This document shows positions 1 to 58,499 of a DNA stretch of 58,499 bases, piece by piece. The first letter of the stretch is position 1, and every line of letters starts with the position of its first letter. Where the stretch lies: positions 1 through 58,499 of the forward strand of contig JAQTZZ010000026.1 in assembly GCA_028687545.1 (NCBI GenBank), given 5' to 3'. The position numbers were made by a program, and so were the translations under genes. The stretch is from Candidatus Wallbacteria bacterium (lineage in GTDB: Bacteria > Muiribacteriota > JAQTZZ01). Below the pieces are notes generated by a model, which saw only the letters and a program-made list of their open reading frames with translations, ran no database searches and was not told the origin of the DNA.

Positions 1-471
1 GGAACAACCTATTCACACGACTTGGCCGGCCGCTACCGCGAGGGAGGGACCTGGAAAACCGCACTCGGCAATCCCAGGATCGACCTGGTCGGTTTCGGAT
101 ATTTCCACCCTTTGATGGCTTTTGTGGAATATCCTGACATCAGGCGTCAGCTCAGCCTGCACCGCAAAAAGATCGAATCAAAGTTCGGTTATCCTGGTTC
201 CAAAGGACTGTTCCCGCCTGAAAACGCATTTTCAGAACGGATGATCCCGGCCCTGGTAGACGAAGGCTTCCAGTGGGTGCTGGTGGACAGCATGCATCTG
301 GACCGCGCCAACAGCGGTTTTCCATACAGCGACAGGGAAAAGATGATTCCGCCTAACCAGTCGGATATCCGCAATGATTCACAGTTTTCATACGTCAATC
401 AGTCCTGCCAGCAGAACACTGAAAACGCTGCCTCAGTGCCCTTCTCCTTCCAGCCGCACTGGGTGCAGTAG
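1..471 (+). CDS. GH57-like glycoside hydrolase, 5'-truncated N-terminal fragment (frameshifted)
   Basis: The reading frame is open from base 1, so the true start lies left of the window. The fragment ends at a TAG at 469-471. The segment PPENAFSERMIPAL followed by DEGFQWVLVDS resembles the GH57 (alpha-amylase/branching-enzyme type) barrel strand that carries the catalytic glutamate, so a role in alpha-glucan hydrolysis or transfer is likely. The frame stops after HWVQ. Sense resumes in the frame one base earlier as VDPSTGRAV, as if a base were lost from a Tyr codon at about 470. Together with the next feature it makes one gene. The family call is by motif resemblance; the first part of the protein is unseen. 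Confidence 0.6.
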   Translation, partial: GTTYSHDLAGRYREGGTWKTALGNPRIDLVGFGYFHPLMAFVEYPDIRRQLSLHRKKIESKFGYPGSKGLFPPENAFSERMIPALVDEGFQWVLVDSMHLDRANSGFPYSDREKMIPPNQSDIRNDSQFSYVNQSCQQNTENAASVPFSFQPHWVQ

Positions 472-524
472 TCGATCCTTCCACTGGAAGGGCTGTCACG
501 CCTGAGGGCAAGCCGGCCAGGATC

Positions 525-2036
525 GTGGCAGTCCCCACATCACGCTCACTGGGTTATGACGACAGCTACGGCGACCGTTCGCCGATTCCGCGTCTTAAGG
601 AACTGGCAAACCAGAACGACGACAGCCACCCGATCCTGGTAGTGCTGGCGCACGACGGCGACAATGCCGGCTGCTCAGGGTCGCGTTATTACTTCGAGAC
701 CTTGAACTGGATCGGATCAGATCCGGACAATTATCAGCTGACCACGATTCAGGATTACCTTGACATGTATCCTCCGGGCAGTTCGGACCTGATCCATGTG
801 GAAGACGGGGCCTGGCCCGGTGCCGACATCGGAGACCCGGAATTCAAGAAATGGAACGGAGACCCTTATTACAACGGAACTGTGGATCCGGCAAAAGGGA
901 AAAGCTCGGACCGCAACAGCTGGGCAGCGGTCGTTGCCATGGAAAACAAGGTGCATACACACGCAGCCAGTGGTTTCCTCAGCTCTTCAGTGGAAAATGC
1001 CTGGAGATATCTGATGGAAGGCCAAACCTCCTGCTACTGGTACTGGGACGGCAAGGACGAATGGGACGACAAGCCCACCCTGGCCTGCAACCTCAGTTAT
1101 AATGCGCTGGGAGCTGCCAGCCCGTCAGGCGAATCGACTCCTCCCACCATCTTTCCGCCGCAACGCGAACCCTACAATCCAGGCGGAATGGAATGGGGAA
1201 CTGAAATGACCAGGGATTTCACTGTCTGGACTCTGGTCTATGACGTATCAGGATTGAAGTCTGTAAAGCTATTTTATCAGACAACCGGGGATACGATCGG
1301 GTCCGGCGATCTGGTTTACAATAACGGAAGCGAGTGGAATTCACTGGACATGACTCTCCAGGATCTCCCTCTTTGCGGAAAAGCGATTCCCAAAATCAGA
1401 GCAGGCTATTATCTCGCCAAAATCATGAATCTGAAGAATAAAATGGTCAATTATTATGTGGAAGCTGCGGATACATTAGGCAATACCGGCAGATCCGCTA
1501 TCTTCCATGTCTATGTGGGAAACATGGGAGATACTGTTTCAATCTGGGAACCGGAAAACCCCACCGCAACCGACAAGATCAGGATCTGGTCGGCAAAGCC
1601 TGGTGCTCTTCACTGGGGTGTCAATGGCTGGAAACTGCCTGATAAAAAATACTGGACTTCAGATACCACAGCCTGGACAGACGGCAAAGCGGTGGAAACA
1701 AAAATGACTGCCAGCGGCGGGAAATACCTCGCTGAAATCGGACCTTTCACTGACGGAGTGACAGAAGTTGATTTTGTCTTCCATTATGACGGGAACACAT
1801 GGGATAAAGATCATCTGATCTACATTGCCACGAAATCTTCCCGGATTGTTCCTCTGAAAACGAAACCTACTCTGTCCACAGCTGAGAACAGATTTGATGT
1901 TTTCAGGGCTCGAATTCTAAGATCCATTGATCCAGTGTCTGAACTGTCGGAAGTTCAAAAGAGCGGGAGCAGGGAAGAGAAGGAATTTGCCAGGGTTGTG
2001 CGAAGGGAACTGCTGGAGCTGAAGCGGAACAAGTAA
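525..2036 (+). CDS. GH57-like glycoside hydrolase, C-terminal fragment with starch-binding-like domain
   Basis: This continues the preceding fragment in a different frame, which is already open from about 465. The GTG at 525 is only the first in-frame start-like codon and is probably not a true start. HILVV-type sequence followed by AHDGDNAG fits the GH57 region with the catalytic aspartate. A Trp/Tyr-rich region follows, then an Ig-like stretch (about residues 225-330). Next is a domain with WGVNGW and paired aromatics (about 345-440) like CBM25/26 starch-binding modules, then a charged helical tail. An exported or surface amylase-type enzyme is inferred. A glycogen debranching enzyme and a CBM20-like protein occur 36 kb away, so alpha-glucan use fits the genome, but no operon link is visible. 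Confidence 0.6.
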   Translation: MAVPTSRSLGYDDSYGDRSPIPRLKELANQNDDSHPILVVLAHDGDNAGCSGSRYYFETLNWIGSDPDNYQLTTIQDYLDMYPPGSSDLIHVEDGAWPGADIGDPEFKKWNGDPYYNGTVDPAKGKSSDRNSWAAVVAMENKVHTHAASGFLSSSVENAWRYLMEGQTSCYWYWDGKDEWDDKPTLACNLSYNALGAASPSGESTPPTIFPPQREPYNPGGMEWGTEMTRDFTVWTLVYDVSGLKSVKLFYQTTGDTIGSGDLVYNNGSEWNSLDMTLQDLPLCGKAIPKIRAGYYLAKIMNLKNKMVNYYVEAADTLGNTGRSAIFHVYVGNMGDTVSIWEPENPTATDKIRIWSAKPGALHWGVNGWKLPDKKYWTSDTTAWTDGKAVETKMTASGGKYLAEIGPFTDGVTEVDFVFHYDGNTWDKDHLIYIATKSSRIVPLKTKPTLSTAENRFDVFRARILRSIDPVSELSEVQKSGSREEKEFARVVRRELLELKRNK

Positions 2037-2048
2037 CCCCTATCGAAA

Positions 2049-3113
2049 CTACACCCTGAAATCAGGCTTGGTTTTTAATGACAGAATAAATCCTGTGATC
2101 AGGTCTATCAGTTTTTCCACATCTCCCATGGCGATCATTTCCGATGGAGTATGCATGTAGCGGAGTGGAATTTCAAGCAGTGCAGTAGCAATCCCTCCGC
2201 AGTTATTCTGGATGTGATCCGAATCCGTACCTGTAGATCTTGTCCCGATATCAACCTGCAGCGGGATTTTTTTCAGCTTGGCGAATTGTTCGATCATTGA
2301 TGTCAAAAGCGGATGCAGGATCGGTCCTCTGCAGATGCATGGGCCCAAACCCAGGGTAACATCTCCGTCTTTCTGTTTAGATGACCCGGGATAGCTGGTA
2401 TCATGCGTGACATCAATCACCAGGCAGCAATCCGGATTGATGTTGAACGATGAAACCTGGGCTCCCCTGTGACCGACTTCTTCCTGGGTGGTTGCGACTC
2501 CGAAAACCTCGAAATTCAGTTTATTTTTTTCCTTGTGCAGTCTTTTCATCACTTCAATGATTACATAAAGTGCAATCCGGTCATCGAGTCCTCTGCCTGC
2601 GATCCGGTCTTTCTGAAGAAAATCAAGCGAAAATTCCACAATCCCGGTATCTCCAACTGCCAGCAGTTTTTCCGCTTCGCTCTTCTTCCTGCATCCGATG
2701 TCTATGAAAAGATCGTCCATTGATGCTGCCCGTTCGCGCTCCTTGGCATCCATGAGATGAATCGGTTTCTTGCCGATCACGCCATGGATTTGTTTTCCTG
2801 ATCCATTGATCATGGTTACACGAACGCCGATCAGGACACCAGGATCAATTGCTCCGACAGGGGAAAAATAAACAAATCCATCCTCATCAATGTATTTAAC
2901 CATCAAGCCTATCTCGTCGGAATGTGCTGCCAGCATGATTTTGCCGAGGCTGCGGCGGGGAGTGATGATCGCTGAGGTGTTGCCGATGCAGTCCCGTTCG
3001 ATCCTGATCCCTGGAAGTTCCTGGCTGAAAACCAAAGCAGCAGGGGATTCACAGCCCGAAGGACTCACCGCATCAATCAGTTTCCGGACCAGTCTGAAAT
3101 TATCTGCCTTCAT
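2049..3113 (-). CDS. M42 family metallo-aminopeptidase
   Basis: A 354-residue co-catalytic zinc aminopeptidase of the M42 (FrvX/TET/glutamyl aminopeptidase) family. Members release N-terminal residues from peptides in the cytoplasm and often form dodecamers. All expected metal and catalytic residues are visible: His64 in AAHSDEIG, Asp177 in GRGLDDR, the Glu211-Glu212 pair in TTQEEVGHRGA, Asp234 in VIDVTHD and His321 in YMHTPSE. I start at the ATG at 3111-3113 because GGAG lies 6 nt upstream (complement of 3120-3123). An upstream in-frame TTG overlaps that ribosome binding site and is unlikely to be used. The gene is monocistronic and divergent from the reductase pair. Confidence 0.93.
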   Translation of the reverse strand: MKADNFRLVRKLIDAVSPSGCESPAALVFSQELPGIRIERDCIGNTSAIITPRRSLGKIMLAAHSDEIGLMVKYIDEDGFVYFSPVGAIDPGVLIGVRVTMINGSGKQIHGVIGKKPIHLMDAKERERAASMDDLFIDIGCRKKSEAEKLLAVGDTGIVEFSLDFLQKDRIAGRGLDDRIALYVIIEVMKRLHKEKNKLNFEVFGVATTQEEVGHRGAQVSSFNINPDCCLVIDVTHDTSYPGSSKQKDGDVTLGLGPCICRGPILHPLLTSMIEQFAKLKKIPLQVDIGTRSTGTDSDHIQNNCGGIATALLEIPLRYMHTPSEMIAMGDVEKLIDLITGFILSLKTKPDFRV

Positions 3114-3146
3114 ATCTATCTCCAACGATTAGTGATAACATTATTT

Positions 3147-3170
3147 GGCACTTGTCTTAAGATTAGTGCC
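3147..3170. repeat. Short inverted repeat GGCACT...AGTGCC
   Basis: Perfect 6-bp arms (3147-3152 and 3165-3170) around a near-palindromic CTTAAG core. It lies in the divergent intergenic region between the M42 gene and the reductase operon. It could be an operator for a dimeric regulator or a small hairpin; the sequence does not decide. Confidence 0.4.
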
Positions 3171-3173
3171 CAT

Positions 3174-3237
3174 ATGAGCCTCTAACAAAATTCCTACCCA
3201 AGATACAGCGCAAAAAAGAATTTTGCAAGAGGCTCAT
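3174..3237. repeat. Imperfect inverted repeat with 20-bp arms
   Basis: Arms at 3174-3193 and 3218-3237 match at 18 of 20 positions and are separated by 24 bp. Each arm starts ATGAGCCTCT and ends AAAATTC. The structure sits about 38 bp upstream of the azoreductase-like gene. It may be a cruciform or RNA hairpin, or a tiny MITE remnant. Another copy elsewhere in the genome would support the MITE reading. Confidence 0.5.
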
Positions 3238-3274
3238 TATATCCGGATTGAAGCAAAAAAGAAAAGGAGGCAGA

Positions 3275-3904
3275 ATGAAAAGGCTCCTGCACATACTGGC
3301 CACACCCAGAGGAGAGGATTCAAGGACTTTGAAGGTTTCCAGGACTTTCCTGGAAGCATGCCGGAAAAAACATAACGAATTGATAATCGATGAAATCAAT
3401 GTCTCGACAGAGGCACTTCCGGATCTGACCTATCGGACGATTCAAGGCAAGTACGCCCTGCTTTCAGGAAAGGACCTGGACCAGGGGCAGATGCAAAACT
3501 GGACTAAGGTGATAGACCTGATCGAGCGTTTTAAATCCGCAGACTGCTATCTGGTCAGCACACCCATGTGGAATTTTGGATTGCCATATACTTTAAAGCA
3601 TTTTATTGACGTGATTCTGCAGCCAAGATATACATTCAGATATACGGAAAAGGGTCCTGAAGGACTGGTGACAGGGAAAAAGATGCTGATCGTGACCAGC
3701 AGAGGCGGAGACTATGGACCTGAGAGCCCTCTGCACTCCATGGACATGCTTGAACCTTACCTGTGTCAGGCTTTCAATTTTATCGGCATCACTGACATCA
3801 CTTTCATCAATGCCCAGCCCATGGATGCGCTTGGACCTGAAGTGCAGAAAGAGAAGATCCAGCAGGCCCAGGAACTGGCAAGGAAACTGGCTGAGAAATT
3901 TTAA
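3275..3904 (+). CDS. FMN-dependent NADH-azoreductase / NAD(P)H:quinone oxidoreductase family
   Basis: A 209-residue flavodoxin-fold enzyme of the AzoR/quinone reductase family. It is expected to bind FMN and pass two electrons from NAD(P)H to quinones or azo compounds in the cytoplasm. The N-terminal ATPRGEDSRT phosphate-binding loop, the STPMWNFGLPYTLKHFID block and the TSRGGDYG loop are the family's FMN-contacting segments. The start is set by AGGAGG 4 nt before the ATG at 3275; an upstream in-frame TTG would put this RBS inside the gene. It is followed after 10 nt by a second flavoprotein, so the two form an operon. The true substrate is unknown. Confidence 0.88.
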   Translation: MKRLLHILATPRGEDSRTLKVSRTFLEACRKKHNELIIDEINVSTEALPDLTYRTIQGKYALLSGKDLDQGQMQNWTKVIDLIERFKSADCYLVSTPMWNFGLPYTLKHFIDVILQPRYTFRYTEKGPEGLVTGKKMLIVTSRGGDYGPESPLHSMDMLEPYLCQAFNFIGITDITFINAQPMDALGPEVQKEKIQQAQELARKLAEKF

Positions 3905-3914
3905 GGGAGAAACC

Positions 3915-4490
3915 ATGAAAGTCATCGCCTTTAACGGAAGTGCACGAAAAAACGGAAATACCACCCTGCTGATCAGGCGCGTATTCATAGAACTGGAAAA
4001 AGAAGGGATCAGTACTGAACTGATCGAACTGTCAGGCGAGCTTATCCACCCCTGCCGGGCCTGCAGCATGTGCGGGAAAAACAAGAACGGAAAATGTGTG
4101 AATACAGATGACGGGATCAACAAGTATATCGGTATGATGCGCGAAGCAGACGGAATCATACTGGGCAGCCCGGTTTATTTCTCGGACGTCACATCCACCA
4201 TGAAAGCTTTCATCGATCGCACAGGCTATGTTTCCCGCTCCAATGGCGGGTTGTACACCAGAAAGATTGGAGCAGCTGTTACAGCGGTGAGGCGGGCCGG
4301 GGCCACCCATGCCTTTTCAAGCCTGAACTTCTTCTTCTTCATCAATGAAATGATCGTGCCTGGTTCGTCTTACTGGAATCTCGGCATCGGCCGGGCGATA
4401 GGCGAAGTCGAAAAAGACGAGGAAGGCATGAAGACAATGGAAAACCTAGGCCTGAACATGGCCTGGCTTTTGAAAAAAATCCATGTCTGA
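3915..4490 (+). CDS. NADPH-dependent FMN reductase / iron-sulfur flavoprotein family
   Basis: A 191-residue flavodoxin-like protein. The FNGSARKNGNT loop binds FMN phosphate. Cys47, Cys50, Cys53 and Cys61 (HPCRACSMCG then KCV) match the compact cysteine motif of iron-sulfur flavoproteins (Isf), which hold a 4Fe-4S cluster beside FMN. Electron transfer or a response to oxidative stress in an anaerobe is the usual role. The start is the ATG at 3915 with GGGAG just upstream; the longer open frame to the left only overlaps azoR. It is co-transcribed with the preceding reductase (10-nt gap). Confidence 0.88.
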   Translation: MKVIAFNGSARKNGNTTLLIRRVFIELEKEGISTELIELSGELIHPCRACSMCGKNKNGKCVNTDDGINKYIGMMREADGIILGSPVYFSDVTSTMKAFIDRTGYVSRSNGGLYTRKIGAAVTAVRRAGATHAFSSLNFFFFINEMIVPGSSYWNLGIGRAIGEVEKDEEGMKTMENLGLNMAWLLKKIHV

Positions 4491-4525
4491 AAAAAGTTAA
4501 ACTCGGCAGCCGGTCTATCGCAAAT

Positions 4526-4555
4526 TTGCCTGATTGACTGTTTATCGGTTATAAT
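4526..4555 (+). promoter_or_regulatory. Predicted sigma70-type promoter
   Basis: A perfect -10 TATAAT (4550-4555) with a weak -35 TTGCCT (4526-4531) and an 18-bp spacer, upstream of the transglutaminase-like gene. Confidence 0.5.
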
Positions 4556-4575
4556 TTACTTTACAGATAGGGGTT

Positions 4576-4591
4576 GCGGGTTGGGACCCGC
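4576..4591 (+). other. Leader hairpin GCGGGT-TGGG-ACCCGC
   Basis: A perfect 6-bp GC-rich stem with a 4-nt loop in the predicted leader, between the promoter and the start of the transglutaminase-like gene. There is no U-tract after it, so it is not a terminator. Its function is unknown. Confidence 0.35.
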
Positions 4592-4662
4592 TCAGGTCAG
4601 GTCGGGAATTACTTGGATTGTTTTCAGATTGCACTGAAAAAGTTTTCTCTTTGGAGACTGAA

Positions 4663-5295
4663 TTGGCAGCTCAAAACCCATGGTCTGAACGTGAAACATC
4701 TGTGCTGAGCAAATTAGATAATCCATGGGATGTCCAGGTGTTCCTGAACAGCCTGCCCTACAATCCGAAGCCAGAGTGCAAATCCCCGCGCAGAGTGATG
4801 GAAGAGAAATGCGCTCATTGTTTTGAAGGCGCATTGTTTGCGGCTGCCGCATTGCGATATCTCGGGCAGGTTCCGAAAGTCGTAGACCTTTCAGCCTTCA
4901 ATGATGATGATCATGTGATCGCCATTTACCGCAGGGGTAAATTTTACGGTTCAGTTGCCAAATCAAATACCACTGTGCTGCGTTTCAGGGAACCTGTTTA
5001 CAGGAGCCTGCGTGAACTGGTAATGTCTTACTTTGATTTCTACTTCAATACAGTGGGTAAGAAAACCCTGCGGAAGTACTCCAGGCCTCTTGATCTGAGA
5101 ATCTTTGACAGTCGAAACTGGATGACTACAGATGAAGACCTTGAATTCATCGGTGATTACTTTCCGAATCAGAAATATTACTCAGTGCTGACAGAGCAGA
5201 TGATCAAAGAGCTCTACCCGATCGATCCGGATGTCTTGAAGGCAGGTTTCATGGGAGCTCTGGAAGAAGGGCTGTTCAAAGCCAAGGACCTTTAA
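4663..5295 (+). CDS. Transglutaminase-like cysteine protein (uncharacterised family)
   Basis: A soluble protein of about 210 residues. It has a Cys-x2-Cys block (EKCAHCFEGALFAAA, Cys50 and Cys53), a later His84 in NDDDHVIAIY, and then GSVAKSN. This Cys-His-Asn/Asp order is that of the transglutaminase/papain-like superfamily, probably as a hydrolase or amidase, but the substrate is unknown. I chose the TTG at 4663 because GGAG lies 6 nt upstream. An upstream in-frame TTG at 4618 would add 15 residues and has no clear RBS. No signal peptide is visible. The gene stands alone, convergent with the ATP-grasp gene. The superfamily call is moderate and the specific function unknown. Confidence 0.75.
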   Translation: MAAQNPWSERETSVLSKLDNPWDVQVFLNSLPYNPKPECKSPRRVMEEKCAHCFEGALFAAAALRYLGQVPKVVDLSAFNDDDHVIAIYRRGKFYGSVAKSNTTVLRFREPVYRSLRELVMSYFDFYFNTVGKKTLRKYSRPLDLRIFDSRNWMTTDEDLEFIGDYFPNQKYYSVLTEQMIKELYPIDPDVLKAGFMGALEEGLFKAKDL

Positions 5296-5312
5296 ACGAA
5301 GTGAAGCATAAT

Positions 5313-6875
5313 CTAAAGACAGCTTGCTGCCGGCTTATTTTTCTGAAGGTATTCAGAAGCTGAGAGCTCGAAAATAATCTCGTCCGTCTTTTTTCCATCT
5401 ATGATTTCAGATCCCTTGTTGACCTTTGTTCTTTTGAATCCGAGCCGTTCACAGACCTTCATGGAAGGGAGATTGCCTTCGATGATTCCAGCTTCCACTG
5501 AATTCAGGCCGAGCTTTTCGAAGGCGATCTGAAGCAGCAGTTCCACCATTTCTGTGCCATAACCCCTGCCGTAAAATGCGGGTTCACCGATCAGATAGGA
5601 AATTTCCGCGGTTCTCTTCCTAAGATCGATGCCATATATCTGGCCGTATCCGATTTTCAACCCTGTCTGCAGATCAGTGTAAAGAACATCCAGGTCTTTT
5701 TGGTTCAGGATGAAATAATATTTATAGATGTTGCCGGGATTCCATTCCTTGTCCGGGGATTCCATATACTTTGATACCTGAGGATTGTTGAACCAGTGGA
5801 TCAGGTCCTGGGTGTCTGCTTGAATCACTCTCCGGACCGACAGGCGTTTAGATGCGCAATCAATCAGTGGTCTGGAGATTTTCCGGAAATGCGGATAACG
5901 CTTGAGTGTTTCCAAAATAATTCCTGCAATCAGCTTTGGGTAATCCATGCCTGCTGCCTTGCCGCTGCGCTCAAAACCTGCTCCCACATCCAGATCAGGA
6001 TTCGGGTTGACCTCAAGCACGTAAGGAGTGTTCCCGGACAGCCGCAGGTCTACGCGGGCGTAATCCCTGCATCCTGTCAATCTGTATGCCAGGACTGAGA
6101 CAGCACGGACTTCTTCAGCCACATCGTTAGGCAGGTCTGGAAAGCATCTGCCTGTAGTGTTTTTATAGACATGGGAATCCTGGCACCATTTAGCTTCATA
6201 GGTCAGAATTCTGGGATGATCATCCGGCAAGGTGAAAACAATTTCTGAAATTGGAAGCACCTGGAGGTCTCTACCGTTCCCCAGGATGGCTACATTAAGT
6301 TCGCGTCCTTCGATGTATTCCTCAACCAGAGCGTCCTGCATGTAATTTTCAAGAATAAAATCCACCTGGCGCTTAAGTTCTGACGTGTTTCTGACTACCG
6401 AGTCCCTGTTGATGCCGACACTGGCATCCTCATGCATCGGTTTGACGATCAGGGGAAATTTAAGTTTACTGCTTTTACGCTGGGTTGAGCTTTTGAAGAG
6501 CTGGAAAGCCGGCGTTTTGATCCCATGCTCTGACAGAATTTTTTTAGTGCGGATCTTATCGACGCAGAGGCTGAGCGCGTCCGCTCCCGCACCAGTGTAT
6601 ACAATTCCATTGTGATCGAGTGCGGCTGCGACCTCTGCTTCCCTTGTAATGTCGGATCCGATCCCTTCGCAGAGGTTGAAAATCAGGTCAAAGCATTCTG
6701 GAGTCAGACGTGCCAGGATTTCATCATCAACCAGAACTGGCAGGATTTCGTTGTTGATTGCGAGTGCGCCCCTTATGTGCTCAACGGTTTTCAGAACATC
6801 ATTGTCGGAAATTTTGTCATAGTCGAAACCACGGCTGACACTGTCCACATGATTATAGAGAATTCCGATCTTCAT
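5313..6875 (-). CDS. D-Ala-D-Ala ligase-like ATP-grasp enzyme fused to a GNAT acetyltransferase
   Basis: 520 residues in two domains. Residues 1-330 are an ATP-grasp ligase of the D-alanine-D-alanine ligase family. Signs are the NLCEGIGSD loop near 67-75, VEEYIEGRELNVAILG at 184-199, DYARVDLRL at 271-279 and the metal-binding EVNPNPDL at 288-295. From about 346 to 508 there is a RimJ/RimL-type GNAT domain with the acetyl-CoA loop YGRGYGTEM at 435-443. The ligase half should join an amino or carboxylate substrate using ATP, and the GNAT half should acetylate an amine. This suggests both steps act on one small peptide or modified amino acid, which is inference. No mur genes are adjacent, so a cell-wall role is not assured. 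The RBS is weak. Confidence 0.88.
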   Translation of the reverse strand: MKIGILYNHVDSVSRGFDYDKISDNDVLKTVEHIRGALAINNEILPVLVDDEILARLTPECFDLIFNLCEGIGSDITREAEVAAALDHNGIVYTGAGADALSLCVDKIRTKKILSEHGIKTPAFQLFKSSTQRKSSKLKFPLIVKPMHEDASVGINRDSVVRNTSELKRQVDFILENYMQDALVEEYIEGRELNVAILGNGRDLQVLPISEIVFTLPDDHPRILTYEAKWCQDSHVYKNTTGRCFPDLPNDVAEEVRAVSVLAYRLTGCRDYARVDLRLSGNTPYVLEVNPNPDLDVGAGFERSGKAAGMDYPKLIAGIILETLKRYPHFRKISRPLIDCASKRLSVRRVIQADTQDLIHWFNNPQVSKYMESPDKEWNPGNIYKYYFILNQKDLDVLYTDLQTGLKIGYGQIYGIDLRKRTAEISYLIGEPAFYGRGYGTEMVELLLQIAFEKLGLNSVEAGIIEGNLPSMKVCERLGFKRTKVNKGSEIIDGKKTDEIIFELSASEYLQKNKPAASCL

Positions 6876-6884
6876 AGTTTTAAT

Positions 6885-6912
6885 ATTTTAATCGAATCTG
6901 CCCAGAAATCAA
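6885..6912 (-). promoter_or_regulatory. Predicted promoter of the ATP-grasp/GNAT gene
   Basis: On the minus strand there is a -35 TTGATT (complement of 6907-6912), a 16-bp spacer and a -10 TAAAAT (complement of 6885-6890). The implied transcription start is only a few bases before the ATG, so the mRNA would be nearly leaderless. That fits the lack of a Shine-Dalgarno sequence. Confidence 0.4.
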
Positions 6913-6954
6913 GATCCATGCTATATGAATTGTGGGAGATCTTAGGAGGTTTCG

Positions 6955-8223
6955 ATGAACAGAATAATTCTAGCCATAATTTTTACATCTGTATTCGCAT
7001 TCTGCACTGAAGAAGTCAACTATCGTGGAGGAGCCGGCCATGACGGAATTTTCGGAACTGTCAGGGAAGTCCCTGCCAACTTCGAATATAAGAAAACTTA
7101 TACCTACCAGCTATGGACACGCGATTTTCTACCCATGTCATCAACCCCGTTTGTTTACGGGTACAGAATTTTCTTCGGATACGGCAAAGGTATTCTTGCA
7201 TTCGACATGCGCGATTTCCACTTCGAGAAGTTCGCTCTTGAATTCAAGGGACCGTTCGTAGCTTCGCCGATCGTATACAAAGGGATTCTTTTCATCGGAT
7301 CAAGGAAAAAAAATCTTTTCTATGCCCTGGACATCTCAGGTAACAGCATAAAAAAACTCTGGCAGTCTGAACTTTCCGGACCGGTCGTATCCGCAGCCTG
7401 TGGAGCTGATGACAGAGTTCTGGTCACTACGGTTTACGGCGAACTTTTCTGCCTGAATCTCAAAGGCGAGATCATGTGGAAGCGCAGATACCTGCCGAAA
7501 AACGTGGAGCATTCGCCGAAACTGACTTACTGCACTCCAGTGGTCAGAGACGGAATCATCTATCTCAACAACGGACGCGGGATTACCGGCTGGAAAGTGG
7601 CTGACGGCAGCGTAAACTGCAATCTGCGGATCCAGGACCTGCCTGAAGCGGAATTTTACTCGACACCCTGCCTCTCGGGAAAATATCTTTTTTTTACCCA
7701 GCAGACTGCAGTTTACCGGATAGACCTGGAGCAGAAGACTGTGGTCAAGTACGAGACAGGATTTGAAGGCAGGGGTTCGCCTGCCTGCGATGACCGGAAC
7801 GTATACGTGACAATGGGTCAGAATCATTTCTGCATAGACCAGGAAACCATGGAAAGCCTCTGGATTTATGAGCGGGGATATTACAAAGGCCGCAGTACTC
7901 CACTGATATTGAAAGATTCAGTAGTTTTCACCGACGCACACAACTGCATCTACCTGATCGACAAGAAAACCGGCAAGTGTCTCTCGGAAGATCCGATGAG
8001 GAGATTTGGAGAACCAGTGGAACAGCAGGGCGGTCCCATCTATTACGATAACAAGATTTTCTGGGGTCCCTGGAATGATTGCAGCATGAGGATTTACTGG
8101 AAAGGAATTGCTTATAAAGGCTGGCATTTCTGGAAAGATTCTGATCCAGGGATTGAATTTGATGATGGAAAAGACTGGAAAACGAACATACTCAGGGATG
8201 ATCCGGATTTTTACGAAGACTGA
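6955..8223 (+). CDS. Exported PQQ-like beta-propeller repeat protein
   Basis: 422 residues. A Sec signal peptide (about 1-18, MNRIILAIIFTSVFAFC) is followed by repeated four-strand motifs typical of PQQ/WD-like propellers. Examples are SPIVYKGILFIGSRKKN, TPVVRDGIIYLNNGRG, TPCLSGKYLFF, SPACDDRNVYVTMG and TPLILKDSVVFTDA. Such proteins are periplasmic or surface scaffolds or sensors (BamB-like architecture), or quinoprotein-like enzymes. I see no clear PQQ cofactor-binding residues, so a non-enzymatic role is more likely. The start is fixed by AGGAGG 5 nt before the ATG. An intrinsic terminator follows directly, so it is monocistronic. Confidence 0.8.
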   Translation: MNRIILAIIFTSVFAFCTEEVNYRGGAGHDGIFGTVREVPANFEYKKTYTYQLWTRDFLPMSSTPFVYGYRIFFGYGKGILAFDMRDFHFEKFALEFKGPFVASPIVYKGILFIGSRKKNLFYALDISGNSIKKLWQSELSGPVVSAACGADDRVLVTTVYGELFCLNLKGEIMWKRRYLPKNVEHSPKLTYCTPVVRDGIIYLNNGRGITGWKVADGSVNCNLRIQDLPEAEFYSTPCLSGKYLFFTQQTAVYRIDLEQKTVVKYETGFEGRGSPACDDRNVYVTMGQNHFCIDQETMESLWIYERGYYKGRSTPLILKDSVVFTDAHNCIYLIDKKTGKCLSEDPMRRFGEPVEQQGGPIYYDNKIFWGPWNDCSMRIYWKGIAYKGWHFWKDSDPGIEFDDGKDWKTNILRDDPDFYED

Positions 8224-8228
8224 AAAAG

Positions 8229-8253
8229 AAAAGAGCCCGAAAAGGGCTCTTTT
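8229..8253 (+). terminator. Intrinsic terminator of the PQQ-like gene
   Basis: A perfect 10-bp stem (8229-8238 with 8244-8253: AAAAGAGCCC / GGGCTCTTTT) with a 5-nt GAAAA loop and a T-run, 6 bp after the stop codon. The flanking A and T runs could let it work in both directions. Confidence 0.85.
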
Positions 8254-8280
8254 AAATTCATTTAGGGCTGGTTACATTTT

Positions 8281-8359
8281 AAACCCCGCTACGTCCTAAA
8301 GGACTTCGGGGGTTAAGAAGCTGTAAAATCTTCGCGGGAGCTCAGGTTTAACAGCTTCT
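8281..8359 (-). terminator. Two adjacent hairpins downstream of the four-repeat protein gene
   Basis: The arm ACAGCTTCT (8351-8359), which overlaps the stop codon of the minus-strand gene, pairs perfectly with AGAAGCTGT (8315-8323) across a long loop. Next to it is a nested hairpin (AACCCCG 8281-8287 with CGGGGGTT 8306-8313, inner GTCC/GGAC). Together they probably form the 3' end of the minus-strand transcript. No strong U-tract follows, so the terminator call is tentative. Confidence 0.45.
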
Positions 8360-9467
8360 AAAGGTTGAACATCTTGAGGATTTTATCCACATCAGCCTGT
8401 TTAAGCACTCCTGCCTTGGCTGCTGAGAGCAGAGCCTGCTTTACCTGTTCCATCACAGGCTTGACCTTGTCCTTGATGTCATTGGGAAGCAGGGTATATA
8501 CGGCGGCTGCCTTCTGGAGATTGTCGAAATCTTTCTGGTCGAGCAGGATCTGCAGCCTGTTGACCATTTCATCGGTGCAGGATTCCATCTCAGCCACCAA
8601 AGCGTCGATCTGTGCATCCTCGACGTCGCTCCTTCCAACCATGGTCTTCTGCAGGTCGAAAATGGACACTATGCGGTTGATCAAATTGGTGAGCCATTCA
8701 GTGACTGAATGCACTCCATCTTTCAGATTGAACAGCTTGAGTATCTTGTCCACATCGTCTTTTTTCATAATGCCGGCTGCAACGGCTTTATTCAGGATTT
8801 CCTTGGCTTTGTCGAGATAGGGTTTGATCTGCTGCTTGGCACTGTCTGGAAGCAGGGTATAAAGGCTCGCAAGTTTCTGCAGGAAGTCGAAGTCTTTCTG
8901 CTCCATGATGATCTGCAGTCGTTCAACATCATCCAGTGACTTGCCTGAGAACATGGCGATGATCTTGTCTACATCGGCTTTTTTAAGCACTCCGGCTTCT
9001 GCAGCCTTTAAAAGAGCGCCTTTTATGCATTCCAGCGCTGGTTTCAGCTTTTCTTTGGCGTCAGCCGGAAGCTTCTGATAGATATCCGCTACCATCTGGA
9101 TTTTGGCGAAATCCTTGTCATCCAAGACAATCTGAACACGATCTGCATGCGAAGAATCAAAGTCCAGGGACTTGCCCTGGAACATGGCGATGATTTTGTC
9201 TACATCTGCTTTCTTCATGATTCCTGCTGCAGCAGCCTTTTCCAGGGCGCCTTTGATCTGTTGCAGGATCGGCTTCAATTTCTCCTTGACTTCTGCAGGC
9301 AGTTTTTTATAGACATCAGCAATCTGCTGCAGCAACTGGAAATCCTTGTCTTCGAACACGACCTGAATCCGGTCCTGTCCGGCCGTTGCGGTGTCTGCAA
9401 AAACTTTAGATGTTGAAAAAAGAGCGAAAAAAAGAACTGCGAAACAGACTTTTACCCCAAAATTCAT
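8358..9467 (-). CDS. Exported protein of four ~70-residue helical repeats, unknown function
   Basis: 369 residues. A signal peptide (1-24, ending KVFAD) precedes four similar units at about 33-101, 110-178, 183-248 and 304-369. A non-repeat linker (249-302) separates the third and fourth. Each unit reads roughly R-[IL]-Q-[IV]-[VIL]-x2-[DEQ]-KDF, then YxxLP, then KPxxxxxKxAL, then AAxAG[IV][ML]Kx[AD]DVDKI[IL]xxF. The pattern predicts helix bundles. The closing DVDKI segment looks EF-hand-like in spacing, but I do not see a complete calcium loop. I recognise no family. The start is supported by GGAGG 5 nt before the ATG, and it has its own promoter. Periplasmic or surface location is inferred. 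Confidence 0.85.
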   Translation of the reverse strand: MNFGVKVCFAVLFFALFSTSKVFADTATAGQDRIQVVFEDKDFQLLQQIADVYKKLPAEVKEKLKPILQQIKGALEKAAAAGIMKKADVDKIIAMFQGKSLDFDSSHADRVQIVLDDKDFAKIQMVADIYQKLPADAKEKLKPALECIKGALLKAAEAGVLKKADVDKIIAMFSGKSLDDVERLQIIMEQKDFDFLQKLASLYTLLPDSAKQQIKPYLDKAKEILNKAVAAGIMKKDDVDKILKLFNLKDGVHSVTEWLTNLINRIVSIFDLQKTMVGRSDVEDAQIDALVAEMESCTDEMVNRLQILLDQKDFDNLQKAAAVYTLLPNDIKDKVKPVMEQVKQALLSAAKAGVLKQADVDKILKMFNL

Positions 9468-9527
9468 ACTGCCCTCCTGTCTCCACTTGTTGCCCCTCTG
9501 TTTCGAGAGGTTTTATACTCTGATTTA

Positions 9528-9555
9528 ATTATAGACGGAAGCTCAGATTTTTCAA
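9528..9555 (-). promoter_or_regulatory. Predicted promoter of the four-repeat exported protein
   Basis: On the minus strand there is TTGAAA (complement of 9550-9555), a 16-bp spacer and a consensus TATAAT (complement of 9528-9533), giving a leader of about 50 nt. Confidence 0.6.
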
Positions 9556-9582
9556 GGACTTTTCCGGTAATACTCAGGTTGA

Positions 9583-10362
9583 TTATTTGCTGGTTTCTGT
9601 TTCATTTAGACTGGGAGCGTTTTTAGACTGCCATTTGTAAACAAGGGAATGAAAAATAGTCTGATATTTCACCACATCCCACTTTTTCAGGTCTGACTGG
9701 ATGAAACCCTGGCACAGCAAGGCGGATTCCAGCCCAGGCATGTGATAAGCTCCCCATGGCACTACAACGATCCTGTGAGTCTTCAGTCCGGCTGCGATCT
9801 GTTCCAGAAGATGGATGTTCCTTTTCCCTACGATGTCGGTTTTGAAAAGCTCGAATTCTTTGTCGTCAGCACCTTGGGAGAACATTTCTTTCAGTGACTC
9901 CTGGCTGGTAAATCCCTGGCTGTGGATCCTGGCACATTTATTAATGAATTTTACTGTTCCGGGTGAAAGATCGGACATATCAAGATCAGCATACTTGCAT
10001 TCAATCTCCCTGGAAGCAGGGTTGAAATAGTCGGATTGAGTATCAATACCCAGAAAGTCGGCGAATTTCTGATAATTAAGGTGATACTTAAGGAGCTTCT
10101 TCCTGTCAGTGACTCCTTCCATCAGCACAATGGATGATTCAGCCGGAAAAGAGGCAGCCAGTTTCTCATAAAAGTTCCGCTCCCCGATATGCATCATGGC
10201 AACCAGATATACTTCCCTGGAATCATTGGAATATTTCTTCTGGGTGAGCTCCATCGAAGAGGCACTCAGTTCGATAAATCCTGCAGAGGCGTGTGACACC
10301 CCTTGGGACAGTCCGATCAGGATATAGCCTGCCAGGAAAGGGATGACTACGAAAATATTCAT
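9583..10362 (-). CDS. TraB/GumN-like (Tiki superfamily) protein with N-terminal membrane/signal segment
   Basis: 259 residues. The first ~28 residues are hydrophobic and act as a signal or membrane anchor. The rest matches the TraB/GumN/PrgY fold: VAMMHIGERNFY near the start (the HIG block), VLMEGVTD, then DLDMSDL, a KRNIHLL segment and a late VVVPWGAYHMPGLE. The spaced Glu, Asn-His and the GxxHMPG histidine are the conserved positions of this proposed metalloprotease-like superfamily. Its bacterial substrate is unknown. It is third in a minus-strand run after the cysteine desulfurase-like and membrane-protein genes (66-nt gap). No RBS is obvious before the ATG. Confidence 0.75.
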   Translation of the reverse strand: MNIFVVIPFLAGYILIGLSQGVSHASAGFIELSASSMELTQKKYSNDSREVYLVAMMHIGERNFYEKLAASFPAESSIVLMEGVTDRKKLLKYHLNYQKFADFLGIDTQSDYFNPASREIECKYADLDMSDLSPGTVKFINKCARIHSQGFTSQESLKEMFSQGADDKEFELFKTDIVGKRNIHLLEQIAAGLKTHRIVVVPWGAYHMPGLESALLCQGFIQSDLKKWDVVKYQTIFHSLVYKWQSKNAPSLNETETSK

Positions 10363-10428
10363 GAATAGATAGGAGACAGTATGCTTCCAGGAAAAAAAAC
10401 TGGGGTTGAGACCTGATTCAGTCGCAAA

Positions 10429-10809
10429 CTAGCTTTGATTCAGGTTCGATTTCCGTAAAATCCGCAAGCTGTTCCACCCGATCAGGAACTGGGCCAGCGA
10501 AAAAAACAGATCTAATTTGGGAAGTTCGGCTGAAGCGATGAAAGCTGCCGGTAGCTGGACAATAGTGGATAAGAAGAGAAAAAGAATCTGGGGAACAATC
10601 AGTTTCAGCGGGAAAACACAGGTTACGCATAAAACCAGGTAAAGGAGCAGAATTTCCAGAGCCGCGATGAACGTTGTCACAATTCTGATCTGCTGCAGGG
10701 TCTGCAGTTGTCCGATAAAGCATAACGCTGAGTCGGATAGGGAAATGACAGCGTCCAAAGCGAATGTGTAAAGAAAGATGTTAAGCAGTATGGCGGAGAT
10801 TTTTTTCAA
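10429..10809 (-). CDS. Small polytopic membrane protein, unknown function
   Basis: 126 residues with about four hydrophobic stretches (roughly 5-30, 38-62, 65-85 and 88-112), predicting an inner-membrane protein. I recognise no family. It starts at a TTG (10807-10809). GAGG 4 nt upstream overlaps the stop codon of the desulfurase-like gene just 6 nt away, so translation is likely coupled. Its link to the neighbouring enzyme is unknown. Confidence 0.65.
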   Translation of the reverse strand: MKKISAILLNIFLYTFALDAVISLSDSALCFIGQLQTLQQIRIVTTFIAALEILLLYLVLCVTCVFPLKLIVPQILFLFLSTIVQLPAAFIASAELPKLDLFFSLAQFLIGWNSLRILRKSNLNQS

Positions 10810-10815
10810 GTTGCC

Positions 10816-11940
10816 TCACAGTCCGGCGAATTGTGATGCTTTGTTGAAATAGCCAAGGCTGAAGCGCACGGTGCCTGAATCGAGAGTGCCCAGAAACTCG
10901 TGTGCATATGGAGCGCAATGAGCTCCTGGCCGCACTACTATGTTGAATTCGCGGTCCAGGAATTTTGCGTAATCAGTGCTGCTTCCTTTCTGGGGAATGC
11001 AGGAAACAATCCCTGCCGAAATTTCATCAGGGATTTCCACAATTTCAAGATCAGGAAGCCTGGTCAGGAAATTCTTGAGCTGATGCATGGTTTTGCGTTC
11101 ATGCTCAAATATTTTTGGCGGCAGATGCTTCTGCAGCCATTTAAGGGAAGCATGCAGGCCTGAAATGGACAGGATGTTTGGGCTGCCTGCTTCGTATCTG
11201 GTCGGGATCACGTCAGGGCAGAATTCCTGTTCCGAATGCGTGCCTGTACCGCCGAAATAAAGCGGCCTGATCCTGATCTCTGAGTTATAGATGTATCCGG
11301 CAATTCCAAAAGGACCATAAAGAGTCTTGTGGCCTGCGAAAACGTAAAAATCAATCCCTGCTTTCACGACATTCACGTCAATGAGCCCTGCGCCCTGAGT
11401 GCCGTCTACCAGCAGGACAGACCCGTGTTTTCTGGCAAGCGCGGCCACTGCTTCCACAGGGCAGATCAAGCCCAGTACATTGCTGACATGCGTGCAGCAG
11501 ATCAGCCTGGGTTTGTCTTCTATCAGCAATTTTTCCAGATTTTTCAGGTCGAACCTGTAATCCCTGTTCACAGGAATCAGCTTTATCTTAATGTCAAACT
11601 CTTGTCTGATACGATGCAGAGGCCGCAGCACGGCGTTGTGTTCAAAAGGAGATACATAAACCACATCATTTTTTCTCCAGCTGAGGCCCTGGATGATCGT
11701 GTTCAGGCAGATCGTGGCAGAAGGCATGAATACGATTTTATCGGGAGCCGGGCCTCCCAGCAGGATGGCCAGCATCGAGCGCGTTTCAAGGATCATGTCG
11801 CTCAAAGCTGCCAGAGCCGAGTGACCGCTCCTGCCTGCATTGAACCCCCTGGTGCGGTAATTGTGGTCCATTGATTTATAGACAATTTCAGGCTTTGGAA
11901 ATGTAGTGGAAGCATTGTCCAGATAAAGCAGTTTTTTCAT
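10816..11940 (-). CDS. Cysteine desulfurase family PLP enzyme (class V aminotransferase fold)
   Basis: A 374-residue PLP enzyme of the SufS/CsdA/selenocysteine-lyase type. The PLP lysine is Lys205 in FAGHKTLYGPFG, the cofactor-stacking His is His101 in SPFEHNAV, and the aspartate lies in LLVDGTQGAG. The catalytic cysteine is Cys342 in RPGAHCAPYAH, a short rigid loop typical of group II desulfurases. It should release sulfur from cysteine as an enzyme persulfide. No suf/isc scaffold genes are adjacent, so it may supply sulfur for another pathway. I start at the ATG 11938-11940 (MKKLLYLDNASTT), which fits the family N-terminus and has AGAGG upstream. The open frame extends 26 codons further. 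Confidence 0.9.
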   Translation of the reverse strand: MKKLLYLDNASTTFPKPEIVYKSMDHNYRTRGFNAGRSGHSALAALSDMILETRSMLAILLGGPAPDKIVFMPSATICLNTIIQGLSWRKNDVVYVSPFEHNAVLRPLHRIRQEFDIKIKLIPVNRDYRFDLKNLEKLLIEDKPRLICCTHVSNVLGLICPVEAVAALARKHGSVLLVDGTQGAGLIDVNVVKAGIDFYVFAGHKTLYGPFGIAGYIYNSEIRIRPLYFGGTGTHSEQEFCPDVIPTRYEAGSPNILSISGLHASLKWLQKHLPPKIFEHERKTMHQLKNFLTRLPDLEIVEIPDEISAGIVSCIPQKGSSTDYAKFLDREFNIVVRPGAHCAPYAHEFLGTLDSGTVRFSLGYFNKASQFAGL

Positions 11941-12113
11941 TTTAAGCCTCTGATATCTTTTCAAAGTTTTCGGCAGAAACATTGGATTGGTAAGAAATTG
12001 CGATCTATTATTAATCAAGCTGGAAATTATTTTACAGCTTTACATCTCTTTAGATATGATTTGATTTCGGATGAAATTCAGGAAACCATTAACTCAGCTT
12101 GTTTCCAGCTGCG

Positions 12114-12142
12114 TTGCTATTTTTTACATAAAACGGCATAAT
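12114..12142 (+). promoter_or_regulatory. Predicted promoter of the response regulator gene
   Basis: TTGCTA (12114-12119), a 17-bp spacer and CATAAT (12137-12142), about 37 bp before the RBS of the response regulator gene. Confidence 0.4.
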
Positions 12143-12185
12143 GAATGCTATAACCACAATAATTTTTAAAGTGCAGGGGGAATAC

Positions 12186-12566
12186 ATGAAGAAAAAAGTA
12201 TTGATCATTGATGACGACCAGGACATACTGGATTTGGTCAAGCAGGAACTGCAGCGCGATTTTGAAGTAATACCGCGGAGCTTCTGCCAGGACATACGCG
12301 AAGCCTGTGAACTTTATCAACCCGATCTTGTGCTGATTGACCTCATGCTGCCTGGCAGTGACGGATACGAACTCTGCAGTAAAATCCGAAAATTCAACCG
12401 GGACCTTCCAGTGATCCTGGTGACAGGCATAGAACTGAAAGCCCTGAAGAACAATTACTCAATCATCGAAGCCAACGATTACCTGCTTAAGCCTTTTCAG
12501 GCGAAAGTACTCAGGGAAAAAGTGGAAAAAGCGCTGAAATTTTCTGAGAGATCAGCTGAAGCCTAA
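12186..12566 (+). CDS. Single-domain response regulator (CheY-like receiver)
   Basis: 126 residues, a stand-alone receiver domain with no output domain. The acidic pocket (Asp9-Asp10-Asp11), phospho-acceptor Asp52 in LIDLMLPG, switch Thr80 in LVTG and Lys102 in LLKPF are all intact, so phosphorylation is expected. A cognate histidine kinase is not in the window. Partners could be kinases, chemotaxis-like components or phosphorelays. The start is set by a G-rich RBS (AGGGGGA) 4-5 nt before the ATG at 12186; the open frame extends 15 codons further upstream without an RBS. It is convergent with the ABC substrate-binding protein gene. Confidence 0.93.
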   Translation: MKKKVLIIDDDQDILDLVKQELQRDFEVIPRSFCQDIREACELYQPDLVLIDLMLPGSDGYELCSKIRKFNRDLPVILVTGIELKALKNNYSIIEANDYLLKPFQAKVLREKVEKALKFSERSAEA

Positions 12567-12591
12567 ATCAGTAATTCTTTTGCAATAACCA

Positions 12592-14238
12592 CTAGTTTCC
12601 ATCTGAGTACTTCTGCTGGGATTCAGGCACGAACCAGCGCCACATCGGAGTCAGACCTCCGGCCATGGTTGCGCTGATCCCGTGGAATCGCTTGTTCACA
12701 GCAAAAAACGACTGCTGCATTCCGAGGAAAGTGCAGGGCTGATCCTCGTGCAGCAATCTGTGCAAAGCGTGATATATCTTCTGCCGTTCAGCTTTGTCAA
12801 AAATCTCCCTGCCGCGTTCCAGCAGACTGTCCACCTCAGGATTTGAGTAACGGGCCAGATTGTCGCCTTTTTTCAGTTTGGGGTCAGGAATCTCGCATGA
12901 ATGCCAGACGCTGTAATTTGAGTCAGGTTCAGTCGGGTCGATCCTGTTGCCGATCATGATCACGTCAAAATCACCCTGACCGGCTTTGTCCATCAATCCA
13001 CCCCAGGTTGTGACTGAAAGTTCCGTCGTAGCCCCGACAGTGGACCAGTAATTCATGACCATTCCCGGTACGAGCATTGCCACAGGGTCATTGCCGAATC
13101 TGACGATCGAAAGCCTCAATTCCTTTGTGCCGCGCTCCAGTGTTCCATCGCCGTCAGTGTCTGACCAGCCTGCCGCTGATAGCAGGTTAGTCGCTTCCCG
13201 CGTAGAATACGGCCATGGTTCTATAGTCTTGTCATAGGCCCAGGAATCCGGCAGGCACGGTCCTGAGGTGTTTGTTCCGTATCCATGGAGCACTTCTCTG
13301 ACAAGAGCTTCGCGGTCGATCGCCTGTGTGAGTGCCCGGCGCACCCGCCTGTCAGATAGGATTTCCCTGGAATTGTTATACAAAAGAAAATTGGCTTTAT
13401 TGGTCGAAGTGTAGACATTGATTTTGGATTCCAGTTCCCCGCCCTTGACCTGATTCACATACTGATCCCAAGTCAGCGGGAAAACGTCGATCTCCCCGCG
13501 TTTGAACATCAGGAAAGCCTGCGAACGGTCAGGAATGATGCGGGTGATTAGGCGGTCGACAAAGGGTCTGCCTGAAAAATATTCTTGGTTGGCTGCCAGA
13601 ACCACCTGCTCATTTTTCAGATACCTCACAAAGCGGAAAGGTCCTGTTCCAATCGGATTCAGATTGAATGATGACGTATTCAGATCTTCGGTCAGATAAA
13701 TATGCCTGGCTATGATCTGAAATCCGCAATAATTCAGGGCAGGGGCAAACGGTTTTTTCAGCTTGAAGCGCAGAGAATGGCTTGTCAGGACTTCCAGGGT
13801 TTCGAAGCAACCGGTCATTTTCTGGTCTGCCGGCCGTCCGACTGGGTTCATGATCAGGTCATAGGTGAACCTCACATCTTCTGCAGTGAAATCCACTCCG
13901 TCGTGCCATTTGATTCCACTTTTCAGTTCGAAAGTGATCTGCAGGCCGTCAGCTGAGATTTCCCAGCTGGAAGCGAGGTCAGGCTCGAGCTCACAATTCT
14001 GATTGTAACTGGTCAGGCTGCTGTAGATCAGGCTGCAAAAGCTCTGGGAGATTGATTCCCTGGCCAGCAGCGGGTTAAAAGTGACAGGTGCGGCCTGATA
14101 GAAATTCACGATCGTGTCGCCACAGGCAGGGGAGGAATCCAACTCTGCTTCGATTGTGGGGACCTTTACTTGTTCCGCTGCAATTGACGTACTGTTCCAG
14201 AACAGGAAAAACAGAGCAGATAAAATGCAAAATTTCAA
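12592..14238 (-). CDS. ABC transporter substrate-binding protein, peptide/nickel (SBP_bac_5) family
   Basis: 548 residues with a signal peptide (about 1-20) and the extracytoplasmic family 5 fold. Signs are SFCSLIYSSLTSYNQNCELEPDLASSWEIS split over the N-lobe, KWHDGVDFTAEDVRFTYD, GTGPFRFVRY, and RRVRRALTQAIDREALV near the hinge. It should bind oligopeptides or similar ligands and hand them to a DppBC/OppBC-type permease, but no permease or ATPase gene is next to it, so it is an orphan here. I start at the TTG 14236-14238 because GGAGGG lies 4 nt upstream. The longer frame begins inside that RBS. It may be a lipoprotein, but no clear lipobox is seen. Confidence 0.9.
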   Translation of the reverse strand: MKFCILSALFFLFWNSTSIAAEQVKVPTIEAELDSSPACGDTIVNFYQAAPVTFNPLLARESISQSFCSLIYSSLTSYNQNCELEPDLASSWEISADGLQITFELKSGIKWHDGVDFTAEDVRFTYDLIMNPVGRPADQKMTGCFETLEVLTSHSLRFKLKKPFAPALNYCGFQIIARHIYLTEDLNTSSFNLNPIGTGPFRFVRYLKNEQVVLAANQEYFSGRPFVDRLITRIIPDRSQAFLMFKRGEIDVFPLTWDQYVNQVKGGELESKINVYTSTNKANFLLYNNSREILSDRRVRRALTQAIDREALVREVLHGYGTNTSGPCLPDSWAYDKTIEPWPYSTREATNLLSAAGWSDTDGDGTLERGTKELRLSIVRFGNDPVAMLVPGMVMNYWSTVGATTELSVTTWGGLMDKAGQGDFDVIMIGNRIDPTEPDSNYSVWHSCEIPDPKLKKGDNLARYSNPEVDSLLERGREIFDKAERQKIYHALHRLLHEDQPCTFLGMQQSFFAVNKRFHGISATMAGGLTPMWRWFVPESQQKYSDGN

Positions 14239-14269
14239 GATTCCCTCCAATCAACAGCTAATCATCAAT

Positions 14270-14560
14270 TTAAAGAACTTCATAGTAAGCTTCAATGATT
14301 TTGCGGAATTTATCTGAAATAGACTGCCAGTCCAGCACATCCACCCTGACCGGCAGGTCTGATTCTTCAAAAGCTTCCTTCAGGAGGCGTAGTGTATCCC
14401 GCTCCAAAGGATTTGGACTTACAATGGCCAGGTCAAGATCAGAATAAGCCTTGGCAGTCCTGGTCACTCTGGAACCGAAGGCGCGTACCTCGCAGTCAGG
14501 CACATGTTCGGCCAGGATGCGTTTGACTGTATCCAGATGGCCGGGGTTGAGGTCAATCAT
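14270..14560 (-). CDS. Minimal nucleotidyltransferase (MNT) domain antitoxin-type protein
   Basis: 96 residues of the polymerase-beta superfamily (HI0073/MntA group). AFGSRVTRTAKAYSDLDLAIV holds the catalytic Gly29-Ser30 and the Asp41-x-Asp43 metal pair. In characterised MNT/HEPN modules the MNT protein AMPylates and neutralises the HEPN toxin. Its ATG (14558-14560) overlaps the last 8 bases of the upstream HEPN gene, so the two are translationally coupled. That choice of start is better than the upstream TTG at 14581. Confidence 0.88.
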   Translation of the reverse strand: MIDLNPGHLDTVKRILAEHVPDCEVRAFGSRVTRTAKAYSDLDLAIVSPNPLERDTLRLLKEAFEESDLPVRVDVLDWQSISDKFRKIIEAYYEVL

Positions 14561-14975
14561 TCCTGGTTTCCAATGCTTCAAGTAACTTTACTGCGTCTCC
14601 GGCGAATTCATGCGCTGCCTGATAGACGAGTTCAGCGGTTTCGGCCTCATAGGTGTGGGAAGTCTGGTTTCTGGCTTCATGATGCCGCATCCACTGTTCC
14701 ACATCAGTAATCAGCCGGTGTTCAGCTGCGTGCCTGAACAGTTCCCGACGTGCGACTCCGTCGAAAGCCGAGGCGCTGACATTCATGTCCAGCCAGCGCT
14801 TAATGAATTTCCAGCAGAGCTCGTAGGTGAACTCGAAATGCTGGATCACTCCGGATTTGATCGCATTGCGGGTTACTTCATCCATGGTTTTCATGAATTC
14901 AGCATCATCGCTTTTTGCCAGCACATCGCTCAATGCTGTCACAGCTTTTCTCAGGCTCTCCAGTTCAAGCGGCAT
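14553..14975 (-). CDS. HEPN-domain protein, HI0074 family (nucleotidyltransferase substrate-binding protein)
   Basis: 140 residues, all-helical. It is the partner of the MNT protein encoded immediately downstream with overlapping ends. The RNase-type HEPN motif R-x4-H is present (Arg102 to His107 in EARNQTSHTY), so it may be an active RNase toxin rather than only a binding partner. The YELCWKFIKRWL helix matches the HI0074 family. The start ATG (14973-14975) has GGAGA 6 nt upstream. It sits at the edge of a cluster of toxin-like genes and a restriction system. Confidence 0.87.
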   Translation of the reverse strand: MPLELESLRKAVTALSDVLAKSDDAEFMKTMDEVTRNAIKSGVIQHFEFTYELCWKFIKRWLDMNVSASAFDGVARRELFRHAAEHRLITDVEQWMRHHEARNQTSHTYEAETAELVYQAAHEFAGDAVKLLEALETRND

Positions 14976-15162
14976 CTATCTTCTCCTGTTTCAGATCATC
15001 AGCATTAAACGTGCTGGCAATCCTCCATTAAAAAAGTTTACTCTTTTTTCGGATTGATTGGAAGAATTAACAGGAATACAACCATCGCAGGGAATTCAGG
15101 AAACATTGTGAAGACAAACGCTAATTTTCAAGACTTGACCCTAATTATCCCCTAATTTCCCC

Positions 15163-15321
15163 CTAAAGTACTTTTCCCTTCTTTTTTCGTGCATTGATCA
15201 GCATTTTCCTGAACTCTGCAAGCTGGGACAGCACTTCCAGGCGCTTGATAGGTGCAAGTGAAGACAGCTGTATATTGTGGCCGTCAAAATCCTGATGAAT
15301 CTCCTTGCCTTGTCTTTTCAC
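15163..15321 (-). CDS. Small 52-residue protein coupled to a nucleotidyltransferase gene
   Basis: This GTG-started frame begins inside the stop codon of the upstream nucleotidyltransferase gene (GTGA overlap, 15318-15321) and ends at TAG 15163-15165. The protein begins VKRQGKEIHQDF and ends in a basic tail (INARKKKGKVL). The middle (LAPIKRLEVLSQLAEF) predicts an amphipathic helix. The 4-bp overlap is the classic sign of translational coupling, so it is probably real and acts with the nucleotidyltransferase, perhaps as toxin or antitoxin partner. That role is inference; I do not recognise the family. Confidence 0.65.
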   Translation of the reverse strand: MKRQGKEIHQDFDGHNIQLSSLAPIKRLEVLSQLAEFRKMLINARKKKGKVL

Positions 15322-15812
15322 GTCTGCTTTCGAATCCTTTCCAGAATTTCGATGTCCGCAAGGTCCTGAGGCCGTCCTGCGGCTTTTTTCGCTTTGATCA
15401 GATGGCCTATGGAGGAGATGTAGACCCTGATTCCGCCCAGCTCAATTGTTTCGGATTGGGTTTTCAGCTCTTCATAGGGAATCGGATAGGTAAGGAATAT
15501 ATCCAGCTGCGCGATGCCTCGCTCATCCAGGAAAGTCATCACAAGCGCACCTTTCAGATCAATCCATTCACGCCTTTTATCCGGATCAGCGATGTCCTCA
15601 ACAGAAACCGGTGCTCTGGGTTTGAACTTCATTCTCTTCAATGCAGCCGCGAGGCGGGTGAAATTTCCGTTTTCCGGATTGACCATCAAGTCAAGATCGT
15701 AAGTGATGCGGTCGGAACCATGAAGAACAGCGGCAACTCCTCCGCAGATCACGAATTCCACATTTTCCCGGATCAGGTTTTCAAGCAATTTGAAGAAAAA
15801 ATTACCTTTCAT
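15318..15812 (-). CDS. AbiEii-like / DUF6036-type nucleotidyltransferase
   Basis: 164 residues with a nucleotidyltransferase fold: CGGVAAVLHGSDR (residues 23-35) followed by TYDLDLMV with Asp39-x-Asp41. This is the order seen in AbiEii/AbiGii-like and related stand-alone NTases, several of which are toxins that modify tRNA or partner proteins. A late SSIGHLIKAKKAAGR segment and a DLADIEILE end also fit that group. A 52-residue gene overlaps its 3' end. It lies between an MNT/HEPN pair and the type I restriction genes, suggesting a defence or addiction role. The RBS (AAAGG) is weak. Confidence 0.78.
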   Translation of the reverse strand: MKGNFFFKLLENLIRENVEFVICGGVAAVLHGSDRITYDLDLMVNPENGNFTRLAAALKRMKFKPRAPVSVEDIADPDKRREWIDLKGALVMTFLDERGIAQLDIFLTYPIPYEELKTQSETIELGGIRVYISSIGHLIKAKKAAGRPQDLADIEILERIRKQT

Positions 15813-15910
15813 GCCTTTATGATAACCCCATCATGCGATTACGGCAAAATGGAACAGACAGGCGCTGGAGACCAGTTTATTTAAAAGAGTAAAGTACCGT
15901 CCCACTTCAA

Positions 15911-17347
15911 TCAAATCCCCTTAAATTCCCCTAATGCCGACTCCAGATTCTCCATGATTTCCCTTGCAATCACATCAGGTTCCGGCAGGTTTTCCATGTC
16001 TTCCAGGCTGTCGTCCTTGAGCCAGAAAATATCGAGGTTGAATTTGTCGCGGCTGGAGATTTCGTCGTAGGTAAAACACTTGAATCGCTCGGTTTCCTTT
16101 CTATCAAAGGGATTGTCCGGATTATAACAATTAATGAAATCCTGCAGGTCTTCGTATTTCAGGGGATTGGTTTTCAAAGTGAAATGCCTGTTTGTGCGCA
16201 GATCGTAAATCCAGACCTTTTCTGTCCAGGGCTTTTCGCCAGCTTCCTTTTTGTCAAAGAAAATCACATTGGCTTTGACTCCTTGGGCATAGAAAACTCC
16301 GGTCGGTAGACGCAGAAGCGTATGGACATTGCATTGCGACAAAAGGTTTTTGCGGACTGATTCTCCAGCACCGCCTTCAAACAGGACATTGTCTGGTACT
16401 ACCACAGCGGCTTTTCCGTTGGTTTTGAGTATGGATTTAATATGCTGCACGAAATTGAGCTGCTTGTTGGAAGTGGTGGCCCAGAAATCCTGGCGTTCGT
16501 AGATCAGGGCTTCCTTGTTTTCCTTGCCTTCCTCATTGACGATTGTGGAACTGCTCTTCTTTCCGAAAGGCGGATTAGTGAGGATGAAATCGAATCTGTC
16601 GCCCGGGTCTGATGCCAGCGCATCGCTGACCAGAACCGGACTTTCATCACCTCCAAGGCCGTGCAGGTAAAGGTTCATCACGCAGAGCCTGGCTGTGGCA
16701 TCCACGATTTCCCAGCCCTTGAATGTATTGAATTTGAGGAACTGCTTCTGTTCCCTGTCCAGTCTGGTATTTTTCTCAAGATACTGGCAGGCAGCCAGAA
16801 AAAAACCGCCTGTTCCGCAGGCAGGATCGCAAATCGTCAGACCTGGCTGCGGTTTAAGCGCTTCAACCATGGCCCTGATCAAAGGCCGCGGAGTGAAATA
16901 CTGGCCTGCCCCGCTTTTGGTGTCTTCAGCGTTTTTCTGCAGCAGTCCTTCGTATATCTCGCCTTTTACATCAATATCAAGCGCCATCCAGCTCTCTGAC
17001 TCGATATGCTTGATCAACCGCTTGAGCTTGGCCGGATCCTGGATTTTGTTCTGGGATTTACGGAAAATCACGCCCAGCAATCCCTTGGATTTCCCAAGGT
17101 TTTCCAGGATATGTCTGTAATGAATTTCCAGCTCATCGCCGTCTTTCGCTACAAGGCTCATCCAGTCGAATCCGACGGGAATGTTTGAAACCCGGTTGAA
17201 TGGCGGCCTGGTCTGCTCGTCAGCCATTTTCAGAAACAAAAGATAAGTCAGCTGCTCGACATAGTCACCGTAGCTGACCCCATCGTCGCGCAGCACATTG
17301 CAGTAATTCCAGAGCCGCTGGACTATGGCAGAGGATTCATTGGCCAT
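15911..17347 (-). CDS. hsdM: Type I restriction-modification system DNA methyltransferase (M) subunit
   Basis: 478 residues. A helical N-terminal domain (about 1-140) precedes the gamma-class N6-adenine methyltransferase with the AdoMet motif DPACGTGGF (174-182) and the catalytic NPPF (258-261). With HsdS it methylates adenine in a bipartite site; with HsdR added it forms the nuclease. The start ATG has GAGGG upstream. It is the last gene of the minus-strand RM locus (hsdR, cassette, hsdS, PIN pair, hsdM). Both motifs are intact, so methylation activity is expected. Confidence 0.95.
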   Translation of the reverse strand: MANESSAIVQRLWNYCNVLRDDGVSYGDYVEQLTYLLFLKMADEQTRPPFNRVSNIPVGFDWMSLVAKDGDELEIHYRHILENLGKSKGLLGVIFRKSQNKIQDPAKLKRLIKHIESESWMALDIDVKGEIYEGLLQKNAEDTKSGAGQYFTPRPLIRAMVEALKPQPGLTICDPACGTGGFFLAACQYLEKNTRLDREQKQFLKFNTFKGWEIVDATARLCVMNLYLHGLGGDESPVLVSDALASDPGDRFDFILTNPPFGKKSSSTIVNEEGKENKEALIYERQDFWATTSNKQLNFVQHIKSILKTNGKAAVVVPDNVLFEGGAGESVRKNLLSQCNVHTLLRLPTGVFYAQGVKANVIFFDKKEAGEKPWTEKVWIYDLRTNRHFTLKTNPLKYEDLQDFINCYNPDNPFDRKETERFKCFTYDEISSRDKFNLDIFWLKDDSLEDMENLPEPDVIAREIMENLESALGEFKGI

Positions 17348-17400
17348 GGTTGCCCTCTTTTCGAACTGTCAAGAATTCCTTGTGGGATTAATATCATTCT

Positions 17401-17796
17401 TTACAAGCCGACAAAATCTTTATAATTAACAACCTTTATTCCCTGATAAGGATTCATGTTCAGAAGATCCTTGTCTCCTGTAACAATCAACTCAGCTCCG
17501 CCATTGACTGCAATTTCCAGTATGAAATTGTCCTTTTTATCCGGGCAGTCAAAAACTCTCTTTTCAATTACGACAGTTTCTGAAAGCCTGGTAATCAAGG
17601 CCAGCATCTCAAACACTTTTTCCCGTGAAAAATACTGGGCGAATTTCGGTCTGGTGACCACTCTGATGATTTCATGAATCTGCTCATCTGAAGTCAGAAT
17701 CTGAATCTTCCTGCTGACAAGCTTTTCTTCAAGTCCACCAAGAATCCTTCCAATCAGGAAACTGATCCAGACATTGGTATCGATTACGATCTTCAT
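17401..17796 (-). CDS. PIN-domain toxin (VapC-like, COG1569 type)
   Basis: 131 residues. The PIN nuclease acids are present: Asp6 in VIDTNVW, Glu42 in QIHEI, Asp89 in CPDKKDNFILE and Asp108 in VTGDKDLL. These bind Mg2+ for RNA cleavage in VapC toxins. Its start overlaps the upstream 70-residue antitoxin-like gene by 4 bp (17793-17796). It lies between hsdS and hsdM in the same orientation, so it may stabilise the RM locus or sense its failure. Confidence 0.9.
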   Translation of the reverse strand: MKIVIDTNVWISFLIGRILGGLEEKLVSRKIQILTSDEQIHEIIRVVTRPKFAQYFSREKVFEMLALITRLSETVVIEKRVFDCPDKKDNFILEIAVNGGAELIVTGDKDLLNMNPYQGIKVVNYKDFVGL

Positions 17797-18005
17797 TTGT
17801 ATCTGTCTGTTCGGACTTTCTCCACTTCCCGGGTGATCTCTTCGTATGAGAAGGGAATGCTGGAATTCTCAGAAATGAATTTATTCAATCTCTGGCCGAG
17901 AGTAAGCTGATCAAGATAGCGGGCCAGCTCTTCCTGTTCGGCACTGGAAAAACTGCTCACGAGCTTTTTCATCTGTTTGAGACTGATATTCAATGCTGCG
18001 GACAT
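17793..18005 (-). CDS. Putative antitoxin partner of the PIN toxin
   Basis: 70 residues, mostly helical (SLKQMKKLVSSFSSAEQEELARYLDQL), with an extended acidic/basic C-terminus. Position, size and the 4-bp overlap with the PIN gene identify it as the antitoxin. I do not recognise a standard DNA-binding fold. AGGAG lies 5-6 nt before its ATG. It starts 69 bp downstream of the hsdS stop. Confidence 0.8.
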   Translation of the reverse strand: MSAALNISLKQMKKLVSSFSSAEQEELARYLDQLTLGQRLNKFISENSSIPFSYEEITREVEKVRTDRYK

Positions 18006-18074
18006 ATGGACTCCTTTACGCTTGATTCTCCAAGCTGTCTGATAAAATTATACTCTAATTTCCGGAATGCTGTT

Positions 18075-19550
18075 TCAAACACTCCTATTTTTCCGTTTTT
18101 TCTTTTCCGTTTCCAGCTTTTCCTTCTCTTTTCTGATTCTCTCCAAAAGTTTCTCAGCAGGCTCGTCGTCCGGGTCCTGCGGCACAAGCCTGCCTTCAAA
18201 CGCCTTCTTCAAAATACTCTGCCGCAGCCTCTCAGCCTGCCTGAGGCTTTCCTCAACAGTCTTCTCCAATTTCTCAATTACTGAAAACCGCCGCTCGATT
18301 TCCTGGACGATTTGGTGTTGTTCTTTCAATCCACACACAGGTATATCAATATCGCGACAAATTTCGAGCGTCAAATTAAATTGGCCAGCTGTAGCTTTTG
18401 ATTTTTTCATCATTGATTTTATTGTAGTTTCCGACTGGAAATAAAACATAAGAAATTTCTTATCTAAGTTATCATTGACTCTAAATCTTGCTATTGCTTG
18501 ATTAATATTCCATTCTTGAAAATCGTCTGGAACTAAAGACACTTTCCCTAGCGGCGGTCCAACAATATTGATCAGTATATCACCGGGTATCACTATAGAT
18601 CGAGCTAGAAAACCAGTATGGGTTTCTTTTGTTACGAATGTAGGATTAACAGAAAAATCTAAACTTCCATCAAATGTCAGATTATAAACCTTTATAAAAG
18701 GTACTTCGCCGACACCTTGAGACATTTGGTTTTTAGAGGGTGTAGTGCCTTTTGTGATAAATTCGGAAATGAATTCCGCTTTTACACATAGCCAATTTTT
18801 AGGAATTGAAAGCAACCCAGCAATTTCATGGGAAGAATTGCGCCATACAGAACAATTCTTGTTTTTGTCATTCTTCTTTATTCGATCCAATAAAATCTCT
18901 GGGGATTCAAGATCCTTTTTATGTTCTTCCCTCCACTTCTCAGTCAATTTCCCTTCAAATGCAGCTTTCAACACAGACTGTCGGTATCTCTTCAACTGCT
19001 TCCTGATCTTTTTCAACTCCTCAACCCCAGCATCCAGCCGCGTGAAAAGCTCTTCGATTTTGGCAACAATGCGATGCTGCTCGGGGAGGGGAGGAAGAGG
19101 TAATTGACAAGTTTTTAAAAAATCTGCTGGAACTCTCAGTTGTCCAGCAGTACCTTTCATGCTTTTTTTTGCTAAGTTACGGAATTTCTCTTGGATAAAA
19201 TAGTAAAAATAAAATTTTCTACATACAATTTCCGGCATCCTAATTACATGGAATTCAGTTGAGCCGAAACCAATTCCATTTTTTAAATGCAAAGCGATTG
19301 CAAGTTTTCCATTTTCCATGCATGGAGTGATTTTGGCAAACAAAATATCTCCATCAATGAACTTTACATAGCCTTTTTTGACTTCAGAATACTTACGAAT
19401 TTCAAGTCGGGATATCTTCCCACTAAGTTCTTCTAAATGTTTCATCGGTAGAAATGAAACTTCAATATCATCAGTTAAATTTTCGAATGGAAGGTCTGGG
19501 TTTATTGCTGCAATGCTCTCGATGCTAACAGTTGACCACTTAAATACCAA
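18075..19550 (-). CDS. hsdS: Type I restriction-modification system specificity (S) subunit
   Basis: 491 residues with the HsdS layout. There is a first target recognition domain (about 1-150), then a conserved helix (PLPPLPEQHRIVAKIEELFTRL near 151-172), a second variable domain (about 225-395) and a second conserved helix (LKEQHQIVQEIERRF). The C-terminus is a lysine-rich coiled coil. It recognises the two halves of the target site and sets specificity for HsdM and HsdR. The apparent start is TTG (19548-19550) with only a weak GGGG upstream, so a few N-terminal residues are uncertain. The variable domains are more A+T-rich than the conserved helices, as usual for shuffled TRDs. Confidence 0.93.
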   Translation of the reverse strand: MVFKWSTVSIESIAAINPDLPFENLTDDIEVSFLPMKHLEELSGKISRLEIRKYSEVKKGYVKFIDGDILFAKITPCMENGKLAIALHLKNGIGFGSTEFHVIRMPEIVCRKFYFYYFIQEKFRNLAKKSMKGTAGQLRVPADFLKTCQLPLPPLPEQHRIVAKIEELFTRLDAGVEELKKIRKQLKRYRQSVLKAAFEGKLTEKWREEHKKDLESPEILLDRIKKNDKNKNCSVWRNSSHEIAGLLSIPKNWLCVKAEFISEFITKGTTPSKNQMSQGVGEVPFIKVYNLTFDGSLDFSVNPTFVTKETHTGFLARSIVIPGDILINIVGPPLGKVSLVPDDFQEWNINQAIARFRVNDNLDKKFLMFYFQSETTIKSMMKKSKATAGQFNLTLEICRDIDIPVCGLKEQHQIVQEIERRFSVIEKLEKTVEESLRQAERLRQSILKKAFEGRLVPQDPDDEPAEKLLERIRKEKEKLETEKKKRKNRSV

Positions 19551-19609
19551 AGAAACACCCCAAAACCTCTTGATGCTCTAATACTGCTCGCGTAAATGTT
19601 TGAAGAAAA

Positions 19610-21322
19610 TTACTCTTCTTCTATTTCTCCAGATGAAGTCATCCTTTTACGCACCACACTCCTATTTCTACAGCTGACTTCATCTGACTGATTTATTATC
19701 AAAGGCTTGTTTTTGTAGTTTTCTTTTGTGATTGTGTAATATCCCAATACATTTTTTATCTTTACATTTTTCGATGCTTTTTCTTTCCCTTTTCCGCAGA
19801 GAGCTTCGAGTAGGGTTTTCCTTTCAGAGGGATCTAATTTTAAGTAATCTTGTTTCCATGCAGCAATGAATCCTTTTTTTTCAAACAAAAATCTATGTTT
19901 GATGAAGTCCGCTGGCATTGTTAAAATCATCAAATACTCTTCAATATTCTCGCCATATGCCTTGTAAAAAAAATCCTTTTCCTTAGCAACTACACCTTTT
20001 GTTACATTCAAAATAAGATTAATTGCTGATAAATACTTTTTATTCCAATTTATACCAATAAAATCACGGTCTATGCGGCCGATAGGTGCATATTTCATTG
20101 GAAAAGAAAAGGCTTGAATGTCATCTTTTTCTTTGTATAAATCGGTATTATTATGAAGTCGATTCCACAAATCCTCTGGTTTGTCTTTATAGTTGTAGAG
20201 TATGTAATTTGAAAAGTACTTTACTCCATGTTTATATGCTGTGTTAAATGCATTTTGGTAATTTTCAGTACTTTCGATATTGTCATAAGCTAACCTAAAT
20301 GGTTTTATTGGTAATTTACTAAGAGTTTTCATCTTTTTTTCATTTATCAACCTAGCATCGATACCCTGATTAAAATCGATGTATCTCTGCAAAGGTTGTT
20401 TGTACCTATAGATATCGATGATTTTGTTAAGAATTTCCTGGGATTCAAGCATTATTTCAAGCTTATTATCCCCGCTTTGAATCTTGAGAAGAATGTTTTT
20501 ATAAATTACTTGGTTATCTCGACCTTGAATTTTTGTTGAAAACCTTATCAAAAAATCAATAATGTCATCAATTTGCTTAGCAAAAGGATCTCCATCATTT
20601 TTCCTTCGTAAAACTTTGTTTACCAACAATTCTAGGGGATGTGGATATACAAAATTGGGCCTCTGGTTGATAAATCCTAGTCTGTTTAAATCTTTGACAA
20701 TCTGTGAAAGTTTACGTGAGTAAAGTATGTTGTTATCCATTATCATCACATTTCGCATATCACCGTATTTTTCACGTATTGAAGTGATTTGTTTTATGAC
20801 ATTATTTGTATCTTTGAATTCACTTTCTAAAACAGGGACTGCGCAAAATTCACATCTCCGCGGACAACCTCTGGTAGTATGAATGAAAAAGTTATCTTTG
20901 ACTGGATATTGATAGATAATATCATCTAGAATATCATAATCTAACGATAATTCATCGATGTTCACGTTATCAGAAAAACCGATCATTGATGAATTCGTAA
21001 GCTGACCACGAATGACGTTGTCGGTGCATAATTCTTTTTTAAATTTTCTGTATAAAATCGTAGAAGCTATCCCTCCTATATAAACACTATCTTTATGAAG
21101 ATAGTTCAAATAATGCTTTATAGTTTCGATAGTTATCTCATAATAAAATGTGAATAATGTTGTGATGTAAACTCTATCAGTCCTACTTATCAGTGTATAA
21201 GGTGCTTTACCTTTATAAAATTCTACTTTATCTCCTCGATTCTTATGATACGTTGCCAATTTCATAAGGCCCAGTGGAGGAAACTTGTTAACATAATCTG
21301 GTTCAACTAATAAAACATTCAT
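19610..21322 (-). CDS. Radical SAM protein with N-terminal B12-binding-like Rossmann domain, cassette gene 3
   Basis: 570 residues. Residues 1-130 look like the N-terminal domain of B12-binding radical SAM enzymes (NVLLVEPDYVNKFPPLGL, then SVYIGGIAS) but lack the DxHxxG cobalamin ligand. The radical SAM cluster motif CPRRCEFC (CxxxCxxC, Cys153/157/160) follows, in a TIM-barrel-like region to about 420, then a helical C-terminus. It should cleave AdoMet to make a 5'-deoxyadenosyl radical; the substrate is unknown. It begins a few nt after the GHKL ATPase gene. The ATG at 21320-21322 is preferred; a TTG two codons earlier is possible. It is strongly A+T-rich compared with flanking genes. Confidence 0.82.
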   Translation of the reverse strand: MNVLLVEPDYVNKFPPLGLMKLATYHKNRGDKVEFYKGKAPYTLISRTDRVYITTLFTFYYEITIETIKHYLNYLHKDSVYIGGIASTILYRKFKKELCTDNVIRGQLTNSSMIGFSDNVNIDELSLDYDILDDIIYQYPVKDNFFIHTTRGCPRRCEFCAVPVLESEFKDTNNVIKQITSIREKYGDMRNVMIMDNNILYSRKLSQIVKDLNRLGFINQRPNFVYPHPLELLVNKVLRRKNDGDPFAKQIDDIIDFLIRFSTKIQGRDNQVIYKNILLKIQSGDNKLEIMLESQEILNKIIDIYRYKQPLQRYIDFNQGIDARLINEKKMKTLSKLPIKPFRLAYDNIESTENYQNAFNTAYKHGVKYFSNYILYNYKDKPEDLWNRLHNNTDLYKEKDDIQAFSFPMKYAPIGRIDRDFIGINWNKKYLSAINLILNVTKGVVAKEKDFFYKAYGENIEEYLMILTMPADFIKHRFLFEKKGFIAAWKQDYLKLDPSERKTLLEALCGKGKEKASKNVKIKNVLGYYTITKENYKNKPLIINQSDEVSCRNRSVVRKRMTSSGEIEEE

Positions 21323-21330
21323 ACACAAAT

Positions 21331-22821
21331 CTACTTTTTTGAATAGGATTTTTTTATATAAGCACGTAACTCTAAAAACAACTCTAAGGTATTTTTCTTT
21401 CTGAAAAAATCCTTAATGATCACCATGAGATTATCATATGCTCTTTTCATTGGCATTGACTCACTCGGCATATCTTCGTCAGCAATCTGAAAGACATTTT
21501 CTCTTCTCTTTTTTGGATCAATTTTAAAAAAACCACTATGATCAATGTTTGCACTAATCAGATCTGTCAAAGCATGTTTAAATTTATTCTTATTCTCTTC
21601 ATGAGGTCCATGATAGTACCGAGAAGCGCTATACCTACATTTATGTAACTTTTCCATGAAATCGACGATAAGATTCCGTAAATATAGAGATTTTTCATCA
21701 ATTCTAAACCATTCTCTTCGTGCATTATCTTTTAACTCTGGGTAGTTTATTAATAACTCACCACAGGTTGCTTTCATAGCTTGGGTTAATTCTCTGGATG
21801 TAGAAACATATTTATTACTATTCACACAAAGCTCAACGAATTTATCATTACTACCCATCAATACATTTTTCGATCTTACTAAAATGCCATAGTCGCTAGT
21901 ATGTTTTTTGACTGCTTCCAGATCGTGATTAAATGTGAACCAAAGAATACCCATTTTATCTCCAGGCCTACCATTCGCCCGTTGCTTGCCTCTAATTTCC
22001 CAAAAATTAATACCTGCCTCTAAAACGTGTTCGTCAGAGTAGTTTTTGGATAATTCTTTACCATTGAGTACAATAGAATACATGAAATCGTTTAGGTCCT
22101 CGTCCATAAATTCATTATATTTATCAATAATTTTTTTCGCTGACTTGAAATCACTTTTGTATCGCAATGGAAGCATTTTCATTAATCTCTGCTCAAACAA
22201 ACCTATCCTTGTTTTTTCTTCGCCTAACAATTCTTCAACGTCTAAAGAATAATCAATGATCTCGACAGTAAAATAATGATCATTATTACTTTGATTTTTT
22301 TCAGTGCTAAAACTAATGATTCTTCGTACTATGTCATCAAATGAATCTTTAGAATTCGAGTTTAGCAACTCCTTGTATTTATCCCCCTGCCATTCACAAA
22401 TATATCTTTCGGACACCCCTTCGGGTTTGTTTACAAACCTAAGTTTTTTACAGAAAGGCATTGCAGAAATTCTTCCAATTCCTCGAAAACCTATATATTT
22501 TGTCGGCTGGGAATTTTTATCGGATTCACCAAATGAAAGCATTTTTTTATTAAACTCTTGCACGATTAGTAGAGGAGACACATCAGGTTTTGGATATATT
22601 CCATATCCATTATCTCTTACAATAATGCTTCTTTTTTTTCTATCAACATCAATATTCACTTGGAATTCGCTTAACTCTGGCTTGCCATTTTCTTGAATTG
22701 CTTTTTTATAAGCATCTACAGAATTTTGCACATACTCTCTAAACAAAATAATTGGGTCTTCATAAAGGGCTGAAGTAATAGTTTCTAAGAGATTTTTACC
22801 AATTAATATTCGTTGATTCAT
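21331..22821 (-). CDS. GHKL (HSP90/MORC-like) ATPase, cassette gene 2
   Basis: 496 residues. The Bergerat ATP-binding site is complete. The N-box is FREYVQNSVDAY (Glu29, Asn33, Asp36), the G1 box is VRDNGYGI (Asp70-Asn71-Gly72-x-Gly74), and the G2 box is GFRGIGRIS (Gly111-Gly116). The opening, with SALYEDPIILFREYVQN, is HSP90/MORC-like, but the rest (about 200-496) does not look like HtpG middle or client domains. An ATP-driven dimer clamp is likely. It overlaps the cyclase-like gene by 26 bp and abuts the radical SAM gene, so all three are coupled. The RBS is AAGGAA. Confidence 0.85.
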   Translation of the reverse strand: MNQRILIGKNLLETITSALYEDPIILFREYVQNSVDAYKKAIQENGKPELSEFQVNIDVDRKKRSIIVRDNGYGIYPKPDVSPLLIVQEFNKKMLSFGESDKNSQPTKYIGFRGIGRISAMPFCKKLRFVNKPEGVSERYICEWQGDKYKELLNSNSKDSFDDIVRRIISFSTEKNQSNNDHYFTVEIIDYSLDVEELLGEEKTRIGLFEQRLMKMLPLRYKSDFKSAKKIIDKYNEFMDEDLNDFMYSIVLNGKELSKNYSDEHVLEAGINFWEIRGKQRANGRPGDKMGILWFTFNHDLEAVKKHTSDYGILVRSKNVLMGSNDKFVELCVNSNKYVSTSRELTQAMKATCGELLINYPELKDNARREWFRIDEKSLYLRNLIVDFMEKLHKCRYSASRYYHGPHEENKNKFKHALTDLISANIDHSGFFKIDPKKRRENVFQIADEDMPSESMPMKRAYDNLMVIIKDFFRKKNTLELFLELRAYIKKSYSKK

Positions 22822-23599
22822 GCCATATTCCTTTCATTAAAAAGTATTGAATCGTCCACCCATATTTTTGTTTTATTGCATGATCATTTTTCTTTTTAAA
22901 TTCAGCATAACGCTCCGATAAAAATCTAAATACCTTTTCGCGTTTTAAGAATAATATTATCTCCTCTTTACTCTTTTTGTTTTTCTCTTCAGATGTAACA
23001 AAATGACCAAGATAGTCAATGATTTTTTCGTTATCCGTTGTCAAAATAATCTCACTTGAATTAGGGTGCTTTTCGCAGAATTTATCAAGGAAATTGTTAT
23101 GAATAATAATTCGTGGGTATATAGCACTTTTTTGTTCAAGTTTAAACGCATCAATGTAAGCAGGGCCAATTATATCTTTTCCAGCATCAGTTACTTTTAC
23201 TTTACCATAGGTTACTGCACCACGGAGCTGAAACTGGCACTCCACCAAAATTCTCATTTGAATAGTAGCCAGTAAAGATACAAGATCCAGCATGTGTTTT
23301 TCCGAGCATGTAAAAATGAATGAATCCGAAAAATGTGTTAGTATGAAGTCAGGATCTAATGCAATTGATTTTGTTTCAATATCAATAATCCCTTTGATTT
23401 TCTTCATCTTCTGTATTGCTGCCGAATCATCTTTTTCATTGTAAACAAGGTCTTTCATAGCAAGAAGGTCTAGAAAAGCGACATTTTTAAAATCATACTT
23501 CTCCAATTCCTGTAAGTTTGGAGAAGTCTTTTTTTCTCCCTTATCAATCCATTCATCAATACTGAGATTATTGATTTTCAAATCATCATGCTTTTCCAT
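22796..23599 (-). CDS. Class III nucleotide cyclase-like protein, cassette gene 1
   Basis: 267 residues. Two metal-binding aspartates sit in the expected strands: Asp44 in AFLDLLAMKDLV and Asp92 in HFSDSFIF, 48 residues apart, as in class III adenylate/guanylate cyclases. RGAVTYG (126-132), GPAYIDAFKLE (145-155) and YPRI (161-164) continue the pattern seen in single-domain bacterial cyclase-like proteins, including the kind used in Pycsar-type antiphage signalling. The product nucleotide is not predictable. The C-terminal third is lysine-rich and helical. It is the first gene of the three-gene cassette, 50 bp after hsdR, with a TATAAT in that gap. The family call rests on motifs and is my inference. 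Confidence 0.72.
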   Translation of the reverse strand: MEKHDDLKINNLSIDEWIDKGEKKTSPNLQELEKYDFKNVAFLDLLAMKDLVYNEKDDSAAIQKMKKIKGIIDIETKSIALDPDFILTHFSDSFIFTCSEKHMLDLVSLLATIQMRILVECQFQLRGAVTYGKVKVTDAGKDIIGPAYIDAFKLEQKSAIYPRIIIHNNFLDKFCEKHPNSSEIILTTDNEKIIDYLGHFVTSEEKNKKSKEEIILFLKREKVFRFLSERYAEFKKKNDHAIKQKYGWTIQYFLMKGIWHESTNINW

Positions 23600-23625
23600 A
23601 ACCCGTCCAATAATATTTTGTATTG

Positions 23626-23631
23626 ATTATA
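23626..23631 (-). promoter_or_regulatory. Consensus -10 box in the hsdR-cassette gap
   Basis: TATAAT on the minus strand (complement of 23626-23631), 26 bp before the cyclase-like ATG. No good -35 is seen. It would let the cassette be expressed apart from hsdR. Confidence 0.35.
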
Positions 23632-23649
23632 ACATACATATATTCCATT

Positions 23650-26406
23650 TCACCCCACCAGCACTTTATTCAATTCTTCAAGAATCCCGTTCAACCTTTC
23701 CCCAAACACCTGATAAACCTTCATCGCTCCGCCACGGGCCTGGAAGGGGGTCAGCTCGAAGTCGTCCATTTTTATGGATAAGGATGTGGCTACATGTTCT
23801 TTGATCAGCTTGAGCCATTCCAGTTCTGTTTCGCTGAATTTCACGCCTTTTTCGGCCTGGATTTTCAGCCAGTCTGCGAAACGCTCTTCCACAGTTTCGG
23901 AAAAAGGGCGGAGTACATTTTCATCGCCTGCTGTGAAACGTAAAAGGGAAATGATGTCTGCCAGCAAACGGTGAGCGCTTGCGCCCTGGACTCTGGATCT
24001 GTCGAGCTGTTCATAAGCGTGCCAGACTTTGTCTGCTGTCAGGAAATATGGGGGATTCTGGATCGAGGCTGCCAGGTTTTTGATTTCGTCTTCTGCGATC
24101 TGCTTCTGAGTGTATGGCTTTCCAAAAATTATGCTGTGGGCTGCTAGTTCGTCCTTGTGATCTTCGATATACTGCTTGAAAGTGCCGATGATCTTTTCGG
24201 ATTTTTCCTTGGCATTGGCATCGAATCCGGCTGATATCACCTCATCCTGGCTGACTGTGTCAATGATCTGCTCCTTGCTGCGCCTGATTTCTATCAAACG
24301 CTCTCGGAACTTCGGATCATCGAAAACCCGGCAGGATTCTTCCTTGATTTCATCTGCAGCTTCTTTGATCTGCTGCTCGTCAGGCACAGGGACTTTGAAT
24401 TTTTCTTTGGCCCTTTCCTCATGTTTATCAGGGTCAATCGCATCAAGCAGTGAATTGGCGATATCGCTGATCGTTTTGCCGTTTGTCAGTGTTTTGATTT
24501 CTTCATGCTCGGCTTTTTCCAGCCTGCGCATCAGTTTCATCAGCCTGCAGGCCAGAGTTGATAATGTGTCTTCGTCCCTGTTGCCGAGAGCCACGCTCTG
24601 AATCAGGGCTTCAAAAGGTACAGTTTTTTTCCGTTCCAGGATCGAGGAATCGTTTTTCGCACTTTCGCAGACTCCTACAGCGTCCACGATCACGAAACCG
24701 TCCTTGATGCCTGTGCCTGGAGTGACTGAGCGCATGTCAGTGGGATTGATGATCCTGGTGCCGCGGCCTTTCATCTGCTCGAACAAAAGGCTTGATCTCA
24801 CATCGCGCATAAAGATCAGGCATTCCAGAGGCCGGATGTCTGTTCCTGTGGAAATCATGTCTACAGTCACGGCGATTCTGGGGTCATACGAATTCCTGAA
24901 CTTGCTGATCAGGTCTTCAGGCTTTTCGCCTGTTGTCTTGTATGTGATCTTTTTGCAGAAGTCATTGCCTTTGCCGAATACCTCGCGGATGATTCCGACA
25001 ATGTCCTCTGCGTGAGAATCGTCCTTGGCAAAGATCAGGGTTTTGGGGACTACACCGCTGCGGTCAGGAAAAATCTCTGTAAACATTTTGTCTCTGAAAG
25101 TGCAGATGATTGTCCTGATCTGGTCTTTGGATACCACGCTCGTATCAAGCTGGTTTGACTTGTATTCCAGATCATCGTCAAGCTGTTCCCAGCGCACTTT
25201 ACGCGTCAGCCGATCCCTTTTATCAATATAAAGCCCGGCTTCAACAGTGCTCCCTTGTTCAGTGATCCTGGTTTTGATCCTGTAGACTTCATATCCTACA
25301 TTCACGCCGTCAGCTACAGCCCGCTCGTGAGGATATTCGGACACGATCTTGGAATTGAAGAAACCGATGGTCTGCTTTGAGGGAGTGGCAGTCATGCCGA
25401 TGATAAAGGCATCGAAGTATTCCAGTGCCTGACGCCAGACATTGTAGATCGAACGGTGGCATTCGTCAGTGACTATGAAATCAAAGGTTTCGATCGGGAT
25501 CGCCGGATTATAAACAACTTCCACAGGCGTTCTTTCCAGGCTGTTGAAAAACAGCGAATCTTCCTCCAGGCTCTCATCAAAAACAGGCTCGCCCTTAAGC
25601 ATGGAAAATAGTCTCTGGATGGTAGTGATACAAACTTTGCAGGCATCGTCGATTGTGTTGCCTGTCATGCGCTGCACATTGTAAAGCTCAGTGAATTTAC
25701 GGCCATCGTCAGGAGTCCTGAACTGCTGGAATTCGTTGAGTGTCTGCCTGCCGAGATTATTACGATCTACAAGAAACAGCACTCTCTTGGCTTTGGCAAA
25801 TTTGATCAGCCTGTAGACGAAATTGACGGCAGTATAAGTCTTGCCGCTGCCTGTAGCCATCTGGATCAATGCTCTGGGATGATTTTCGGCCAAGGCCAGC
25901 TCAAGATTCTCAATGGCAGGAATCTGCGGTTTCCAGAGATGATCTTTGATCAGTGGAGGCAGTTCTTTCAGCCTTGCTCTGAGAGTGCTCGCATCCAATG
26001 CCCATTTTTTCAGGGTTTCAGGCTTGTGAAAATTGAATACCCTCCTGGAGCGCGAATCAGGATCTCTGATGTCCCGGAAAAAGATCTCTGTGCCGTTACT
26101 TTCATAATGGAAAGGCAGTGGAATTCCATAATTGGGAATGTTGCCAGGGAATGATTCGATATAAATAGAGGATTGCTCAGAAACTCCGCTTAAGGTATGG
26201 CCTTCTTTTTTTGCCTCAATGATGCCGATGGCTTTACGGTCAACAAACAGGACATAATCGGCTTCAAGCTGATTTTTCAGGGGAAAGTATCCGACTGCAA
26301 CACCTGGTGAGGCCCCAAGATTAATGGATCGATAATCCTGTACTTTCCAGCCTGCTTTTTCCAGGTTCTGATCGATAATAATCCGTACTTTATCTTCAGG
26401 TCCCAT
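23650..26406 (-). CDS. hsdR: Type I restriction endonuclease (R) subunit
   Basis: 918 residues. The N-terminal PD-(D/E)xK nuclease is intact (Asp50 in EADYVLF; Glu64-Ala-Lys66 in GIIEAKK). The SF2 translocase has Walker A ATGSGKT (184-190) and a DECH box (314-317), plus downstream helicase motifs (TATPSKQT, STGTDIRP, QMKGRGTRI). A helical C-terminal region follows that docks on HsdM/HsdS. The complex cuts unmodified DNA after ATP-driven translocation. The start has AGAGG upstream. It leads the RM locus, but hsdS and hsdM come 4-8 kb later because of inserted genes. Confidence 0.95.
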   Translation of the reverse strand: MGPEDKVRIIIDQNLEKAGWKVQDYRSINLGASPGVAVGYFPLKNQLEADYVLFVDRKAIGIIEAKKEGHTLSGVSEQSSIYIESFPGNIPNYGIPLPFHYESNGTEIFFRDIRDPDSRSRRVFNFHKPETLKKWALDASTLRARLKELPPLIKDHLWKPQIPAIENLELALAENHPRALIQMATGSGKTYTAVNFVYRLIKFAKAKRVLFLVDRNNLGRQTLNEFQQFRTPDDGRKFTELYNVQRMTGNTIDDACKVCITTIQRLFSMLKGEPVFDESLEEDSLFFNSLERTPVEVVYNPAIPIETFDFIVTDECHRSIYNVWRQALEYFDAFIIGMTATPSKQTIGFFNSKIVSEYPHERAVADGVNVGYEVYRIKTRITEQGSTVEAGLYIDKRDRLTRKVRWEQLDDDLEYKSNQLDTSVVSKDQIRTIICTFRDKMFTEIFPDRSGVVPKTLIFAKDDSHAEDIVGIIREVFGKGNDFCKKITYKTTGEKPEDLISKFRNSYDPRIAVTVDMISTGTDIRPLECLIFMRDVRSSLLFEQMKGRGTRIINPTDMRSVTPGTGIKDGFVIVDAVGVCESAKNDSSILERKKTVPFEALIQSVALGNRDEDTLSTLACRLMKLMRRLEKAEHEEIKTLTNGKTISDIANSLLDAIDPDKHEERAKEKFKVPVPDEQQIKEAADEIKEESCRVFDDPKFRERLIEIRRSKEQIIDTVSQDEVISAGFDANAKEKSEKIIGTFKQYIEDHKDELAAHSIIFGKPYTQKQIAEDEIKNLAASIQNPPYFLTADKVWHAYEQLDRSRVQGASAHRLLADIISLLRFTAGDENVLRPFSETVEERFADWLKIQAEKGVKFSETELEWLKLIKEHVATSLSIKMDDFELTPFQARGGAMKVYQVFGERLNGILEELNKVLVG

Positions 26407-26437
26407 CAGATACCTCTTTTTTACTTACAACAACAAT

Positions 26438-26467
26438 ATTTTACTCTCTTCGGAATATCTAAATCAA
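26438..26467 (-). promoter_or_regulatory. Predicted hsdR promoter
   Basis: TTGATT (complement of 26462-26467), an 18-bp spacer and TAAAAT (complement of 26438-26443), about 31 bp before the hsdR ATG. The rest of 26407-26612 is A+T-rich and shows no other feature. Confidence 0.45.
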
Positions 26468-26612
26468 TTTTTCAGCATTTTACACTGTTTTAATGCCTAA
26501 ATGATCCACAATAGTTGATAAACAGCAGATAATGAATATAAAATTTATTTATTTTTAATCTTCACTTTCTTTTCTAGATAATCAATCCAATATTTAACTT
26601 TTTCCCATCCAA

Positions 26613-27203
26613 TCAGCTGCCTGATGAAGAATTATTTTCAGTCGGCTCTGGATTGGCAGGAGCGAAGATGTTCTCCTCTATAGCTGGACCTGTTGGAGGG
26701 GTTTTAGGCTCGTCCGAAGATGCGCTGTCAGATTGAGCGGCATTGTTTTCGGCAGCAGGATTCTCGTCTGACACCGCTTTTTCCTCAGCCGGTTTGGTCG
26801 GCTCAGGTGCATTCAGCCATTCGTTGATCAGATCCTGGGCAGCACTCCCAGACACGAGGTTTCCCTGCCTGTCTGAGACTATGAAATAAGGCACAGATGT
26901 CAGCTTGAATTTTTTCACCACAGGCGATGTCCAATCGATCCCATTGATATTGCTGCGGTTGATGTTCACCTTGATCACTGTGATTTCGCTGCTTTTGGCA
27001 GCCAGAGTCTGGAGAACAGGGGCAACTTTATTGCAGGCACCACAGTAAGGACTGAAAAATTCGAAGACTGTTGGGCTTCCGCTGGTGATATAATCGTTCA
27101 GGTCTATTTCGCTTCCAAAGGACACTTCCTGCAGATTCGAAGAACCAAAGGCAGGCAGCCAGAGGCAGAAAAAAAGCATTGCAGCCAGCAGACATGTTTT
27201 CAT
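26613..27203 (-). CDS. Exported thioredoxin-fold protein with acidic, proline-rich tail
   Basis: 196 residues. A signal peptide (1-20) leads to a thioredoxin domain (about 25-125) with the redox pair Cys54-Gly-Ala-Cys57 in FFSPYCGACNKV and the cis-proline loop SVPYFIV. A low-complexity tail rich in Glu, Ala, Pro, Asn and Ser follows (130-196). It is likely a periplasmic thiol-disulfide enzyme; the tail may tether or space it. The start ATG 27201-27203 is chosen for GGAGG 6 nt upstream. A MITE-like element lies immediately upstream. Confidence 0.88.
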   Translation of the reverse strand: MKTCLLAAMLFFCLWLPAFGSSNLQEVSFGSEIDLNDYITSGSPTVFEFFSPYCGACNKVAPVLQTLAAKSSEITVIKVNINRSNINGIDWTSPVVKKFKLTSVPYFIVSDRQGNLVSGSAAQDLINEWLNAPEPTKPAEEKAVSDENPAAENNAAQSDSASSDEPKTPPTGPAIEENIFAPANPEPTENNSSSGS

Positions 27204-27228
27204 TATTATCCTCCATTTCGTAGTCAAC

Positions 27229-27432
27229 TAAATAACTTACTTGAGTTTGGCAAATTTTATGGTGTGCAGCCAGATATTTGTTAAAAACCTTGATTTGTGG
27301 CGGGTCCTGTCCTGGCATAACTTTTTCTCTCCTTCGCAAGGCTCAGATCGAGAAATAAGTTACGCCTGGCCACCCCACAAGGGTTTCAGCGATATGATAT
27401 GGAAAATTTGCCAAAGTCGAGTAACTTATTTA
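27229..27432 (+). mobile_element. MITE-like element, copy A
   Basis: About 204 bp with terminal inverted repeats of about 27 bp (TAAATAAcTTACTtGAg then TTTGGCAAAT, with about 3 mismatches between ends). A central imperfect palindrome (TAACTT...AAGTTA with inner CCTT/AAGG) could form a long hairpin. A second copy in reverse orientation lies at 30405-30603. No transposase is encoded. It lies between the divergent thioredoxin-like and yjbQ genes and may carry or disrupt their promoters. Confidence 0.75.
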
Positions 27433-27496
27433 TGATACATCGAAAACGTATGATTCGCCATTGCGTTAAAATGCAGGATTCATTTATATTATTTCC

Positions 27497-27907
27497 ATGA
27501 CACACACAGAATATCTTTTCTTCAACACCAGGGAACGGATCGAGTTCATCAGGATCACTGAGATGATCAATGAAATCGTGGGAAAATCGGGCCTGAAGAG
27601 CGGGCTGGTTCTGATCAATCCTGCTCACATCACCGCCGCAGTGATCGTCAATGACGACGAGCCGGGCCTGAAAAAGGATTTTCTCCGCCTGCTGCGCCGC
27701 CTGGCTCCGGAAAACGACAGCTATGATCACAACCTGACAGGGGAGGACAATGCCTATGCCCATCTCTGGCGGACCATGCTTGGCCATCAGGCGGTGATGC
27801 CGTTTACGGATGGCAGGCTGGATCTTGGGCCATGGGAGCAGATATTTTACCTGGAACTGGACGGCAGGAGAAAGAAAAAGGTCACAGTCAAGCTGGTTGG
27901 CGAGTGA
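27497..27907 (+). CDS. YjbQ family protein (UPF0047)
   Basis: 136 residues, about the usual family length. It has the internal AHITAAVIVNDDEPGL and C-terminal HLWRTMLGHQAVMPF plus GPWEQIFYLELDG blocks that define YjbQ/UPF0047. Some members show weak thiamine-phosphate synthase activity; the real role is uncertain. It is encoded convergently with tag, with stop codons directly adjacent at 27907/27908. No clear RBS precedes the ATG. Confidence 0.9.
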   Translation: MTHTEYLFFNTRERIEFIRITEMINEIVGKSGLKSGLVLINPAHITAAVIVNDDEPGLKKDFLRLLRRLAPENDSYDHNLTGEDNAYAHLWRTMLGHQAVMPFTDGRLDLGPWEQIFYLELDGRRKKKVTVKLVGE

Positions 27908-28495
27908 TCACAGCAGGGAAGACCCGCGGTCACCGCACTGGGCATGCCTGAAGCACCCGGTTTCATGGTCATTCACGAGCCCCACTGCCTGCATGAAAGC
28001 ATAGATGATAGTAGAGCCTACGAAATTCATGCCACGCTTCTTCAGGTCTTTGGATATTTGATCGGAAATCTCGGTTCTGGCCGGAACTGAACTCATGGAC
28101 TGGAAACTGTTGTCGATCTGCTTGAAATCCACGAAAGCCCATAGATATTGATCAAACGAACCGAATTCCTTCTGTATTTCCATGAACACCCTGGCGTTCC
28201 TGACTGCTGACAGTATCTTAAGCCTGTTCCTGATGATGCCTGGATTGACTAGAAGCTCACTGATCTTGTCTTCAGTGTATGCTGCGATCTTTACATAATC
28301 AAAACCGTCCATGGCCTTACGATAATTTTCCCTTTTGTTCAGAACAGTTTCCCAGGAAAGTCCGGCCTGGGCTCCTTCCAGGATCAGCATTTCGAACAGC
28401 TTACGTTCGTCATGTACAGGAACTCCCCATTCCAGGTCATGGTAATCAAGATACAGGCTGTTCTTTTCAATCACTGGCCAATGGCATCTCTGCAT
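27908..28495 (-). CDS. tag: DNA-3-methyladenine glycosylase I
   Basis: 195 residues, the typical length. It starts MQRCHWPV with Cys4, has YHDLEWGVP (His18), and ends with NDHETGCF; these give the Tag zinc-binding Cys/His set. EGAQAGLSWETVLNKRENYRKA is split across the family's substrate pocket, and MNFVGSTIIYAFMQAVG is the helix-hairpin-helix end. It removes 3-methyladenine from DNA in base excision repair. It appears monocistronic. Confidence 0.95.
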   Translation of the reverse strand: MQRCHWPVIEKNSLYLDYHDLEWGVPVHDERKLFEMLILEGAQAGLSWETVLNKRENYRKAMDGFDYVKIAAYTEDKISELLVNPGIIRNRLKILSAVRNARVFMEIQKEFGSFDQYLWAFVDFKQIDNSFQSMSSVPARTEISDQISKDLKKRGMNFVGSTIIYAFMQAVGLVNDHETGCFRHAQCGDRGSSLL

Positions 28496-28570
28496 GTTAT
28501 CTTCCTTATTGAAATTATTTCACCTGCCAAACCAGAGGATTATATCACAGGATTGACTAGACGAAAATCA

Positions 28571-28598
28571 TTGACATTAGATCAGTTTCGGACATAAT
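28571..28598 (+). promoter_or_regulatory. Predicted promoter of the exported-protein/CPBP operon
   Basis: Consensus TTGACA (28571-28576), a 16-bp spacer and CATAAT (28593-28598), about 40 bp before the start codon at 28639. Confidence 0.6.
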
Positions 28599-28638
28599 TA
28601 AATAATATCAAAATTAAAGAAGATGAACCTGGAGGTGC

Positions 28639-29703
28639 ATGTTGGTGAAGAAGATGGTGCTGGTAATGCTTCTGTGCCTGATGACAGTTGAAATATGGGC
28701 TCTGACAGGAAATGACGTGCAGGTCGTATTCAATGAAGACTCCATCAACCTTGTGCTGAGGGAAGCCCTGAAAGACTCCAAACTGCAGGAACCTGCCCTC
28801 AGATTCTTCAACAATGGTTTCAGCTTCGAAGGGATTTACCCGTTCAGCATACTTTTCATGCCAGTCGCTGATATTCCGATCAAATTCGTGGGCGACATGG
28901 CAGCGCTGAACGGAGACGTATTGCTCAACATCGCGGAATACATCCAGAACGGAGAACGCCAGGACAAATCCACTACCATTTCCCGCATCAGGACCATAGT
29001 CCAGTCGATCAATGAAGCCTGCAGCAATGCTCAGAAACCGGTCAACATCTCGGCAGAATATATTCCTTCAAGTAAATACTGCGGCTCAGTCCGCCTTAAT
29101 CTGAAACAGTATTCAGTGATCCCTGCCATGCCCGGACTACAGATCAGGAAGATAGTGCTGGAGCCTCATTTTTTCACTGTTTCGAGCAGCCCAGACACAT
29201 TCGCCAACAACAATGCTGAAATCCAGGCCTATGTCGGTGAAAACGTGATCAACGAGCTGTTAAAGCTGTATACCAGGCCCAGGGTACGCAATGTAATCAA
29301 GGTTTCAGGCATCAGCCTGGACGTGGGAGACAAATCCTCCCGCATTTCGATAAATTATCTGCAGGCTGACAATGCAAGCTCCAATATCCTGATCGATGTG
29401 AATGCCGAAGTTCCCAAGCTCAATCTGATCAACCTGCTGATCAGGAACTACAGCGGCAGCGCAGGCAGCTTCGACGGACTGATGGCTGAGCTTGTCAATC
29501 TCGTCAATGCCAACATCAAAGCCATGCCTTCACCTGTAAAAGGGGAGCGGATGCAGTTCACATACCTAAACCGGAAAATCACTTTCAATGCTAATTTCGA
29601 CGACATCATTCCATTAAAGATCAAACCTGACATTTTTCATATCTCAGGCCGGAATGACTGCGTGTCTGTCTTTGGACAGCTAAATCCTAAAAGCGGGCAA
29701 TAG
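28639..29703 (+). CDS. Exported protein of unknown function
   Basis: 354 residues with a signal peptide (about 1-22, ending VEIWA). The mature part alternates beta-strands and short helices without cysteine pairs or recognised motifs. Repeated hydrophobic/polar alternation (for example IKVSGISLDVG and ISINYLQ) suggests a beta-sheet lipid- or ligand-binding fold, which is a guess. The start is supported by GGAGG 3 nt before the ATG. It is co-transcribed with the CPBP protease gene 2 nt downstream, which might process or export it. Confidence 0.8.
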   Translation: MLVKKMVLVMLLCLMTVEIWALTGNDVQVVFNEDSINLVLREALKDSKLQEPALRFFNNGFSFEGIYPFSILFMPVADIPIKFVGDMAALNGDVLLNIAEYIQNGERQDKSTTISRIRTIVQSINEACSNAQKPVNISAEYIPSSKYCGSVRLNLKQYSVIPAMPGLQIRKIVLEPHFFTVSSSPDTFANNNAEIQAYVGENVINELLKLYTRPRVRNVIKVSGISLDVGDKSSRISINYLQADNASSNILIDVNAEVPKLNLINLLIRNYSGSAGSFDGLMAELVNLVNANIKAMPSPVKGERMQFTYLNRKITFNANFDDIIPLKIKPDIFHISGRNDCVSVFGQLNPKSGQ

Positions 29704-29705
29704 AA

Positions 29706-30407
29706 TTGCAGGATCAAAAGCCTGAACCTGGCTTCAGCGAACTTTTCCTGCTGGTCTTGGGATATGCGCTGCTCGTCTATTGCGAACATTGTACTAAAAA
29801 GATCCTGATCCAGTTCGGATACCTGAACCCAACTCCTGATTTTTCCCTGTTTGACATGCTGAGATCTTTTTTAAACGACTTCATCTTCTTCGCAATGCTG
29901 TTTTATTTCGCCTGCTTCCGATCAGCCCGCAGTTTCAGAGAAGCATTTTCGTTCAGAAAAGTCAGTGCATCGGACGCCCTGGCTGCTCTCCTGTCCGGAT
30001 TTCTGACTGCAGTCTTCTGCATCTATCTGATGAGCTTTGTCGAGGTGGAGGAAACCTTTATCGACCGGGTGACATCCGGGTTTTACGGCATGCTTTTTTT
30101 CACGCTCAACGGCTCACTGATCGCCCCGTTCCTGGAAGAGCTTTTTTTCCGCGGCTTCCTGTTCGGCATCCTCAGGAATAAGTTGAAGCCGGTCTCAACA
30201 GTAGCGGTTGTAGCATTCACATTCTGGCTGATGCATTTTTACCAGACAAGCGGTAATCCGCCTGCGCTCGCCATGCTGGCTGCCCTGTCTTTGATCGTGA
30301 CTGTGCAGAGGCAGATCAGCGGGTCTCTGATACCCAGCCTGATCACTCACTATTCGTATAACATCTTCCTGATCGGCACAACGCTTATTTTAATGTGGAT
30401 GAATTAA
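29706..30407 (+). CDS. CPBP family intramembrane glutamic protease
   Basis: 233 residues with about six to seven membrane segments. The Abi/CPBP motif EELFFRG (Glu-Glu then Arg) and later histidines in LMHFYQTSGN and THYSYN are the catalytic signature of Rce1-like intramembrane proteases. Roles include peptide maturation, bacteriocin immunity and membrane protein turnover. It starts at a TTG 2 nt after the preceding stop and is therefore translationally coupled. Its own stop codon forms the edge of a MITE-like element. Confidence 0.88.
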   Translation: MQDQKPEPGFSELFLLVLGYALLVYCEHCTKKILIQFGYLNPTPDFSLFDMLRSFLNDFIFFAMLFYFACFRSARSFREAFSFRKVSASDALAALLSGFLTAVFCIYLMSFVEVEETFIDRVTSGFYGMLFFTLNGSLIAPFLEELFFRGFLFGILRNKLKPVSTVAVVAFTFWLMHFYQTSGNPPALAMLAALSLIVTVQRQISGSLIPSLITHYSYNIFLIGTTLILMWMN

Positions 30408-30603
30408 ATCTCGGCTTAGGCAAATTTTCCATATCATGCCGCTGAAACCCTTGTGGGGTGGCCAGGCGTAACTTATTTCTCGATCTGAGCCTTGCGAAGG
30501 AGAGAAAAAGTTATGCCAGGACAGGACCCGCCACATATCAAAGTTTTGAACAGCCTTTGGCTGCACACCACAAAAATTTGCCAAACTCAACAATTTAAGT
30601 TAA
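30405..30603 (-). mobile_element. MITE-like element, copy B
   Basis: A reverse-complement relative of copy A, alike over nearly its whole length but with small indels, and with more degenerate ends. It exactly fills the gap between the convergent CPBP and EF-G genes. The stop codons of both genes (30405-30407 and 30600-30602) fall within its ends. Its central hairpin could act as a bidirectional terminator here. The short frame starting MPGQDPP seen in both copies is shifted by indels, so it is not coding. Confidence 0.72.
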
Positions 30604-32678
30604 CTCTTACCGGGACTCATGCGCTCTCTGGCCTTTTCCAGGACTTTATCCAGAAACTTGGTGGGAAGAAGATCGTATCTTTTGAACTCCATGGAAAAAG
30701 TGGCGCGACCCGAGGACATGGAGCGGAAATTTGTGGCATAGCCGAAGAGTTCCATCAGAGGAGCCTCGCAGGAGAGCTTCTGAAAACCCTTGCGCGAACG
30801 GCGCATGAACAGAACCTTGCCGCGGCGGCGGGCGAGGTCGCCTGTGATATCGCCGATGGACTCGTCTGGTGTAGTGATTTCCAGAGACATCATTGGCTCA
30901 AACAGGGCAGGGTGCGCCCTGCGGAAAGCTTCCTTGAAGCAGACTGAAGCGCAGATGCGGAAAGCCAGGTCAGAGCTGTCCACATCGTGAAAACTGCCGT
31001 CGAGCAAGGTGACTTTCACGTCTGAAAGCGGATAATCCGCCAGAATTCCCTTGATCAGACACTCCTCGATGCCTTTGCGGATGGGAGGTATATATTCCTG
31101 AGGAATGGCACCGCCGATGATCTTGCTCACAAATTCGAATCCCTTCTCAGGGTTGGGTTCCACACGCAGGACAATATGGGCATATTGCCCATGGCCGCCG
31201 GACTGCTTGACATGTTTGTATTCGAATTCCGCGCTGGCTGTGACTGTTTCCCGGTATTCGACTGAAGGCTCTCCGACCTGGACTATTACCCCGAATTCAG
31301 TTTTCAGGCGGTCGATGATGATTTCCAGATGCAGTTCGCCCATTCCGGCGATTACAGTCTCGTTCGTACGTTCAGGGATGCGGACCTGGAAAGAAGGGTC
31401 TTCGATTGCCAGCTTCCTGAGCGAGGCATGCAGCTTTTCCATTTCCTTCTGGCCGGGTGCCGTGACTTTGACGGAAATCACAGTCTGAGGGAAAACGATT
31501 TCTTCCAGTAAAAGGGGTGATTTGGGGTGGCAGAGGGTGTTTCCTGTGCGGGTTTTTTTCAGCCCGATCAGGGCTACAATGTCGCCTGGGCCGGCTTCAG
31601 GTATGTCGAAACGGTCCTTGGCAGCGATCTGCATGATGCGCAGAACACGTTCGGAATCACCGGTAGTGGCGTTGAGCAATGTATCTCCCTGATGAAGAGT
31701 GCCCGAATAGATGCGGACGAAAATCTGCTGCCCGACAAAGGGGTCATGGATTATTTTAAAGGCCAGTGCGCAGAAAGGGTCCTGTGCTGTCGGGCGGCGG
31801 ATGTGAAGTTTACCGGGTTCATCAGGGTCCTTGCCCGTCACTGGGCCATGGTCGATCGGGCTTGGAAGATACAGGGTAATTGCATCTAAAAGCGGAACTA
31901 TCCCCATGTTGTGATAGGCGGAACCGCAGAAGACAGGGGTGATCAGGGAACGCAGCAGACAATCCCGGGCAACCCGCCGGACCATTTCAACTGGAAATTC
32001 CTCTTCGGATAAATACAAACCAGCCATTTCCTCATTGAAATTCGAGAGCTTCTCCAGCATCACCTGACGATAATTTTCTGCTCTGGTCTTCAGTGCCGGC
32101 GGAATCTCAGTTTCAGTGATCTCACCGTCAGGGAAGGGATAGGCTTTCATGGTGATCAGATCAATCACGCCTTTGAAATCGGCTTCCTCGCCGATCGGAA
32201 TCTGGAAGGCAACCGGATTAGCGTCAAGCCTTTCTTCCATCTGATAAAGGCAGTCGTAAAAATCCGCACCTGAGCGGTCCATTTTATTGATGAAAGCGAT
32301 GCGCGGAACTTTGTAGCGGTCCGCCTGAGACCAGACAGCCTCGCTCTGCGGTTCCACTCCGCCGACAGCACAGAAGACGCTGATCAGTCCGTCCAGCACC
32401 CGCATCGAGCGTTCCACTTCAATCGTGAAATCAACATGCCCAGGTGTGTCGATGACATTGATTTGATGGTCTTTCCATCTGCAGGTGATCACAGCTGAAG
32501 CGATCGTGATGCCACGTTCCTGCTCCTGTTTCATGAAATCCATGGTGGCTGTGCCGTCATGGACTTCACCCATTTTCCGGGTAGTGCCGGTATAGAATAG
32601 AATCCGTTCAGTGACTGTTGTTTTGCCTGCATCGATATGCGCGGCGATTCCGATGTTTCTAACCTTGGAAAGTCCCAT
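30600..32678 (-). CDS. fusA: Translation elongation factor G (possible paralogue)
   Basis: 692 residues. It is a GTPase with G1 AHIDAGKTT (13-21), G2 around ERGIT, G3 DTPGH, G4 NKMDR, and the full set of domains II-V (family length about 690-700). It drives tRNA-mRNA translocation or ribosome recycling. It is not in a str operon (no rpsL, rpsG or tuf nearby), which suits a second EF-G copy; the window cannot show whether another exists. The start is the ATG 32676-32678 with AAGGTG upstream, three codons inside the longest frame. Confidence 0.93.
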
Positions 32679-32762
32679 AAAATGCACCTTCAGTTTTAGT
32701 ACTTGATTTTTTCTAGATCCGGTTTCATGCTTATGGAAACAGGTCTATCGTAAATTTCAATT

Positions 32763-32784
32763 GCGGATTAGTTTAATTATCCGC
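32763..32784. other. Hairpin upstream of the EF-G gene
   Basis: GCGGAT (32763-32768) and ATCCGC (32779-32784) form a 6-bp stem with a 10-nt loop in the 141-bp gap between the EF-G start and the alpha-2-macroglobulin stop. It may end the alpha-2-macroglobulin transcript, but no clear U-tract is seen. Confidence 0.3.
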
Positions 32785-32819
32785 AGCACTTTTTGCAAGA
32801 GCAGTAAGTAATTGAACCG

Positions 32820-35800
32820 CTATTCAGTCACCTCGACAGTTTTCCCGGCCACGCTTGCCCTGTAATTATGCTCGTACATGGCATGCACGATGGTGGGGGA
32901 GAGAAAGAATCTGCCGATGCTGACAGGATTCAATTTGACCAGGAAGTCCTGTTTGGTGTTCCCATAAGGCAAATCCAGGAACCACATGATGCGGTCGTCA
33001 CGGATGTCCAGGTATTTCTCCTGATTCAAAGTGTATCCCTGGGTCCAGGCAGGGAGCGGCGTGCCTGCGAGTCTGAGATTGTCGATTTCCCAGCCTGAAG
33101 GCAGTATCTGCAGCAGAGCGATGTTGGAAAGATTCAGACCGGAATTACCGATCACTGTAAAGTGTCCCCAGAAAGTCGTGCCTTGTTTGATGTTTTCCGG
33201 GTTGATCTTGCTTCCGTCGTCATCCAGCCATTCCAGATAAAGTGTCAGGTTTTTCTGCTCTTCTACGATATCATTGCAGGCCGGAATTCCTTCCCATTCC
33301 ATGCTGGCGAAGAGATTTCCGGTCGAACTGTTCTTGAAAATGAGCTTATCCCCGAAACCTTCCAGGATTTCCATAGAGTATGTCTCGGCAGTGGAATTGA
33401 TAACTGTCGTCTTGCCGCCGGGAAGCGTAAGCTCTCCGGTCAAGTTTCCGCTCTGCCTGGGCTGCAGAGCCATGAATTTACCCATCGAAAGCAGAGCATA
33501 AGCCACGCTTTGAGTCGAGAGCCAGCTGTCTGTCGAAAGCTCATCCGCGATCTGGTTATAAAGTTCCAGGCTCTTCACCTGGTCGCCGAACAGAGTCATG
33601 ATTTCCAGGATAATCGCCCTGTCCCTAAGGTTTGAACCGAAAGTGCCTGAAAATTCTTCGGTCTTACCAACGTTGAGGCCGGCGCCCTTCAGGATTTCCT
33701 GCGCTGTGTTTTCCACTCCAGCGAGCTTATATGCAGCTGCCAGCAACCATTTGCTGGTGTCGTCCAGCTTAGGTGTCATGGTTTCCTTGATCAGATTCAT
33801 GGCACCCATCTGAGCCTCACCTGCCAGAGCCAGCAGATAGACCCTGTAACATCTTGTAAGTGTGTCGCCTTCACTGACAAGGGAACGGCTCTTTTCAAAA
33901 TTCTTCCAGTTGTCGAGCATGTCCTGTGAAACATGATAGCCGTGCCTGTCCGCTTCCAGCAGGAAATGTCCGGCATAGTTGGTTCCCCAGTCGCAGGTTT
34001 CTGTCATTCCGGGCCAGTAAGTAAATCCGCCGCTTGGAAGCTGGAATTTGGCAAGCCTGCGGATTGCCCCGTTGATGTTCCTGTCAACCCGGTCTGAAAG
34101 ACGGTCACCGTTTTTGAGCAGGTCTCCAAGGTAGAGCTGGGGGAAAACGCTGGATACGGTTTGTTCCACGCAGCCGTATGGATATTCCAGGAGCCAGTGC
34201 AAACGATTCCCGAGCTTGAGCTTCTGGTTTCTGGAAACCATGAAAGTCGCCTTGTTCGTACCTTTGAGGCCGCGGTCCGGAATCACCATGCTCGCCGTCT
34301 CGTTCTGACTTACAATCTTGATTTCCGTGGAATAGATGTAAGGATTGACCGGCCTGACTGCGATTTCTGCTGTTTCAGTCGCGCTGAACGAGCCTGATTT
34401 AGCGCTGACCTGAATCAGTGATACTCCGACTGCCTGATCCGCTTTAAGAACGAAATACAGGTCCTGGTCCCCTTTTTTCTCAAAATTCAGGGATCGGATT
34501 TCAGAGGATGCGGTTTTAACCGGGCCGTCGGCCGAAATTCGCACTTCCACGCTGCCCAGCCCGTCTTCCATCGCGAAAACCGTGACCGGGATCCTGACCT
34601 GATCGTCCGGACCGAGCTGTCTCGGCAGAGTTGGTAATATCATCAGCGGAGATTTGACAGGAATCGATTTTTCTGTGCTTGCATAATGGTTTTTGTGGAA
34701 AGCCAGAGCCATTACCCGCACTGCACCGACATAATTCGGCATCGTGAAATGGAATCTGGCCAGTCCATCGGTGCCGGTTTTCACAGGTCCCTTGAAGAGT
34801 GCCACAGGCTTGAATCGTTTGGCTTTGGAAAAAGCCTGCCTGGACATTTCAGCGAGGATTCCATCGCCGCCGACAGTAAAATGTTTGAAAATTTCACCCA
34901 TCTCAAAGCCGATCACATCGGAAAAAGTATCGAAGGTGGCAACTGAGAGCCTCTGCTTCTGGTTGAAATAACTCCACGGATCCGGTGTCTGAAAGCGAGT
35001 CAGGCTGAGCAATCCTTCATCCACTACAGCCAGCACAACCTGTGATTCCTCGTCAGGCGTCTGGACATCCAGATCAAAAGACTGCCCTGGTCCAAGAACT
35101 TCAGGAGCTTTGAGATTTAAAAGCAGCCTGGTATTCCGTTCCTCTACTGCCAGCGGGATCACGCCATACATGCGGAGAGGTCTGTTGTTCTTCGTCTGTG
35201 CATGGGGCTGGATCAGATTCACGAACACATAGGAAGTAGGAGCCATCGCCTCAGTGATCGGTACTTCAAAAGGCGGATCATTGCCTTTCAATTCATACCA
35301 GCTGGATGAAAGCACCTGCCCGCCTTTTTCCACGCTGACCAGAGCCCGGCCCTGTCCGGGGGTCTTGAGTGCGATCCTGGCCGTCTCACCGGCAGAATAG
35401 GATGTCTTGTCAGCTACCAGGTTGATCGTACTGGCGTCCTTGCCTGCCTGCTCTGATCCCCAGGCATACGCCCGGAAGAAGTAGCCGGCAGTATGCCCTT
35501 TGTCTCCATCCTGTACTTCTACCAGCAGCTCTCCGTATTCTTCAGGAGTGTATTCGAAAGCAGCCGGTTCTGTTCCAGAGCTGAGTGTTCCGGATTCAAT
35601 CAGTTCAGTAGAATAGGCGGTCTTGAAATGTTTCTTGAAATCGTTCTCGTTTTCATAATCCCACCACCAGTATTGATGATTAAGGTAAACCCTGTAGGTG
35701 AGCTGGATGCCGGATACCGGCTCGCCTTTGCCTGAGACCAGCATCACCTGGAATTTGGCTGGAGAGCCGGTCATCAGATAGCTGTCCTCAGGGCCGCGGA

Positions 35801-38279
35801 TGCCCACATACCGGTCAAAATACTCGATCGGGATCACCAGGGTGTCAGGCACGGGCCGTCCGCCTTTTTCCAGGACTTTCGCATCGACCACTGCATTGAG
35901 GGCAGAGGGGACATTTTCCAGGGACGGATATTTCCAGGAAGCAGCTGTGTCTCCTGAAGAATTAAGTCTGGCATCGAACTGGGGACTGGCTGTTTCCTGG
36001 AAATCCAGGCCCTCATTTCTGAAGGAGAAGGATCTGTACTTCTCAAAGCTGACTGTGCGGGGTACTATCTTCATGTTTATCGATGAGGCAAGGTCTGCTC
36101 CCGGATTTCCGAACAGATATTCCGCATGCAGGGTGGCCTTGATTTCCCTGTCTTCAGGACCCAGGATTTCCTTATCTGATGCCAGTTTCAGTTTCAGCCT
36201 GTAAGGCACTATAGTTTCGATCTTGAGGGTGTGGCTGAAGGATGCGTCACCTGCATTGATCTCGAGATTCCAGTTCCCTGTCGGATCGCTCTCGTCTGTC
36301 GCGAAAGTGAAACAGTATATGCCGTCGGCTCCTTCGCGGGAGGTGATTTGATTGACCTTGCGGTTCAGCGGATCGTAAAGTTTGATAGTCACAGGATGAT
36401 TGTCCGGGAAAGTGTTGTCCTGATTACGCAGCACTATGGTCAGGTTGACTGTTTCTCCAGGTCTGTAAACGCCGCGGTCTGTGAAAGTGAAGGCTCTGGT
36501 TCCTGAAGCAGGTTCTTCCTCGCCTGCAGTCTCGAACAGGGTGGTATCCAGTTCGCTTTCATTGAATTTAAGCAGGGACTGCTGTCCGTCACGTTCGGCT
36601 TCCACCAGAAATGCGTCAGTGCGTGGAAACTCGCATCTGCCGTTGAGATCAGTTTTTCCGCGGGCCAGAGTTTGATTCTGATAGGATAACAGCTTGATAT
36701 CTGTTCCGGCCAGGGGTTCTGTTGTGAGAAGGTTGTTGGCATACACGATGGTCCGTTTGTATTCTTTCTGTACTGTCAGTCCGATGTCTGTAAGTATGAT
36801 TGGTTTGGTCACAAGACAATGTCTGTAGTAAAATTCACTCCAGGATTCTTCATCAGGTATTCCGCAGATTATATCTTCACGATTCATGGAAAGTTCGATC
36901 ACATAGAGGCCTTTTTTGCTGTCTTTGAAAAGGTCGGACAGGTCCAGTTCAGACTGCAGCCATTTATTTGTTTCTTCGCCGATCTCCAGTGTTTTCTCAG
37001 ACACGACTACTCCCAGACGTTCCACATTGTAGAAGAAATCCTTTCTGGAGCCTGCACTCTGCATGCGGTTGTCCTGGATGAAATAGGAAAGGTTGTTTTC
37101 AAAAACCTTTTTCACCAGCAGATGGACTTTTCTGACATTGGCAGTGCGGAAATCAATTTTTTTATTCGCTGAAGTAGGCAGGAGATATCCTGAGCGGCAG
37201 AATTCCACGGCAGGCTGCATATCCCTGAATGTCACTTCACCGGTCCAGTCAGAAGTAAGCTCAGTTCCCCAGCGGCTTTTCAGGCCTTTGAGAACCCGGA
37301 TCTGATAGGTTTTCCCGGACTGAAAGTCGCCGTTCAGAACCAGAAATTTGCCCACAGCTTTGAGTTTAAAGCTGCCCAGTTCCTGCAATTGCACGAAACC
37401 CTGGTAATCCTTGCGCTCGTCGAGCAAATCGGAAAATGCAATTTCAGCGAAGAGTTTCTTGCCCTGCATTTTTTCGCGCAGATTTTCCACAGCAAAGTAT
37501 TTAAGCGGGGGCAGGTGGAAAATTTCGTCGCGGTTTTTGGCCAGGCCCAATGCCGCTGCATCTACATGGAGTGAATATTCCTGATCTTCGTCAGTGCGCT
37601 GGTATGGTCCGGATTGAAAGCCGAATTCGCGCTCTTCGCCCAGATCTGCGATTTTAAGTTCGAGCGGTGTGCCCTTGCAATTCAGCTTGATTCCGCTGAC
37701 CAGCACTTCCAGCGATGTCTTCTGTGACAGTTTGATCCTGCCTTTGTATACCAGGCTTGCCGGATCGGCTGTATCTACAAGTTCGAATCCTGCGGCAAGA
37801 TCTGAAATCTCACGGCCTGTAGTTTCAAACTCAAAGGGAATTTCCTTTAAAACCATTCCGGTACTGTCAGGGAAAAGTTTGGACTTATCAAGTTTTCCCA
37901 GATACTTCTGCCTCATCTTCAAAGGATCCTGCGGCACGAAGATCAGGGTCTGCCCGTCATCCCATCTGGTGGAACCGGCGAGAGGGGGAGTGAAACTGAA
38001 CACTTCTTTTTTCAGCGGGACGCCGATCTGGCCTGCCTCCACTTCCACACTGGAAAAGCGCACGCTGATCCGGTCTTCAGGTGAAATCAGGCCGAAGGTA
38101 ATCGAACTGATCATGTGAGCTTCGGCTGTAACCTGGGAAATCCGCGGAATTGCAGAGACGGGTTTCTGACTGGTTTCCAGGGTTTTAGCTGCAGCTGCAA
38201 TCTGTTTGGCGGGCTTAATCTTCGGTTGCTCACCGCAGCCGGACAGTATGATGGCAAGTATCAAAATCAAGGCTTTCAT
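32820..38279 (-). CDS. Alpha-2-macroglobulin family lipoprotein
   Basis: 1,819 residues. A lipoprotein signal ends at ILSGC (Cys15), predicting a membrane-anchored periplasmic protein. A series of MG beta-sandwich domains follows; FTDRGVYRPGETVNLTIVLR near 580-600 is the typical MG entry. The thioester motif GCVEQ lies near residue 1369, followed by the helical thioester domain and a C-terminal receptor-like domain. These proteins trap and inhibit attacking proteases. In many proteobacteria the partner is PBP1c, which is absent here. The thioester is intact, so covalent trapping is possible. The start has GAGGGGG upstream. Confidence 0.93.
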   Translation of the reverse strand: MKALILILAIILSGCGEQPKIKPAKQIAAAAKTLETSQKPVSAIPRISQVTAEAHMISSITFGLISPEDRISVRFSSVEVEAGQIGVPLKKEVFSFTPPLAGSTRWDDGQTLIFVPQDPLKMRQKYLGKLDKSKLFPDSTGMVLKEIPFEFETTGREISDLAAGFELVDTADPASLVYKGRIKLSQKTSLEVLVSGIKLNCKGTPLELKIADLGEEREFGFQSGPYQRTDEDQEYSLHVDAAALGLAKNRDEIFHLPPLKYFAVENLREKMQGKKLFAEIAFSDLLDERKDYQGFVQLQELGSFKLKAVGKFLVLNGDFQSGKTYQIRVLKGLKSRWGTELTSDWTGEVTFRDMQPAVEFCRSGYLLPTSANKKIDFRTANVRKVHLLVKKVFENNLSYFIQDNRMQSAGSRKDFFYNVERLGVVVSEKTLEIGEETNKWLQSELDLSDLFKDSKKGLYVIELSMNREDIICGIPDEESWSEFYYRHCLVTKPIILTDIGLTVQKEYKRTIVYANNLLTTEPLAGTDIKLLSYQNQTLARGKTDLNGRCEFPRTDAFLVEAERDGQQSLLKFNESELDTTLFETAGEEEPASGTRAFTFTDRGVYRPGETVNLTIVLRNQDNTFPDNHPVTIKLYDPLNRKVNQITSREGADGIYCFTFATDESDPTGNWNLEINAGDASFSHTLKIETIVPYRLKLKLASDKEILGPEDREIKATLHAEYLFGNPGADLASSINMKIVPRTVSFEKYRSFSFRNEGLDFQETASPQFDARLNSSGDTAASWKYPSLENVPSALNAVVDAKVLEKGGRPVPDTLVIPIEYFDRYVGIRGPEDSYLMTGSPAKFQVMLVSGKGEPVSGIQLTYRVYLNHQYWWWDYENENDFKKHFKTAYSTELIESGTLSSGTEPAAFEYTPEEYGELLVEVQDGDKGHTAGYFFRAYAWGSEQAGKDASTINLVADKTSYSAGETARIALKTPGQGRALVSVEKGGQVLSSSWYELKGNDPPFEVPITEAMAPTSYVFVNLIQPHAQTKNNRPLRMYGVIPLAVEERNTRLLLNLKAPEVLGPGQSFDLDVQTPDEESQVVLAVVDEGLLSLTRFQTPDPWSYFNQKQRLSVATFDTFSDVIGFEMGEIFKHFTVGGDGILAEMSRQAFSKAKRFKPVALFKGPVKTGTDGLARFHFTMPNYVGAVRVMALAFHKNHYASTEKSIPVKSPLMILPTLPRQLGPDDQVRIPVTVFAMEDGLGSVEVRISADGPVKTASSEIRSLNFEKKGDQDLYFVLKADQAVGVSLIQVSAKSGSFSATETAEIAVRPVNPYIYSTEIKIVSQNETASMVIPDRGLKGTNKATFMVSRNQKLKLGNRLHWLLEYPYGCVEQTVSSVFPQLYLGDLLKNGDRLSDRVDRNINGAIRRLAKFQLPSGGFTYWPGMTETCDWGTNYAGHFLLEADRHGYHVSQDMLDNWKNFEKSRSLVSEGDTLTRCYRVYLLALAGEAQMGAMNLIKETMTPKLDDTSKWLLAAAYKLAGVENTAQEILKGAGLNVGKTEEFSGTFGSNLRDRAIILEIMTLFGDQVKSLELYNQIADELSTDSWLSTQSVAYALLSMGKFMALQPRQSGNLTGELTLPGGKTTVINSTAETYSMEILEGFGDKLIFKNSSTGNLFASMEWEGIPACNDIVEEQKNLTLYLEWLDDDGSKINPENIKQGTTFWGHFTVIGNSGLNLSNIALLQILPSGWEIDNLRLAGTPLPAWTQGYTLNQEKYLDIRDDRIMWFLDLPYGNTKQDFLVKLNPVSIGRFFLSPTIVHAMYEHNYRASVAGKTVEVTE

Positions 38280-38353
38280 CAGATTCCCCCTCTGAATTCA
38301 TTTAACAGAATTCTATCAGAAAAAAGGTGGTTTTTACAGAGTTAAAAAAATGG

Positions 38354-38382
38354 TTGACAATATCAGGTTCATATTTTAAATT
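38354..38382 (+). promoter_or_regulatory. Predicted promoter of the CBM20/debranching enzyme operon
   Basis: Consensus TTGACA (38354-38359), exactly 17 bp, then TAAATT (38377-38382). The start point would be about 11 nt before the ATG, just ahead of the RBS, giving a very short leader. Confidence 0.6.
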
Positions 38383-38399
38383 ATTATTCCGGAGGGAAA

Positions 38400-38726
38400 A
38401 TGTTGTTTAAGGTCGTTTTCAGGGTACTGGTTCCGGCTGGAACAGATAAGCTCTATCTGACCGGCAGCCATCCCGCGCTTGGCAGCTGGAGCGCAGATGG
38501 AATCAGGCTCGAGTGCTGTTCTGACAATTTTACTGCTGCGATTGAATTACCTACTGGCGAATATGAATATAAATACACCCGCGGTTCCTGGGATACTGTG
38601 GAAAAGGGCAAAAGCGGGGAAGAGCTGAAAAACCGCAGGCTGATCGTTAAAACCGGAATGGTGAAAGATGATGATGTACTGGCTTTTGCAGACAATTTTT
38701 CACAGCCCGGAACCGTTCAGAAATAA
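38400..38726 (+). CDS. Stand-alone CBM20-like starch/glycogen-binding protein
   Basis: 108 residues. It is almost entirely one CBM20-type module: FRVLVPAGTDKLYLTGSHPALGSW is the typical opening (split here by its strands), followed by a YEYKYTRGSWDTVEKG strand pair with the binding tryptophans. No signal peptide is seen, so it is cytoplasmic and likely binds glycogen. It sits 18 nt before the glycogen debranching enzyme gene and probably targets that enzyme or regulates it. The start has GGAGGG 3-4 nt before the ATG. Confidence 0.85.
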   Translation: MLFKVVFRVLVPAGTDKLYLTGSHPALGSWSADGIRLECCSDNFTAAIELPTGEYEYKYTRGSWDTVEKGKSGEELKNRRLIVKTGMVKDDDVLAFADNFSQPGTVQK

Positions 38727-38744
38727 GCCGGATTCAGAATTACC

Positions 38745-40655
38745 ATGACTGTCCTTTCAGACTATTTAAAACGCGAATTCCTGGTTTCAAACGGAATCGG
38801 CGGATTCTGTTCTTCAACTGCATCAATGCTCAATCGAAGGCGTTATCACGGGCTTCTCTGCGCAGCCCTTAATCCGCCTGTTGAGCGCAGAATGTTCGTG
38901 ACAGGGATCTCTGAAACAGTTTCCACGAAAAGCGGCGAATTTCTGCTCAGCTCTCTGAAAAATGTGAATGGTCTTTCTGAATCCGGTTTCAAAAACCTGA
39001 TCTCATTCGATTTTCAGGGCTACCCTGTCTTCACTTTCAAAGCTGGAAACGCGCTGCTGGAAAAGCGGATTTTCATGCCAAGAGACCGTAATGCAACTGT
39101 TGTTTCATACCGCCAGCTCAGCGGGGATCCGATCAAGCTTCGCCTGATCCCCAGTTTCACTGACCGGGAGATTCATCAGAATTCACTGCCAGGATCTGTG
39201 AAACTCGATTTGTTGTCAGGATCAGACTGTGCCGCGACATTCATTACCAATCTGTCACATAAGATCCAGCTCCGGTTTTGCGGACCCGGGCTGATCGAAC
39301 CATATGAAACAAGGATCTCCAATGTTTTCTACGACCTGGAGGACGAGCGGGGGCTGTTCGCATACGAAGAGCTCGTCACCTGCCTCAGGATCAATACCGA
39401 GTTATCCAAAGGCCAGGAATTTTATCTGATTTTGGGCGCAGAAGAGCCGATCGCTGATATTGATCCTTCAGCCAGCCTGCATGCCGAAGACTTGCGTCTG
39501 CAAAAACTTGTTCCAGAAGGGAGTGACAGGATTACAGGCAGCCTGAAACTCGCTGCCGATACTTTCATAGTGAAAAGGCGCAGCACCAAGTCCTATACTG
39601 TTCTCGCAGGCTACCCCTGGTTCACAGACTGGGGACGCGACACGATGATCGCCTTTGAAGGACTGCTGCTCGTGACAGGGAGATTTTCAGAAGCAGAAGG
39701 AGTGTTGCTGACTTTCATCGGGAATTTGAAAAACGGGCTGATCCCGAACGTGTTTGACGACAATTCGGGAAATCCCGGAGGCTACAATACGGCAGACGCC
39801 ACTCTCTGGCTGTTCCACGCGCTCTACCGCTATTTCCAGTACACGCTCGACCAGAGCCTGGCTGCAGAATATTTTGACCTGCTTACTGGGATCATCAGAG
39901 CGCATGTCAAAGGCACTGATTACTGGATCAAGGTGGACGACAATGGACTGCTGGCAGCAGGCAACCCGGGAACTCAGCTGACCTGGATGGATGTAAAAGT
40001 CGAAGGCTGGACTGTCACTCCGCGCTGCGGAAAACCTGTGGAAATCAATGCTCTCTGGTACAATGCCCTGAAAATCATGGAATTCTTCGCTGAAATTCTG
40101 AACAGGAGATTTGAATATCAGTCGCTCTCAGTTAAGACCTTAAGCTCGTTCCAGGCTGATTTCTGGAATCCGGCGCTTAACTGTCTGTACGACGTGACAG
40201 GCGACAATTTCAGGGATGATTCGATCAGGCCGAATCAGCTCCTGGCCCTGTCCCTTCCATATCCGCTGCTGCCAGCAGACAAAGGACGCCTGATTTTGAA
40301 CAGCGTAATTGAGAACCTGTATACTCCGTTCGGGCTCAGCACTCTGCCTCAGGCAGACCCGCGTTACATAGGAAAATACAGAGGAGAACGCTGGTCCAGG
40401 GATGGAGCATACCATCAGGGGACAGTCTGGCCCTGGCTGCTCGGACCTTTTTATGATTCTCTGAAGAAATTCGGGGATACGCAGGGAAAAATAAGCTCTA
40501 TGCTTGAACCTGTGCGCGAGATGATCAGCGGGACCTGGTGCGGCACTGTGCCTGAAATCGCGGAAGGCGAATGGCCGCATGAATCCAGGGGCTGTTTTTC
40601 CCAGGCCTGGTCTGTGGCAGAGATTCTGAGGATAATTTCAAGTTACGGGAAATAA
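38745..40655 (+). CDS. Glycogen debranching enzyme (amylo-alpha-1,6-glucosidase type, GH133)
   Basis: 636 residues. An N-terminal beta-sandwich domain begins EFLVSNGIGGF with NRRRYHGLL, the common opening of archaeal/bacterial GDE proteins. The (alpha/alpha)6 catalytic domain contains GYPWFTDWGRDTMIAF (about 288-303), later PVEINALWYNAL and YHQGTVWPWLLGPF. It hydrolyses alpha-1,6 branch points of glycogen after phosphorylase trimming. It forms an operon with the CBM20-like gene. The RBS is weak, so translation may be coupled. Confidence 0.93.
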   Translation: MTVLSDYLKREFLVSNGIGGFCSSTASMLNRRRYHGLLCAALNPPVERRMFVTGISETVSTKSGEFLLSSLKNVNGLSESGFKNLISFDFQGYPVFTFKAGNALLEKRIFMPRDRNATVVSYRQLSGDPIKLRLIPSFTDREIHQNSLPGSVKLDLLSGSDCAATFITNLSHKIQLRFCGPGLIEPYETRISNVFYDLEDERGLFAYEELVTCLRINTELSKGQEFYLILGAEEPIADIDPSASLHAEDLRLQKLVPEGSDRITGSLKLAADTFIVKRRSTKSYTVLAGYPWFTDWGRDTMIAFEGLLLVTGRFSEAEGVLLTFIGNLKNGLIPNVFDDNSGNPGGYNTADATLWLFHALYRYFQYTLDQSLAAEYFDLLTGIIRAHVKGTDYWIKVDDNGLLAAGNPGTQLTWMDVKVEGWTVTPRCGKPVEINALWYNALKIMEFFAEILNRRFEYQSLSVKTLSSFQADFWNPALNCLYDVTGDNFRDDSIRPNQLLALSLPYPLLPADKGRLILNSVIENLYTPFGLSTLPQADPRYIGKYRGERWSRDGAYHQGTVWPWLLGPFYDSLKKFGDTQGKISSMLEPVREMISGTWCGTVPEIAEGEWPHESRGCFSQAWSVAEILRIISSYGK

Positions 40656-40666
40656 AAACAGAAGCT

Positions 40667-41077
40667 CTACTTTTTTTTCTTTAAAAAAATTGCGATGACC
40701 TGTTCCAGAACCTTCAGGAAGATCGGGACAAAGATAATCAAAAAAATTCCCAGCACGAAATACTGCCCGTATTTGCGCCAGAAAATACCGCGTTTGGCTT
40801 CGTCCCTCAGTTTTTCAGCAGCAGGGTAGGTCGGCTGTTCGGCCAGCACTTTATTGGCTGATTCGAGCGCTCCCTCAAAGTCCTTGTTCCTGATCATATC
40901 CCTGCCTGCCTGGATCGCCTCGCCCACCCAGTCCCTGGAGCGGTCCGGCACAACAGGAGCCGCGCCGATAGTCAGGCCTTCGAAAAGCTTTTCCGCTTCT
41001 TTCTGGTTGCCGACTTCCTCTGTGGCGTAGGCAGCATTCAGAAAGCAAATTATTACGAGACAGAATATCCTGATCAT
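40667..41077 (-). CDS. Small membrane-anchored protein with TPR-like segment
   Basis: 136 residues. A signal peptide (about 1-18) is followed by a charged helical stretch with a TPR-like pair (AGRDMIRNKDFEGALESANKVL split, then PTYPAAEKLRDEA). One C-terminal membrane segment comes at about 107-130 and the protein ends KKKK. The topology suggests a periplasmic domain with a C-terminal inner-membrane anchor. I recognise no family. The gene is convergent with the debranching enzyme gene (11-bp gap). Confidence 0.75.
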   Translation of the reverse strand: MIRIFCLVIICFLNAAYATEEVGNQKEAEKLFEGLTIGAAPVVPDRSRDWVGEAIQAGRDMIRNKDFEGALESANKVLAEQPTYPAAEKLRDEAKRGIFWRKYGQYFVLGIFLIIFVPIFLKVLEQVIAIFLKKKK

Positions 41078-41362
41078 AACTGGCCGACCTTTCTGGAATT
41101 TGATTATTAATATTATACAAATTTCCGGTTTATTTCAAACAAGTTGCAAGATTCAATAAATTTAAAGAAAATTTCTGCGGAGGAGTTGCAATAGATGACA
41201 AGGACTTGCTTGGTAATAATTTAAATCCACACTGTGGCAGATTCATGTGAAACAGATATAAATTATTCTTTTCAGCATAAAACCCGAGTCAGAGTGGCTT
41301 TCAAAGCTGCGACAAGCTGAACAGTCATCTGATAATGATAATCACTCCACCTTTTTTTCCCC

Positions 41363-41391
41363 TTGAAATATTCTTTTCCAGGAAATACAAT
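41363..41391 (+). promoter_or_regulatory. Predicted promoter of the RAYT-HEAT-giant gene run
   Basis: TTGAAA (41363-41368), a 17-bp spacer and TACAAT (41386-41391). Confidence 0.5.
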
Positions 41392-41507
41392 AGAAATCTG
41401 AAATATTGTGTTGGCCTTAAAACCGTTGTCTACTAATCAAATTGATCAAACTAACCAGGGCCTGCTGATTCAGAATTCTATAGATAGTGCAATGCAGGAG
41501 AGATAGA

Positions 41508-41556
41508 GGCTGAAATTCAGCCCGTATGTATGCAGAAACGCCGGAAACGACGGCGT
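41508..41556 (+). repeat. REP-like paired hairpins upstream of the transposase
   Basis: A palindrome GGCTGAAATTCAGCC (41508-41522) is followed by a hairpin ACGCCG (41538-41543) / CGGCGT (41551-41556) with a 7-nt loop. Paired hairpins beside a Y1 transposase gene are the usual setting of REP sequences that RAYTs bind and cut. Confidence 0.5.
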
Positions 41557-41582
41557 AGGTTTAAGAAGGAGGGCGTTTAGCA

Positions 41583-42257
41583 GTGAGCCACAGGCGATCT
41601 CTGCGTTTGAAAAATTACGATTATTCCTCCAATGGTGCGTATTTTGTGACGATCTGTGTGAACGACAGATCGGATATTTTTGGCTGTATTGAAAACGTTA
41701 ACGTGAATTTAAACGACGCGGGCCGGATGGTGAAAAAATGGTGTCGGAAATTACCGGAAAAATTCAATGAAATGACATGTGATGAATTTATCGTAATGCC
41801 CAATCATTTCCATGGAATTATTATCATCAACGGATCACCAATCGTAGGGGCGATTCCATGTAATCGCCCCGTATTATCGAATAATCACCCTGATCCCAAC
41901 GGCATGATTCCCATGGGCGAAAACGGGGTTTCTGTTAAGGGCGAAAACATGGTTTCGCCCCTACGGGGGTTGGGTCGTTACATTTCTTGGTTTAAAAGGA
42001 TGACAACGAACGAATATATCAGGGGTGTAAAATCCGAAAAATGGACCCCATTCGAACGTAAATTATGGCAGAGAAATTATTACGAACACGTCATCCGCGA
42101 TGAAAACGAATTGAACCGTATCCGGAAATATATCGGCGATAACACGGCGCAATGGGATACGGATGACGAAAATCCATTACGATATTCGCGCCCGATCCCC
42201 GTAAGGGCGATTCACGAATCGTCCAATGTGAATATAAATTATCCGGAGGATAAATGA
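41583..42257 (+). CDS. REP-associated tyrosine transposase (RAYT, IS200-like Y1 HUH family)
   Basis: 224 residues. It opens RRSLRLKNYDYSSNGAYFVTI, split over the usual RAYT N-terminus. The HUH histidines are His75 and His77 in MPNHFHGIII, and the catalytic tyrosine is Tyr166 or Tyr167 in WQRNYYEHVIRDENEL. These make single-strand nicks at REP hairpins. Residues about 84-128 are an insertion absent from compact RAYTs and are encoded by palindromic repeats. The C-terminal RAIHESS also comes from a palindrome. It starts at GTG with AAGGAGG about 12 nt upstream. Its last codons contain the RBS of the next gene, which overlaps it by 4 bp. Likely active, or a domesticated housekeeping copy. Confidence 0.92.
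   Translation: MSHRRSLRLKNYDYSSNGAYFVTICVNDRSDIFGCIENVNVNLNDAGRMVKKWCRKLPEKFNEMTCDEFIVMPNHFHGIIIINGSPIVGAIPCNRPVLSNNHPDPNGMIPMGENGVSVKGENMVSPLRGLGRYISWFKRMTTNEYIRGVKSEKWTPFERKLWQRNYYEHVIRDENELNRIRKYIGDNTAQWDTDDENPLRYSRPIPVRAIHESSNVNINYPEDK
41847..41870 (+). repeat. Palindromic repeat inside the RAYT gene (1)
   Basis: Perfect 9-bp arms GGGGCGATT (41847-41855) and AATCGCCCC (41862-41870) with a 6-nt loop, read in frame as VGAIPCNRP. Confidence 0.8.
41939..41960 (+). repeat. Palindromic repeat inside the RAYT gene (2)
   Basis: Arms GGGCGAAA (41939-41946) and TTTCGCCC (41953-41960), followed by CTACGGGGG. Read in frame as GENMVSPLRG. Confidence 0.75.
42208..42221 (+). repeat. Palindromic repeat at the RAYT 3' end (3)
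   Basis: CGATTC (42208-42213) and GAATCG (42216-42221) around a 2-nt loop, preceded by GTAAGGG. Encodes the RAIHESS tail. Confidence 0.6.
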
Positions 42258-43606
42258 ACAATCGCCTGAAAATCATCCTGATCGCAATTCTCGTGTCTCT
42301 GGGCCTGTATTTTCTGATCAGGCAAACATTTGCGTTGAAACAGGGAGGGCGGGGAAACCCCGCCCCTACGGTCGTACAAACCCCTGCGCAACCTGTTAAT
42401 CAACCGCCAACACCGCCGACACAATTTGATCAGACGCAAGAGGCAAACCTTGCAGCCATCACAGGTGAGGTTGCTGATATCATAAATGGGAAAAAGCCTG
42501 TGAATCTGGACAACATTGATTGGACTAGGCCATATCTGGCGAAATACAAGGGAATAATCCCGGACAATCTTCTTTACTTGCTCAACAAACTGCTTCAGGC
42601 AGATGACGGAAGAGACGGAAAAGCACTGAATGCTTTGCTGGCTTCTATTTTGGGGTCAGTAGATAAGATCAAAGGTCCGCTTTCTGATATAGTCTCGGAT
42701 GAAACCAACAGTGAGTATATGCGCATGTTGTGCATGGAAATGCTTGGTCAGGGGAAAATCGATAAAGCAGCGACCGAAATCGTAGCAAAACAAACTGAAA
42801 AGGGTGTTGCTGACAGACTCCGAAGTAACGCGATAACAGCATTCGGCATGGGTAACTTTAACCGGGAAACAAAAGCAAAAGTATTGAGAAAAATTGCGTA
42901 TGACAAAACAGACCCTGAACGAAGTCAGGCCATGACTTTTCTGCGTGGCGATCCCAGTGAAAAAACTAACCGTGTTCTGCACGAAGTTTTGGCAGACAGC
43001 AATGAGACTCAAGACACAAGGATGGCTGCTGCATATGCTATATCAGGAAGCACAAAAGATACGGCAGAGTCGGCTCAGCTTTTGATGAATATGATCAATG
43101 ATCCGAAAACAGCAGATGATGCCCGCAATGTAGCGATTAAATCCCTGGATTGCCTTGACAGGCAGAAGGCTGAGGAAGTGATTGTAATGATTCTGAGCGA
43201 CGTGGAGCGTAAGATCTGGCCTGGAGTAGCCACCAGACAAGCTGCTGCGCTTATCGCGGATGATCATAAAAACGAAAAGGTGGCAAACCTGCTGCTTGAC
43301 AGGTTGTTTGATCGTAAAGAAGACCCCATCACCAGAAATGCATGTGCACTTTCTTTAAAGAGGCATGGTACGAATGAAGTAGCGTTCCAGAGAATTTTAA
43401 GTGAGTTTCCAAATCAGGATGTCGATGGAATTGGCTGTATTGTTGAGTATTACTTTGTTGGCTATAACGACCAGAGAGCTTTGCCTGTCTTGAGAAAATG
43501 GCTTGAAGATCATCCAAAGGATTGGAGTGGAGTTAGTAAACGAGTTAACAACGGCATTCGGCTTCTTGAAAAAAAGGAAGGGAGATGGAGATGGGAATGG
43601 AAATGA
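42254..43606 (+). CDS. Membrane-anchored HEAT-like repeat protein
   Basis: 450 residues. An N-terminal membrane anchor (7-23) is followed by a Pro/Gln-rich linker that includes GGRGNPAPT (31-39), encoded by an inserted palindrome. Residues about 90-440 form repeated helix pairs (for example TRMAAAYAISGS, DDARNVAIKSLD and ATRQAAALIADD) typical of HEAT/Armadillo scaffolds. No catalytic motif is seen. It is likely an envelope protein-protein scaffold, perhaps for the giant protein encoded next (about 22-bp overlap). The RBS GGAGG lies in the RAYT gene's last codons. Confidence 0.82.
   Translation: MNNRLKIILIAILVSLGLYFLIRQTFALKQGGRGNPAPTVVQTPAQPVNQPPTPPTQFDQTQEANLAAITGEVADIINGKKPVNLDNIDWTRPYLAKYKGIIPDNLLYLLNKLLQADDGRDGKALNALLASILGSVDKIKGPLSDIVSDETNSEYMRMLCMEMLGQGKIDKAATEIVAKQTEKGVADRLRSNAITAFGMGNFNRETKAKVLRKIAYDKTDPERSQAMTFLRGDPSEKTNRVLHEVLADSNETQDTRMAAAYAISGSTKDTAESAQLLMNMINDPKTADDARNVAIKSLDCLDRQKAEEVIVMILSDVERKIWPGVATRQAAALIADDHKNEKVANLLLDRLFDRKEDPITRNACALSLKRHGTNEVAFQRILSEFPNQDVDGIGCIVEYYFVGYNDQRALPVLRKWLEDHPKDWSGVSKRVNNGIRLLEKKEGRWRWEWK
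42347..42365 (+). repeat. Palindromic repeat inserted in the HEAT-like gene
   Basis: GGGCGGGG (42347-42354), AAA, CCCCGCCC (42358-42365), then CTACG. It is read in frame as GGRGNPAPT within a disordered linker. It is related in style to the palindromes in the neighbouring transposase gene. Confidence 0.8.
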
Positions 43607-44442
43607 AAAAGATGGCAGCTCTTTGTTTTCTTCTTTTGACTTGCTGCTGCTTTGCAGCACAGCCAGTTGATCCCGGTGAAATCGGTGATGTTATCTTCAG
43701 GGATGGGGCTGCCGGCTCTTTTGGCCCGATTGATTATTTTACCAGCGTTTATCCAGTTTCAAGCCAAGGTATCGGGCACAACGGCATTTTCACTGGATAT
43801 TATAAAGAAGCAAGAGAATGCAATGAGCGCGAGGAAGGGACAATCGCGGAATCAATGGATGGAAGGGGCTTCAGAGCTGTTGGCTTTTCCACACTGAAAT
43901 CATTTAAAAATACTCCTCCGTTACTGGGCGGTTTTCAATCCTGTGATTTTAGAGGCGCAAAAGGGCGTGAAGGATTAACATTCGATGTAAGAAAAGTAAT
44001 CAGCACTTATGTGAGAACAAAAGCTATCAATAAACCTACATATTACTCGGTCTTGCGGGATTTTTCATACTGGTATCTTGCACCGCCTGTGCATTTTTAT
44101 AATGCCTTTGAAAATGACGAAAATGGAAATCCGATCGGAAGGTATCAGGATGATGGCACAGATGACTGGGAGCTTCCATTTGGTGATGGAAGTTACAGGT
44201 ATGATTTGGTGGAAGTGACTGAAGAGCGCATAGACAAATTAGGTAACCCATACCCTTATACCCGTTGGGCTCTTCGCTATGTCGAGGAATATGACACTGC
44301 CGGTAAATGCCTGAATGTTTTCCCTGCCCTTGGCTTGTTCAGATGGCATATCTCAAAGCAGGGGAATTACTTGATGCTAATCCAGGCTCTATATGGGGTA
44401 AGCTGCATCCTGTCGAGCATTGGGGTGAAAGTGGGTTGGTAG
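43591..44442 (+). CDS. Giant exported repeat protein, N-terminal fragment (frameshifted), papain-like domain
   Basis: It begins in a run of four ATGs; the ATG at 43591 has GGGAG at the best distance (6 nt). A signal peptide (MKKMAALCFLLLTCCCFAA) is followed by GDVIFRDGAAG and GIGHNGIFTGYY. This is the opening of YiiX-like (permuted NlpC/P60) papain-fold domains, where the His is catalytic. In the later segment GSYRYDLVEV a tyrosine stands where such domains usually have the catalytic cysteine, so it may be inactive. The frame ends at TAG 44440-44442. Sense passes to the other frame near 44340 (LGLF then QMAYLKAGE), as if one base were missing. It is one gene with the next feature. Confidence 0.75.
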   Translation: MGMEMKKMAALCFLLLTCCCFAAQPVDPGEIGDVIFRDGAAGSFGPIDYFTSVYPVSSQGIGHNGIFTGYYKEARECNEREEGTIAESMDGRGFRAVGFSTLKSFKNTPPLLGGFQSCDFRGAKGREGLTFDVRKVISTYVRTKAINKPTYYSVLRDFSYWYLAPPVHFYNAFENDENGNPIGRYQDDGTDDWELPFGDGSYRYDLVEVTEERIDKLGNPYPYTRWALRYVEEYDTAGKCLNVFPALGLFRWHISKQGNYLMLIQALYGVSCILSSIGVKVGW

Positions 44443-47400
44443 AATCCAAGTCAATTGCCCCGATCCTGGCTGATGAAAATTCTCGCTTTATTATTTCCCC
44501 TCCGCAGGACCTCGCGGCAAGCGAGAAAAACAATGATGAATACACAGGAGTATATACACCTGGAGAACCAATAACCTTCAAAGTGGAAGCCACAGATCTC
44601 AACTCAGGTGTACATAGTGTCAGTTTTTCAATAAAGGAAATCTCGGAAAACAGAGTGATTCAGAACAAAGTTGTTTTTTCTGAGCCTTTTGAATATACCC
44701 GCACATTTTATTCCACTGAAAAAATGCTGATTACTGCCTGGATTTATGACAATGCAGGAAATCGGGCAGAAGAAAGTATGTATCTTGTGCCTGATCTGCG
44801 TAAACTTTCCGTCGGCTTCAAACCAGACGAACTTCAGGACGGCACAGCCCCTGACGGGAGATGGAAATACCGGAATATCCCTGATGATCCGAACACCCCT
44901 CCTGGGACATGGAGTTCTGATCTATCTGCTGGAGTAGCCGAACTTGTTCCAGGCAAGTATGAACTGCAGGCCAAAAATCTCAGTTCCTCAGGCTGGGATT
45001 TTGACAACCCACCTGGCGGGAATAAGGTTGTGGAGCTTACTTCAGACACAGATTTCACCTTTATTTACAAACCAGCATACAAAAAACTCACATTCAACAT
45101 CAATCCAGATACTCCTGAGGTACGCGACAATGCCAGATGGTCAGTCTATCTCAAAGGTTCCTACAAACACGGAGATAGCGTATCTCTCCAGGCAAATGAA
45201 TCCTATTACATCAGTTTTTCTGATGTGACTGGGTGGATCAGGCCATCAGATCAAATAGTAAATCTCACGGCTAATCAGACCCTCACAGCCTTATACTGGA
45301 AAGACCCTGATTACAAGCCTCCGGTAGATCTGCCACCTACTACCTTGAAAGTGACCATTCTTCCTGATCAAATCTCCATGATGACAGGCTGGAAATCCTC
45401 GGCAGACACCACGGATGGCTGGCATTCAAGCGGAGACAGTGTTACAGTTTCCCCGCCCAGGACGATCAGTGTCTATTTCAAACCTGTGGAATATTGGAAT
45501 GCGCCTCAGACCATGAATCTGGACATGAAGATATCACGGGAAATTACTGTATCCTATACACCCTTCAGGAATACTCTGAGCGCATTGATACTCCCACCTT
45601 ATTTTTCCGACTGGATCGTCAAACACGGTGGTAAATGGTGCGTCACTACTGCAAATTACAATTCGGGCTGGATCGATTTTGACCAATTAGTCTCCCTCAA
45701 TGCCGGTGAAGAATATTCGGTTACGTTTAATGATGTAGAAAAACTCATGAAACCCCAAGGAGTGTCTGGTGTGATGCAGGCATATCCCACTTATGCCTAT
45801 GCCCCGTACACGCCGGATTTGTGTTGGCAGCATACACAAACATTTAATGGATTTGTTACAGTTGCCGGGAAATATTTAGTGGCTGACAGCGGTAACTTTG
45901 AAATTACTGAAAATGGACTAAGCCCTCACAATGATCCTTTACCTGAGATTTACACTAAGTCCACAGGCCTGTTGACAGGCTGGCTCGGTCATGAATGCGG
46001 CCGCAGGGAAAATAAAGCTTATCTGTGGATCCCTGATAAGATAAAAGCCCATAGGGAAGGTTCGGGAATGGTCTATAGCATTCCCTTCACTACAGATTGC
46101 GAGACTATTGGGTTGGAGGATTTTTATCTACCCTGGGCATCTTCGATTGACTCATTTTCCATTGGTGAGAACTACGCTTGTTTTAACATCGGATCAGTTG
46201 ATTGGTATATCGAGCCTTTCTGGGGAAAAGTCACCAATGATTGCTTAACAGATCCTAATGCTCTTTTAGGTGCTTCAGGGTTAAATACAGCTCTGATATT
46301 TAATGGTGAATTTAATTTAGTTGGAAACAGATTCTTCTATCATGGTATACCTGGGGATGCAGAATCACCTCCTACCAGGGTGGCTTCAGGTAATGTCGAA
46401 TTAGTGCAGACCCCTTTCCCCTACGATAGCGTGAGTATTTTTGAATCTGCAGGTAAAGTTCTTGCACTCAAAACCAATTGGAGTATGCGCACAACTGATC
46501 TTTACACTCTTGGACCAGGTAGTCCTAGCTTTTCGGTAGGAGGCGGTGATAATTTTTCCGCAGCGCATGGAAAATGGAGACTTTACCATGAAGGATGCTG
46601 GCGTAATCCGGGTTCATATCCCATCCCTTACGGCTGCAATTTCGATCTGGAATACAAAGTTGATCCAGGATATGATGTCAGCGGACCACTCAGTTTTTAT
46701 ACAGACGGCATACACAGCTCAGTTGTTGTATCTGCAAAGCAGCAACGCCTGCTATTGATCAATATCAATCCGTCAACAGCCAAATTTCGTTTCAGTTCCG
46801 ATCCACCTTACACATGGAGAGACTCAGGCTCCTACCCCTTACCAGGAGACTCGTCTCCAGCGACTCAGTATGTCACTTTGTATTTTCAAGACATGTCCGG
46901 CTGGGAAACACCTTCTCCGTATTCCTTCATTCCATTCGGCACGAATGAAATCAACATCAACATCGCTTACAAACCCAAACGTACCCTGACGGTAAAATTG
47001 CACCCGGACGATGCGATACTTTATGGAGCTAAATGGAGAGTGAGCGGATATACCGGCTGGATGTCCAGCGGCGATACGGTTGATCTGAAAGACGGTTTGA
47101 ATGTGTATGTGGAATATTACGTGTTATCCAGTAGTAATGGCTGGATCAATCCAACTCCGCTCTCAGAGAAACTATTGATGACTGAAAATAAAGTGATTGA
47201 CCGCTCATACAGCATAGTGAAGAGAAAGCTGGAAGTCATACTCGGTCCTGATGATTATGCAACCAGTCAGGGACGCTGGCGAATCAAGGGGGATCAGGAC
47301 TGGCAGCAAAGCGGAGCGACTTGCGAATTGCGGATGAATTCTCTAAATTGGATAGAATTCTTGGAGATCACGGGTAGAACTACTCCTTCGACAATTCCCT

Positions 47401-50400
47401 GCCTGATGGATAAGGACAGAACTTTGTCCGCATATTACACCGGTTATCATAAACTACAGGTGGCTCTATTGCCCCAGGATGCAGTCGCAGCAGGTGCAAA
47501 ATGGCGATTTGCCGATGGATTCTGGCATGGAACAAGCGAGACCTTTGATCTAGTCGAAGGTGAAACCTATGAAATAAAGTTCTGCCCTGCATCCGGTGAT
47601 TTTGCAACGCCTGATCCTGTCATCGGTACAATGGAAGCCCAGGATCAGACTGTCACAGCAGAGTACACCCATACCGGATCATACGGATATCAGGTTATGA
47701 TTGAAGCCACCCCTGAAGATGCAGTCTTGTCAGGAGCAGGCTGGCGTCTGGCCCAGGAAGAAGACTGGCATTTCAGCGGAACTGGAGTCAGATTGCCGGC
47801 AGGCGGCACCTATGAAATATTGTTCAGGCCTGTTTTCGGCTATCACGCACCAGCATCTGTTTTCGGTACGATCGAGTCGTCGGACCTGTCGATCAGACCG
47901 GAGTATACTCCTGCGTATGGCATTTTATCAGTCAATACAGCACCGGACATTGTAAATTCAGCCGAAGCAGCCTGGAGACTTTCCGGAGAAGTGGCCTGGC
48001 GGCAGTCGGAGAGCACGGTCGAAATGAGGATCGGCACGGATTACATCATTGATTTCAAGCCAGTGGAAGGCTGGACTTCCCCAAAACCGATCACAAACAT
48101 GTTCTGGTCGGAAAATGCCGTGGAATACGGTAATTATAGCCTGATCGGTTCGACCCTGTGCGTTCGGATCGTGCCTGAGCGGATCAGAGCATATACATCA
48201 TGGAGATTATCTGGTGGCCAGACCTGGCTATATAGCGGATCAACCGTAATCGTGCCAACCGGTGGCACTTATGAACTCGAATTTTCGGATTATCAGGGCT
48301 ATGACAAGCCGACCGGGATTACAGGAAGGAAAAGTTCCTGGTCAGAAACCCTGACTGCAGAGTACCAGCCTGAACATGGTTCCTGGACCCTGGCAGCTGA
48401 TACAGTTGAATTTCCTCAGAGAAGCGATTTCGTGGCTTTACCTTACTCAGCCGAGATCCTGGTGATTTCTGGCAGGCAGGGTACACAGGAACTCTCGGAT
48501 ATCTGGAGCTCAACAGACGGCATTGCCTGGACTTGCGATACAGAATCTGCGGCTTTCGGTGGCCGTTCCCTGCACGCCTGTGCAGAACATAACGGAATCC
48601 TATGGTTGGTCGGTGGCTGGAACGGCAGCGTGGAATTGGGAGACATCTGGACAAGCACTGACGGTGCTGATTGGACGCTCGTCACAGGTCAGGCAGCTTT
48701 CGGTACAAGAAGAAATACACATCTCGTAGAACATGATGGGGCTTTATGGTGTTTTGGCGGCAGGCGGGATTCGCTGGAATTATCGGATGTCTGGAGATCC
48801 GATAACGGCGGCGATTGGACGCTGGTGACCGCTGAAACCGGTGTTTCTTTTGCGTCCAGTACATCGATCATCTCATATCGCGGTGGTTTTTATCTGATCA
48901 GCAGCGGACAGACCGGCTGCTGGTCCAGCCCTGATGGAGAACACTGGTCTCAGACTTCGATATCCGAAGGATTTGGCGACAGATACGGCGCTGCAGCGGT
49001 TGCATACAACAACCTGATCTGGCTGGCTGGCGGACTGAAATATGAATCAAGCGGGTCTATGATATCAGACGATGCCTGGCATTCTGCAGACTGTTCAACC
49101 TGGGTTGAAGATACTGACAAGGCCGGTTTCGGTCTGCGCTATGGGCATGCTCTTGTTTCTTTTCAGGATAAAATCTGGCTGCTGGGTGGCAGCGACTATA
49201 CAGGCACAAAAAATGACCTCTGGTACTTTGAAGCAACTAAGGAAGTGCTGACAGTGGGGTTGCATCCCGCAAATGCAATCACTGCAGGAGCATCCTGGCG
49301 TGTTGACGGAGGAGAATGGATAACTGACGGCGGCACACTTGAAGTACCGGCGAGTAAGCTCTTCACACTTGAGTGCAAAGTCACCCCTTCCTGGACTGCT
49401 CCTACACAGCAATCTCTGGTCATGCCATCCGCCAATCTGACGATTGACGCCACCTATGAAAGTTCCCTGCGACCTTTGACAGTGCTGATTTCGCCTGAGC
49501 AGGCTGTCACAGACGGCATGAAATGGAAGTTATCAGGAGAGACTGACTGGCAAAACAGTGGCAGTTTTACAATGCTGGATAAAGGCAGCCCATGCACAGT
49601 GGAATGCAACGGACAGATTTCAGGATGGAACACACCTGAACCAGTTTCCCTTGTTGTTGAAGAATCAGGTTCTACTGTCAGCGTGACCTGCACGCCTTTT
49701 TATCGTAACCTCACTGTAAACATCGGACCTGAAGAGGCAATCCAAAACGGAGCCGCCTGGCGGAGTTCAGGCACACAGGATTGGAAATCTTCCGGCTTCA
49801 GCATTGAAGTACAGGCAGGCAAACCATACAATCTGGAATTCAGCGCTGCCTCCAGATACTTGACTCCATCCGATTTATCAAGCCTGATGCCTGATTATGA
49901 TAATACTATATCAGTAAACTATCCTGAACAAACCTGCAGCTTGACCGTGACTCTGGCACCGTTAAAGGCACTACAACTGGGAGCTGGCTGGAAACTGGCA
50001 GAAGAAAACGAGTGGAGAAATTCCGGCACTTCTGTAGCAATTCAAATTGGAGATACCTATTCAGTAGAGTTCAGCGATCTTTTGGATTTGATCAAACCAG
50101 TATCTATGTCAGGTATGATCACTTCCTCTGTTATAATCGAGCCAATCTACACGGAAAATTTCTGGGATGTAGCTTCAGCTATGGCTGAGTTCCAACCACG
50201 GTATGGTGCTGCAGCGGTTGTGTTGTCATCTGAAATTCTGCTGACTGGAGGAAACAACGGTATTTCAACTAACAAAGATGTCTGGCGCTCACAGACCGGT
50301 GCTACCTGGGAAATTCTCACTGCTGAAGCTGCTTTCGGCAATCGTTTCCTGCATTCCATGCTGGAAAAAAGCGGCGAAGTCTGGCTGCTTTGCGGTACCA

Positions 50401-53400
50401 GCGGTTCAAGCATTTACGGAGACATCTGGCATTCGAGCGATGGAACTGACTGGCAATGCGCAGCCTCGAGCGCTGCTTTCGGCCCAAGATACGGTCAGGC
50501 AGCTGCTGTTTTTTCAGGCAAACTCTGGGTTATCAGCGGACAAGGCATAACAGGGTTGAAATCAGACGTCTGGTATTCTGAAAACGGTACTGACTGGAGC
50601 CTGGCCGGCGACGCTCCTGGTTTCTCAGCCCGCTATGGTGCTGCTGCTACGGTTTATGACGGCAAGCTCTGGCTGATCGGTGGTCATGACGGCACTCAAC
50701 CATTATCTGATGTCTGGTCAACTGATGACGGCATCAATTGGACAATGATCTCTGCGTCTGCAATCCCTGCCCGTTATTATCATCAAGCCATTGGATACGG
50801 AGGTAGTCTGTGGATGGTCGGCGGATTCCTTGCTAATAATAATACAGGCCTGGAAAGCGACTTCTATTCCACCACCAATGGTGTGGATTGGACTGTTCAT
50901 CATGACAACGAAGGCTTTGCTGCCAGGGCATTGCCCTGCCTGTTTGAAAAATCGGCCAGGCTGTGGCTATGTTCAGGCGCAGGACCGGCCGGGCCGGTTG
51001 CGGACGCATTGTATTCTGCTGACACCATCGGCTATCAATGCCTGACAGTGGAAATCACTCCTCAGGCGGCATTGGATGCAGGGGCAGGCTGGAAACTTGC
51101 ATCGGATTCAGTCTGGCGGCAGTCTGGCACATCTGCCAGGGTTCCTGAAAATTCAAGCTATGAAATTACGTTCAGGATTCTTCCGCATTGGGCGACGCCT
51201 GAACCTGTCAGTGGTAATATCGGAACAGCGGAAGCAAGTTTCTCTCGTTCATACATTCAGAGCATGAGGGATCTGACCGTTTTTATCGAACCAACTGCTG
51301 CTTTGAATGACGGGGCAGTCTGGAAATTTGCAGGGGAAAGCGAAGGCCGGGCATCTGGTTCATCCGTCACTTTGCCTGAAGGCAGCAGATGTACCATAGA
51401 AACCACTGATCTGAACGGCTGGGTCACCCCGCAAGACAAAGTAATCGACCTTGAGCAGGATACGAGTGAAACATTCACCTACCAGGTGCAGAAATACCAT
51501 CTATCAGTTTCATTATCGCCCAATGCTGCAGTCAGCGAAGGCGCAGGCTGGAGATATTCCGGTGAGTCCAATTGGAGGCAAGCCGGAACAGTGGAAATCG
51601 AACGTGGAACTGCTTTTGGCATAGAGTATCGGGAAATTCCTGGCTGGTTCGCTCCATCCTCAACTGGGGAAACGGTCGGATACGAAGATATTCAGATAAA
51701 CCAAGAGTATAAGTTGAGGAATTATCCTGTTTGTATAACGATTGAGCCTTTCTGGGCATGTGAAGCAGGGGCTTTATGGAGAATGGCAGGGGAATCCGGC
51801 TGGCATGCAAGTTCTGATGCAGTGAATCTACCGCATGACACTAATTATACAATCGAGTTTTCAACTGTCGAAGGCTGGGTCAAACCTGATGCATTCAATG
51901 GTAATATCGGCACTGCTGATCTCAATCTTTCATCACAATACAAACCGGTAAAATACAGACTGTCTGTTCAGATTGGCCCTGATCTTGCCGTATCTGAAAC
52001 TGCCGGGTGGAGACTGGTAGGTGAAGAAAGATGGCGGGGATCTGGAGACTCGCTGGAAATCGAGAATCATTCACACTATCAGGTCGAATTCAAGGACTTG
52101 CAAGGATGGGCGAACCATGGCTGGCAGGTTGGTGATGTTGTAAACGGTAATGTGTCGCTCAGCGAGGAATATGATCCTGTCGAATATGAACTTTCCATGG
52201 CAATCGAACCGGAAAATGCGAGGAATGCAGGAGCAAAATGGAGGATGCTGCCAGACGGTGACTGGCTGGATAGCCAGGTCAGCCTGACCGTAACCCATGG
52301 AACTCAATTCTCGGTTGAATTCACAAGCTTGAGCGGATGGATTAGTCCTCAAGCCATTGAAGGGATAATGCCTGCAGAAAACACAGTGAAGGACATTGAG
52401 TATTCTTCGATCATGCATAAACTTTCTGCGGTGATACTGCCTGCTGAAGCCGCCGGGAGCGGGGCAGCCTGGGCGTTAGCTTCAGACATGATCCAGAAAA
52501 ACAGCGGTGATTCAGTGGAGATCCAGGAGTGTGATAATTACCAGGTGGTATTTAACGATATATATGGCTGGACTACACCATCTTCAGTAACCGGCGAAGT
52601 CGGAACTTCTGACCTGACTATATCAGTGGAATACCTCCCGATAAACCAGAAATTGAGTGTTCTGATCCAACCACAATCAGCCGCTGACAATGGAGGGACC
52701 TGGAAAATCAACGGCAGCGACGTATGGAACTTGAACGGCGACAGCGTTGAGATCAGGCGTGGTGTAACTTATGAAATCTTGTTTAGTGATGCGACTGGCT
52801 TTTCAACTCCAATGCCGATCTCAGGATTGATCGGCGAGGATGATTTTGAGCAGACTGCTTTCTACACTGAACTCATGCACACCTGCTGCGTTGTGTTAGG
52901 GCCTGAGGAAGCGCTGGCAAGAGGTGGCCAATGGATGCTGGCAGGAGAACAATCATGGCACCAGAGCGGCGAACAAGTCGTTTTACAGGAAGGACTCAGC
53001 TATCCGGTTTGGCTCAAACCTGTGCCTGGCTGGTGCGGGCCATCTGATGCTGTGATAGAAACTGTAACTGACGGTACTATTGAGCTTTCTTACGTCCCGA
53101 GATATCAAAAAATTGGCATCCAATTTCCACCAGAAACTATGGCAGCAGGTGCTGCCTGGAAACTGGCAGGTGAAACTGACTGGCGTCAAAGCGGGGATTC
53201 CGTTGAACTGCAGTCTGGCACTTCTTTTGAAGTAACATTCAAGGATGTTGAAAAAATGAACAAACCGGAAAACATCCTGAGAGTCGTAGGAGCCAGCGAC
53301 GAAGTATTTTTTGTTAATTACACCTGGAAATACTGGTTCCAGGCATCGGATGGCGGTTATCCGGCAAGATACGATCAGGCTACAGTCTATTTCAAGGATA

Positions 53401-56400
53401 AGCTGTACCTGCTCGGCGGCTACGATTCACAGAAAACTTATGCCGATGTCTGGGTGACTGTCGACGGAATCAACTGGGAGAGAATTACGGAAAATGCAGG
53501 TTTTGCACCCAGGTATGGTTTCGGATGTGGAGTGATAGGCGACAAGATATATGTATTCGGCGGAGCTGATCAGAACAATATATTTTCAGATGTGTGGTCG
53601 AGCGAAGATGGAGTTGAGTGGACCCAGGTCACGATGAATGCTTCATTTGGTCACAGATATGTTTGCGGGACAGCGGTATATGGCGGTAAGCTGTGGATGG
53701 CCGGAGGGTTTGACGGTACTGCATTCAAGAACGATGTCTGGTCTACTACTGACGGACTGGACTGGACTCAGGCTGTTGATCCAGCTCCTTTCACTCCACG
53801 AGCAGGGCTTGCATTGACTGCTACACCGACAGGGCTGATTTTGACCGGCGGATATGATGGTGTGAATCTTTTTTCTGATGTCTGGTACACCCCTGACGGT
53901 TCTACCTGGTCGAATCTTGCTCAAACAACAGATTTTGGTCCCAGAGCATTCCATAGTTGCGTGTTTTACAATGGAATGTTATGGATTGCGGGCGGATTTG
54001 TAAGCCCGACCAGGGACCAGCTTGATCCTGATTTCTATTTCAGCGATAACTGCATAAACTGGACAAGAGTAATGGACAACGGTGCGGTCAGCGCGAGAGC
54101 GCTGCAATCAGCTGCCATGTTCCACGATACTGTCTGGCTTTTCGGTGGGATAAGCAAGAACGGATTGCTGTCCGATGCCTGGTATGCGGTGAAACCTTGC
54201 TCCCTGAAAACTCTCAAAGTCAATCTGCATCCTGAAATCGTTTCCGCAGACGCAGGCTGGAAAATGGCAGGGAATGAGCACTGGAAAACTTCAGGCTCAA
54301 GTATTTTCGTTCTAGCAGGTGATACATATGAATTGATCTTTAAGGATGTTGCGGGATGGGTTACGCCCTCTCCTGTATCAGGAGTAATCGATACCGAAGA
54401 AACTGATCTGGACGTAACTTATCAATCTTCTGAAACGAGATATACTTTATCCGTCGGCCTCTATCCTGCAGGGGCAGTGGATTCAGGAGCAAAATGGAAA
54501 TTGTATGGGGAAAGCGTATGGAGAGATTCCCAGAGTTCCATGGAATTGTCGGAACACCAGATTTATAGACTGCAATTTTCTAATGCTGCCGGGTTCCGTG
54601 CGCCCTCAATGATCACGGGAACCATGAACGGAAATACCTTGATTTCTGCAAACTACTGTCAGGCGCGCAGGATCGGTGTGTCGATTCTTCCGAATGATGC
54701 AGTCATGAGAGGGGCTCAGTGGAAACTGTCCGGAGATAATAGCTGGAACTACCCAAGTAATGCAGCTTACCTGTATGAGGGAGATAATTACTCCATCAAC
54801 CTCAAGATCCTGGATAATTATTATCAGCCTGACACTCTCTCAGGGACCATGCCGCAGAATGACTTGACACTGGAAGTCACATATACATGGAAAAATTGGA
54901 CAAAGCTCAATCAGGCAGGGATTGATCCGGTCAGGTTTGGTTCAGCCATGGCAGTATTCAACGGAAAATGCTGGCTGACAGGCGGATCTGATGGAACAAA
55001 TGAGCTAAATGATGTGTGGAGTTCTGATAATGGCTCAACTTGGGAGAAATCATTGGAAACCATCCCGGGTCCATGCAGGTATGGACACACCATTACAAGT
55101 TGGAACAACGGCCTTTGGTTGATCGGAGGCAAATCAGGTCAGAATTATTTGTCCGATGTGTTGAGCTCATCAGATGGACAAACCTGGACAACTGAAGTCT
55201 CATCAACCCCGTTTGGGCCACGATTTGGGCATTCATGCTTTACATTAGGCGGCAAACTCTGGATCATCGGCGGACGAGACGGCACAACGCTTCATGGAGA
55301 TATCTGGAGCTCAGCCAATGGTACGGAATGGACGCTTGAAGCGCAGACCGCTCCATTTGGAGCAAGGTATGGTCAATGCGTGATTGCCGATGCAGATGGA
55401 GCTTATTTGATTGGCGGAAATGACGGAGTGAACTTGCTTGATGATGTGTGGCATACAATTGATGGAATCAATTGGGAGCTTCTCACCCAGACCGCAGGCT
55501 TCGGGAGGAGGATGTTCCTGTCCGGCGTTAAAGTAGGGAATACCTTTATCATTGCTGGCGGTACTCTGGACATGGCGATGACTAGTTATGACCTAAATTA
55601 CTACAAGAGCACAGATGGAATTGTTTGGCAACAAGTAACGGATAAATCCGGATGTTGCGAGAGAACCATGGCAGGTGCAGTAGCATTCAACGGGACTATG
55701 CTGCTGACTGCCGGAATGGGACCTCACTCTGCATTTGGCGACACTTGGGCGGAATCATCCAGAAGAATTTACCATGGCGTTTCTGTCACTCTGCAACCCG
55801 AAGCAGAGATTTCCGCCATAGCTGGGTGGCGGTTTGTCGGAACCCAGGATTGGTCTGATTCCTGTACGCGATTTATTGAAGAAGGCACCACCTTTGAAAT
55901 CGAATTCAAGCAAATCCAGGGCTGGCTGACACCGGACAATGTTACAGGTATTATTGGAACCCAGGAAATAGTAATAGATCAGGAATATCTGCCTGCTCAA
56001 CACAACCTGACTGTCAACATTAGTCCTGCTGCGGTCAATTCCGCAGGCGCAGCCTGGAAACTCCTGGGCGAAGCTGATTGGAGATCCAGTGGCAGTTACA
56101 TCGAGTTACAAGAGGGAACCTCATACGAGATAATTTTCAGGGACATTATAGGATACGAACCACCTGCAAATATTACCGGCACAGTGAGCACAAACGACAA
56201 GTCTGAAACAGGAACTTATTCAGCACCTGCCTGGAGCAGGCAGACTGCAAGTGCTGCCTTTGGCGGACGCTATGGGCATGGAAGCGCTGTATTGAACGGA
56301 AAATTGTTCGTAATCGGTGGCTATGACGGAACATACAGGCGCGATATCTGGAGTACCGTTGACGGCATTACCTGGACCAAGGAATGCGACGCACCTTTTG

Positions 56401-58499
56401 CAGCTAGGTATTCTTTCGGCTGCACAGTGCATGACGGCAAGATCTGGATTGCAGGTGGAGGTGCAAGCACTGGAATCAAGTCCGATGTCTGGCAGAGCTC
56501 AGACGGGAAAAACTGGACGCAAGTGACTGCTGACGGAGGATTTGGAGCAAGGAACGCGGCAGGGCTGGAGTCGTTTGAGGGTAAACTATGGCTGATCGGC
56601 GGGAACATTGCCGGCGGCAGTAAAAACGATGTCTGGAGCAGTTACAATGGCATTACCTGGACCAAAGAATGTGACGCTCCGTTCACAAGCCGTTATTGTT
56701 TAGGCACTGCAGTGTATGTTAATAAAATCTGGGTGGTAGGCGGATACACTACTACCAACAATACCTATTTACGGGATGTCTGGAACAGCGCAGACGGAAA
56801 GAACTGGACCCAGGTAACTAACCAGGGCCCGTTCAGCGCAAGATTTGGGACCTGCGCGGCGTATGACGGCAGATTGTGGCTCTCCTGCGGGAAAACGACA
56901 GGTGGAGGAACAGTTGCCGATGTATGGTATACAAAGGATGGGGTCAGCTGGACCCAGGCTGTGTCCACTGGACTCACCTCGCGATATTGCCATTCTATGA
57001 CTGCTTTCAATGGCTCATTGTGGATCATTGCCGGATCAACCGGATCTGCTCCTTACCTAAACGACACCTGGAATTATTATGAAGCGCCTGTTTACGGACA
57101 ATTGTCAGTGCAACTGAGTCCAGCCGAAGCTGTGACTACCGGAGCAGGGTGGAAGCTGGTTGGAGAAACTGGTTGGCGTGATTCCGGAACTAATGCACAG
57201 GTGCAGGAAGGCGATGGCTATATGCTGGAATTCAGGCAGACCGGAGGGTACTGCACGCCAGGTATGCTGAAAGGTGTAATGCCGATAGACGGCACTACCG
57301 AAAATGTGATGTATGCTGAATACAATCAGAACCTGAGCCATAACCTGACAGTAACAATTTCACCTCCAGGTGCGGTTTTTTCAGGAGCAGGGTGGAGATT
57401 ATCAGGAGAAAACCTGTGGAGGAACAGTGGGACAAGTGTCAGCCTGAGCGAAGGCAGTACCTGTACTGTGGAATATCGTGATGTGATCGGCTATAGCCAG
57501 CCTGAATCCGTGCATGGAACCATGGAGGCTGGAGATATATCTGTACCCTGCATCTATCAGGCTGTCCCGTGGACCCAGGGACAGACAGCAGGATTCGGCG
57601 GACGCTACGGTCATGGGAACATTGTCCTGAACGGGAAAATGTTCGTGATCGGAGGCTACGACGGTACCTACAGACACGATGTCTGGAGCACAATTGATGG
57701 TTTGACCTGGACCAAGGAATGCGACGCTCCTTTCAGTTCCAGATACCTATTCGGCTGCACAGTGCATGACGGCAAAATCTGGATTGCAGGCGGAAATGCC
57801 AGCACTGTCCTCAAGTCAGATGTCTGGCAGAGCGTAGACGGCAAGAATTGGACTCAAGTGACTGCTGATGGAGGTTTTACAGCAAGAAGCGCAGCAAGCC
57901 TGTTGTCATTTGACTGCAAACTCTGGTTGATTGGCGGATGCATAACCGGAGGTGCCGGCAGAAATGATGTCTGGAGCAGTGTAGATGGAATTACCTGGAC
58001 CAAAGAATGTGACGCTCCTTTCACCAGCCGCTTCTGCCACGGCACAGAAGTGTATGCCAATAAAATCTGGGTGATTGGAGGATATACAACAACCAATAAC
58101 ACTTATTTGAAAGACGTCTGGAACAGTTCTGACGGAAAGAACTGGACACAGGTGAGTAGCCAGAACCCATTCAGTGTCAGGTACGGGACCTGTGCTGCGT
58201 ATAATGGAAGGCTCTGGCTCTCCTGCGGGAAGACCACTGGAGATGTAACAGTTGCAGACATCTGGTACACTAAGGATGGAGTGAACTGGACCCAGGCTTC
58301 TTCAGCAGGCCTTTCTCCAAGATACTGCCATTCCATGACAGCATTCAACGGATCTCTCTGGATCATTGCCGGATCTACCGGAACCACGCCATACTTGAAC
58401 GACACCTGGAGTTATTACGAAGCTCCTGTTTACGGGCAGTTAACAGTGCAATTGAATCCTGCTGATGCAGTGGCTTCTGGCGCAGGATGGAGGCTGACG
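44343..58499 (+). CDS. Giant exported repeat protein, main body (3' end beyond the window)
   Basis: A single frame stays open for about 14.1 kb, from 44307 to the last base of the window (over 4,700 codons). The ATG at 44343 is only the first convenient codon after the frameshift. In order, it has a linker and an Ig-like domain (about 44560-44780), four divergent GAxWR units, and a unique Gly/aromatic region (about 45830-46740). Then come arrays of the ~73-residue GAxWR unit alternating with six kelch propellers. No membrane anchor or sorting domain is visible before the edge. Size, export and repeats suggest a surface or secreted adhesin or carbohydrate-binding giant, which is inference. Cysteines are scattered, not paired per repeat. 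Confidence 0.85.
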   Translation, partial: MAYLKAGELLDANPGSIWGKLHPVEHWGESGLVESKSIAPILADENSRFIISPPQDLAASEKNNDEYTGVYTPGEPITFKVEATDLNSGVHSVSFSIKEISENRVIQNKVVFSEPFEYTRTFYSTEKMLITAWIYDNAGNRAEESMYLVPDLRKLSVGFKPDELQDGTAPDGRWKYRNIPDDPNTPPGTWSSDLSAGVAELVPGKYELQAKNLSSSGWDFDNPPGGNKVVELTSDTDFTFIYKPAYKKLTFNINPDTPEVRDNARWSVYLKGSYKHGDSVSLQANESYYISFSDVTGWIRPSDQIVNLTANQTLTALYWKDPDYKPPVDLPPTTLKVTILPDQISMMTGWKSSADTTDGWHSSGDSVTVSPPRTISVYFKPVEYWNAPQTMNLDMKISREITVSYTPFRNTLSALILPPYFSDWIVKHGGKWCVTTANYNSGWIDFDQLVSLNAGEEYSVTFNDVEKLMKPQGVSGVMQAYPTYAYAPYTPDLCWQHTQTFNGFVTVAGKYLVADSGNFEITENGLSPHNDPLPEIYTKSTGLLTGWLGHECGRRENKAYLWIPDKIKAHREGSGMVYSIPFTTDCETIGLEDFYLPWASSIDSFSIGENYACFNIGSVDWYIEPFWGKVTNDCLTDPNALLGASGLNTALIFNGEFNLVGNRFFYHGIPGDAESPPTRVASGNVELVQTPFPYDSVSIFESAGKVLALKTNWSMRTTDLYTLGPGSPSFSVGGGDNFSAAHGKWRLYHEGCWRNPGSYPIPYGCNFDLEYKVDPGYDVSGPLSFYTDGIHSSVVVSAKQQRLLLININPSTAKFRFSSDPPYTWRDSGSYPLPGDSSPATQYVTLYFQDMSGWETPSPYSFIPFGTNEININIAYKPKRTLTVKLHPDDAILYGAKWRVSGYTGWMSSGDTVDLKDGLNVYVEYYVLSSSNGWINPTPLSEKLLMTENKVIDRSYSIVKRKLEVILGPDDYATSQGRWRIKGDQDWQQSGATCELRMNSLNWIEFLEITGRTTPSTIPCLMDKDRTLSAYYTGYHKLQVALLPQDAVAAGAKWRFADGFWHGTSETFDLVEGETYEIKFCPASGDFATPDPVIGTMEAQDQTVTAEYTHTGSYGYQVMIEATPEDAVLSGAGWRLAQEEDWHFSGTGVRLPAGGTYEILFRPVFGYHAPASVFGTIESSDLSIRPEYTPAYGILSVNTAPDIVNSAEAAWRLSGEVAWRQSESTVEMRIGTDYIIDFKPVEGWTSPKPITNMFWSENAVEYGNYSLIGSTLCVRIVPERIRAYTSWRLSGGQTWLYSGSTVIVPTGGTYELEFSDYQGYDKPTGITGRKSSWSETLTAEYQPEHGSWTLAADTVEFPQRSDFVALPYSAEILVISGRQGTQELSDIWSSTDGIAWTCDTESAAFGGRSLHACAEHNGILWLVGGWNGSVELGDIWTSTDGADWTLVTGQAAFGTRRNTHLVEHDGALWCFGGRRDSLELSDVWRSDNGGDWTLVTAETGVSFASSTSIISYRGGFYLISSGQTGCWSSPDGEHWSQTSISEGFGDRYGAAAVAYNNLIWLAGGLKYESSGSMISDDAWHSADCSTWVEDTDKAGFGLRYGHALVSFQDKIWLLGGSDYTGTKNDLWYFEATKEVLTVGLHPANAITAGASWRVDGGEWITDGGTLEVPASKLFTLECKVTPSWTAPTQQSLVMPSANLTIDATYESSLRPLTVLISPEQAVTDGMKWKLSGETDWQNSGSFTMLDKGSPCTVECNGQISGWNTPEPVSLVVEESGSTVSVTCTPFYRNLTVNIGPEEAIQNGAAWRSSGTQDWKSSGFSIEVQAGKPYNLEFSAASRYLTPSDLSSLMPDYDNTISVNYPEQTCSLTVTLAPLKALQLGAGWKLAEENEWRNSGTSVAIQIGDTYSVEFSDLLDLIKPVSMSGMITSSVIIEPIYTENFWDVASAMAEFQPRYGAAAVVLSSEILLTGGNNGISTNKDVWRSQTGATWEILTAEAAFGNRFLHSMLEKSGEVWLLCGTSGSSIYGDIWHSSDGTDWQCAASSAAFGPRYGQAAAVFSGKLWVISGQGITGLKSDVWYSENGTDWSLAGDAPGFSARYGAAATVYDGKLWLIGGHDGTQPLSDVWSTDDGINWTMISASAIPARYYHQAIGYGGSLWMVGGFLANNNTGLESDFYSTTNGVDWTVHHDNEGFAARALPCLFEKSARLWLCSGAGPAGPVADALYSADTIGYQCLTVEITPQAALDAGAGWKLASDSVWRQSGTSARVPENSSYEITFRILPHWATPEPVSGNIGTAEASFSRSYIQSMRDLTVFIEPTAALNDGAVWKFAGESEGRASGSSVTLPEGSRCTIETTDLNGWVTPQDKVIDLEQDTSETFTYQVQKYHLSVSLSPNAAVSEGAGWRYSGESNWRQAGTVEIERGTAFGIEYREIPGWFAPSSTGETVGYEDIQINQEYKLRNYPVCITIEPFWACEAGALWRMAGESGWHASSDAVNLPHDTNYTIEFSTVEGWVKPDAFNGNIGTADLNLSSQYKPVKYRLSVQIGPDLAVSETAGWRLVGEERWRGSGDSLEIENHSHYQVEFKDLQGWANHGWQVGDVVNGNVSLSEEYDPVEYELSMAIEPENARNAGAKWRMLPDGDWLDSQVSLTVTHGTQFSVEFTSLSGWISPQAIEGIMPAENTVKDIEYSSIMHKLSAVILPAEAAGSGAAWALASDMIQKNSGDSVEIQECDNYQVVFNDIYGWTTPSSVTGEVGTSDLTISVEYLPINQKLSVLIQPQSAADNGGTWKINGSDVWNLNGDSVEIRRGVTYEILFSDATGFSTPMPISGLIGEDDFEQTAFYTELMHTCCVVLGPEEALARGGQWMLAGEQSWHQSGEQVVLQEGLSYPVWLKPVPGWCGPSDAVIETVTDGTIELSYVPRYQKIGIQFPPETMAAGAAWKLAGETDWRQSGDSVELQSGTSFEVTFKDVEKMNKPENILRVVGASDEVFFVNYTWKYWFQASDGGYPARYDQATVYFKDKLYLLGGYDSQKTYADVWVTVDGINWERITENAGFAPRYGFGCGVIGDKIYVFGGADQNNIFSDVWSSEDGVEWTQVTMNASFGHRYVCGTAVYGGKLWMAGGFDGTAFKNDVWSTTDGLDWTQAVDPAPFTPRAGLALTATPTGLILTGGYDGVNLFSDVWYTPDGSTWSNLAQTTDFGPRAFHSCVFYNGMLWIAGGFVSPTRDQLDPDFYFSDNCINWTRVMDNGAVSARALQSAAMFHDTVWLFGGISKNGLLSDAWYAVKPCSLKTLKVNLHPEIVSADAGWKMAGNEHWKTSGSSIFVLAGDTYELIFKDVAGWVTPSPVSGVIDTEETDLDVTYQSSETRYTLSVGLYPAGAVDSGAKWKLYGESVWRDSQSSMELSEHQIYRLQFSNAAGFRAPSMITGTMNGNTLISANYCQARRIGVSILPNDAVMRGAQWKLSGDNSWNYPSNAAYLYEGDNYSINLKILDNYYQPDTLSGTMPQNDLTLEVTYTWKNWTKLNQAGIDPVRFGSAMAVFNGKCWLTGGSDGTNELNDVWSSDNGSTWEKSLETIPGPCRYGHTITSWNNGLWLIGGKSGQNYLSDVLSSSDGQTWTTEVSSTPFGPRFGHSCFTLGGKLWIIGGRDGTTLHGDIWSSANGTEWTLEAQTAPFGARYGQCVIADADGAYLIGGNDGVNLLDDVWHTIDGINWELLTQTAGFGRRMFLSGVKVGNTFIIAGGTLDMAMTSYDLNYYKSTDGIVWQQVTDKSGCCERTMAGAVAFNGTMLLTAGMGPHSAFGDTWAESSRRIYHGVSVTLQPEAEISAIAGWRFVGTQDWSDSCTRFIEEGTTFEIEFKQIQGWLTPDNVTGIIGTQEIVIDQEYLPAQHNLTVNISPAAVNSAGAAWKLLGEADWRSSGSYIELQEGTSYEIIFRDIIGYEPPANITGTVSTNDKSETGTYSAPAWSRQTASAAFGGRYGHGSAVLNGKLFVIGGYDGTYRRDIWSTVDGITWTKECDAPFAARYSFGCTVHDGKIWIAGGGASTGIKSDVWQSSDGKNWTQVTADGGFGARNAAGLESFEGKLWLIGGNIAGGSKNDVWSSYNGITWTKECDAPFTSRYCLGTAVYVNKIWVVGGYTTTNNTYLRDVWNSADGKNWTQVTNQGPFSARFGTCAAYDGRLWLSCGKTTGGGTVADVWYTKDGVSWTQAVSTGLTSRYCHSMTAFNGSLWIIAGSTGSAPYLNDTWNYYEAPVYGQLSVQLSPAEAVTTGAGWKLVGETGWRDSGTNAQVQEGDGYMLEFRQTGGYCTPGMLKGVMPIDGTTENVMYAEYNQNLSHNLTVTISPPGAVFSGAGWRLSGENLWRNSGTSVSLSEGSTCTVEYRDVIGYSQPESVHGTMEAGDISVPCIYQAVPWTQGQTAGFGGRYGHGNIVLNGKMFVIGGYDGTYRHDVWSTIDGLTWTKECDAPFSSRYLFGCTVHDGKIWIAGGNASTVLKSDVWQSVDGKNWTQVTADGGFTARSAASLLSFDCKLWLIGGCITGGAGRNDVWSSVDGITWTKECDAPFTSRFCHGTEVYANKIWVIGGYTTTNNTYLKDVWNSSDGKNWTQVSSQNPFSVRYGTCAAYNGRLWLSCGKTTGDVTVADIWYTKDGVNWTQASSAGLSPRYCHSMTAFNGSLWIIAGSTGTTPYLNDTWSYYEAPVYGQLTVQLNPADAVASGAGWRLT
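48381..58428 (+). repeat. Six kelch (galactose-oxidase-like) propellers of six blades each
   Basis: Propellers lie at about 48381-49232, 50157-51030, 53331-54195, 54888-55763, 56226-57090 and 57568-58428. Each blade follows FGxRYGHxxxxxxGKLWLIGG, then DGxxxxxDVWSSxDGxxWT. I count six blades in every propeller (36 in total). The double-glycine and spaced aromatic residues are the kelch signature. Confidence 0.82.
56250..58499 (+). repeat. Recent tandem duplication of a propeller-plus-linker module (~1,337 bp)
   Basis: Matching positions in the fifth and sixth propellers are 1,335-1,338 bp apart (for example GGCGGACGC at 56262 and 57597; GTTTACGG at 57090 and 58428). Protein similarity is far higher than between any other pair, with long shared runs such as YTTTNNTYL and GSLWIIAGSTG. 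The second copy runs off the window. Confidence 0.85.

Follow-up and report, generated by a model that had tools for sequence, protein, structure and literature searches.

Several described systems share parts with the locus studied here. In Pycsar (PycC with PycTM or PycTIR), a class III cyclase-type fold is found in a defence context, as it is in our trio of genes. The B12-binding-type radical SAM enzymes MgmA, TsrM, MiaB/RimO, and AprD4 have in common with the radical SAM (rSAM) protein of the trio a predicted Rossmann + rSAM architecture and a CxxxCxxC motif. GHKL ATPases of the MORC/paraMORC families occur, like the GHKL ATPase of the trio, in restriction-modification (R-M) operons and also in helicase-nuclease operons, and a MORC-specific motif of the S5 domain has been given (Iyer 2008, PMC2292703); a word search of that paper did not return the word “radical”.

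The window, i.e., the whole stretch of 58,499 nucleotides analysed here, holds a cyclase-like gene (gene 1), a GHKL ATPase gene, and an rSAM gene within a type I R-M locus. Our preferred reading, held tentatively as a distinct possibility, is that the trio is a mobile, R-M-associated defence cassette founded on a conserved enzyme pair, in which an rSAM enzyme gated by the GHKL ATPase would modify DNA or a target bound to it and gene 1 would act as a regulator.

Organization of the Window Locus

In the host locus, hsdR, hsdM, and hsdS are all present on one strand, as recognized with Pfam, which makes it a type I R-M locus; hsdR lies upstream, followed by the trio, hsdS, a PIN toxin gene, and hsdM (Table 1). 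A first-pass annotation, made from the letters alone, had described three coupled minus-strand genes between hsdR and hsdS, and its positions, the 26-bp overlap between gene 1 and the GHKL gene, and the aspartates Asp44 and Asp92 of gene 1 were all confirmed, the order being gene 1, GHKL, rSAM. The gap between the GHKL and rSAM genes depends on the initiation codon: it is 2 nt with the TTG at 21328 and 8 nt with the ATG at 21322, the latter being the likely true start because it fits the homologues better. The source genome contains one copy of the trio.

Two other features of the window deserve mention. A short ORF upstream of the PIN toxin gene could, judging from its sequence, encode an antitoxin; and the stretch from 45 to 58 kb, considered as a possible ORF-free region, was rejected as such, one open-ended giant frame being found there.

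Table 1. Features of the trio and of its host type I R-M locus in the window.
Feature	Position	Strand	Matches and remarks
hsdR, type I restriction subunit (host locus)	23650..26406	-	ResIII, EcoEI_R_C, HSDR_N
Gene 1, class III nucleotide-cyclase-like, 267 aa	22796..23599	-	D44 + D92 metal aspartates
Gene 2, GHKL ATPase, Hsp90/HtpG-like, 496 aa	21331..22821	-	PF13589 4e-7
Gene 3, radical SAM + N-terminal Rossmann (B12-binding-like) domain, predicted, 572 aa	19610..21328	-	PF04055 4.5e-7
hsdS, type I specificity subunit (host locus)	18075..19550	-	Methylase_S 8e-22
PIN toxin gene, second cargo between hsdS and hsdM	17401..17796	-	PIN_3 3e-17
hsdM, type I methylase (host locus)	15911..17347	-	N6_Mtase 2e-72, HsdM_N

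Recurrence and Mobility of the Trio

When 84,980 genomes were searched with an alignment of rSAM sequences, 270 relatives came up, from which we retained 80 loci, and a scan of viral sequences added more; among Nitrospirota genomes, the weak rSAM matches (E above about 1e-13) were generic radical SAM proteins and were left uncounted. The trio recurs, as the first-pass annotation had asked of a genuine system, in four further complete loci with the same gene order and strand and in two loci cut by contig ends; the spacing of the genes is likewise conserved, and the arrangement is, therefore, not due to chance. The complete copies come from Omnitrophota (L024), Nitrospirae (L023, in which a stretch of assembly Ns breaks up gene 1), Oscillospiraceae (L025), and a viral contig on which an integrase-like gene adjoins the trio (L103); the two others, a viral contig (L184) and a genome of the same phylum as L024 (L207), hold gene 1 and the GHKL gene up to the contig end. 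The five complete copies have rSAM proteins that group in a single clade with a support of 1.00, and the cyclase-like third gene defines one monophyletic branch of a wider set of rSAM-GHKL pairs.

The location in an R-M locus, reported at first for the window, was found more than once but not throughout: three of the seven copies lie inside or beside R-M genes (the window, L024, and L184), and the four others (L025, L103, L023, and L207) do not. In L024, genes for Res (ResIII) and Mod (N6_N4_Mtase) directly precede the trio, and in L184 the order is Mod, Res, trio, the R-M genes of both loci being type III-like. Between these two loci, gene 1 is 86% identical and GHKL 80%, whereas Mod and Res reach only 46% and 36%, respectively, which indicates that the cassette moved between R-M hosts. 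The GC content of the trio in the window is 32%, against 48–49% for hsdR and hsdM, and it is lower than that of the surroundings in all six loci compared (window, L024, L184, L023, L103, and, mildly, L025). In a relative from the same phylum (L243), hsdS comes immediately after a homologous hsdR (45% identity), and the trio is absent there. Taken with the low GC content, this junction indicates that the trio behaves as mobile cargo; as a unit, the trio branch has entered R-M loci of type I as well as type III-like ones.

Such behaviour raises the question of whether R-M loci are only safe landing sites for a trio that is independent of restriction and serves, for example, plasmid or prophage maintenance. 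The four copies away from R-M genes, as well as related pairs carried by plasmids, are in keeping with this idea; we nevertheless consider it quite unlikely, as the trio is found in type I and also in type III-like R-M loci, the pair stands with DISARM, HerA-NurA, and SNF2/nuclease genes in what seem to be the same operons (see below), and a repeated match to DNA restriction is not expected from chance landing.

The rSAM-GHKL Pair and Its Partners

Beyond the trio, 94 distinct rSAM loci were compared: in 69 of them a GHKL gene adjoins the rSAM gene and lies on its strand, and the other 25 have no adjacent GHKL gene. Two independent tblastn searches of 72,556 plasmids, one with the rSAM query (E 1e-8) and the other with the GHKL query (E 1e-15), gave the same 12 records. 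The rSAM protein and the Hsp90-type GHKL ATPase are a co-inherited pair, which is spread over many phyla, plasmids, and viral contigs.

Clustering of the neighbouring genes gave the partners of the rSAM family, among which type I and type III-like R-M genes are again found. HerA was identified by a PDB profile match (E 6.5e-54), and the assignment of a NurA-like protein (E 0.022, weak alone) rests mainly on its place beside HerA; in Marinitoga camini virus 1, a short rSAM gene lies beside genes annotated as HerA and as a Rad50/Mre11-associated single-stranded exonuclease, which we read as NurA-type. Other partners are an SNF2 helicase, ParB-like proteins, and a 140-aa protein with a PD...GEAK nuclease-like (PD-(D/E)xK) motif. 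DrmA (4e-163) and DrmB (1e-56), of DISARM type, occur in five loci (L034, L088, L091, L092, and L095). In many relatives, a DndB/DpdB-like protein (5e-15) is encoded directly upstream of the pair, and plasmid pNL1 of Novosphingobium aromaticivorans DSM 12444 carries such a DndB-like/rSAM/GHKL operon. The pair, thus, combines with different DNA-restriction machines, of at least five kinds.

The GHKL ATPase and the rSAM Enzyme

The best named match of the GHKL protein is HtpG (NCBIfam model, 6e-10 over residues 9–121), and no MORC model was matched in Pfam. Its N, G1, and G2 ATP-site motifs are complete and are accompanied by a conserved arginine in the following domain, within an N-x-R-R stretch; we take this residue to be the Hsp90-type catalytic arginine. 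E29, N33, D70-N-G-x-G, G111-F-R-G-x-G-R, and N366-x-R-R are invariant in the six homologues aligned. In gene 3, the CxxxCxxC cysteines (C155, C159, and C162) are invariant in 44 homologues, and membership in the radical SAM superfamily is supported by this motif, by Pfam, and by the barrel fold. Both the complete ATP site and the cysteine motif pointed out in the first-pass annotation are, therefore, present and conserved.

The AlphaFold2 model of the rSAM protein is confident (pLDDT 92.8, pTM 0.88) and predicts a B12-binding-like Rossmann domain followed by an rSAM barrel, the Pfam B12-binding match being below the cut-off (E 0.079). Comparison of this model with PDB structures gave MgmA (3.7e-9), TsrM, MiaB, and AprD4 as the nearest folds; the rSAM profile had no meaningful match among PDB sequences. 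Since protein, small molecules, and tRNA are all among the substrates of these enzymes, the fold leaves the substrate undecided. No DNA-binding domain was recognized in any of the three trio proteins.

These near folds bear on another possibility, namely that the rSAM enzyme is an effector: the restriction machine would sense the invasion, upon which GHKL-rSAM would make an antiviral small molecule, as viperin does, or alter RNA or protein, so that growth stops. The same partner pattern speaks for this, and the folds range from a tRNA enzyme (MiaB) through enzymes acting on proteins (RimO and MgmA) to ones acting on small molecules (TsrM and AprD4). We hold it to be rather unlikely all the same: a tight link to DndB/DpdB-like, HerA-NurA, and DISARM genes is less expected for a maker of free metabolites, and the viperin model of PADLOC was not matched.

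Gene 1, a Cyclase-Like Protein

Gene 1 has no match in Pfam or PADLOC and no significant one in NCBIfam, and PDB sequence searches with gene 1 and with its family gave nothing meaningful. The proposed cyclase fold was borne out by structure: with an AlphaFold2 model of medium quality (pLDDT 75), class III cyclases made up 47 of the 50 best Foldseek matches in the PDB, including the Pycsar cUMP synthase 7r65, with probabilities of up to 1.0 but a best E of 0.014 and moderate TM-scores. In an alignment of 14 family members, D44, D92, R126, and P162-R163 are invariant; in the model, the first strand of the cyclase core terminates at D44, and the hairpin that follows contains D92, these being the places at which class III enzymes bind their metal. 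The Asn and Arg positions of the class III motif GxxVNxAAR are, for their part, occupied in the trio group by Ile and by Lys, Arg, or another residue, the group carrying GPAYI-x-A-F/Y-K instead, and they vary across the wider family of 14 members.

The first-pass annotation had gone further and proposed that a signal nucleotide controls the ATPase and the radical enzyme. Such Pycsar-like signalling, in which a cyclic nucleotide made by gene 1 switches on the GHKL and rSAM proteins, would agree with the class III fold and its match to 7r65 and with two invariant aspartates placed as in class III enzymes. The proposal was not supported: our scan of the trio, of the R-M genes, and of flanking genes in the window revealed no cyclic-nucleotide-binding effector (TM or TIR) and no cNMP-binding domain, and no PADLOC Pycsar model was matched. 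The unconserved Asn and Arg and the missing effector together make it very unlikely, and most rSAM-GHKL pairs do without gene 1. We read gene 1 as a putative nucleotide- or metal-binding regulator whose cyclase activity is doubtful.

A GHKL gene adjoins all seven copies of the gene 1 subfamily. Gene 1 is nonetheless the least general part of the trio, the rSAM-GHKL pair mostly occurring without it, in other operons for DNA restriction. Its plasmid matches were distant cyclase-like proteins with neither GHKL nor rSAM neighbours and were set aside. The alignment of the wide family is too diverse to serve in a viral scan; a single member of this family, used as the query, found no relatives among viral sequences or in phage records.

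Proposed Function

Returning to the preferred reading, that of a defence cassette associated with R-M, the GHKL protein would, as a dimer, bind and hydrolyse ATP and act as a clamp presenting the substrate to the rSAM enzyme. The latter, with [4Fe-4S]/SAM and possibly cobalamin, would carry out a radical modification, such as the transfer of a methyl or similar group. DNA would be its most likely target, because the varied partners share DNA processing alone, and the modification could label self or invader for recognition by the nuclease or helicase encoded alongside. The cyclase-like protein would most likely be a nucleotide-sensing or regulatory subunit that has kept its metal site and probably lost ordinary cyclase catalysis. 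The 25 rSAM loci lacking an adjacent GHKL gene, the four trio copies away from R-M genes, and the lack of a recognized DNA-binding domain count against this explanation. So does the methylase that type I and type III loci already own, which leaves no obvious need for a further modifier.

A more specific version, possible but on the unlikely side, is that of a class of DNA modification not recognized before, in which the Hsp90-type GHKL clamp would deliver DNA to an rSAM enzyme installing a new mark. This modification unit would have been joined to restriction machines of at least five kinds, namely type I R-M, type III-like R-M, DISARM-type, HerA-NurA, and SNF2/ParB/nuclease.

Comparison with Known Systems

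None of the PADLOC models, candidate systems included, covers any of the trio proteins of the window or the GHKL protein of L083, although several of the partners do have models. The pair is undescribed in the papers that we searched by word (on MORC GHKLs, Dnd, BREX, YprA/DISARM, and archaeal dark matter) and was not found in our literature searches, which drew mainly on openly accessible papers, so that a prior description is possible. Provisionally, and within the literature checked, no named system joins an rSAM protein and an Hsp90-type GHKL ATPase in DNA restriction, and the combination is new, in agreement with the first-pass annotation, which knew of no such trio.

One uncharacterised enzyme pair stands beside many unrelated DNA-restriction machines. 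Should the rSAM enzyme mark DNA by radical chemistry, the mechanism would be new, both epigenetic and anti-phage, and would offer new chemistry of nucleic acids; should the pair be an effector, it would represent a new defence principle using an Hsp90-type ATPase.

Set against Pycsar, the trio has a GHKL ATPase and an rSAM protein as partners, and the class III Asn and Arg are not conserved in gene 1. Unlike MORC/paraMORC, the GHKL protein of the trio matches HtpG/Hsp90 best and has rSAM as its constant partner. Some rSAM relatives share an operon with DrmA and DrmB, as in DISARM, but no methylase was seen in these operons; in its place, the rSAM gene, whether accompanied by GHKL or not, comes after a NERD-helicase gene; no drm genes lie beside the trio in the window. 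With Dpd and Dnd, many relatives have in common the DpdB/DndB-like protein upstream of the pair, and the neighbourhoods of L015–L019, in which no DpdA, DndC, or related modification enzyme is annotated, carry rSAM instead. Finally, the rSAM protein of the trio is about 11–14% identical to MgmA, TsrM, MiaB/RimO, and AprD4, from which it also differs by its usual GHKL partner and its DNA-restriction context.

Further Genes at Type I Restriction-Modification Loci

The interval between hsdS and hsdM in the restriction-modification locus of L243, a relative from the same phylum, is another cargo site; several other genes lie there (7000-12700). In locus L211 (2329-7748), type I hsdS-hsdM are followed by the gene of a 1532-aa protein that has a NACHT C-terminal domain (NCAB2), and by a cyclase-like gene. 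Within the window, the DUF6036 gene is possibly a further cargo gene of the type I locus.

Other features of the window
Feature	Position	Strand	Remark
Nucleotidyltransferase + NTase_sub_bind pair	14270-14975	-	MNT-HEPN toxin-antitoxin type
DUF6036 nucleotidyltransferase-like gene	15318-15812	-	downstream of hsdM
Single open frame	44307-58499	+	at least 4731 aa; continues past window end

Radical SAM Genes in Viral Loci and DISARM-Type Operons

The short radical SAM proteins of phages (viral loci L112-L182; median length 307 aa) are relatives of phrog_9298, and nearby we found PP-loop PAPS-reductase-like genes in 17 of the 69 viral loci and DNA-methylase-like genes in 9. No methylase was seen in the operons of five other loci (L034, L088, L091, L092, and L095), which are DrmA-DrmB operons of the DISARM type carrying a radical SAM gene together with a NERD-helicase gene.
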